From Chondrilla cf. caribensis (taxonomy: Eukaryota; Porifera; Demospongiae; Chondrillida; Chondrillidae): a stretch of DNA of 64,000 bases. Below the pieces are notes generated by a model, which saw only the letters and a list, made by a program, of their open reading frames with translations, was not told the origin of the DNA and ran no database searches. The position numbers and the translations under genes are program-made. Of the stretch, positions 1 through 64,000 are shown in pieces (positions within the stretch are counted from its first letter, which is position 1; every line of letters begins with the position of its first letter). The DNA lies in contig OZ026569.1 of assembly GCA_964020155.1 (NCBI GenBank), positions 2,162,971 to 2,226,970 on the forward strand. Reading direction: 5' to 3'.

Positions 1-189
1 TATTCGTCAGCTTGCAAACCAATCATATATCATATGTATGAGATTCGCAAGTTTCGAGGTGAAACGGTTACTTTGCAACAGCAACTAGCTAATTTTACCA
101 AATTAGCACGAAGCGTTCATGGAATTCTTCGCATCGACGCTCGCTTTTGATCGATCGAAGAAGATTACCGATAAATAAAAGTAAATTTG

Positions 190-395
190 CGTTTACACGG
201 ATGTTTCACAACTGGGCCAACTGCAACTAGGCTGGCCAGCCTACTTCTCTGTGCGTGGCCAGGGCCAAGTGGGGCAGCCTGGTTGCGGTTGGCCCGGACC
301 CGTTTATAGTGGCCATTTTTTACTAGACCAAACCAGGCCAATGACGTCATAACCGTGCTGACTCTGTTAAACTGGGCCCATGTAAACGGGGTATA
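190..395. repeat. Possible MITE with imperfect inverted ends
   Basis: The ends CGTTTACACGG (left) and CCATGTAAACGGGG (right, inverted) are loosely complementary and enclose a GC-richer block full of GGCC words, unlike the AT-rich surroundings. It lies in the intron upstream of the integrin exons. The terminal match is imperfect and no clear target duplication is visible, so this is a weak call. Positions 1-546 otherwise look like intron of the integrin gene. Confidence 0.3.
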
Positions 396-546
396 AGGAA
401 ACTGTTTGGATTTTGTATACGTGTATATGTGTGTGCAATTTAACTTGACACTCTATTGCATTTATTCACTAGTTTATTATATTTCCATGTGTGGATGAGT
501 ATGCAGGTTCTGTGTGAATCTTGTGCAATGTGTCTTTCACTATTAG

Positions 547-1304
547 ATTTGTGGCACTGAGCAATGCTTTCAGTATGGTGGCTGTACGTCATGTTTGTTT
601 TCTATTGTCGGGCAACAAGTGGTGACCAAAACACTTGAAGAGTGTAGTGGTCCGTGTGCTTCTCTGAACATCTCAACTGTGACTATTGACTTCCAAGACA
701 ACGACCCACTTCTCCTAAACGCAACCACAGCCTTCTCATGTGTTAGTGAAACAGTTGAAGGGGATTGCAGCGGAGTCTCTTACATCATAGCACTCAGTCC
801 CGACCGTAGCTCATCAATCCTTGCTAGAAACTCTCCATCACGTATGTTCTCATATTATAATAGTATGTGTATACTATTACCATTAATGGACCTTATATTT
901 TGCTAAGGTTGTGCAACTCAAATACCAGCGTGGATCATTGCCGTGCCTATCGTGATAGGCCTGTTCATATTGGGCATTATCATCATTGTCCTCGCTAAGA
1001 TTATCCTGCTACTGTTGGTGAGTAGTAAACCTTGTAATCACCCTGTGTTCCTCATCGCCTTCTGGTGAGCTGGTCTTATGTGTGCTCTGTTGTGTAATCA
1101 TTCAGGATCGCTATGAGTACCAGCAATTCAAGAAGGAGGTTGCCAGTAGCAAGTTTGGGGCGGTGGGTTTCAAAACTGATTCAGTTTACACTGCTACCAT
1201 GACTACTTATGGATGTCTTTGTTTCATCTTTGACACAGAGCGTAAACCCGATATACAACAGTGCCAATCAAGAATTCCAGAACCCAGCCTATGGGGGGTA
1301 TTAG
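547..1304 (+). CDS. Integrin beta subunit, C-terminal exons (partial)
   Basis: Four exons are visible: 547-841, 908-1017, 1106-1162 and 1239-1304 (TAG); the rest of the gene lies left of the window. The first encodes a cysteine-rich beta-tail segment starting ICGTEQCFQYGGCTSC. The second encodes a hydrophobic membrane span (IIAVPIVIGLFILGIIIIVL). The third begins the cytoplasmic tail DRYEYQQFKKE and the fourth carries NPIY and NPAYGGY before the stop. Phases join cleanly (1, 0, 0). Spacing from the membrane-proximal DR to NPIY, and from NPIY to NPAY, equals that of vertebrate beta-1, whose NPxY motifs bind talin and kindlin. The subunit pairs with an alpha chain in cell-matrix adhesion. The product class is secure; the subtype is not determinable. 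The gene is convergent with RTK copy A. Confidence 0.93.
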
Positions 1305-1899
1305 GCATGTCCTACTGGACCTCAAAGTTCCATCATTATTAACATAATATTGCTACACATCCCATAGTTGCAAATGTAGAATCATGTAATTTGTAAATAC
1401 TGCGTCTACTATTTAAACATCCTCATATAAAACCTGTATAGTATTCTTAATACAACTGTACTATAGGTGAATTTTCTGTATCATATGCCACTGATGTGTA
1501 ATATGCACGTATGTATAATATAATAATAATTACCTCTTTAGGAAATGCTTACATAATTATAGTACATACTTGCATGTGTTGCACATAATATAGCATAATA
1601 TTATATTAATTTAATAACATATATCCTGGGATGAATATATATATTTCAATAATAATAATAATACAAAAATGTTTTACCTAATTAATTTATATTAGTAGAA
1701 CTAAAATAATTTAGTTTTGTATACAATAAATATATAATATACATACTTGTGATACTACTTATATATTATGTACTGCAATATTTTCACACATGCACATGCA
1801 TGCTAAGTATAATAATAATATGAGTTTGTGAGGTCACTTAGTGAACTGTATTCCCAGCAAAATACTATTCAATTGGATCCTTTAGCGGCAGCAAGATAA
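1305..1899. other. AT-rich intergenic region between convergent genes
   Basis: No exon is recognised here. The sequence is very AT-rich, with short TAA/ATA runs. An AATAAA hexamer near 1725 could serve the plus-strand integrin transcript. Part of 1780-1860 recurs as the 3' flank of RTK copies B (from about 16137) and C (from about 30001), so it marks the ancestral 3' boundary of the RTK unit. Confidence 0.6.
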
Positions 1900-4800
1900 T
1901 CATTCTGGTTGAATGTATGGGTACAGATCATACATGAATCCCTTCAATGTTTTCTTCAGTACACTAAACTGTGGCCTGTCTTTACGGCTCAACTTCCAAC
2001 AACTCAACATTAAATTGTATATTTTCTCATCACATTTTTCAGGGCACTCTAAATAATTGCCTGCCTTTACTGCAGCCAAGACATCAGAATCAGACGAAGT
2101 GGGATAAGGAAATTTACCTGTGAAATGGAAATCATTGTAAATAGACAGAATACAGGCAAAGGCTTCACTGCAGTTAATATTTCAACATTACCACACCTTG
2201 ACTGAAGAGCTCCCACAAGGTGACACCAAACGACCATCTATATGGAAAACAACAAGGATATGATAGAGTAAGTATACAGTGAATCTGCACAATACCCTGT
2301 CGTTACAACAACATACACATCTGAAGCTTCACTGAATAAATTATCCTCAAATGCTTCTGGAGCCATCCACCTCAATGGTTTGCTGTCTGTAGGCAACTCA
2401 GCAACAACCTCAGTATTACCATCCAGGAAGCATGCAAAACCAAAGTCAGATATCTTGACAATTCCACTGGCACTCAAGAGCAAATTCCGACAGGCAAGAT
2501 CTCGGTGCAATACCCCAAAAGACTGCAGGTAGTCCTAAAGTATAATGAAATGGGGGAGAACCCATATGAGATCAATCCTTACATATCATGCGACATAACA
2601 TGGTTGTACATACAACAAATAGCAGTAATATACTGTACACTACAATTTGATATCCAATACTTGTTACTTTTGGGGCAACAGATATGTATTACGTTATAGA
2701 GATTGTCAGAGTGAACTAGCTACCATAACTATGCATAGTTATAAGTATACATCTATAGTAATTCTCTAGTATGGACTAGAATAAAGGATACAGGTAAATA
2801 CCAATGAACACCAGTGAATACATTCAAAAATGTTATCATACGTGAACACAAGTGAATATACATGTGCTGGTGAAAGAGGTGAAGTAAGATGGATACAGGT
2901 CAATACAAGTGAGCAAGGGGGAATAGTTGTGAACACGATTACACAGGTGAACGTAGTTAGCATGTGCTTACCATTCCACGGTTCACTTGGATGGCAAACT
3001 TCAACAGCTGGCTGGGCTTGATAGCAATTTCGAATGGAGGAAGGCTGTAACTTCTGAGGTGTATGTATAAGTCAATACTTTTAGCTCTGTCCCTTTGGAA
3101 TTCAACCAACGTCCTCTGAGACTGTCTCCTCAGCTGAATCGATGGAAACACAATTCATGTATTATTATGTATACAATACATGTAGGAGCATGTACGTACA
3201 TATATAAGTTACTGTATGTGCTGTATGTATGTACATTATGAACGTACATATATACATACATATGCTACATATATAATACATATACCGTATAACCAGAAAT
3301 ATTGGCGGAAAGAATATCAGGGATCAGGGAATCTTATTTAAACCGGGGAGGCCAATAGCCAGGGGCTACTATTAAGACACCCAGTAAATATTTGGCAGTT
3401 TGTTGAATGTACATTGTACATTACATCATGTGTATATATCAACATAGTGTGTATATTAGGGGTTAACAGTATATTACGTATTTACGTACATATGTATGTA
3501 TGTATGTATGTATGAATGTATGTACTGTAGGTAAACTTAACTTTACCATAAACTTAACCATACCATGTTCTGCGGATGCATGGGAGATATCATCGCTATC
3601 ATGTCAGAGTCAGGCTCTCCTTCATTCTAGTGAACAAAATTGACAACACAGTGCAATTTGTGTAAACAAAATCGACAACACAATACAATTTGCGTAAGCA
3701 AAATCGACAACACAATGTAATTTGTGTTAACAAAATCAACAACACAATGTGTAAAAACAGTCAACAACCCGGTTAGTGAATTTCGTGTCAGAATCCACTG
3801 ATATCTGATGCTATAACTCACAGCCAGAGAGGAAGACTTTAGAATATCCAGCAAATTCCCACAAGGTACCAGTTCCATGGCTATCATCGTTGGAGCATGT
3901 TCAAGTTGTAAACCAACAAGGTGAACCACATAAGGACAACTTTGAGTGGAGAGTGTCTTCAAGATTTCAGCTTCATTCAGGAAAACCTCCATCTCCACCT
4001 CACTGGCATTACCTACAGTACGTATAAACCGTCAAGTGGAAAAAAATTGTATCTACCACATATTGTGTAAAATTATATATTCTTATTATATGGAATTATT
4101 GTGTGAAATGTACACCAATTAACATATTACATATTCATATATACGTACATACATAGAGTCCATTCACCATGTGTAGTATAGTGTCTGCCATATATGGTAG
4201 CATCACTAACTTTCAATTACATGAATTATTATAGTTTATGGAGATGTACGTATTTCTTATATAGTAAACTGTTTGGCATATGTACGAAAACCTTGTTATA
4301 AGAACAAATGTGTGTATTGTATATACACACATGATACATAGCATAGCCTTAAAAGAATACATTGGTATATACACTGTTCTAGATAAGGATATGTAGCCAT
4401 AAAGTACAACATTGAAAGGATTTACTGTGTTATACAATATAGAGAGAAATTTTCGTGGGACAAAATTTTCGTGGATTTGGTGGTTGGCCTAACATCAGCG
4501 AAAATTTTATCTGCGAATTAAGGCAAACTCATTGTTCTATCATGCTGCTGTGGCCAGCATCCATGAAAATTTTATCTGCAAATGTTCATTTTTTGGAGCC
4601 ATCTGCAAAAATTTTGTCCTGAAAAAATTTCCCGCTATACAGTATTCTATGAATTTGTATGATACTACAAACATTTGCACATGTTATGAATGGATTACAG
4701 CTGCACAAAATGTATGATACAACATACACTCCAGTGCACATACATATTACACATGTGTATACCATACATACTGTACACATATACATAACACTGTTACTGT

Positions 4801-7800
4801 GTACCATACACATATACGTAAGGTGCGCTTTCAAAATTAATAGCAACTGATTGACACAACATACCGCATAATAGTTAAAGTACCTCTCGAGAGATACTTT
4901 AGCTATTACATGCCTGCATCACATACCTTTGAGCAATTTCACTGCAACAGATTCTTCTGCATAATTTTTAAATTGATCCAGTTTGGTTGGAGTCGATAGT
5001 GGTCCATGTACCAAGGAAAAATAGACAGAAGAAAAGTTTCCTTCACCAAGTAGGTGGAAGCTCTCGGAGTTGAACATATGGAGTGGAATAATCCATCTGT
5101 CAACCATTGCTGGTGGTAGTCTCTTGAAGTAAAGCTTGTAATTATCTTCCTTGGGGTTCAAGATGGTCTCTAATGAACTTGGATGTAACTACACATATAA
5201 AAGAGTACAGAATATTGTGTGTTACATTGAATCATACTACAGAAATACAGCAGGACCTCTCTATTACCATAGACACTCTAAACTAAGTAACGTAGCTTAG
5301 AGTGTCTATGCTATTACAAACCTCTGAATTGCAGAAACCTCTATAATAAGGACACCATTCTGTGTCCCAGTACTATAGTGTATTTAATGATCTCTGAATT
5401 GAGGAAACCTCTGTAATAAGGACTAAAATTAAGGTCACAAAGTGTCCATAATGGAGAGGTTCCACTGTAATGGTATTTTCATTGCAGTGTCCCTATCAGA
5501 CAAAATATGGTTTGTTCAGACATTTATAGTACAAACAAACTAATGAATAAATATATGAGGATTCTTTAGATGGTCCAGCATGAGTAGACTGCACACGTAC
5601 ATACAGTACAAGTACCACAGAGTAAACCCTAGTGTATACATTACACAGCAGGTGGTATTATGATATGTGATATGTTTGCACTGTATATACAAAGGATGTG
5701 ACCTGTGAAAATTTTATTTATCTACTATACTATGGGATATTAGGGCTAACCAATGAACTTAGGATCGCTGGAAATTTTAGTGTTACATGATAAACAGTAG
5801 CAACACATTGTACGGTAGTGTCACAGTACAGGGTAGTGTCACAGTGCAAGGTAGTGACAAAGTGTATGGTATATAGTGTCACAGTGTATGATAGTGTCAC
5901 AGTGTATGGTAGTGTCACAGTGTATGATAGTGTCACAGTGTATGGTAGTGTCACAGTGTATGGTAGTGTCACAGTGTATGGTAGTGTCACAGTGTATGGT
6001 AGTGTCACAGTGTATGGTAGTGTCACAGTGTATGGTAGTATCACAGTACAAGGTAGTGTCACAGCCCATGACATACAATACGTACGTCAGAGTGCTTTGT
6101 TAACTGCAGTCTAGTTCGCCTCAGATGCCAAAAGACAATGATGGTAACAATGAAAACCAACACAATTCCAAGGATGACAAGTGGAACCACCACTCCAACT
6201 ACAATAGCACCAACATTGCTGGGAACCGTTGTCAGTATGCCACGGCCATCAACATCCGTCGACTCTCCTACTTCAATGAGAGAACAGGACATGTTTCACA
6301 ATGTGTACGTCTGTACATACATCAAAGAAACCACATTCACACTGCTCACTAGTAGGGGCATGTACGTACTTGTATAAATTATGCGAGCTGAAGGACTCCC
6401 AGTCCCAAAGGTGTTCACAGCAGTCACACTAATAGATATATTGGTTGATGTTTCTTGAAGGATTGTCATATCAAGCACATGACTATTATTGTGCTACAAA
6501 ATGGAGCCAGTAATAATGGTTATGAATATTACTATAGTTATTGACAATCATAACACAAACTGCTGAATATTAAAACGTTACTCACAATTGTCGTGTTGAC
6601 CTGAGAAAAATTTCCGTATTCTCCATAAACTGTGACTGTAACTACATAGCTAGTTATATTTCCATTGGTAATGTCAGGTTCCCGCCAATTTATCTGTAGG
6701 GTATTCCTGTCCTTTTTTGTGATGGTAACATTCAGAACACTCGATGGAGGTTCACCTACATATGAGCGTGAATAGCACAAAATGTAATTGATTAACTAGT
6801 AAGTATTATGTTCAATTCATGCATGTACGTAACACCTTAGACTCACCTTTAGCCTCGAGTTTGTCTGTCTCGACGAGTTGAAGATAATAATAGTTTAGAA
6901 TATTCCAATTCACCAAGGGGATAATCTACAATAATGAATATATAACATTCTCGTTATACATAGCTACTGTGTATAAGCATTTGAAAACATGATACATGCA
7001 TATGTATGAGGTGTAGTAGTCATGTCATAATAGGTGACTAAGAATAAGAATAAGAATACTCGATATAGTCCAACTTGCTTAGTAAGTACCTCGAAGGGCA
7101 CACCAAATCTGTACTTCTTATCAGAGGTGCACATGAGCTAGGGACTGAGTGAGGTGTACTAAGCAATTTGCACTGTATATTGTCCCGTTTTTTCAATCTG
7201 ATGCATACCTATTCATATATTATAGTATACAGATCAATTATTAAGTTCAACAATGCATACTACCAGCTATGTACTTGGTACGATAAACTACGGAGGCATT
7301 TTCTTTGGAGGGCAAATTATGATGAAGTGGGTCGGTAGTGGCATTGAGAAGTTTGCAAAGCTAGATGTTCTCGATTAGTCAAAGCAGTAAATTAAGTCTA
7401 TTGGTTGTGATATTTAATAGAAAAGAATACTGATGCATGTCACTCCAAGTTCAAATTTGTTTCAAGAACACATTGTCTCACCATAAACATATAGCCATCT
7501 GCTTGTGGCTCCAGTTTATCTTTGAATACGACCACTTCATACTTCAACTTCCCCTGCAGTCTACAGTGTGAGGAAGAACCACCAATGATTGCAACATATC
7601 AACCCTATGAAGACCAATAGTTCTCACCGCTGGTACTTTCACGCTTTTCAATGACATATCTTTAAAAAAAAGAATTTTGAATAACCGAAGTGAATTAGGT
7701 AGATTGTAAGTTTCAGGTACGGTCCAGCTCAGCTTCAGTGAGTAAGCAAGGCTGCTAGAGTTCCAAATTAACTCTGCTTCAGTTAAGTTAATTTTGACGG

Positions 7801-10800
7801 GTTCTTCCACTACATAATATAAGTCAAACACAATAATAAGTGCCATATTGTATATCATAATATTATGTACAAAGCAGTGTTGTGGCAATTACAGCTCACA
7901 AGTAATCAATTACGATTACAATTACTGGCCTTTTTCAAGAACCCATTACCATTACCATTACTCCGCAGCTTCAAGTAATCAATTACCATTACAACTACTT
8001 TAAGCAATTACAATTACAATTACAATTACAATTACATAGTTATTGGTGCTTCTCAATTTCTGTGGACCATGTTAACTTGAATCAATGATCTAGAATGGCA
8101 CCACATACATATGTACAAAGGTTCACCAGGTGCATGCCCCAGCCAATGATCAAAAGATGCCTGCAAAGCTCTGATAACCTGTGAGCTGTGCCGTGTGCTG
8201 TGCTGTGAGAGGTGATGTTTTAGGTCAAGGAAGCATGAGAGTACCAAGCTGATTGATTTGTACTTGTCTCCTTGGAGTATATCAGTTGCCTCTTCAAACG
8301 GTTCAAAGACCTCAACTAGCTCTTTTTTCATAGGCATTCAACTGGAACTCCCTCTTGTCTACAACCTTATCTAGTACGTCAATTTCCACAAGTTGCTGCA
8401 CCATCTTAACCCTTTTCCGGTCGCATTGCGATTTTTCGCGGTACTGCTCCCAGTCGCCAGCCACTTTAGTGGTGTAAACATTTAAGTTGTTGAAACCTTC
8501 AATAAGATGCTCATCGACTGTTTATTGGTTATAAAAATGAAAATGATTCCTTTTTCTATCGGTTGGTTTCAAAGTTGTACCTCGGCGATATGAAAAGGCT
8601 TAGAAACGATGCCTTTTATCGAACGATATTTATACGCAGGGATATATAGGAACGCAAGCCGTGTTTCATTTCCATTTGGTACGTTTAGATGATGAAAACG
8701 AAGCTTATTCGACCTAATTTATTATCTATTAAAGTATTCATGGCGTAAAAAGCTTGTTTGAGAACTATATGAAGCAGAATTCTGGCATAATCAGGCCCGT
8801 ACGCAGGCTTCACAAAAGGGGGGTTACATTTTTAGTCCAGTTCATATCCACCTGTAATCACACATGCATGCCATCACAATTATATAGATCATCATTGAAG
8901 GTTTAATATTAAGCAACACATGCAACTTATGTCTGGTCATGTCATAAATATATGTACATATGCACAGAGCTCAATAATATCTACTGTGCTGAATCAAAAT
9001 TAGCAAATTAGCTGATTCCAGTCTACATAATCATTACATCTATAATGGGGTGGTTGCATCACCTTTGTATCAGATCGAATTACTGTGAAATTTTGATCAT
9101 TTGTGCCCTAGACAATGGTGGCACTTGGACAACAGCATTATTTCATTTCAATGTTTAGACACAAAGGGGGGTTCGGTCGAACCCCCTCGAACCCCCCCTG
9201 TGTACAGGCCTGATAATTCGTTAGGTTTTTAAGATCCCGTCATTTTAGTTTGATGCGTTCCGTAACATTTTCTGTGTATTCCTACGTATAACTTCGCATA
9301 TTGCAATTTTTCTTTGCTCAAAACCGACTTTCTATAAATTGTATTTGCTTCAAACTGTACAAAAGCCTTTATTTAAGTCATATAAACTATCCATGATATT
9401 CTCAATATAAAATGAAAATGTATAGTGCGCACGACCGGGAGTTACGTGAGCCACTTAAGTGGCTTGTGACCGGCAAAGGGTTAAGCTGGGAATTCCAGCA
9501 TGTTCCATTTTTAGCAATAACTGTTTTACCCAATAATTCGTCCACCTTCTCAGTCACCAGTGTTGATTTCTGACAATGGCTAACAACTTGACCTGCCTTA
9601 AGTAGAACTGCATATATACCTTATATGCAATATATAATACTATACCCCTCATTGGGTAGAAATCTTTTCATATCCAGGGGAGCAAGGAGGAATGTAATTG
9701 CATGTAATTGTGTAATTGTGCATCGATTACACAAACAGTTGAATGTAATCAACTACCATTACAATTACTTCAGTGGAAAAATTTCAATTACAATTAAATT
9801 ACAATTACCTAGAAATGTGTAATTGATTACAACCAATTACAATTACCAATTACCATTACCACAACACTGGTACAAAGTAACGTACATAAAATTTGTCTGG
9901 ACTGTAGATGGGCTGCTTGAGTTTGGACTGGACTGTCAAACTGACACGGCAATATGTAGGACACTAACACCTTGAAAACAGCAGCAAAACATGACAATAT
10001 TTGATAAAGGCTATGATAAAGCTTCATGATTGTCTATGTTTTACAAATGTGCGGCTGATTGTACAAATGTTATACACAATCGTACAAGTGTCACACATAA
10101 CTATACAATTTTGTCACATGTACATATATGTAGTTGTACAAGTGTCACACATTATTATACAATTGTCATACATATGTGTATGTAGTTGTACAATTGCCAT
10201 ATATAAGCAAATGTGTGTAGTTGTACAAGTATCATGTCAATGTATGTATGCAGTCGTACTAGTGTCACACATTGTAACACAATTATTACTCATACATTTG
10301 CACTGTATTATATTATATATATATAATATATATAATATATAGTACTCACAGCAACATCGTAGAAGCATAACCAAACTGAATTATTGGAAAAATCCTCTGG
10401 CATGAAGCTGACGGCATTCTGGGACTGGTAAGAAAAAGTTGGTAGAAATAACATAAATACTACATTAAACAGTGACTCATATTGTTTCAACAAAAATTGA
10501 TCATACGCACTGTTCATTATTCAAAATAACATACGTACATGCAGAGGTAGATGGGTGTGTGTCTGGGACTAAATAATGCTCAAAACATGGTGGTATATCA
10601 CCGTGGCAACAAATACAGGTTCTCGCACCATTGTGCCGACAAGTACATAAAACAGTGTTAATCAGTTTATATCGACTGTCACAAAGGTACACAGGCGCAT
10701 GCAGGGGAAGAGTTCTTTGCTGAGTAGTCAAAACAAGTAAAAACGCAAATAACATGACATGGGGATGTTCAGGAACTTCCTCTTGCTGCTGCTCTGAAAT

Positions 10801-13800
10801 GGATCCAATATCCCAGCAAAGGATTGTGTGGAGAGGATTATTAACTAAATTCAAGTTTCCATTTACAATTCACATACTATTTTTCAGTTGGATTTGTGAA
10901 ATCAGAACTGTGAAATTCCACTATCACCAATGGTGCTACAGGTTGAAAACAAAATGAATTCCCGGAATTAAATCTATGAGATGGCTGTTTTTGAATGAAA
11001 TCACAAAATTTCTCCAGCACGAAATCCCCATAATACAGAATATTCAAAATCATGCGGATAATATTATAGTAATCTCACTCCATTCACTGCTTTCGAAACA
11101 TTAACACATCCATATGAAGGATTCTGTGCGTCTACCACCAATGAGATATTCACAATAGCATCAACAGGTCCTGTTGCAGTAGTGCATAATAAAAGGGTCA
11201 GTTTTATGTCCAGCTGGTAAATATGTACATACGAACAACCATGTCAATGAATACAGTCGGAAAACTTGGATATCATGCAATGATCACATAGGACTTGTTA
11301 TATACAGTACATGTACAGTAGAACTGTGGTTACTTTCAGTTGCTGCAGTATGGATGTGAACAACACTTATCAGCTCACCTTCATATTGCCATGATACAGT
11401 AACATTGGGTGATTTATCTTTGAGCTCAGTAAAGACAACTGCTAAGTTGCTAGGCGGATTTGGATCTAAATTACAGTCAAAACAACACTCTTACATCACC
11501 ATGGCAACTAATACAGACTCTTATAGCAGTGTGGTGACAAGTACTTGAAACACTGCTAATAAATTTTAGATGTGCACTTTCACAAAGGAACATACATGGA
11601 GGGAAGAAAGAAGCTATTGCTGAGTAGTCAGACATTCCGCATTCGTTGATGACAGCCAAAGAGACATTGTAACAATCTGTCACTTTTAAATCTAGTTCAT
11701 TCCTTGCACCTGCATACTGTATGGATACATATTGATGGACATAAGTATTGATGCAATAGGTAGATATACACCAGTGTTGTGGTAATGGTAATTGGTAATT
11801 GTAATTGGCTGTAATCAATTACACATTTCTAGGTAATTGTAATTTAATTGTAATTGAGGTTTTTTCACTGAAGTAATTGTAATGGTAATTGATTACATTC
11901 AACTGTTTGTGTAATCGATGCACAATTACACAATTACATGCAATTACATTCCTCCTTGCTTCCCTGGATATGAAAAGATTTCTACTCACTGAGGGATATA
12001 GTATTATATATTGTATTAAGGTATATATGCAGTTCTATGTAAGGCAGGTCAAGTTGTTAGCCGTTGTTGGGGATCAACTCTGGCGATTGAGAAGGTGGAA
12101 GAATTATTGGGTAAAACAGTAATTGCTAAGAATGAAACATGCTAGAATTCCCAGCTGAAGGTGGTGCAGCAACTTGTGGAAATTGATGTAGATAAGATTG
12201 TGGATAAGAGGGAGTTCCAGTTGAATTGAGAGAACCCCTTGAGTATTGGCAATTAAAAGCCACTGAATACCCTTTGCTTGCTAAGCTAGCAAGTACGGTG
12301 TTCACTGTGCCTGCAACAGCTGCACTGGTGGAACGTGTTTCAAGTCAGGCTAGAAAAATTTTAAATCCACTAAGATGTCGCATGCTACTTAGAAACATTA
12401 CTATTTATGAAAATTAACTCTCATTTTATGTAACTACTATGTAATTGCAATTGTAATTGCTTAAAGTAGATGTAATGGTAATTGATTACTTGAATCTATA
12501 GAGTAATGGTAATGGTAATGGGTTCTTGAATTAGCCAAGCAATTGTAATCGTAATTGATTACTTGTGAGCTGTAATTGCCACAACACTGAAATACACATG
12601 TATGTACATCAACAAACACACGTATCAATGTGTATGAGTAAGCAGGCATAAGCAACAGAACATGAACTCACAAATAGCTGATAGTTCACCACTTGTGAAG
12701 ATAAGTGAACAGACTTGACCAATATCACTTGTGTGTCATTGCTAGAAACTTCACTGTTCTGCTCAGTGAGGGATAAAGGGATTCCTTTGTCTAAGACATC
12801 TGTGTTGAAGGGTAACAAGAGGATTCCATTCTCAATAGACAAATTGGGAGACTCTGATGGGGTATCGGGTGTGGAGCAGGAGTTGTAGCCAAGGAGGGGA
12901 CAATCCACTGGAAGCTAAATTGAAAATGAAGGAGGCTCGGTCCATATAAATGCAATATATAAGAAATGTGATATCAACACATGAAGAAATGGAAAATGAC
13001 GTAGGTGAGTGGTTGTCCATACAGCCTGCACTTTGTGGTCATTAGTGTTTGCTAACACAATGGTTATTATACTCTCCATGTGCTGAGACACATTGTTCAT
13101 CAAACTGCGCTTGTTTCTTGTCAGATGTGTCAGACGAACCAGGTGTTGGAAGCATCATGGGGGATCCTCCACCACTCAATGAAGGTAAATCATGAGTGTT
13201 GGGTGCATGTAGGTCTTGGGACCAGGTGTCGAATAAACCATGTGTTACCATACATACTACAGTGTACTTTGCACAGGCGAAAATGTAGCCACAATCAACT
13301 TTGGCCGGAACGACCGGTGACATCATAGTACATATCCACATCCCACCAAACTCTATTACATAACAAATTACGACTACACACGGCATTACAGTACAATGAT
13401 ATTATATTACCCATCTCCGACATACAGTCTGTATTATACAGAGAATGATACACAACACAAACATGGTACAATACTATACTATAATTTGAAGAACTCACCG
13501 TACTATTGGCTGTGTCACCAGGAGAATGAACACAGCACCTGCTTATGCAAGACTCCTTTTCCAAGTCGGTATTTAATTCCTGTAATCGATGTCAAATAAA
13601 TTGAAAATGACCACAAATCAAACTGTTCAGGTGGAGTGGAAGTGCTTCCCATCAATAATATAATATAGCTTGGTTCAAGTTACATGCCCATCAATATATA
13701 ACTATCTATGAACAAATCGGTGAGTATGAATGTGAGCTGGATCAATCCGTCCTACATTACTTCGTGACTGACATAACAGTCAATGTACTAGGTCAGTTTG

Positions 13801-14373
13801 GTCTATGTCAAGGCAGTTTCATAATGTCATCTCTATTTCATTCAGTGGTATCATACGTGGTGGCATGTGGCTTTAATGATCATTATTATAGCTACCACAG
13901 GAAGGTGGGTGGAGATGGCTCAAGTCATGAATCCACTACATTATGGGGTCCACTGTACTGCCTTCAGGCGTAAACAACAGGCCGAACTTGCAACAAGTAA
14001 AATTAATAGTATACGTAACGGCTATTATTGCTTCTCGTTATTACTATACAAGATAATGTAAGATTAAATACTCCAATCAAAATATTCTCTACTTGAACTG
14101 AGTATATAGCCAAATATAGATACAAAACATAGCATTATAGATCGACGCGTGTAGTCTATATAGAGAACGTATAATATTCATGATCAGAGACGACAAACAG
14201 CTAGGTAAAGGCACACTCAAATGCATGAGACTTACTGCAGCTGAACAACGTCCTCGACAAACAAGCTCACTAAAATCGACTCCCAAACTGAGACACGATA
14301 TAAAAACTACGAATAGAGATAAAATACACAGAACAGAGCCGTGATAGCCTCCCATTCTCAACCTCGAATCCAC
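1900..14373 (-). CDS. FN3-type receptor tyrosine kinase, tandem copy A
   Basis: Exons 5' to 3': 14236-14373, 13499-13579, about 13050-13350 (unsure), 12672-12907, 11596-11716, 11379-11465, 11079-11170, an unsure exon near 10700-10975, 10350-10424, 9886-9963, 7628-7809, 7482-7553, 7264-7360, 7090-7137, 6847-6925, 6586-6755, 6370-6493, 6086-6267, 4927-5188, 3822-4012, 3564-3626, 2972-3133, 2317-2534, 2197-2237, 1900-2117. The last eleven join in phase into 569 residues. Exon 1 gives a signal peptide; FN3-like segments follow (11079-11716, 7264-7809, 6370-6755). The membrane span is in 6086-6267. The kinase shows [32 protein letters not shown] and WMAPEA, so it should be catalytic at the plasma membrane. 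The ligand is unknown. A kinase insert between 2972 and 3626 separates hinge from catalytic loop. Some ectodomain exon phases are unreconciled. Confidence 0.85.
3637..3765. repeat. Intronic minisatellite (about 34-36 bp unit)
   Basis: The motif AAAATCGACAACACAATG with a TTTGTGT/TTGCGTAA spacer repeats about four times in an intron of RTK A. Copy number differs between copies: B (about 18215-18365) has an extra unit relative to C (about 32080-32200), which accounts for the local change in offset between them. Confidence 0.7.
4438..4641. mobile_element. MITE inserted only in RTK copy A
   Basis: The inverted ends TATAGAGAGAAATTTTCGTG (left) and TATAGCGGGAAATTTTTTCA (reverse complement of the right end) flank about 200 bp. 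Copies B (near 19060) and C (near 32895) lack the block at the homologous intron position and read straight through from GTGTTATA to TTCTAT, so A carries a later insertion. TA is the likely target duplication. The element is non-autonomous, with no coding capacity. Confidence 0.65.
5248..5467. mobile_element. Tc1/mariner- or pogo-like MITE in RTK A
   Basis: The ends CAGCAGGACCTCTCTATTA and CAGTGGAACCTCTCCATTA (inverted) are flanked by TA on both sides (5246-5247, 5468-5469), as in the Tc1/mariner/pogo superfamily. Inside is a 43-bp near-palindrome (5268-5310) built on CATAGACACTCTAAACTA. Orthologous insertions are at 19544-19763 (B) and 33378-33597 (C), so it predates the duplications. The A-to-C recombination switch in copy B lies inside this element. 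Confidence 0.65.
5812..6065. repeat. 18-bp minisatellite in RTK A intron
   Basis: About a dozen tandem units of GGTAGTGTCACAGTGTAT lie just downstream (transcript sense) of the membrane-span exon 6086-6267. The array is identical in B (20108-20361). In C (33924-34095) it is shorter and dominated by another unit variant, GGTAGTGTCACATTGTAC. The repeat gives long open frames in several phases, none of which is a real gene. Confidence 0.9.
8406..9484. mobile_element. piggyBac-like non-autonomous element nested in the hAT
   Basis: TTAA flanks both sides (8406-8409, 9481-9484). The ends are CCCTTTTCCGGTC and, inverted, CCCTTTGCCGGTC. The sister hAT at 11772-12589 provides an unoccupied version of the same site, where the sequence runs on as GAATTCCCAGCTGAAGGTGG. 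TTAA duplication with CCC-starting ends is typical of piggyBac. No transposase is seen. In B it spans 22696-23348 and is shorter because it lacks the inner MITE. Confidence 0.85.
8792..9212. mobile_element. 421-bp MITE nested inside the piggyBac-like element, copy A only
   Basis: The ends CAGGCCCGTACGCAGG and, inverted, CAGGCCTGTACACAGG are flanked by ATAAT (8787-8791 and 9213-9217). Copy B at 23078-23090 has one ATAAT and no insert, so this is the youngest layer, gained by A after the A/B duplication (or precisely lost from B). It holds the runs AAAGGGGGGTT and GGTTCGGTCGAACCCCC near its ends. It has no coding capacity. Confidence 0.88.
10050..10300. repeat. Degenerate tandem repeat, about 52-55 bp
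   Basis: The recurring words GTTGTACAAGTGTCACACA and CTATACAATTGTCACATG form a diverged tandem array in an RTK A intron, repeated in B (about 23914-24164). In C (about 36800-37195) four nearly identical 52-bp units have been homogenised, showing recent expansion there. Confidence 0.75.
11772..12589 (+). mobile_element. Second hAT relic in RTK A, with hATC dimerisation domain
   Basis: Termini are CAGTGTTGTGG and CCACAACACTG. Flanks ATATACAC (11764-11771) and AAATACAC (12590-12597) are an 8-bp duplication with one mismatch; C shows a single AAATACAC (38673-38680). On the plus strand 12226-12417 encodes EYWQLKATEYPLLAKLASTV followed by PATAALVERVSSQARKILN, the conserved C-terminal dimerisation region of hAT transposases. 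The element is the same family as 7875-9869 in opposite orientation, and each kept a different part of the parent transposase. The copy in B is 25636-26453. Confidence 0.92.
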
Positions 14374-14584
14374 CGAAATGCCATGTGGTCCACTGGACGT
14401 GCTTCAAATACGGAAATGGCGTATGTGTTCGTCCATAGGAGTATCTATGGTTCGTCCGGCTTGCGTCAGCGACTCAAATTTTATTTAACCATCAGCTTTT
14501 TTTCCAGAATTATTATTATAATAGAAGCACACATGCATAATACAGAAGAAATCGTATAATATCTATTGGAATATGTTTTAAATA
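14374..14584. promoter_or_regulatory. 5' flank of RTK A with a possible transposon footprint
   Basis: This stretch directly upstream of the RTK A start codon is shared with B and, for about 170 bp, with C, so it probably holds the proximal promoter; no TATA box is convincing. Relative to C, A and B have a 23-bp insertion: GTTCGTCC, then the near-palindrome ATAGGAGTATCTATG, then GTTCGTCC again (14427-14457). That is the look of an excision footprint with an 8-bp duplication. Confidence 0.5.
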
Positions 14585-16136
14585 TAATATTGGTGGTATA
14601 TCACCGTGGCAACAAATACAGGTTCTCGCACCGTTGTGCCGACAAGTACTGTCACGAAAAATATGGTCCGCTGCCAAAAACAGTCCCGGGGACCGGAAAT
14701 AGCGGCAAAACCAGTCCGTGCGGACTGGTTTTCGACGTCCTAAATGGTCCGCTTGTGCCTAAACCTAACCTAAACCATAACCCTAACCCTAAACCCTAAC
14801 CCTAACCTTAATCCTAACCCAAATCCTAACCTTAACCATTTTTGATGGTATATGGGAGACCAAATATGGTGCCGAAAAAAGTCCGGGGGACCACTCTAGG
14901 TGGGGACCACTTTTCGTATGACAGTACATAAAACAGTGTTAATCAGTTTATATCGACTGTCACAAAGGTACACAGGCGCATGCAGGGGAAGAGTTCTTTG
15001 CTGAGTAGTCAAAACAAGTAAAAACGCAAATAACATGACATGGGGATGTTCAGGAACTTCCTCTTGCTGCTGCTCTGAAATGGATCCAATATCCCAGCAA
15101 AGGATTGTGTGGAGAGGATTATTAACTAAATTCAAGTTTCCATTTACAATTCACATACTATTTTTCAGTTGGATTTGTGAAATCAGAACTGTGAAATTCC
15201 ACTATCACCAATGGTGCTACAGGTTGAAAACAAAATGAATTCCCGGAATTAAATCTATGAGATGGCTGTTTTTGAATGAAATCACAAAATTTCTCCTGCA
15301 CGAAATCCCCATAATACAGAATATTCAAAATCATACGGATAATATTATAGTAATCTCACTCCATTCACTGCTTTCGAAACATTAACACATCCATATGAAG
15401 GATTCTGTGCGTCTACCACCAATGAGATATTCACAATAGCATCAACAGGTCCTGTTGCAGTAGTACATAATAAAAGGGTCAGTTTTATGTCCAGCTGGTA
15501 AATATGTACATACGAACAACCATGTCAATAAATACAGTCGGAAAACTTGGATATCATGCAATGATCACATAGGACTTGTTATATACAGTACATGTACAGT
15601 AGAACTGTGGTTACTTTCAGTTGCTGCAGTATGGATGTGAACAACACTTATCAGCTCACCTTCATATTGCCATGATACAGTAACATTGGGTGATTTATCT
15701 TTGAGCTCAGTAAAGACAACTGCTAAGTTGCTAGGCAGATTTGGATCTAAATTACAGTCAAAACAACACTCTTACATCACCATGGCAACTAATACAGACT
15801 CTTATAGCAGTGTGGTGACAAGTACATGAAACACTGCTAATCGATTTTAGATGTACGCTTTCACAAAGGAACATACATGGAGGGAAGAAAGAAGCTACTG
15901 CTGAGTAGTCAGACATTCCGCATTCGTTGATGACAGCCAAAGAGACATTGTAACAATCTGTCACTTTTAAATCTAGTTCATTCCTTGCACCTGCATACTG
16001 TATGGATACATATTGATAGACATAAGGTAGGAATACACATGTACGTACATCAACAAACACATATATCAATGTGTATGAATAAGCAGGCATAAACAACAGA
16101 ACATGAACTCACAAATAGCTGGTAGTTCACCACTTA
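14585..16136 (-). pseudogene. Partial RTK gene fragment between copies A and B
   Basis: This block duplicates about 10590-11760 of copy A plus the last part of the exon at 12672-12907, with no signal-peptide, membrane or kinase exons. It keeps copies of the exons at 11596-11716 (now about 15877-15997), 11379-11465 and 11079-11170. It ends abruptly at 16136, where sequence homologous to the RTK 3' flank begins. It lacks start and stop contexts, so it is best read as a dead gene fragment. It lacks the hAT insertion found between the same exons in A. An identical fragment sits at 28449-30000. Confidence 0.8.
14650..14923. mobile_element. MITE with internal telomere-like repeats
   Basis: The ends TGTCACGAAAAATATGGTCC and, inverted, TGTCATACGAAAAGTGGTCC are flanked by GTAC on each side (14646-14649, 14924-14927). 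The GTAC is single at the homologous site in copy A (10648). Its middle (about 14760-14840) is a run of CCCTAA-like units. It interrupts the RTK fragment and is present identically at 28514-28787. Confidence 0.8.
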
Positions 16137-16524
16137 ATTACTGCAATATTGTCACACATGCACATGCATGCTAAGTATAAGAATAATATTATATGTACAC
16201 ATAAGTTTGTGAGGTCAACTAGTGAACTGTATTCCCAGCAATAGTATTCAATTGGATCCTTCAGGACAAACCAATCCTGCAAAGACATTTGCTGAAAGAG
16301 TATTATTTTATCTTAACTTGTGATTCACTTGAGCTCCAATAATTAACTCAGATGATTATCAATAATATAATAATATGGTAAGTTGATATGTGATTGAAGT
16401 GTATAAAAACTGCCAATAATACGCTATGTATAGTATTCATAACATAAGTTATAGGATAAAATTGTGATGAAAAGAAATCATATTGTTGTAATGATCGCCT
16501 GTATACATCGCGGCAGCAAGATAA
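16137..16524. other. 3' flank of RTK copy B
   Basis: Homologous to 1780-1899 downstream of copy A but about 250 bp longer: after GGATCCTT, B and C hold an extra AT-rich block (about 16262-16511) that A lacks. No exon is seen in it. Whether it is an insertion in B/C or a deletion in A cannot be decided from the sequence. Confidence 0.55.
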
Positions 16525-19500
16525 TCATTCTGGTTGAATGTATGGGTACAGATCATACATGAATCCCTCCAATGTTTTCTTCAGTACACTAAACTGTGGC
16601 CTGTCTTTACGGCTCAACTTCCAACAACTCAACATTAAATTGTATACTTTCTCATCACATTTTTCAGGGCACTCCAAATAATTGCCTGCCTTTACTGCAG
16701 CCAAGACATCAGAATCAGACGAAGTGGGATAAGGAAATTTACCTGTGAAATAGAAATCATTGTAAATAGACAGGATACAGGCAAAGGCTTCACTGCAGTT
16801 AATGTTTCAACATTACCACACCTTGACTGAAGAGCTCCCACAAGGTGACACCAAACGACCATCTATATGGAAAACAACAAGGATATGATACAGTAAGTAT
16901 ACAGCAAATCTGCACAATACCCTGTCGTTACAACAACATACACATCTGAAGCTTCACTGAATAAATTATCCTCAAATGCTTCTGGAGCCATCCACCGCAA
17001 TGGTTTACTGTCTGTAGGCAACTCAGCAACAACCTCAGTATTACCATCCAGGAAGCATGCAAAACCAAAGTCAGATATCTTGACAATTCCACTGGCACTC
17101 AAGAGCAAATTCCGACAGGCAAGATCTCGGTGCAATACCCCAAAAGACTGCAGGTAGTCCTAAAGTATAATGAAATGGGGGAGAACCCATATGAGATCAA
17201 TCCTTACATATCATGCGACATAACATGGTTGTACATACAACAAATAGCAGTAATATACTGTACACTACAATTTGATATCCAATACTTGTTACTTTTGGGG
17301 CAACAGATATGTATTACGTTATAGAGATTGTCAGAGTGAACTAGCTACCATAACTATGCATAGTTATAAGTATACATCTATAGTAATTCTCTAGTATGGA
17401 CTAGAATAAAGGATACAGGTAAATACCAATGAACACCAGTGAATACATTCAAAAATGTTATCATACGTGAACACAAGTGAATATACATGTGCTGGTGAAA
17501 GAGGTGAAGTAAGATGGATACAGGTCAATACAAGTGAGCAAGGGGGAATAGTTGTGAACACGATTACACAGGTGAACGTAGTTAGCATGTGCTTACCATT
17601 CCACGGTTCACTTGGATGGCAAACTTCAACAGCTGGCTGGGCTTGATAGCAATTTCAAATGGCAAAGATAATGAATTTCTTGGAAGGCTGTAACTTCTGA
17701 GGTGTATGTATGAGTCAATGCTTTTAGCTCTGTCCCTTTGGAATTCAACCAACGTCCTCTGAGACTGTCTCCTCAGCTGAATTGATGGAATTACAATTCA
17801 TGTATTATTATGTATACAATACATGTAGGAGCATGTACGTACATATATAAGTTACTGTATGTGCTGTATGTATGTACATTATGAACGTACATACGTATAT
17901 ACATACATATGCTACATATATAATACATATACCGTATAACCAGAAATATTGGCGGAAAGAATATTTGGCGGTTTGTCAAATGTACATTATACTTTACATC
18001 ATGTGTATATATCAACATATTGTATATATTAGGGGTTAACCGTATATTACTTACGTACATATGTATGCATGTATGTATGTATGTATGAATGTATGTATGT
18101 ACTGTATGTAAACTTAACTTTACCATAAACTTAACCTTACCATGTTCTGTGGATGCATGGGAGATATCATCGCTATCATGTCAGAATCAGGCTCTCCTTC
18201 ATCCTAGTGAACAAAATTGACAACACAGTGCAATTTGCGTAAACAAAATCAACAACACAATACAATTTGCATAAACAAAATCGACAACACAATGGACTTT
18301 GCATAAACAGAATCAACAACACAATGTAATTTGTGTTAACAAAATCAACAACACAATGTGTAAAAACAGTCAACAACCCGGTTAGTGAATTTCGTGTCAG
18401 AATCCACTGATATCTGATGCTATAACTCACAGCCAGGGAGGAGGACTTTAGAATATCCAGCAAATTCCCACAAGGTACCAGTTCCATGGCTATCATTGGT
18501 GGAGCATGTTCAAGTTGTAAACCAACAAGGTGAACCACATAAGGACAACTTTGAGTGGAGAGTGTCTTCAAGATTTCAGCTTCATTCAGGAAAGCCTCCA
18601 TCTCCACCTCACTGGCATTACCTACAGTACGTATAAACCGTCAAGTGGAAAAAAATTGTATCTACCACATATTGTGTAAAATTATATATTCTTATTATAA
18701 GGAATTATTGTGTGAAATGTACACTATTAACATATTATTATTACATATACATACATACATATATATATATATATAGAGTCCATACACTATAGTGCAGTAC
18801 AGTGTCTTCCATATACGTATGGTAGTATTACTAATTTTCAATTACATTAAGTATTACAGTATATGGTGAGGTACGTATTTTTTCTTATATAGTAAACTGT
18901 TCGGCATATGTACGAAAACCTCATTATAAGAACAAATGTGTGTATTGTATATACACACGCGATACATAGCATAGCCTTAAAAGAATACATTGGTACATAC
19001 ACTGCCCTACATAAGACACGTAGCCATAAAGTACAACAGTGAAAGGATTTGCTGTGTTATATTCTATAAATTTGTATGAAACTACAAACATTTGCACATA
19101 ATATGAATGGATTACAGCACAAAAAACGTATGATACATCACACACTCTAGTGTACATACGTATAACACGTGTACGCCATACATACTGTACGCATATATGT
19201 ATGTATGCACGCATCACGTACCTTTGAGCAATTTCACTGCAACAGATTCTTCTGAATAATTTTTAAATTGATCTAGTTTGGTTGGAGTCGATAGTGGTCC
19301 ATGTACCAAGGAAAAATAGACAGAAGAAAAGTTTCCTTCACCAAGTAGGTGGAAGCTCTCGGAGTTGAACATATGGAGTGGAATGATCCATCTGTCAACC
19401 ATTGCTGGTGGTAGTCTCTTGAAGTAAAGCTTGTAATTATCTTCCTTGGGGTTCAAGATGGTCTCTAATGAACTTGGATGTAACTACACATATAAAAGAG

Positions 19501-22500
19501 TACAGAATATTGTGTGTTACATTGAATCATACTACAGGAAATACAGCAGGACCTCTCTATTACCATAGATACTTTAAACTAAGTAACGTAGCTTAGAGTG
19601 TCTATGCTATTACAAACCTCTGAATTGCAGAAACCTCTATAATAAGGACACCATTCCGTGTCCCGGTACTATAGTGTATTTAATGATCTCTGAATTGAGG
19701 AAACCTCTGTAATAAGGACTAAAATTAAGGTCACAAAGTGTCCATAATGGAGAGGTTCCACTGTAATGGTATTTTCATTGCAGTGTCCCTATCAGACAAA
19801 ATATGGTTTGTTCAGACATTTATAGTACAAACAAACTAATGAATAAATATATGAGGATTCTTTAGATGGTCCAGCATGAGTAGACTGCACACGTACATAC
19901 AGTACAAGTACCACAGAGTAAACCCTAGTGTATACATTACACAGCAGGTGGTATTATGATATGTGATATGTTTGCACTGTATATACAAAGGATGTGACCT
20001 GTGAAAATTTTATTTATCTACTATACTATGGGATATTAGGGCTAACCAATGAACTTAGGATCGCTGGAAATTTTAGTGTTACATGATAAACAGTAGCAAC
20101 ACATTGTACGGTAGTGTCACAGTACAGGGTAGTGTCACAGTGCAAGGTAGTGACAAAGTGTATGGTATATAGTGTCACAGTGTATGATAGTGTCACAGTG
20201 TATGGTAGTGTCACAGTGTATGATAGTGTCACAGTGTATGGTAGTGTCACAGTGTATGGTAGTGTCACAGTGTATGGTAGTGTCACAGTGTATGGTAGTG
20301 TCACAGTGTATGGTAGTGTCACAGTGTATGGTAGTATCACAGTACAAGGTAGTGTCACAGCCCATGACATACAATACGTACGTCAGAGTGCTTTGTTAAC
20401 TGCAGTCTAGTTCGCCTCAGATGCCAAAAGACAATGATGGTAACAATGAAAACCAACACAATTCCAAGGATGACAAGTGGAACCACCACTCCAACTACAA
20501 TAGCACCAACATTGCTGGGAACCGTTGTCAGTATGCCACGGCCATCAACATCCGTCGACTCTCCTACTTCAATGAGAGAACAGGACATGTTTCACAATGT
20601 GTACGTCTGTACATACATCAAAGAAACCACATTCACACTGCTCACTAGTAGGGGCATGTACGTACTTGTATAAATTATGCGAGCTGAAGGACTCCCAGTC
20701 CCAAAGGTGTTCACAGCAGTCACACTAATAGATATATTGGTTGATGTTTCTTGAAGGATTGTCATATCAAGCACATGACTATTATTGTGCTACAAAATGG
20801 AGCCAGTAATAATGGTTATGAATATTACTATAGTTATTGACAATCATAACACAAACTGCTGAATATTAAAACGTTACTCACAATTGTCGTGTTGACCTGA
20901 GAAAAATTTCCGTATTCTCCATAAACTGTGACTGTAACTACATAGCTAGTTATATTTCCATTGGTAATGTCAGGTTCCCGCCAATTTATCTGTAGGGTAT
21001 TCCTGTCCTTTTTTGTGATGGTAACATTCAGAACACTCGATGGAGGTTCACCTACATATGAGCGTGAATAGCACAAAATGTAATTGATTAACTAGTAAGT
21101 ATTATGTTCAATTCATGCATGTACGTAACACCTTAGACTCACCTTTAGCCTCGAGTTTGTCTGTCTCGACGAGTTGAAGATAATAATAGTTTAGAATATT
21201 CCAATTCACCAAGGGGATAATCTACAATAATGAATATATAACATTCTCGTTATACATAGCTACTGTGTATAAGCATTTGAAAACATGATATATGCATATG
21301 TATGAGGTGTAGTAGTCATGTCATAATAGGTGACTAAGAATAAGAATAAGAATACTCGATATAGTCCAACTTGCTTAGTAAGTACCTCGAAGGGCACACC
21401 AAATCTGTACTTCTTATCAGAGGTGCACATGAGCTAGGGACTGAGTGAGGTGTACTAAGCAATTTGCACTGTATATTGTCCCGTTTTTTCAATCTGATGC
21501 ATACCTATCCATATATTATAGTATACAGATCAATTATTAAGTTCAACAATGCATACTACCAGCTATGTACTTGGTACGATAAACTACGGAGGCATTTTCT
21601 TTGGAGGGCAAATTATGATGAAGTGGGTCGGTAGTGGCATTGAGAAGTTTGCAAAGCTAGATGTTCTCGATTAGTCAAAGCAGTAAATTAAGTCTATTGG
21701 TTGTGATATTTAATAGAAAAGAATACTGATGCATGTCACTCCAAGTTCAAATTTGTTTCAAGAACACATTGTCTCACCATAAACATATAGCCATCTGCTT
21801 GTGGCTCCAGTTTATCTTTGAATACGACCACTTCATACTTCAACTTCCCCTGCAGTCTACAGTGTGAGGAAGAACCACCAATGATTGCAACATATCAACC
21901 CTATGAAGACCAATAGTTCTCACCGCTGGTACTTTCACGCTTTTCAATGACATATCTTTAAAAAAAAGAATTTTGAATAACCGAAGTGAATTAGGTAGAT
22001 TGTAAGTTTCAGGTACGGTCCAGCTCAGCTTCAGTGAGTAAGCAAGGCTGCTAGAGTTCCAAATTAACTCTGCTTCAGTTAAGTTAATTTTGACGGGTTC
22101 TTCCACTACATAATATAAGTCAAACACAATAATAAGTGCCATATTGTATATCATAATATTATGTACAAAGCAGTGTTGTGGCAATTACAGCTCACAAGTA
22201 ATCAATTACGATTACAATTACTGGCCTTTTTCAAGAACCCATTACCATTACCATTACTCCGCAGCTTCAAGTAATCAATTACCATTACAACTACTTTAAG
22301 CAATTACAATTACAATTACAATTACATAGTTATTGGTGCTTCTCAATTTCTGTGGACCATGTTAACTTGAATCAATGATCTAGAATGGCACCACATACAT
22401 ATGTACAAAGGTTCACCAGGTGCATGCCCCAGCCAATGATCAAAAGATGCCTGCAAAGCTCTGATAACCTGTGAGCTGTGCCGTGTGCTGTGCTGTGAGA

Positions 22501-25500
22501 GGTGATGTTTTAGGTCAAGGAAGCATGAGAGTACCAAGCTGATTGATTTGTACTTGTCTCCTTGGAGTATATCAGTTGCCTCTTCAAACGGTTCAAAGAC
22601 CTCAACTAGCTCTTTTTTCATAGGCATTCAACTGGAACTCCCTCTTGTCTACAACCTTATCTAGTACGTCAATTTCCACAAGTTGCTGCACCATCTTAAC
22701 CCTTTTCCGGTCGCATTGCGATTTTTCGCGGTACTGCTCCCAGTCGCCAGCCACTTTAGTGGTGTAAACATTTAAGTTGTTGAAACCTTCAATAAGATGC
22801 TCATTGACTGTTTATTGGTTATAAAAATGAAAATGATTCCTTTTTCTATCGGTTGGTTTCAAAGTTGTACCTCGGCGATATGAAAAGGCTTAGAAACGAT
22901 GCCTTTTATCGAACGATATTTATACGCAGGGATATATAGGAACGCAAGCCGTGTTTCATTTCCATTTGGTACGTTTAGATGATGAAAACGAAGCTTATTC
23001 GACCTAATTTATTATCTATTAAAGTATTCATGGCGTAAAAAGCTTGTTTGAGAACTATATGAAGCAGAATTCTGGCATAATTCGTTAGGTTTTTAAGATC
23101 CCGTCATTTTAGTTTGATGCGTTCCGTAACATTTTCTGTGTATTCCTACGTATAACTTCGCATATTGCAATTTTTCTTTGCTCAAAACCGACTTTCTATA
23201 AATTGTATTTGCTTCAAACTGTACAAAAACCTTTATTTAAGTCGTATAAACTATCCATGATATTCTCAATATAAAATGAAAATGTATAGTGCGCACGACC
23301 GGGAGTTACGTGAGCCACTTAAGTGGCTTGTGACCGGCAAAGGGTTAAGCTGGGAATTCCAGCATGTTCCATTTTTAGCAATAACTGTTTTACCCAATAA
23401 TTCGTCCACCTTCTCAGTCACCAGTGTTGATTTCTGACAATGGCTAACAACTTGACCTGCCTTAAGTAGAACTGCATATATACCTTATATGCAATATATA
23501 ATACTATACCCCTCATTGGGTAGAAATCTTTTCATATCCAGGGGAGCAAGGAGGAATGTAATTGCATGTAATTGTGTAATTGTGCATCGATTACACAAAC
23601 AGTTGAATGTAATCAACTACCATTACAATTACTTCAGTGGAAAAATTTCAATTACAATTAAATTACAATTACCTAGAAATGTGTAATTGATTACAACCAA
23701 TTACAATTACCAATTACCATTACCACAACACTGGTACAAAGTAACGTACATAAAATTTGTCTGGACTGTAGATGGGCTGCTTGAGTTTGGACTGGACTGT
23801 CAAACTGACACGGCAATACGTAGGACACTAACACCTTGAAAACAGCAGCAAAACATGACAATATTTGATAAAGGCTATGATAAAGCTTCATGATTGTCTA
23901 TGTTTTACAAATGTGCGGCTGATTGTACAAATGTTATACACAATCGTACAAGTGTCACACATAACTATACAATTTTGTCACATGTACATATATGTAGTTG
24001 TACAAGTGTCACACATTATTATACAATTGTCATACATATGTGTATGTAGTTGTACAATTGCCATATATAAGCAAATGTGTGTAGTTGTACAAGTATCATG
24101 TCAATGTATGTATGCAGTCGTACTAGTGTCACACATTGTAACACAATTATTACTCATACATTTGCACTGTATTATATTATATATATATAATATATATAAT
24201 ATATAGTACTCACAGCAACATCGTAGAAGCATAACCAAACTGAATTATTGGAAAAATCCTCTGGCATGAAGCTGACGGCATTCTGGGACTGGTAAGAAAA
24301 AGTTGGTAGAAATAACATAAATACTACATTAAACAGTGACTCATATTGTTTCAACAAAAATTGATCATACGCACTGTTCATTATTCAAAATAACATACGT
24401 ACATGCAGAGGTAGATGGGTGTGTGTCTGGGACTAAATAATGCTCAAAACATGGTGGTATATCACCGTGGCAACAAATACAGGTTCTCGCACCATTGTGC
24501 CGACAAGTACATAAAACAGTGTTAATCAGTTTATATCGACTGTCACAAAGGTACACAGGCGCATGCAGGGGAAGAGTTCTTTGCTGAGTAGTCAAAACAA
24601 GTAAAAACGCAAATAACATGACATGGGGATGTTCAGGAACTTCCTCTTGCTGCTGCTCTGAAATGGATCCAATATCCCAGCAAAGGATTGTGTGGAGAGG
24701 ATTATTAACTAAATTCAAGTTTCCATTTACAATTCACATACTATTTTTCAGTTGGATTTGTGAAATCAGAACTGTGAAATTCCACTATCACCAATGGTGC
24801 TACAGGTTGAAAACAAAATGAATTCCCGGAATTAAATCTATGAGATGGCTGTTTTTGAATGAAATCACAAAATTTCTCCAGCACGAAATCCCCATAATAC
24901 AGAATATTCAAAATCATGCGGATAATATTATAGTAATCTCACTCCATTCACTGCTTTCGAAACATTAACACATCCATATGAAGGATTCTGTGCGTCTACC
25001 ACCAATGAGATATTCACAATAGCATCAACAGGTCCTGTTGCAGTAGTGCATAATAAAAGGGTCAGTTTTATGTCCAGCTGGTAAATATGTACATACGAAC
25101 AACCATGTCAATGAATACAGTCGGAAAACTTGGATATCATGCAATGATCACATAGGACTTGTTATATACAGTACATGTACAGTAGAACTGTGGTTACTTT
25201 CAGTTGCTGCAGTATGGATGTGAACAACACTTATCAGCTCACCTTCATATTGCCATGATACAGTAACATTGGGTGATTTATCTTTGAGCTCAGTAAAGAC
25301 AACTGCTAAGTTGCTAGGCGGATTTGGATCTAAATTACAGTCAAAACAACACTCTTACATCACCATGGCAACTAATACAGACTCTTATAGCAGTGTGGTG
25401 ACAAGTACTTGAAACACTGCTAATAAATTTTAGATGTGCACTTTCACAAAGGAACATACATGGAGGGAAGAAAGAAGCTATTGCTGAGTAGTCAGACATT

Positions 25501-28237
25501 CCGCATTCGTTGATGACAGCCAAAGAGACATTGTAACAATCTGTCACTTTTAAATCTAGTTCATTCCTTGCACCTGCATACTGTATGGATACATATTGAT
25601 AGACATAAGTATTGATGCAATAGGTAGATATACACCAGTGTTGTGGTAATGGTAATTGGTAATTGTAATTGGCTGTAATCAATTACACATTTCTAGGTAA
25701 TTGTAATTTAATTGTAATTGAGGTTTTTTCACTGAAGTAATTGTAATGGTAATTGATTACATTCAACTGTTTGTGTAATCGATGCACAATTACACAATTA
25801 CATGCAATTACATTCCTCCTTGCTTCCCTGGATATGAAAAGATTTCTACTCACTGAGGGATATAGTATTATATATTGTATTAAGGTATATATGCAGTTCT
25901 ATGTAAGGCAGGTCAAGTTGTTAGCCGTTGTTGGGGATCAACTCTGGCGATTGAGAAGGTGGAAGAATTATTGGGTAAAACAGTAATTGCTAAGAATGAA
26001 ACATGCTAGAATTCCCAGCTGAAGGTGGTGCAGCAACTTGTGGAAATTGATGTAGATAAGATTGTGGATAAGAGGGAGTTCCAGTTGAATTGAGAGAACC
26101 CCTTGAGTATTGGCAATTAAAAGCCACTGAATACCCTTTGCTTGCTAAGCTAGCAAGTACGGTGTTCACTGTGCCTGCAACAGCTGCACTGGTGGAACGT
26201 GTTTCAAGTCAGGCTAGAAAAATTTTAAATCCACTAAGATGTCGCATGCTACTTAGAAACATTACTATTTATGAAAATTAACTCTCATTTTATGTAACTA
26301 CTATGTAATTGCAATTGTAATTGCTTAAAGTAGATGTAATGGTAATTGATTACTTGAATCTATAGAGTAATGGTAATGGTAATGGGTTCTTGAATTAGCC
26401 AAGCAATTGTAATCGTAATTGATTACTTGTGAGCTGTAATTGCCACAACACTGAAATACACATGTATGTACATCAACAAACACACGTATCAATGTGTATG
26501 AGTAAGCAGGCATAAGCAACAGAACATGAACTCACAAATAGCTGATAGTTCACCACTTGTGAAGATAAGTGAACAGACTTGACCAATATCACTTGTGTGT
26601 CATTGCTAGAAACTTCACTGTTCTGCTCAGTGAGGGATAAAGGGATTCCTTTGTCTAAGACATCTGTGTTGAAGGGTAACAAGAGGATTCCATTCTCAAT
26701 AGACAAATTGGGAGACTCTGATGGGGTATCGGGTGTGGAGCAGGAGTTGTAGCTAAGGAGGGGACAATCCACTGGAAGCTAAATTGAAAATGAAGGAGGC
26801 TCGGTCCATATAAATGCAATATATAAGAAATGTGATATCAACACATGAAGAAATGGAAAATGACGTAGGTGAGTGGTTGTCCATACAGCCTGCACTTTGT
26901 GGTCATTAGTGTTTGCTAACACAATGGTTATTATACTCTCCATGTGCTGAGACACATTGTTCATCAAACTGCGCTTGTTTCTTGTCAGATGTGTCAGACG
27001 AACCAGGTGTTGGAAGCATCATGGGGGATCCTCCACCACTCAATGAAGGTAAATCATGAGTGTTGGGTGCATGTAGGTCTTGGGACCAGGTGTCGAATAA
27101 ACCATGTGTTACCATACATACTACAGTGTACTTTGCACAGGCGAAAATGTAGCCACAATCAACTTTGGCCGGAACGACCGGTGACATCATAGTACATATC
27201 CACATCCCACCAAACTCTATTACATAACAAATTACGACTACACACGGCATTACAGTACAATGATATTATATTACCCATCTCCGACATACAGTCTGTATTA
27301 TACAGAGAATGATACACAACACAAACATGGTACAATACTATACTATAATTTGAAGAACTCACCGTACTATTGGCTGTGTCACCAGGAGAATGAACACAGC
27401 ACCTGCTTATGCAAGACTCCTTTTCCAAGTCGGTATTTAATTCCTGTAATCGATGTCAAATAAATTGAAAATGACCACAAATCAAACTGTTCAGGTGGAG
27501 TGGAAGTGCTTCCCATCAATAATATAATATAGCTTGGTTCAAGTTACATGCCCATCAATATATAACTATCTATGAACAAATCGGTGAGTATGAATGTGAG
27601 CTGGATCAATCCGTCCTACATTACTTCGTGACTGACATAACAGTCAATGTACTAGGTCAGTTTGGTCTATGTCAAGGCAGTTTCATAATGTCATCTCTAT
27701 TTCATTCAGTGGTATCATACGTGGTGGCATGTGGCTTTAATGATCATTATTATAGCTACCACAGGAAGGTGGGTGGAGATGGCTCAAGTCATGAATCCAC
27801 TACATTATGGGGTCCACTGTACTGCCTTCAGGCGTAAACAACAGGCCGAACTTGCAACAAGTAAAATTAATAGTATACGTAACGGCTATTATTGCTTCTC
27901 GTTATTACTATACAAGATAATGTAAGATTAAATACTCCAATCAAAATATTCTCTACTTGAACTGAGTATATAGCCAAATATAGATACAAAACATAGCATT
28001 ATAGATCGACGCGTGTAGTCTATATAGAGAACGTATAATATTCATGATCAGAGACGACAAACAGCTAGGTAAAGGCACACTCAAATGCATGAGACTTACT
28101 GCAGCTGAACAACGTCCTCGACAAACAAGCTCACTAAAATCGACTCCCAAACTGAGACACGATATAAAAACTACGAATAGAGATAAAATACACAGAACAG
28201 AGCCGTGATAGCCTCCCATTCTCAACCTCGAATCCAC
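16525..28237 (-). CDS. FN3-type receptor tyrosine kinase, tandem copy B (A/C hybrid)
   Basis: Exons as in copy A: 28100-28237, 27363-27443, about 26914-27214 (unsure), 26536-26771, 25460-25580, 25243-25329, 24943-25034, an unsure exon, 24214-24288, 23750-23827, 21924-22105, 21778-21849, 21560-21656, 21386-21433, 21143-21221, 20882-21051, 20666-20789, 20382-20563, 19222-19483, 18431-18621, 18141-18203, 17597-17776, 16942-17159, 16822-16862, 16525-16742. The receptor half is nearly identical to A, including both hAT insertions. The kinase half (16525-19483) is nearly identical to C: it shares the six extra residues RNSLSL in 17597-17776 and DEGEPDSD in 18141-18203. All kinase motifs ([29 protein letters not shown]) are intact. 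Expected role: plasma-membrane receptor with A-type ligand binding and C-type signalling. Confidence 0.85.
19544..19763. mobile_element. Tc1/mariner- or pogo-like MITE in RTK B, containing the hybrid junction
   Basis: Same insertion as 5248-5467. Up to about 19665 its variants match C (CCGTGTCCCGGTAC); from about 19747 they match A (CCATAATGGAGAGG, against CCATACTAGAGAGG in C). The switch therefore falls inside the element. Confidence 0.6.
20108..20361. repeat. 18-bp minisatellite in RTK B intron
   Basis: The unit array is identical to 5812-6065 of copy A, as expected from the recent duplication. Confidence 0.9.
22171..23733 (-). mobile_element. hAT transposon relic in RTK B
   Basis: The counterpart of 7875-9869, with the same ends and GTACAAAG duplication (22163-22170). 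It contains the piggyBac-like element (TTAA at 22696-22699 and 23345-23348) but not the 421-bp MITE. The transposase fragment is at 22343-22627. Confidence 0.92.
25636..26453 (+). mobile_element. Second hAT relic in RTK B, with hATC domain
   Basis: Counterpart of 11772-12589. The hATC-coding stretch is at 26090-26281. It shares the mutated left flank with A, so it was duplicated with the gene rather than inserted again. Confidence 0.92.
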
Positions 28238-28448
28238 CGAAATGCCATGTGGTCCACTGGACGTGCTTCAAATACGGAAATGGCGTATGTGTTCGTCCAT
28301 AGGAGTATCTATGGTTCGTCCGGCTTGCGTCAGCGACTCAAATTTTATTTAACCATCAGCTTTTTTTCCAGAATTATTATTATAATAGAAGCACACATGC
28401 ATAATACAGAAGAAATCGTATAATATCTATTGGAATATGTTTTAAATA

Positions 28449-30000
28449 TAATATTGGTGGTATATCACCGTGGCAACAAATACAGGTTCTCGCACCGTTG
28501 TGCCGACAAGTACTGTCACGAAAAATATGGTCCGCTGCCAAAAACAGTCCCGGGGACCGGAAATAGCGGCAAAACCAGTCCGTGCGGACTGGTTTTCGAC
28601 GTCCTAAATGGTCCGCTTGTGCCTAAACCTAACCTAAACCATAACCCTAACCCTAAACCCTAACCCTAACCTTAATCCTAACCCAAATCCTAACCTTAAC
28701 CATTTTTGATGGTATATGGGAGACCAAATATGGTGCCGAAAAAAGTCCGGGGGACCACTCTAGGTGGGGACCACTTTTCGTATGACAGTACATAAAACAG
28801 TGTTAATCAGTTTATATCGACTGTCACAAAGGTACACAGGCGCATGCAGGGGAAGAGTTCTTTGCTGAGTAGTCAAAACAAGTAAAAACGCAAATAACAT
28901 GACATGGGGATGTTCAGGAACTTCCTCTTGCTGCTGCTCTAAAATGGATCCAATATCCCAGCAAAGGATTGTGTGGAGAGGATTATTAACTAAATTCAAG
29001 TTTCCATTTACAATTCACATACTATTTTTCAGTTGGATTTGTGAAATCAGAACTGTGAAATTCCACTATCACCAATGGTGCTACAGGTTGAAAACAAAAT
29101 GAATTCCCGGAATTAAATCTATGAGATGGCTGTTTTTGAATGAAATCACAAAATTTCTCCTGCACGAAATCCCCATAATACAGAATATTCAAAATCATAC
29201 GGATAATATTATAGTAATCTCACTCCATTCACTGCTTTCGAAACATTAACACATCCATATGAAGGATTCTGTGCGTCTACCACCAATGAGATATTCACAA
29301 TAGCATCAACAGGTCCTGTTGCAGTAGTACATAATAAAAGGGTCAGTTTTATGTCCAGCTGGTAAATATGTACATACGAACAACCATGTCAATAAATACA
29401 GTCGGAAAACTTGGATATCATGCAATGATCACATAGGACTTGTTATATACAGTACATGTACAGTAGAACTGTGGTTACTTTCAGTTGCTGCAGTATGGAT
29501 GTGAACAACACTTATCAGCTCACCTTCATATTGCCATGATACAGTAACATTGGGTGATTTATCTTTGAGCTCAGTAAAGACAACTGCTAAGTTGCTAGGC
29601 AGATTTGGATCTAAATTACAGTCAAAACAACACTCTTACATCACCATGGCAACTAATACAGACTCTTATAGCAGTGTGGTGACAAGTACATGAAACACTG
29701 CTAATCGATTTTAGATGTACGCTTTCACAAAGGAACATACATGGAGGGAAGAAAGAAGCTACTGCTGAGTAGTCAGACATTCCGCATTCGTTGATGACAG
29801 CCAAAGAGACATTGTAACAATCTGTCACTTTTAAATCTAGTTCATTCCTTGCACCTGCATACTGTATGGATACATATTGATAGACATAAGGTAGGAATAC
29901 ACATGTACGTACATCAACAAACACATATATCAATGTGTATGAATAAGCAGGCATAAACAACAGAACATGAACTCACAAATAGCTGGTAGTTCACCACTTA
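28449..30000 (-). pseudogene. Partial RTK gene fragment between copies B and C
   Basis: Essentially identical to 14585-16136 at a constant offset of 13,864 bp. It includes the telomere-like MITE (28514-28787) and ends at the same junction with RTK 3' flanking sequence. It was carried along in the tandem duplication. Confidence 0.8.
28514..28787. mobile_element. MITE with internal telomere-like repeats (second copy)
   Basis: Identical in structure to 14650-14923, with GTAC flanks. Duplicated with the surrounding fragment. Confidence 0.8.
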
Positions 30001-30388
30001 ATTACTGCAATATTGTCACACATGCACATGCATGCTAAGTATAAGAATAATATTATATGTACACATAAGTTTGTGAGGTCAACTAGTGAACTGTATTCCC
30101 AGCAATAGTATTCAATTGGATCCTTCAGGACAAACCAATCCTGCAAAGACATTTGCTGAAAGAGTATTATTTTATCTTAACTTGTGATTCACTTGAGCTC
30201 CAATAATTAACTCAGATGATTATCAATAATATAATAATATGGTAAGTTGATATGTGATTGAAGTGTATAAAAACTGCCAATAATACGCTATGTATAGTAT
30301 TCATAACATAAGTTATAGGATAAAATTGTGATGAAAAGAAATCATATTGTTGTAATGATCGCCTGTATACATCGCGGCAGCAAGATAA
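30001..30388. other. 3' flank of RTK copy C
   Basis: Near-identical to 16137-16524. No exon is seen. Confidence 0.55.
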
Positions 30389-32578
30389 TCATTCTGGTTG
30401 AATGTATGGGTACAGATCATACATGAATCCCTCCAATGTTTTCTTCAGTACACTAAACTGTGGCCTGTCTTTACGGCTCAACTTCCAACAACTCAACATT
30501 AAATTGTATACTTTCTCATCACATTTTTCAGGGCACTCCAAATAATTGCCTGCCTTTACTGCAGCCAAGACATCAGAATCAGACGAAGTGGGATAAGGAA
30601 ATTTACCTGTGAAATAGAAATCATTGTAAATAGACAGGATACAGGCAAAGGCTTCACTGCAGTTAATGTTTCAACATTACCACACCTTGACTGAAGAGCT
30701 CCCACAAGGTGACACCAAACGACCATCTATATGGAAAACAACAAGGATATGATACAGTAAGTATACAGCAAATCTGCACAATACCCTGTCGTTACAACAA
30801 CATACACATCTGAAGCTTCACTGAATAAATTATCCTCAAATGCTTCTGGAGCCATCCACCGCAATGGTTTACTGTCTGTAGGCAACTCAGCAACAACCTC
30901 AGTATTACCATCCAGGAAGCATGCAAAACCAAAGTCAGATATCTTGACAATTCCACTGGCACTCAAGAGCAAATTCCGACAGGCAAGATCTCGGTGCAAT
31001 ACCCCAAAAGACTGCAGGTAGTCCTAAAGTATAATGAAATGGGGGAGAACCCATATGAGATCAATCCTTACATATCATGCGACATAACATGGTTGTACAT
31101 ACAACAAATAGCAGTAATATACTGTACACTACAATTTGATATCCAATACTTGTTACTTTTGGGGCAACAGATATGTATTACGTTATAGAGATTGTCAGAG
31201 TGAACTAGCTACCATAACTATGCATAGTTATAAGTATACATCTATAGTAATTCTCTAGTATGGACTAGAATAAAGGATACAGGTAAATACCAATGAACAC
31301 CAGTGAATACATTCAAAAATGTTATCATACGTGAACACAAGTGAATATACATGTGCTGGTGAAAGAGGTGAAGTAAGATGGATACAGGTCAATACAAGTG
31401 AGCAAGGGGGAATAGTTGTGAACACGATTACACAGGTGAACGTAGTTAGCATGTGCTTACCATTCCACGGTTCACTTGGATGGCAAACTTCAACAGCTGG
31501 CTGGGCTTGATAGCAATTTCAAATGGCAAAGATAATGAATTTCTTGGAAGGCTGTAACTTCTGAGGTGTATGTATGAGTCAATGCTTTTAGCTCTGTCCC
31601 TTTGGAATTCAACCAACGTCCTCTGAGACTGTCTCCTCAGCTGAATTGATGGAATTACAATTCATGTATTATTATGTATACAATACATGTAGGAGCATGT
31701 ACGTACATATATAAGTTACTGTATGTGCTGTATGTATGTACATTATGAACGTACATACGTATATACATACATATGCTACATATATAATACATATACCGTA
31801 TAACCAGAAATATTGGCGGAAAGAATATTTGGCGGTTTGTCAAATGTACATTATACTTTACATCATGTGTATATATCAACATATTGTATATATTAGGGGT
31901 TAACCGTATATTACTTACGTACATATGTATGCATGTATGTATGTATGTATGAATGTATGTATGTACTGTATGTAAACTTAACTTTACCATAAACTTAACC
32001 TTACCATGTTCTGTGGATGCATGGGAGATATCATCGCTATCATGTCAGAATCAGGCTCTCCTTCATCCTAGTGAACAAAATTGACAACACAGTGCAATTT
32101 GCGTAAACAAAATCAACAACACAATACAATTTGCATAAACAAAATCGACAACACAATGGACTTTGCATAAACAGAATCAACAACACAATGTGTAAAAACA
32201 GTCAACAACCCGGTTAGTGAATTTCGTGTCAGAATCCACTGATATCTGATGCTATAACTCACAGCCAGGGAGGAGGACTTTAGAATATCCAGCAAATTCC
32301 CACAAGGTACCAGTTCCATGGCTATCATTGGTGGAGCATGTTCAAGTTGTAAACCAACAAGGTGAACCACATAAGGACAACTTTGAGTGGAGAGTGTCTT
32401 CAAGATTTCAGCTTCATTCAGGAAAGCCTCCATCTCCACCTCACTGGCATTACCTACAGTACGTATAAACCGTCAAGTGGAAAAAAATTGTATCTACCAC
32501 ATATTGTGTAAAATTATATATTCTTATTATAAGGAATTATTGTGTGAAATGTACACTATTAACATATTATTATTACAT

Positions 32579-32609
<31 letters not shown>

Positions 32610-35600
32610 GAGTCCATACACTATAGTGCAGTACAGTGTCTTCCATATACGTATGGTAGTATTACTAATTTTCAATTACATTAAGTATTACAGTATATGG
32701 TGAGGTACGTATTTTTTCTTATATAGTAAACTGTTCGGCATATGTACGAAAACCTCATTATAAGAACAAATGTGTGTATTGTATATACACACGCGATACA
32801 TAGCATAGCCTTAAAAGAATACATTGGTACATACACTGCCCTACATAAGACACGTAGCCATAAAGTACAACAGTGAAAGGATTTGCTGTGTTATATTCTA
32901 TAAATTTGTATGAAACTACAAACATTTGCACATAATATGAATGGATTACAGCACAAAAAACGTATGATACATCACACACTCTAGTGTACATACGTATAAC
33001 ACGTGTACGCCATACATACTGTACGCATATATGTATGTATGCACGCATCACGTACCTTTGAGCAATTTCACTGCAACAGATTCTTCTGAATAATTTTTAA
33101 ATTGATCTAGTTTGGTTGGAGTCGATAGTGGTCCATGTACCAAGGAAAAATAGACAGAAGAAAAGTTTCCTTCACCAAGTAGGTGGAAGCTCTCGGAGTT
33201 GAACATATGGAGTGGAATGATCCATCTGTCAACCATTGCTGGTGGTAGTCTCTTGAAGTAAAGCTTGTAATTATCTTCCTTGGGGTTCAAGATGGTCTCT
33301 AATGAACTTGGATGTAACTACACATATAAAAGAGTACAGAATATTGTGTGTTACATTGAATCATACTACAGGAAATACAGCAGGACCTCTCTATTACCAT
33401 AGATACTTTAAACTACGTAACGTAGCTTAGAGTGTCTATGCTATTACAAACCTCTGAATTGCAGAAACCTCTATAATAAGGACACCATTCCGTGTCCCGG
33501 TACTATAGTGTATTTAATGATCTCTGAATTGAGGAAACCTCTGTAATAAGGACTAAAATTAAGGTCACAAAGTGTCCATACTAGAGAGGTTCCACTGTAA
33601 TGGTATTTTCATTGCAGTGTCCCTATCAGACATAATATGGTGTGTTCAGACATTTATAGTACAAACAAACTATTGAATAAACATATGAGGATTCTTTAGA
33701 TGGTCCAGCATGAGTAGACTGCACACGTACATACAGTACAAGTACCACGGAGTAAACCCTAGTGTATACATCACACAACAGGTGGTATTATGATATGTGA
33801 TATGTTTGTACTGTATATACAAAGGTCGTGACCTGTGAAAATTACTATACTATGGGATATTAGGGCTAACCAATGAACTTTGTGATCGCTGGAAATTTTA
33901 GTGTTACGTGATAAACAGTAGCAACACATTGTACGGTAGTGTCACAGTACAGGGTAGTGTCACATTGTACGGTAGTGTCACATTGTACGGTAGTGTCACA
34001 TTGTACGGTAGTGTCACATTGTACGGTAGTGTCACATTGTACGGTAGTGTCACAGTACAGGGTAGTGTCACAGTACAGGGTAGTGCCACAGTGCATGACA
34101 TACAATACGTACGTCAGAGTACTTTGTTAACTGCAGTCTAGTTCGCCTCAGATGCCAAAAGAAAATGATGGTAACAATGAAAACCAACGCAATTCCAAGG
34201 ATGACAAGTGGAACCACCACTCCAGCTACAATACCACCAACATTGCTGGGAACCGTTGTCAGTATGCCACGGCCATCAACATCCGTCGACTCTCCTACTT
34301 CAATGAGAGAACAGGACATGTTTCACAATGTGTATGTCTGTACATACATCAAAGAAACCACATTCACACTGCTCACTAGTAGGAGCAAGTACGTACTTGT
34401 ATAAATTATGCGAGCTGAAGGACTCCCAGTCCCAAAGGTGTTCACAGCAGTCACACTAATAGATATATTGGTTGATGTTTCTTGAAGGATTGTCATATCA
34501 AGCACATGACTATTATTGTGCTACAAAATGGAGCCAGTAATAATGGTTATGAATATTACTATAGTTATTGATAATCATAACACAAACTGCTGAATATTAA
34601 AACGTTACTCACAATTGTTGTGTTGACCTGAGAAAAATTTCCGTATTCTCCATAAACTGTGACTGTAACTACATAGCCAGTTATATTTCCATTGGTAATG
34701 TCAGGTTCCTGCCAATTTATCTGTAGGGTATTCCTATCCTTTTCTGTGACGGTAACATTCAGAACACTCGATGGAGGTTCACCTACATATGAGCGTGAAT
34801 AGCACAAAATGTAATTGATAAACCAGTAAGTATTATGTTGTAACGGTATCAACAAACAATCACATGAGCAATGCTTTGATTGAGATAAATTAACATCTGG
34901 ACATTGATGTAAATCAACCCAACTTATGGTCTCAACCACGAAACAACAGGTTTCACGTACTTATCCACTTATAATTATAACACACAGATTTGATTTATAG
35001 TACAAATTATTAATTTGATAGCTTGTGGGTATCACTACTAATACACACATATGTAGCATATACCCATCCACAATCCACGAGCAAGGACTTGCCATATTTC
35101 ATGGTTCAGTGATCACAAATTGAACTTATAATACAGTGAATTCGCACTAGGGAACTTTGCAGGTATGAGCATTAGGTGAGTAATGTACGTATCTACTAAC
35201 GAAAGTATAATAGTATAGTATGGTAATTTGCTAGAATTCGTGATGTAATTAAAAATGTGTCAGATTGTCGAGCTTGGTGGATTATTGAAATCCTTTACTA
35301 TGTGCACAAGTAAATTTGTGTGCAGAAGATGTAGAGTTGGATTTAGCAGGAGAAGTGATAATGAACTTATAAAGACATATTATAAAAATTCATTGTACTC
35401 TTTTGGTTCCATAAGTCATCAATTTACATATTATTTTTCCACAACCTAGGCTGATTCAAATTAAACTGTGTAGCTTATTTTCATCACCATTGAGAATTGG
35501 ACAACCCTGTTTATCATCCTGGGATTAAGAGCTTAACACAGTTCAATTCATGCACGTACGTAACACCTTAGACTCACCATTAGCCTCTAGTTTGTCTGTC

Positions 35601-38600
35601 ATGACGGGTGGAGGACGATAGTTATAGTTTGGAATACTCGGATTCACAATGGGGATAAACTACAATAATGAATATATAACATTCTCGTTATACATAGCTA
35701 CTGTGTATAAGCATTTGAAAACATAATACATGCATAAGTATGAGGTGTAGTAGTCATGTCATAATAGGTGACTGAGAAAGAGTATACTTGATATAGTCCA
35801 ACTTGCTTAGTAAGTACCTTGAAGGGCACAACAAATCTGTACTTCTTATCAGAGGTACTACTATCAGCAGTACTGGTTGAAATATTGTACATGAGCTAGG
35901 GACTGAGTGAGGTGTACTAAGCAATTTGCACTATATTGTCCTGTTTTTTCAATCTGATGCATACCTATTCATATATTATAGTATACAGATCAATTATTAA
36001 GTTCAACAATGCATACTACCAGCTATGTATTTGGTATGATAAACTATGGAGGCATTTTCTTCGGAGGGCAAATTATGATGAAGTGGGTCGGTAGTGGCAT
36101 TGAGAAGTTTGCAAAGCTAGATGTCATCAATTAGCCAAATCAGTAAATTAAGTCTATTGGTTGTGATATTTAATAGAAAAGAATACTGATGCATGTCACT
36201 CCAAGTTCAAATTTGTTTCAAGAACACATTGTCTCACCATAAACATATAGCCATCTGCTTGTGGCTCCAGTTTATCTTTTAATACGACCACTTCATACTT
36301 CAACTTCCCCGCAGTCTACAGTGTGAGGAAAAACCACCAATGATTGCAACATATCAACCCTATGAAGACCAATAGTTCTCACCGCTGGTACTTTCACGCT
36401 TTTCGATGACCTATCTTTAAAAAAAAGAATTTTGAATAGCAGAAGTGAATTAGGTAGATTGTAAGTTTCAGGTACGGTCCAGCTCAGCTTCAGTGAGTAA
36501 GCAAGGCTGCTAGAGTTCCAAATTAACTCTGCTTCAGTTAAGTTAATTTTGACGGGTTCTTCCACTACATAATATAAGTCAAACACAATAATAAGTGCCA
36601 TATTGTATATCATAATATTATGTACAAAGTAACGTACATAAGATTGGTCTGGACTGTAGATGGGCCGCTTGAGTTTGGACTTGACTGTCAAACTGACACG
36701 GCAATACGTAGGACACTAACACCTTGACAACAGCAGCAAAACATGACAATATTTGATAAAGGCTATGATAAGCTTCATGATTGTCCATGTTTTACAAATG
36801 TGCGGTTGATTGTACAAATGTTATAAATAATCGTACAAGTGTCACACATAACTATACAATTGTCACATGTACATATACGTAGTTGTACAAGTGTCACACA
36901 TAACTATACAATTGTCACATGTACATATACGTAGTTGTACAAGTGTCACACATAACTATACAATTGTCACATGTACATATACGTAGTTGTACAAGTGTCA
37001 CACATAACTATACAATTGTCACATGTACATATACGTAGTTGTACTAGTGTTACACATTATTATTATACAATTGTTATACATATGTGTATGTAGTTGTACA
37101 TTTGCCACATATTATAAGCAAATGTGTGTAGTTGTACAAGTATCACGTCATTGTATGTATGCAGTCATATTAGTGTCATACACATTGTCATACAAGTATT
37201 ACTCATACATTAACACTGTACGATATTATATATAATATATAGTACTCACAGCTACATCGTAGAAGCATAACCAAACTGAATTATTGGAAAAATCCTCTGG
37301 CATGAAGCTGACAGCATTCTGGGACTGGTAAGGAAAAGTTGGTAGAAATAATATTAATACTACATTAAACAGTGACTCATATTGTTTCAACAAAATGGAT
37401 CATACGCACTGTTCATTATTCAAAATAACATACGTACATGCAGAGGTAGATGGGTGTGTGTCTGGGACTAACTAATGATCAAAACATGGTGGTATATCAC
37501 CATGGCAACAAATACAGGTTCTCGCACCGTTGTGCCGACAAGTACATAAAACAGTGTTAATCAGTTTACATCGACTGTCACAAAGGAACCAAGGCGCATG
37601 CAGGGGAAGAGCTCTTTGCTGAGTAGTCAAAACAAGTAAAAATGCAAATAACATGACATGGGAATGCTCAGGAACTTCCTCTTGCTGCTGCTCTGAAATG
37701 GATCCAATATCCCAACAAAGGATATATATTGTGTGGAGAGAATTTATTAACTAAATTCAAGTTTCCATTTACAATTTACACACCTATTTTTTCAGTTGGA
37801 TTTGTGAAATTAGAACTGGGAATTTCCACTATCACTAATGGTGCTACAGGTTGAAAACAAAATGAATTCCCGGAATTATACCTATGAGATGGCTATTTTG
37901 GAATGAAATCACAAAATTTCTCCAGCACGAAATCCCCACAATACAGAATATTCAAAATCATGTCTGTAATAATATAGTAATCTCACTCCATTCACTGTTT
38001 TCCAAACATTATCACAGCCATATGAGGGATTCTGTGCGTCTACCACCAATGAGATATTCACAATAGCATCAACAGGTCCTGTTGCAGTAGTGTATAATAA
38101 AAGGGTCAGTTTTATGTCCAGCTGGTAAATATGTACATACGAACAACCATGTCAATGAATACAGTCGGGGAACTTGGATATCATGCAATGATCACATAGG
38201 ACTTGTTATATACAGTACATGTACAGTAGAACTGTTGTTATACCTTCAGTTGCTGCAGTATGTATGTGAACAACACTTATCAGCTCACCTTCATATTGCC
38301 ATGATACAGTAACATTGGGTGATTTATCTTTGAGCTCAGTAGAGACAATTGCCAAGTTGCTAGGCGGATTTGGATCTAAATTGCAGTCAAAACAACACCC
38401 TTACATCACCATGGCAACTAATAAAGACTCTCACGCCAGTGTGGTGACAAGTACATGTTTCACTGTTAATCAATTTTAGATGTATACTTTCACAAAGGAA
38501 CATACGTGTTGGGATGAAAGAAGCTATTGCTGAGTAGTCAGACATTCCGCATTCGTTGATGACAGCCAAAGAGACATTGTAACACTCTGTGACTTTTAAA

Positions 38601-40453
38601 TCTAGTTCATTCCTTGCACCTGCATACTGTATGGATATATATTATGGACATATGTATTGATGCAATAGGTAGAAATACACATGTATGTACATCAACAAAC
38701 ACACGTATTAATGTGTATGAATAAGCAGGCATAAGCAACAGAACATGAACTCACAAATAGCTGGTAGTTCACCACTTGTGAAGATAAGTGAACAGACTTG
38801 ACCAATATCACTTGTGTGCCATTGCTGGAAACTCCACTGCTCTGCTCAGTGAGGGATAAAGGGATTCCTTTGTCTAAGACATCTGTGTTGAAGGGTAACA
38901 AGACGGTTCCATTCTCAATAGATAAATCGGGAGACTCTGATGGGGTATCGGGTGTGGAGCAGGAGTTGTAGCCAAAGAGGGGACAATCCACTGGAAGCTA
39001 AATTGAAAATGAAGGAGGCTCGGTCCATATAAATGCAATACATAAGAAATGTGATATCAACACATGAAGTAATGGAAAATGACGTAGGTGAGTGGTTGTC
39101 CATACAGCCTGCACTTTGTGGTCATTAGTGTTTGCTAACACAATGGTTATTATACTCTCCATGTGCTGAGACACATTGTTCATCAAACTGCGCTTGTTTC
39201 TTGTCAGAAGTGTCAGATGAACCAGGTGTTGGAAGCATCATGGGGGATCGTCCACCACTCAATGAAGGTAAATCACAAGTGTTGGGTGAATGTAGGCCTT
39301 GGGACCAGGTGTCAAATAAACCGTGTGTGACCATACACACTACAGTGTACTTTGCACAGGCAAAAATGTAGCCACAATCAACTTTGGCCGGAACGACCGG
39401 TGACATCAAAGTACATATCCACATCCCAACAAACTCTATTACATAACAAATTACGACTACACACGGCATTACAGTACAATGATATTATGTTACCCATCTC
39501 CGACATACAGTCTGTATTATACAGAGAATGATACACAACACAAACATGGTACAATACTATACTATAATTTGAAGAACTCACCGTATTATTGGCTGTGTCA
39601 CCAGGAGAATGAACACAGCACCTGCTTATGCAAGACTCATTTTCCAAGTCTGTATTTAATTCCTGTAATTGATGTCAAATAAATTGAAAATGACCACAAA
39701 TGAAACTGTTAAGGTGGAGTGGAAGTGCCTCCCATCAATAATATAATATAGCTTGGCTCAAGTTGCCCATCAATACATAACTATCTATGAACAAATTGGT
39801 GAGTATGAATGTGACCTGGATCAATCCGTCCTACATTACTTCGTGACTGACATAACAGTCAATGTACTAGGTCAGTCTGGTCCATGTCAAGGCAGTTTCA
39901 TGATGTCATCTCTATTTCATTCAGTGGTATCATACGTGGTGGTATGTGGCTTTAATGATCATTATTATAGCTACCACAGGAAGCTGGGTGGAGATGGCTC
40001 AAGTCATGAATCCACTACATTATGGGGTCCACTGTACTGCCTTCAGGCGTAACAACAGTTAACGGCCGAACTTACAACAAGTAAAATTAATAGTATACGT
40101 AACGACTATTATTGCTTCTCGTTATTACTATACAAGATAATGTTAGATTAGATACTCCAATCAAAATATTCTCTACGTGAATTGAGTATAGCCAAATATA
40201 GACACAAAACAGCATTATAGATCGACGCGTGTAGTCTATATAGGGTACGTATAATATTCATGATCAGAGACGACAAACAGCTAGGTAAAGGCACACTCGA
40301 ATGCACGAGACTCACTGCAGCTGAACAACGTCCTCGACAAACAAGCTCGCTAAAATCGACTCCCAAACTGAGACACGATATAAAAACTACGAATAGAGAT
40401 AAAATACACAGAACAGAGCCGTGATGGCCTCCCATTCTCAACTTCGAATCCAC
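30389..40453 (-). CDS. FN3-type receptor tyrosine kinase, tandem copy C
   Basis: Exons 5' to 3': 40316-40453, 39582-39662, about 39130-39433 (unsure), 38755-38990, 38516-38636, 38289-38375, a [10 protein letters not shown] exon near 37990-38080, an exon near 37785-37900 (PSHRYNSG), 37250-37324, 36638-36715, 36383-36564, 36238-36315, 36020-36116, 35818-35895, 35578-35659, 34613-34782, 34397-34520, 34113-34294, 33056-33317, 32263-32453, 32005-32067, 31461-31640, 30806-31023, 30686-30726, 30389-30606. This copy has no hAT insertions and is the most diverged in its ectodomain, while the kinase equals that of B. The membrane span follows [15 protein letters not shown]. The acceptor of 36238-36315 has shifted after loss of a base, adding two residues in frame. 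It is the likeliest ancestral form of the array. Confidence 0.85.
33378..33597. mobile_element. Tc1/mariner- or pogo-like MITE in RTK C
   Basis: Same ancestral insertion as 5248-5467 and 19544-19763, with C-specific changes near 33580. TA flanks are present. Confidence 0.6.
33924..34095. repeat. 18-bp minisatellite in RTK C intron
   Basis: Fewer units than in A and B, mostly of the variant GGTAGTGTCACATTGTAC. This indicates independent homogenisation after C separated from A. Confidence 0.85.
34840..35540. mobile_element. About 700-bp insertion unique to RTK C intron
   Basis: A and B read straight through from TATTATGTT to CAATTCATGC at this intron position. C has about 700 bp between the same flanks, with GTT on both sides as a possible 3-bp duplication. 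No transposase or convincing terminal repeats are visible, so the class is unknown. Confidence 0.5.
36800..37195. repeat. 52-bp tandem repeat expanded in RTK C
   Basis: About four nearly identical units containing GTTGTACAAGTGTCACACAT and CAATTGTCACATGTACATAT (36836-37045), followed by diverged units as in A and B. Confidence 0.8.
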
Positions 40454-40689
40454 CGAAATGCCATGTGGTCCACTGGACGTGCTTCAAATACGGAAATGGC
40501 GTATGTGTTCGTCCGGCTTGCGTCAGTGACTAAATTTTACCATCAGCTTTTTTTACTACCGTTTGGTCGAAGGTACCGGTCTTAATCACGGAAGTGGCTC
40601 AAGATCTAAACAGTTTACGTGCTTGTATCATTCAAAATTATCAGGATTAAAAGTTGGCCGACGGGAAGTACAATAATTATTTAAAGAGT
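40454..40689. other. Short intergenic gap: RTK C promoter and coiled-coil gene 3' end
   Basis: Only about 236 bp separate the RTK C start codon from the stop codon of the next minus-strand gene, so the RTK C promoter and the 3' UTR of the coiled-coil gene must overlap or adjoin here. Homology to the 5' flanks of A and B ends near 40550. Confidence 0.55.
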
Positions 40690-40821
40690 TCACTGTGGCA
40701 TCAATGATGATGGTGCTGAGAGTTTGAGTTTGAGTTTGTCCACTTCTCTCTGAATCCATTTTAGTTTGGCCTGAAAAGGAAGGAAAATATGAATGAATTC
40801 ATAAATGATGTGCGTGTACAG

Positions 40822-40911
<90 letters not shown>

Positions 40912-43900
40912 ACATGTCTGTGTGTGAACAAATCAATCCCAAAACCTAACCATGACATTAGCTATCCATTTCTTGAGGTGTTCATCCTGACAGCCATCTT
41001 CACAGAATATCTATGTGTGTACATACATATCATTGACAAGGGTTCAGTTGACATTCCAAGTCTTGAAATAAATACAGAATACTGACAGATTCATGATAGG
41101 CCTATTGATGAGTAAACACTGAAATGTTGCAACACTTACACTCACATCTCCATGGAAATAACCAAATTTGGATGCAAGGTTGTCAATCTCTTCACAAGCT
41201 GTTGCAAGTACCAGCTGGGGATTAATTGTATATGTGTATGTATTTATTTACATACATGGACAATAAAAATGACATTGGTGTATGCACATTTTTAAATTAT
41301 GGCTAAATCAAGTGGATTCTTGGGTCTCTGATATATCACCATTATGACAATATATTTGTTGTGTACACACACAAACTAATCACATGCATTGAATACGTAT
41401 ATGGCATTGCATAGTACAGTATAGCCTTCACCGCAAACCTCGTAATCTTCTATGATCTGAGACATGCTTTGCTGAGTTTTCCTGAGATCCTTCTTGAGCT
41501 TAGTAGACATCAAGCTGTCACTGTCGGCCACTTCACTCTCTAAAGCATTCAACTGTTGGATGATCTCATAAGTGTTGTGATGAGGTAATGAATGTAGTCT
41601 ATATATGGACTACAACATGTATGTGTGCAAACGGAAAATTAGATATAGCCATATGTGCATTGTATGTATGTACAGAATGTATCCCACATTTGTACTCGTA
41701 GGTACAACAGTGTTTATAAACACATACAGAAATGTCGTTCAGTTGGTGATGTATATAGTGGCACATTTAAGAAACTTATGGAGTCGATGGTTCACTCAGT
41801 TCTTTTGTATGGTGCAGAAGCTTGGGGCTTACTTAAAAGAATGGACTCTTTGGAGCAATTACAACTGAGGGCTCTAAGAACATATTTTGGAGTGGGCAGG
41901 AACCATCCTAGGGTATCTCTTTTGGCAGAAATGTCATGCTTCCCTTTAATGTGGGAGGCTCGGTTGAGATGTGTGGTTTTCTGGTTTAAGATTCTGTTGT
42001 CTCCCATGTTTGAGAACCGTATTATCCGTAGAGCAGCTAAAGATGCCATTTCCGTGTCCAGGGGTCCATGGCTGAACAATCTTAAGGATGTTCTCACACT
42101 TTTTGGATGGTCTGATGTTAGTGGTCAGAGTCTACAGGGGATGTCTTGGCATGAAGTAAAGCGTATGTTAAGTGATATTGCGCAGAGAAAGGTTTTGGAG
42201 TCCTGGAGGAAGGAGATGGTAGAGCGGCCGAAGTTGAGTGTTTTACATGCAATCCATTCTCTTGGCGACAGCATCAGTCCCATGTGTGCCGATGTTCAAT
42301 CAAAGATCTATAGGCGTGTGCTAATGCAATTGAGGGGGGGAACAGCTCATTTCCGTATTGAGACTGGGCGATGGAGACAGATCCCAAGAGAGCTTCGTGT
42401 TTGCAGGGAGTGTTCGTCGGGAGATATTGAAGACTTAAATCACTGGCTACTGCACTGTAGTGCGTGGCAAACCAGTAGATTCCCCCTCATGAAGAAGATG
42501 ATGGAGCAATATATTGATTTTCCAACCTTGAATGATGAAGCTAAAGTTGTATTGATTCTAACTGCTGCATGTCAAAGTCCAGCAATTATGAAGAAGATCT
42601 ATACTATGTGGACTGACAGATTTTGTTCCTGATCATGTTGTTTTTACATGTGTATAATTTTTGTCTATCTATAAGTGCTTCATTGGACAATTTGTCCTAG
42701 TGTCTGTATTGTTGACATGTTGCACTATAATAATAATTATCTGTTTATCTGTTTATAAACACATACATATGTATGTTATGCATACACATATTCACCTTGT
42801 CTTCATAATATTTTCGTGCCGCAATGTACTTTCTCCGTAGCTTTTCAGTGTCTTCAAGTGACTTATTCAGATCATCGCCTATTCTCTGCTGATCTGTAAA
42901 GACTTTTACTTGTTGCCTCCTTAATGCTCTCAACATAGACTCTTTGTCTTCAAGTTGAACCTTCAAGGATTACATACAAATGTTATCATTAAGTTGATGG
43001 GTCGCTCACACAACACATAAGTACAAGTTTGTAGGTTAAGTAGGTTAAAGAAAGACAGCTACGTATATGGACAAAGTATGACATTTGCACAAGACATCCT
43101 ATCAAGAGTGAACAGGAACACCAAAGATAGTACATATGTACATGCATAACATGCAGACAGAAGTGTGCAGCCCAAGATCACTGAAGCTGGACTGGAGCAA
43201 AGGCTACCAACAGGTCTTCTCTACACTGGTCCATAGATTGTCATTCAAAAGAAATAACACTTGTGAAGGACTACAGATAGAGTCCCACTAAACCATACAC
43301 CTAATGATGCTTCCCAGACATGTACAGCATCCATTTTGCAAGGATTAGCAGGAGTAAAACCCAGACCTTAAAGTAGAGCACATGCACAGCATGAATGGGA
43401 AGATTATTGTCAACATTATTAGATTTTGTACGTATAAAGAGTACATACGTCTGTGGAAAACTCATTCATAATAAATGTCTCTATATAAATACATATGTAT
43501 GTACCTACGTATGTACAAGCACCAAACTGATTATCAATAACACACCACAATTCTCCCAGAGGTCATGACATTGAGACCTTAAAACTTAATCATATCAATA
43601 CCTCTTAAGTGCCAGTTCCAAAGCTCATGCACATGTAAGTATTCACAATACATACAAAGCCACATTCCAAACCTGTAATTTTGCCACTGTTCCCTGTAGC
43701 TCCTCAAGATGAACTGAATGTTGACGTTGTAAATCGCTCAGTTCGTCCTTGTGCTGATCCTAGTAGGTTCAATTACCAACTGTAACCTATGGTCTATCTT
43801 ACGAAAAGTGATAACAACAAACCTTAAGCATTTTAATGCTTTCATCATACTTTCTATCATTATCAGCAAGGTCTCCTTGGTGGGTACTTTTGGTCTATGT

Positions 43901-45580
43901 ATGTAAGTACATAGAATAGTATGTAAGTGTATGTAGGTTTGTACAGTACGTATGTACGTACATAGTAGAATAATTCATTTAACACATATGGGCACTGAGA
44001 TATTACAAATACACACCCATACACACAAGTGACACACTGGCAAAATGTACGTGCAGACTATCCGACATAAAATAAAATCATATTTCCAATACTATTATAC
44101 AACATGTACGTACGTATGTGTGTACACATGCATCTATGCAGGGAACATAGGTACTGTATGTACGTATGCACGTATATGTACGTACTTTTGAGAGCCGCTG
44201 TTCCAATCTTTGAATGTCATGTTCTGCTCTACCTAAATTACTCGTTGCTGCTAAGAGTTGAGACTGAAAGTTCTAATAGAATTAATAGGACGGATGAAAC
44301 ATTAATGTACAGCACCTGGTACAGATTAGAAAACTGGAAAATTGGAAACACACCATGTGTGGATAGAGTTACACACTTACCCTACCTGGTTAATCTGCTG
44401 TAGTTGAGTAACTTTCTGTTTTAGTGTAGATTTTTCAGATCGAGCATGTGATAGTTGGAGCTACACACAGAGAAAGAATGACATTTTTTCAATGTCCGCA
44501 TACACAACACACTCCAATACAGAGCAAAGTGTACAACTATGTCACCTTAACATGAGCTGTTTCTTGTGAGTATTTGTGCACAGAATCTTGCATTTCAGTT
44601 TTAAATACTTGCTTCTCACTGGAAAGCTTATGTATACTAGTTTGCAACTTTTCTGTTAATTCAATATTCTCTCGAGATAGTTCTTCTGCTTTACAATGTG
44701 AAGTAGCAAGATCAGCCTTTAACTGAGAGTGGAAGAAGAACATACATGCATGCTAATATACCCACAAAACAGTGTTTGAACAGGTCAGTAAGTACTATCA
44801 TGGACACATTATGTATGTACGTATGTACATGCAGTATTTACGTATGTTCAAAATTATACAGTACTCATATCCTGGCTGAGGATTAGATCAGAGGAAAAAC
44901 TGTACATACGTACATCGTACTTACAATTATGAACAGCATCTGTTGCCACCAACAACAGATATAGAAATTTTATCATCACGTATGTTTAGAGTCCTAATAT
45001 TTGTATAAAATTACAGGGTGTTTGAAAAAGTAAAAGTCTTTGCACAGTTGAGATTCCTTAATACGTAGGTACACTCGTGTACATATTATGCATGTAGAAG
45101 TCTCCACTTTAGCAATACATGCATAATGCTCTCCCCACATTTGCCCAATACACCTTCAGTTCTGAAGGAAGACCTCCAATTTCCTCACAGAACAGTGTTC
45201 ATTTCAAAGGTGAAGTCACACAAGTGACTGACATGAACAAATAACTTCCTTCAGATAATACCAATGAATCAATCTACCTGCATCATGATATTCCCAGTGT
45301 GCAGGCATGCCAACACAATATCCCTCAATCTTTTTTCTGGGAGAACATTAACGTACATACATATATATGGGAACACAGTCCGCAAATAATTGGCTTGTAC
45401 CATACCATGAAACAGATAATAATACCAGTACACACTTTCACAGCAAATATGTACGCATGTACCTGGTCTAGCTCTCTACACTTTTGCTTCACTGCTGACT
45501 GAGTTGACTGTAGTTCAACTTCAATTTCAGCTTTCTACATGGTGTAAGAAATATCAATAAAACTATTAGTCTTTTACACA

Positions 45581-45654
<74 letters not shown>

Positions 45655-48600
45655 GAGAGATTTCGTACATACGTACGTATGTATATACACATAATCAGGG
45701 AGAGAAATACACACATACACACAGTTAACACAAAAGATGTGTAAAATATGGGAACTGATTAGGTAGGTACTGTACATACATACGTACATACCTCCATTTT
45801 GCACTGTGTCAAGCTACTTTCAATTTCAGCAATTTTAGCCTGTCAATGAAGCAAATTCAATTTAGTCATAAAATGCACATACGCATGTACATAAATACAT
45901 ACATAAAATGAATTCTTATAAATTTGCCAAATCCCATTGTCCACATTGGATTATGTTATGAAAATAAAAATGTGAATTCAGGTGTACATATATACGTGTG
46001 TATTTGTACATACACCATATCTTTTCTACATTCATAAATATACGTACATACATGCAAAAAATACATGAATCATACGTATATATATGTACGTATTTACATA
46101 CATACATAATATTATATGTTCTCTACTATATCATAGCAAACATGTTGATACACACATACGTATGTACGTAGCAAGCAGACAGCGAGAGTACCTACCAAGT
46201 AGTAATAATCACCTTCAATTCCAGATAATCACATTCAGGTACAAATCCACGGTCACTCTTACTACTGCGATGAGATTTGGTGAAAGCACTTTCATACATT
46301 GCCTGTGTATCAAAATGGCCAGAGAAACACACATTTCATCAATTAACACATTAAAATCAATATAGGTAAACACATTGTGTACATACTGTTAAATTGACAT
46401 TTTCCTCCCGTACTCTACTCAACTCCTCATTTTGTGCTTTACAGTGAGATCTCAACCTGCATTAGACATGGATACGTTGGTACAACTTCAGAGACTATAC
46501 GTACGTACGTATGTATATGAAGTTGAATGTACATATATACGTACGTATGTATGTATACAAGTACGTACACACATACATACGTACTTCTTGATAGTTGCAC
46601 TTGCTTCTTGCTTGGCAACCTTCAGCTGGTTTGAGGCTGACAGTGCTTCTTCACGAAGCAGAGCATTCTGTTTATCTTGTTCTGTGAGCTGCAAGCCCTG
46701 CTCATGGATTCGTTTCAGCAACCCCTCAACTTCAAAAGACAACTGCTGCCTCTTGGCTTCACTCTGCTTTAATGTGTCCACATTCTTTTCAAAGAATTGA
46801 AAATAATATTGTAAATAGCTACATAATGCAATAATGCTGTGCGTATCAGCTGTAGGTACGTACGTACCTCCTGTAAAACATCACATTGTGCCTGGCTTGT
46901 TTTCAGCTGATTCTCTGCTCTTCCAAGTAATTCTTCTAACCTTTTACAATGAGCGAGTGCTACATCTCTTTCATTTCCAACAGCTTGCAAAGAGTCCTCA
47001 AGTTTATGCACTTCCCTCACACTAGTGCCACACAACAGCTTTTGTTTGTCGCTGAGATCAGCATACATGTCACATTGTTGGCTCAAATGCATTCTTTCTG
47101 CTTCACTTTGAATAAGTTCCTGCTTGAGGGCAGCTAGCTGTACAAACAAATTGATATTTTCAATACAAATGAATTGACTTACAGAGTGCTACATATAAAT
47201 ACACACAAAATAAGTATATAGCATATAAGTACCTCATGCTTAAGCTCTTTTTCAGACCACAGACTACAGTTGTCTTGAGAAGAATCTTTGCTCGATCTAC
47301 TTTGAGATTGGTCAACAAATAACTGATTAACTTTTCCAGACAACTGGTCCACTTTTGTGCAGTTTTGTTTCAACAAGTCTTGGTCACCTGCCAAGGTTCT
47401 GTAACACAAAGGTACCCACATGTACATATGTAAATATGCATATGTACGTACATGTATGAATAGTATGTTGGAGGACAGTACATACGTAATTAACAAATGT
47501 ACATACATAGATTATAGAAATCTACGTAGATTAAAAACTTACTCATGAAGTGATGATATTTCCTTCTGTATCATTTTCATTTGGTTTGCTGATGTTGATT
47601 GAGAATCCTGAGGATGCATAATTAACCACAAATTTGAGTATAAGCACACATTGATAACGAACACTTCTAAACAGCAGGAATCAAAAATGTTGGAATTTGA
47701 AACATGGTGAACAGTTGACCGATGTATACATAAGTGCATAATATGTACGTACCTGATGGAGCTTGTCTTCTGATACATGATGTTGAGAGGACTTCAGCAT
47801 CTATTGATGAACATTTATCACCTTAACATGCATGTTAAGTACATGTATCGGCATATAATACTACAATTCAGTGATTGCAAGGCATAATATTCACGTACAC
47901 ACACACATTACAAACCTAAAGCTATACTGATTGACGAATGACTGTGAGTGTTATGATACTACAGTGAACACAAATACACACATCAGCTCTCATTGCCTGT
48001 ATTTCACCCAATAGTGTTTGTAGGTCGGAATGATGGTGGTGATCCTTCTGTCTCATAGACTCATGCAACATATCCAAGGCATGTGCCTTCTCAGATTGGA
48101 GTCTGTGGAAGATTAGAAGTACATTTGTAGGTACATTTACACAGACAACTGTGAATAAGTACATACAGTACCAATCATATAAAACTGAATGTTCTACAGG
48201 CGTACCCATTGTGTGAAAACGCCTGTGAAACAGGTAGAGGTACGGGCATACCCGTACCCATTCTTATCGTAATTGACACGATCATATACATAGGTAATTA
48301 CATACGTATGTATGTATGCATGTACCTGAGTCTTTCTTGACGCTCCATTTCTAGTTGATCTGCCAGTCTTCTTTCTCTCGATAGCATGTCTTCTTCATTC
48401 ATTAAGAGTCTCCTGGTCCGTTCTTGCTCATCTTTGCTTCTGTTGAAGAATCAAATAAAACCTTTTTGGATTCACTGCTGAGGTTGACTGAAGTATGTTC
48501 ACACCATAGATGTGAACATACTTCTTAACTTTTTGGCAAGAGTTTATATACGCAGTTTGTACGTATACATGTGTAGTTCTGGTCTATTGGTGCCACAGCA

Positions 48601-49876
48601 TTAATCTATTATCACTTTGTTGCTACAATCATTACACAATTTAATTGAATACATACACACGTGCCGTCCATACATCACATGCATGGATACCTTTTTTGTT
48701 GCTTCTCTAAATGTAGCCTGTTCCTAGATAATTCTAGCTCATTTTTGAGCTACATGAAACAAAAATACACACCGATTGACTGGAGTATAGCAAAATAAAG
48801 ACAAAAAGGACTACACACATGCGCTCATACGTAAATCATACAAAAGCCGTACACAACAAATGTACAAACATGTACATACATACGTATGGTACATAACATG
48901 ATACGTTGTACACTTGTGGGAATATCGATACATTACAAATGTCTGGTAATAAGTAAAAGCCCATGAAGAAAACGGTGTGAATGAATTGACATTGGAACCA
49001 TGCTCTCTTATACATAAGTATGTAAGTACGTAAGTACCTGTGAGAGTTCACTGCTCTGCTGTTTGGAATACTGATGGTAGTTTCTCAACAACTGTTGATT
49101 GGAGTGTATGGTCCTGTTTGCTTCATGTAGGTCATCTGTCAGCCTTTGCAATCTGTTACTGTCTCTCCTGTAATAAATAGGAATTTAGGAGATTTTATGA
49201 AAAGTACTACCTGTGATGTGGTAACCAGTTTTTCTACTTTTACTTCAATGTTGGGTCTGCCTATTAATACATCTTATGGAACTATTGCATGAATGACTGT
49301 ATGAGGATGAGAATGAGGTACAACACAGCAATCCCCGCATGGAACGAGTAAGTTACACAAAATAGTATCCATGTTCAAATACAAGCGAATGATTATGATT
49401 CGCGGATGTTGAAATCGCAGAAACAAGGCTTTTGTGACTACTGTCCTGTTGAAAACACTCGATGCATACAAAAACACGTTGAACTGTGAATACCAACAAC
49501 GAAGACGAGTGATGAAGCACAATAATCACATCAAACGATACTGAGTGAACGCGTACGTGTCACATTAACATGAATATGAAAATAACCCTTCACGACTATA
49601 GTTGGTGTAATACACAGTATGTAGGTCCCATCTTTCGTTGTTTGGCTACTCTTTTGTTTTTTAGACGACGGTTGTCGTTCGGTTTCAATTTAAGACTAAA
49701 GAGAATCAGTCAGGGATACATAATATTGTGATGAATGATCCTCACTTGTGAGATTCGTCATAAAGTGACACGTTTCTTCTAGACCTCTGTGTAGGTCGCA
49801 CTCCATGTATACGTCTGTCATATCCGTCAGAAGTGAGAGAAGATAGGGAGTCAGAAGGAGATAGGTCAACATTCAT
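40690..49876 (-). CDS. Coiled-coil protein, 840 aa, 23 exons, function unknown
   Basis: Exons 5' to 3': 49746-49876, 49038-49167, 48691-48749, 48326-48439, 47982-48102, 47753-47800, 47543-47607, 47233-47398, 46868-47137, 46585-46784, 46387-46456, 46213-46302, 45792-45839, 45463-45534, 44546-44722, 44386-44460, 44186-44272, 43823-43894, 43673-43759, 42796-42960, 41439-41564, 41146-41214, 40690-40770. All phases agree and the sum is 2523 nt. The N-terminus MNVDLSPSDSLSSLTSDGYD is serine-rich and not coiled. Almost everything after is Glu/Gln/Lys/Leu-rich heptad sequence (for example LAALKQELIQSEAERMHLSQ), ending VDKLKLKLSAPSSLMPQ. There is no signal peptide or membrane segment. A scaffold or centrosome/cilium-type role is plausible by composition only; I do not recognise the family. 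The start codon is inferred from position. A LINE fragment lies antisense in intron 20. Confidence 0.85.
40829..40910. repeat. (TG)n microsatellite
   Basis: An uninterrupted TG run of about 80 bp in the last intron of the coiled-coil gene (CA on the transcribed strand). Confidence 0.97.
41690..42745 (+). mobile_element. 5'-truncated LINE retrotransposon, C-terminal ORF2 fragment
   Basis: An open frame to 42632 encodes the region after the reverse transcriptase fingers and palm: VLLYGAEAWGLLKRMDSLEQ, then PLMWEARLRCVVFWFKIL, then the CCHC-like CRECSSGDIEDLNHWLLHC. This order is typical of the C-terminal part of non-LTR (LINE) polymerases. The catalytic domain is missing at the 5' side, as expected for a truncated insertion. 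A tail rich in TAA and ATCTGTTT follows (42727-42757). It lies in an intron of the coiled-coil gene in antisense orientation. The long intact frame suggests a fairly recent insertion. Confidence 0.85.
45583..45652. repeat. (CA)n microsatellite
   Basis: An uninterrupted CA run of about 70 bp in an intron of the coiled-coil gene. Confidence 0.97.
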
Positions 49877-50024
49877 TTTCTCACTACAAACAATTCGGTT
49901 TATGGTCAGTCCCGCCACATAATCGAAAGTCACGTGTTTTATATAATGATATTCATAGAAGATGTAAGCACTCCGAATATAGACGTACACAAGGGGCTTG
50001 GATCTTTCCTAAATTGCTTCAGCG
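49877..50024. promoter_or_regulatory. Candidate bidirectional promoter
   Basis: The start codons of the coiled-coil gene (minus, 49876) and the ALK-like receptor gene (plus, 50025) are 148 bp apart and divergent, so both promoters and 5' UTRs must fit here or overlap the coding ends. No TATA box is obvious. If an upstream non-coding first exon exists for either gene, this inference weakens. Confidence 0.6.
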
Positions 50025-60403
<10,379 letters not shown>

Positions 60404-61407
60404 ACAAATTGAATCAAATACATTGACATTATCTGTGTTTGTTTATACATATATTACATTGTTGCTATGTATTAAACTATAACAATACTATAATAATATA
60501 ATTGAAAAATATACTGTATAATTATGGCAATATTATTATATACACAGAATATTGTTGATACATGTTAAATTTGCTTTAAATTTAAACTACAGTGTATGTA
60601 AAATAATTATGGAATTATATTATATTATGCAATGCACTTCATAATAATATTATAACCTAGCTAATTTGTATATAATATTATACTTTAAGTTATCCACAAA
60701 TATACACATGATTAACTTGAACAAATATTCTAGCTACATATAATATATAATATATTATAATAATAACAACAACAACAATAATAATAATAATTCATAATAA
60801 CAATTATAATATTTAACAATAATATAGCCCCCCTGATAGCAGTGATGGCGGATCTGAGTAAAGAGAATCCTAGGTGGCAACGTAGCCAAGCCATTGTTAG
60901 GTTGTATGGCTGTTGGTGCTTTGTTGCAAGCAACGAGGCAAGTCTTTAATAATATTATACTAAATTTGTTACATTATTTTGTATATTTTGTGGTATAAAA
61001 ATTGTATATAATTATCATAATTGCCTGTATATGGAGAAAATTATATTATTAATATTTGAAGTATATATATATATATATTATACAATTCACAATGTCAATA
61101 TGTCTTGTAACAAGTTTGTTGTATATATTAATTTTATATTGTATTATTATTATTATCACAGATGTAGAAAGTATAATGAATTATGATTCTACATGTATTG
61201 TTTGACAAATGTACTTTTATTATTGCATAACAATACTACAATTTAACCATGCACAAACTCATTTATTATAGCTACATAATAACTGCTATAAACTATTGGC
61301 ATAAAGTTGCACCAGATAAGTAATCTAATATTACTAATTAGAGTTTGTATAGCTGCAAATTTTAACTGTGTTCAATTTTAGTTTGGCTTAATTCACACTG
61401 CATGAGA
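60404..61407. other. AT-rich intergenic region between convergent genes
   Basis: Very AT-rich, with TAA/ATA runs and a (TA)n tract near 61060. ATTAAA near 60471 could be the polyadenylation signal of the ALK-like gene. A GC-richer patch at 60830-60945 shows no exon I can support. Confidence 0.55.
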
Positions 61408-63112
61408 TTAGTCCATGGGTACCAGTAGTACTTTACCAGGACTCAGCACTGGTCCATCTTGACACTTCAGGACTACAGGAGACAAGTACTTCAAAATTGT
61501 CAAATTGAAGTTTGATGAGCTGGGGCATCTTCGATGTCTTGTGTGCAAGGCAGCATGAAATAAGTCCCATTCACATGAAATGTGCGGTGGCATTCTAGCC
61601 TTTACCAATATCCAGCAAAGGGGAATTATTTTCTCCACAAATTCTTTCACCAGAGTAACTGCAGTAGGGTCATCTTGGGGACACAAATCTGGAAGTATTT
61701 TCTCCCAATCCTGTGTAGAGAATCAGAATCCAGTATAAATCCATGATAATCATGACGCAAAGGCAGAAAATTAACTGGGCAAACTTACTTACCACTAGCT
61801 ATGGTAAATTACACTAAGGTTCCTTTTTCTACTAGGTGCTTCTATACACACTTTTTGTACATATTATGCCTTTAGCTATTATGTATGTACATGCATATCT
61901 GTCATTTATAATGTGCATGTATATTACACACATGAACACACACACACGCATACACACACACACACACAAACAAACACGCACACACACACACACACACACA
62001 CGCATACACATACAAACACACACACAAAAAAACGAACACAAACACAAACATGCACACAAACACAGATAAACACACACACTCACACACACACATACACATA
62101 CAAACACACGCACAAAACACAAACACAAACACAAACACAAACACAAACACGCACACGAACACAAATAAATACACACTCATACACACACACACGCACACAC
62201 ACACACACACACATACCACACTTCATCTACTGCATAGTTCAAGCTAAAGTAGGCCACTTAGAGGTGTCTTGGACTTGCATAGATAATTATATTATAGGCA
62301 TGGTTATATCAGAACATGACCTTTTCTGATAATTTTCACCCTGTATTTGCTATATTCGAATATCGCTACATATATTGCTATAACTACCACTGTAATAGAA
62401 GGTGTGTACAAGGTGTGTGTAAAACACTTATATGACACACTTTGAGTAATGAAGGGGGTGTAATAGCTAAAAAGATATTGAACATATTTGAGAGAGGACT
62501 TTGTAGACAACACCTTTTAATCAATCAGCACTGTTCTCTTTGAAAATTTTGTATGTTCAATAGCATTATGATGCCATAAAGGTTCGTACACAGTAATTGA
62601 GTTGGCAATTCACCGGTAAGGACAAAAAGATTGTTGTGATGTTGAATGTTGAAATTAATGCAATAAAAAATGCTACCAAAATGTTGAACCTAATGTAATG
62701 TTTCTCATTGATTGTCAGTTTAGTGTGCAAAAGGTACATAATAAGAACAAACCATCTCCATTGTATAGTGTACACAGAATAGAAAGTTATTTTCTGGTAC
62801 TGTAAAAGTGAATGATCACTATGATGAAATTCATGTCAGTGATTAAACTAAATGCTTGATATGTACCTAATCAAGATCTCGTCTCAAATTTTAAGCCAGA
62901 CTATATATGTAAAACCTGAGAATGCTTGAGTATGCATATTAAAGTATGTATATTAAGTAGCTCACCCTATTTTGAAATGGTATGATTTCTTTTCTGCCAC
63001 CAAGCTTCTGAAAGAGATCAAGAATGATGTGGATAGCTGCATTGTTCTTGGGTTGTAGTGATGAAAAATCACTCCTACACTCAAACTTCTTTGTCATTTC
63101 CTGTTTACAGCC
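61408..63112 (-). CDS. Unrecognised gene, two C-terminal exons
   Basis: Exons 62966-63112 and 61408-61710 (TAA) join in phase 0 and give about 149 residues. The first contains KKFECRSDFSSLQPKNNAAI and HIILDLFQKLGGRKEIIPF; the second DWEKILPDLCPQDDPTAVTL and CEWDLFHAALHTRHRRCPSS, ending GPVLSPGKVLLVPMD. The acceptor at 63113 (CCCACAG) and the donor at 62965 (GTGAGC) look normal. I do not recognise the family: there is no membrane segment and no known catalytic motif. Upstream exons were not found in 63113-64000, so the gene is partial here. It is convergent with the ALK-like gene. Confidence 0.55.
61927..62215. repeat. Compound CA/AAACAC repeat
   Basis: CA-rich array with AAACAC hexamer sections, in the intron between the two exons of the unrecognised gene. 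Confidence 0.93.
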
Positions 63113-64000
63113 CTGTGGGAAGCTCTTCAAGGAGACATAGAGGTGTAAGAAATTTGCAATCAATAGAATCATGCTCCTACTGCACAGTATGGTGCATGGA
63201 AAAGGGTACAGCAACCCAGTTATCAGAAGATATTAAATGATTGCTTTCGTGCACCTTGGTCAGTGACCAAACGGTTAAATTAAATATTAATTGAGTGCCT
63301 GAAGAAGCCCGTGAAGGGTGAAATGTTGCACGAATGATTAATTTTTGAAAAGAATTGTTTGAATATCGCTATAGATGTGTTAAACAATAGTCCTACAACT
63401 ATAAAGAAATACAACCAACATGTCTAACAACTTTCACAAGTTCATCATTAATGATCCATTCAATATACTGTCTAGGGCAATATGGTAACATAGAGTTAGG
63501 TGTTTGGGTTTACATAGTTGCCAACTGTCCTGAATCATCTGGGACAGTCACGGATTTTTCCAGTGGCAACATGTCCCTCACGGATTGGTGAAAATCACTG
63601 AAATGTCCCGGATTTAACAACAGTAAACCGAGTAAACAAAATCCAATTATCTTCATTCAAAATGTCCTTAAAAGTGTCATCACAATTGATAAAAAGTGCT
63701 TCAATTCCATCTAGCTGCTTTATCGTCATTCGTTATTCTCCAGTATAATGAATATTTAGCGGCCTGTTCAACTTACTTTCAGTTGTGTTTGGATCTCTCA
63801 TTGACAATTTTGAAGCTCATGGAAAGATTTTCGTGGGTTTTTGTCGTTAATTCATAAATCTAACGATGTAAAACTCACAATTACTTTCCTATGAAGCATA
63901 ACATCAAATTATCCCTCAAAAATTGGCCTTTAGTTTCATCCATCATTTGACAGCCATTTGCAATATGACGTCATAAAATTAATATAGTGCTAATGTTACT
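63113..64000. other. No supported gene; dispersed-repeat-like sequence
   Basis: I see no exon I can support. The stretch at 63298-63345 (GTGCCTGAAGAAGCCC, GGGTGAAATGTTGCAC) is a short self-complementary motif. The stretch at 63520-63615 repeats GGGACAGTCACGGATT and TGTCCCTCACGGATT words, suggesting a decayed repeat. Confidence 0.4.

Follow-up and report, generated by a model that had tools for sequence, protein, structure and literature searches.

How does a gene array come by a receptor whose outer half matches one neighbour and whose kinase matches the other? The window analysed here, a stretch of 64,000 nucleotides from the sponge Chondrilla cf. caribensis, sits in a 4.37-Mb contig of a genome assembly of 137 Mb in 37 contigs. 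Its first 40 kb hold three receptor tyrosine kinase (RTK) genes that follow one another as A, B and C, all on the minus strand. B, the hybrid, has an ectodomain and membrane-span (TM) exon of A type and a kinase of C type, and its parents A and C flank it in the same orientation. From these sequences we conclude that B very probably arose through one recent unequal exchange in the same intron of neighbouring RTK genes A and C.

Gene A runs on the minus strand from a presumed start Met at 14355 to a stop ending at 1900 (1900..14355, ectodomain exons modelled in part), B from 28219 to 16525 (16525..28219) and C from 40435 to 30389 (30389..40435). In B the kinase gives a PF07714 match (E 2.5e-71) and contains the catalytic residues and the DFG motif, whose customary meaning we assume here. 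A fibronectin type III domain (fn3, E 1.9e-7) lies N-terminal to a putative membrane span. That span and a putative signal peptide, seen as a hydrophobic stretch before the kinase and a hydrophobic start, were spotted by eye, and the layout of A and C is that of B. With confidence we model in each gene a chain of 10 exons from FN3 to a single terminal stop, and a check of AG/GT borders flagged none of the 30 FN3a-K7 exons (10 per gene; the end of K7 is the stop and stands outside the donor test). More ectodomain exons run up to the hydrophobic start, as candidates only upstream of FN3, and splice phases are uncertain for these 5' candidates and for x1-x4. The border check flagged x2, as cut at its acceptor, in all three copies, and clean borders are absent from x4 of C at its mapped place. 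An Rfam search of the window at the gathering threshold returned no matches. The database proteins closest to B (best 120 of 927 listed) reach 64% and 60% identity; these two, P0001 and P0002, are metagenome entries annotated merely as ‘serine/threonine protein kinase’.

Exon by exon, B is a mosaic. Its candidate 5' ectodomain exons, including the signal-peptide exon (24943..28265, minus strand), are A-type with one Gly-to-Ser change (26754), and each of its membrane-proximal ectodomain exons (FN3a, FN3b and x1-x4; 20666..22105, minus strand) is identical to that of A. The TM exon (20382..20563, minus strand) also equals A and has 5 differences from C. The first kinase exon, K1 (19222..19483, minus strand), equals C and has 3 differences from A (sites 19255, 19274 and 19385), and each of the exons K2-K7 (16525..18621, minus strand) is again that of C, with K4 holding a 6-residue stretch absent from A. 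Across the modelled exons, then, B is A from the signal peptide to the membrane save for one serine, and C in the kinase.

Where does B change type? In a three-way alignment of A (3300-9300), B (17900-23200) and C (31760-37000), the stretch of B from 17957 to 22150 has 200 substitution sites: 99 at which B agrees with C, 99 at which it agrees with A, and 2 private to B. Variants peculiar to B lie at 21291 and 21509. Leaving out the 2 private sites and 6 B=A sites within a 32-bp tandem repeat (18284-18342) gives 192 informative sites, and a single switch from C to A, after 19665 and before 19747, fits 191 of them. With labels shuffled, 0 of 10,000 trials equalled that fit, the best reaching 125/192. 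The first-pass annotation had reported C variants up to about 19665 and A variants from about 19747, and the diagnostic variants are indeed there, the C-type CCGTGTCCCGG at 19656-19666 of B and the A-type CCATAATGGAGAGG from 19742. It had also proposed such an alignment with diagnostic sites plotted, and the aligned sites give one switch and do not interleave. Interleaving of A and C sites in B is rejected, the exceptions amounting to just one misfit and one tandem-repeat block. At the misfit, 19582, C alone has a different base, and B has a 32-bp repeat unit more than either A or C. The same two differences appear again when the copies of the duplicated unit described below are compared, and we therefore read them as later changes.

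The C-type sites end at 19665 and the A-type sites begin at 19747, which leaves between them a switch interval of 81 bp (19666..19746) that is identical in A, B and C. It lies within an intron of B, 898 bp long, that separates the TM exon from K1 (19484..20381, minus strand), as the first-pass annotation had it, and the junction has the same position in the same intron of both partners. Beside it, at 19221-19571, is one of the stretches where A and C are most similar, with a difference of 1-1.3% per 300 columns (median 14%), and the stretch at 20495-20970 is equally alike. The 81-bp tract is exceeded by A=C tracts of 183 and 151 bp, so tract length does not explain the exact place of the crossover.

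The switch interval also falls within a MITE (19544..19763, ~220 bp, with inverted ends and TA flanks), and this invites the idea that the transposon drove the exchange, by causing a break or by promoting pairing. We think this quite unlikely. The MITE is present in A and C too, 98% and 99% identical to the B copy, as simply one part of the homologous intron. Between A and C it has 7 differences in ~220 sites, a level intermediate between that of the left flank (0 in ~60 bp) and that of the right flank (10 in ~240 bp). At least 37 further genomic places outside A-C match the MITE core, among 41 matches listed, and these are just ~90% like the RTK-intron element. We aligned 27 fetched copies; of the 13 displayed beside B most have inverted ends and TA, and the RTK-intron MITE has its left end broken by a small palindrome. 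With its TA target site we take the element to be Tc1/mariner/pogo-like. The fetched parts of two paralogs elsewhere on the contig, D and E, gave no MITE match. As A and C both have the insertion, it most likely entered before they separated, and it belongs to the general homology through which mispairing would have become possible. A and C also have the intron around it in common, so no causal role for the MITE is required. The proposal that the switch lies in a MITE common to all copies is thus right as to location; a causal role is rejected, since the A and C elements are about as similar as the rest of the intron, and the part played by the MITE was probably incidental.

An unequal exchange between these introns predicts a near-identical repeat running from junction to junction, and such a repeat is present. 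Copy 1 of the duplicated unit occupies 5370..19665 (14,296 bp, its ends uncertain within the 81-bp identical tract) and copy 2 occupies 19666..33499 (13,834 bp). Compared as 5370-19746 against 19666-33580, they differ by 10 substitutions in 13,913 aligned columns (0.072%; 9 transitions and 1 transversion) and by 4 indels of 6, 426, 32 and 2 bases, with no single-base homopolymer indels. A and C themselves are far more diverged along the same genes, by at least 1% and at the median 14% per 300-column window, gaps counted. The near-identical tandem period of about 13.8 kb for which unequal crossing-over had been offered as explanation is borne out as a repeat of ~13.9 kb, and the same process very probably accounts for the origin of B. 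Repetition of the unit from junction to junction is what a single tandem duplication would leave, with the two introns as its ends and B at the new junction.

The length gap between the unit copies consists of a 426-bp piece in copy 1 and the three small indels. This piece (8787..9212) occurs in copy 1 only, with ATAAT on both sides, as expected of a transposon that entered A after the duplication; it might instead have been lost from B or be an allelic variant. The two sides of the B junction look, on an uncalibrated scale, about equally young: the kinase side (16.5-19.67 against 30.4-33.5 kb) has 1 substitution (19582) and 2 repeat-type indels, and the ectodomain and spacer part, the remaining ~11 kb of the unit, has 9 substitutions and 2 indels.

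Could B have arisen in two steps, by duplication of the whole of A followed by gene conversion in which C overwrote the kinase half? Conversion seems to operate in this RTK family, as a kinase block common to A, D and E suggests (see below), but here its tract must cover the sequence from 19.67 kb through the entire kinase and beyond. Equal youth on both sides would also be needed, whereas the unit is continuous and of very low divergence throughout, so that one event suffices. On the strength of that continuous unit we reject duplication of the whole of A with later conversion, to which we attach very little probability.

Under a single exchange, the ancestral chromosome would have had two RTK genes, A and C, arranged head to tail. 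One chromatid would have mispaired, the TM-to-K1 intron of A lying against that of C, and exchange there would have yielded A, the duplicated ~13.9-kb stretch and C. B would stand at the new middle junction, with the signal peptide, ectodomain and TM exon of A followed by the kinase exons of C. We infer the crossing-over itself from the pattern that it would leave, and a replication-based tandem duplication by template switching, as opposed to crossing-over between homologues or sister chromatids, would give an identical product. Template switching usually relies on microhomology, whereas the junction in B joins exactly homologous positions amid hundreds of bases of A/C similarity, as homologous recombination predicts, and we consider a replication-based origin highly improbable.

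So, is B a real gene? The main remaining rival to a real hybrid is an error of haplotype or assembly, in which the true chromosomes carry A and C only and the assembler looped, or fused haplotypes, at the shared intron and so invented B. The near-identical A/C stretch at the junction could yield exactly such a structure through a graph loop, and the difference of 0.07% between unit copies is low enough for allelic variation. Yet a pure loop would produce identical copies, and these are separated by 10 substitutions, 9 of them transitions. The 426-bp piece flanked by ATAAT is in one copy only, single-base homopolymer indels are absent, and the contig spans 4.37 Mb. A genome search with 16500-20500 gave, among the 50 matches listed, A, B, C, D/E, MITE copies and a few short fragments, with no separate haplotype copy. 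These arguments bear on a simple loop rather than on mixed haplotypes, and they come from a single assembly. Taken together they make an artefact unlikely in our judgement, and B is most likely a real gene, a clean young hybrid made by a known process.

What would such a gene encode? The splice borders and reading frame of B are intact from FN3 to the stop. An exchange in a homologous intron keeps splice phase and frame, and B thus most likely encodes a working receptor. In this prediction of its expression and function, the receptor would sense the ligand of A and signal through the less altered kinase of C. Within the 548-residue modelled part, A and C differ at 9 pre-kinase residues and, in K1-K7, at 7 residues and a 6-residue indel; B has the A state at 9/9 of the former and the C state at 7/7 of the kinase substitutions and at the indel. 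Eight further ectodomain exons contribute 25 non-synonymous and 12 synonymous changes between A and C (1 of the 25 precedes the presumed start Met in the signal-peptide exon), and the substitution counts exclude x4, in which indels separate A from C. Seven of the eight further exons are the same in B as in A, and the eighth has the single Gly-to-Ser.

Non-synonymous and synonymous changes between A and C number 34:14 in the ectodomain and TM against 7:13 in the kinase (Fisher p = 0.013), which marks the kinase as the half under stronger constraint. When D and E serve as outgroups, the 17 kinase changes covered (K3 and the 6-residue indel left out) divide into 11 derived in A, 4 derived in C and 2 ambiguous. 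D and E also have residues where A lacks six; kinase residue 235 of B is a contrary case, at which both share the state of A. B would thus couple the outer part of A to the less altered kinase, that of C. The claim of a receptor with the extracellular part of A and the kinase of C is upheld by the exon identities, but the parents are two closely similar proteins, and the predicted protein change in B is modest.

Exchange in this family may reach beyond the array. Paralogs D (2027.5-2032 kb) and E (2043.5-2049 kb) lie on the same contig, ~116-137 kb away. The 3' kinase block of A, comprising K5-K7 and two 79-bp introns (1913..2544, minus strand), is nearly identical to theirs, with 96-97% identity over 632 aligned bp (D 2027.5-2028.2 kb, E 2043.4-2044.2 kb). 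The two 79-bp introns differ between the clusters at 1-4 of 79 sites, and the intron next to them upstream, with differences at 54 of 86 aligned sites, is in effect unalignable. So abrupt a boundary suggests that the kinase end underwent gene conversion between clusters; that constraint kept the introns alike is the weaker explanation. P0001 and P0002 show the same pattern: their last 133 alignment columns have no difference, and before the kinase they agree at only 53 of 211 columns (first five 50-column blocks summed), though chimeric assembly of the metagenome entries could possibly produce this. We entertain, tentatively and with more doubt than conviction, the view that the RTK family is a module-swapping array in which ectodomains diverge fast and kinase halves, kept alike, are re-dealt between genes by repeated crossing-over and conversion, so that new pairings are frequent. 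B would be the newest case, the K5-K7 block another, and P0001/P0002 would be a third. The genome has many more kinase matches to PF07714, often clustered, on contigs C3, C5, C10, C14, C15 and C20, with at least 156 matches counted.

The window has several other features. A 1.1-kb block with FN3-like exon pieces at 10638-11745 is repeated at 14920-16026 with 98.8% identity, and again in the second unit copy; the fibronectin-like fragment at 14.9-16.1 kb apparently sits between A and B. A 327-aa open frame past the 5' end of C (41649-42632) resembles by eye the end of a non-LTR retrotransposon polyprotein and has no Pfam match at E 0.01. The same threshold gave no Pfam match for a glycine-rich open frame of 428 aa at 51449-52732. 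Its listed homologs, of up to 86% identity, are on long contigs, and several more distant ones carry PF12810. The 428-aa protein itself is on at least 2 contigs listed, the longest of 1.08 Mb, and hence another assembly or haplotype of the genome may exist. A tandem-repeat array at 56944-57525 has related stretches on either side (53105-53380 and 61926-62221), one of them in the opposite orientation.

How does B compare with known hybrid genes? It is an ordinary example of hybrid-gene making in gene arrays. In a literature search with most subscription journals outside its scope, nothing listed described a comparable hybrid in an RTK array like this one. The Xa21 receptor-kinase cluster of rice is similar in being an array whose members recombine and in which transposons have inserted; it differs in that its members are plant LRR receptor kinases and not animal RTKs. 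The chimeric spiggin genes of sticklebacks are tandem paralogs, as in the A-B-C array, but they encode a secreted glue protein, and L1 elements are proposed there as hotspots, whereas the MITE of the RTK array looks incidental (PMC4989455). In the RCCX chimeras of CYP21A1P/CYP21A2 and TNXA/TNXB, unequal crossing-over of tandem modules leaves a hybrid at the junction, much like B; the best-known hybrid there comes from a 30-kb deletion, and the RTK array is a duplication product with both parents retained (PMC11542561). Evolution of RTKs by extracellular domain shuffling likewise joins a kinase domain to another extracellular part, but that work treats differing domain architectures across holozoan evolution, whereas B reflects a recent exchange of halves between near-identical paralogs (PMC8662651).

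In B, a receptor very probably born of recombination is seen soon after its origin, with both parents present, the junction placed within 81 bp and few later changes. As such it is a ready natural test of whether ectodomains and kinases are interchangeable, and of the rate at which new pairings arise in tandem RTK arrays. B gains interest only if repeated module exchange in the RTK family is confirmed; should exchange prove frequent, gene trees built from kinases only would mislead on receptor history in this group.
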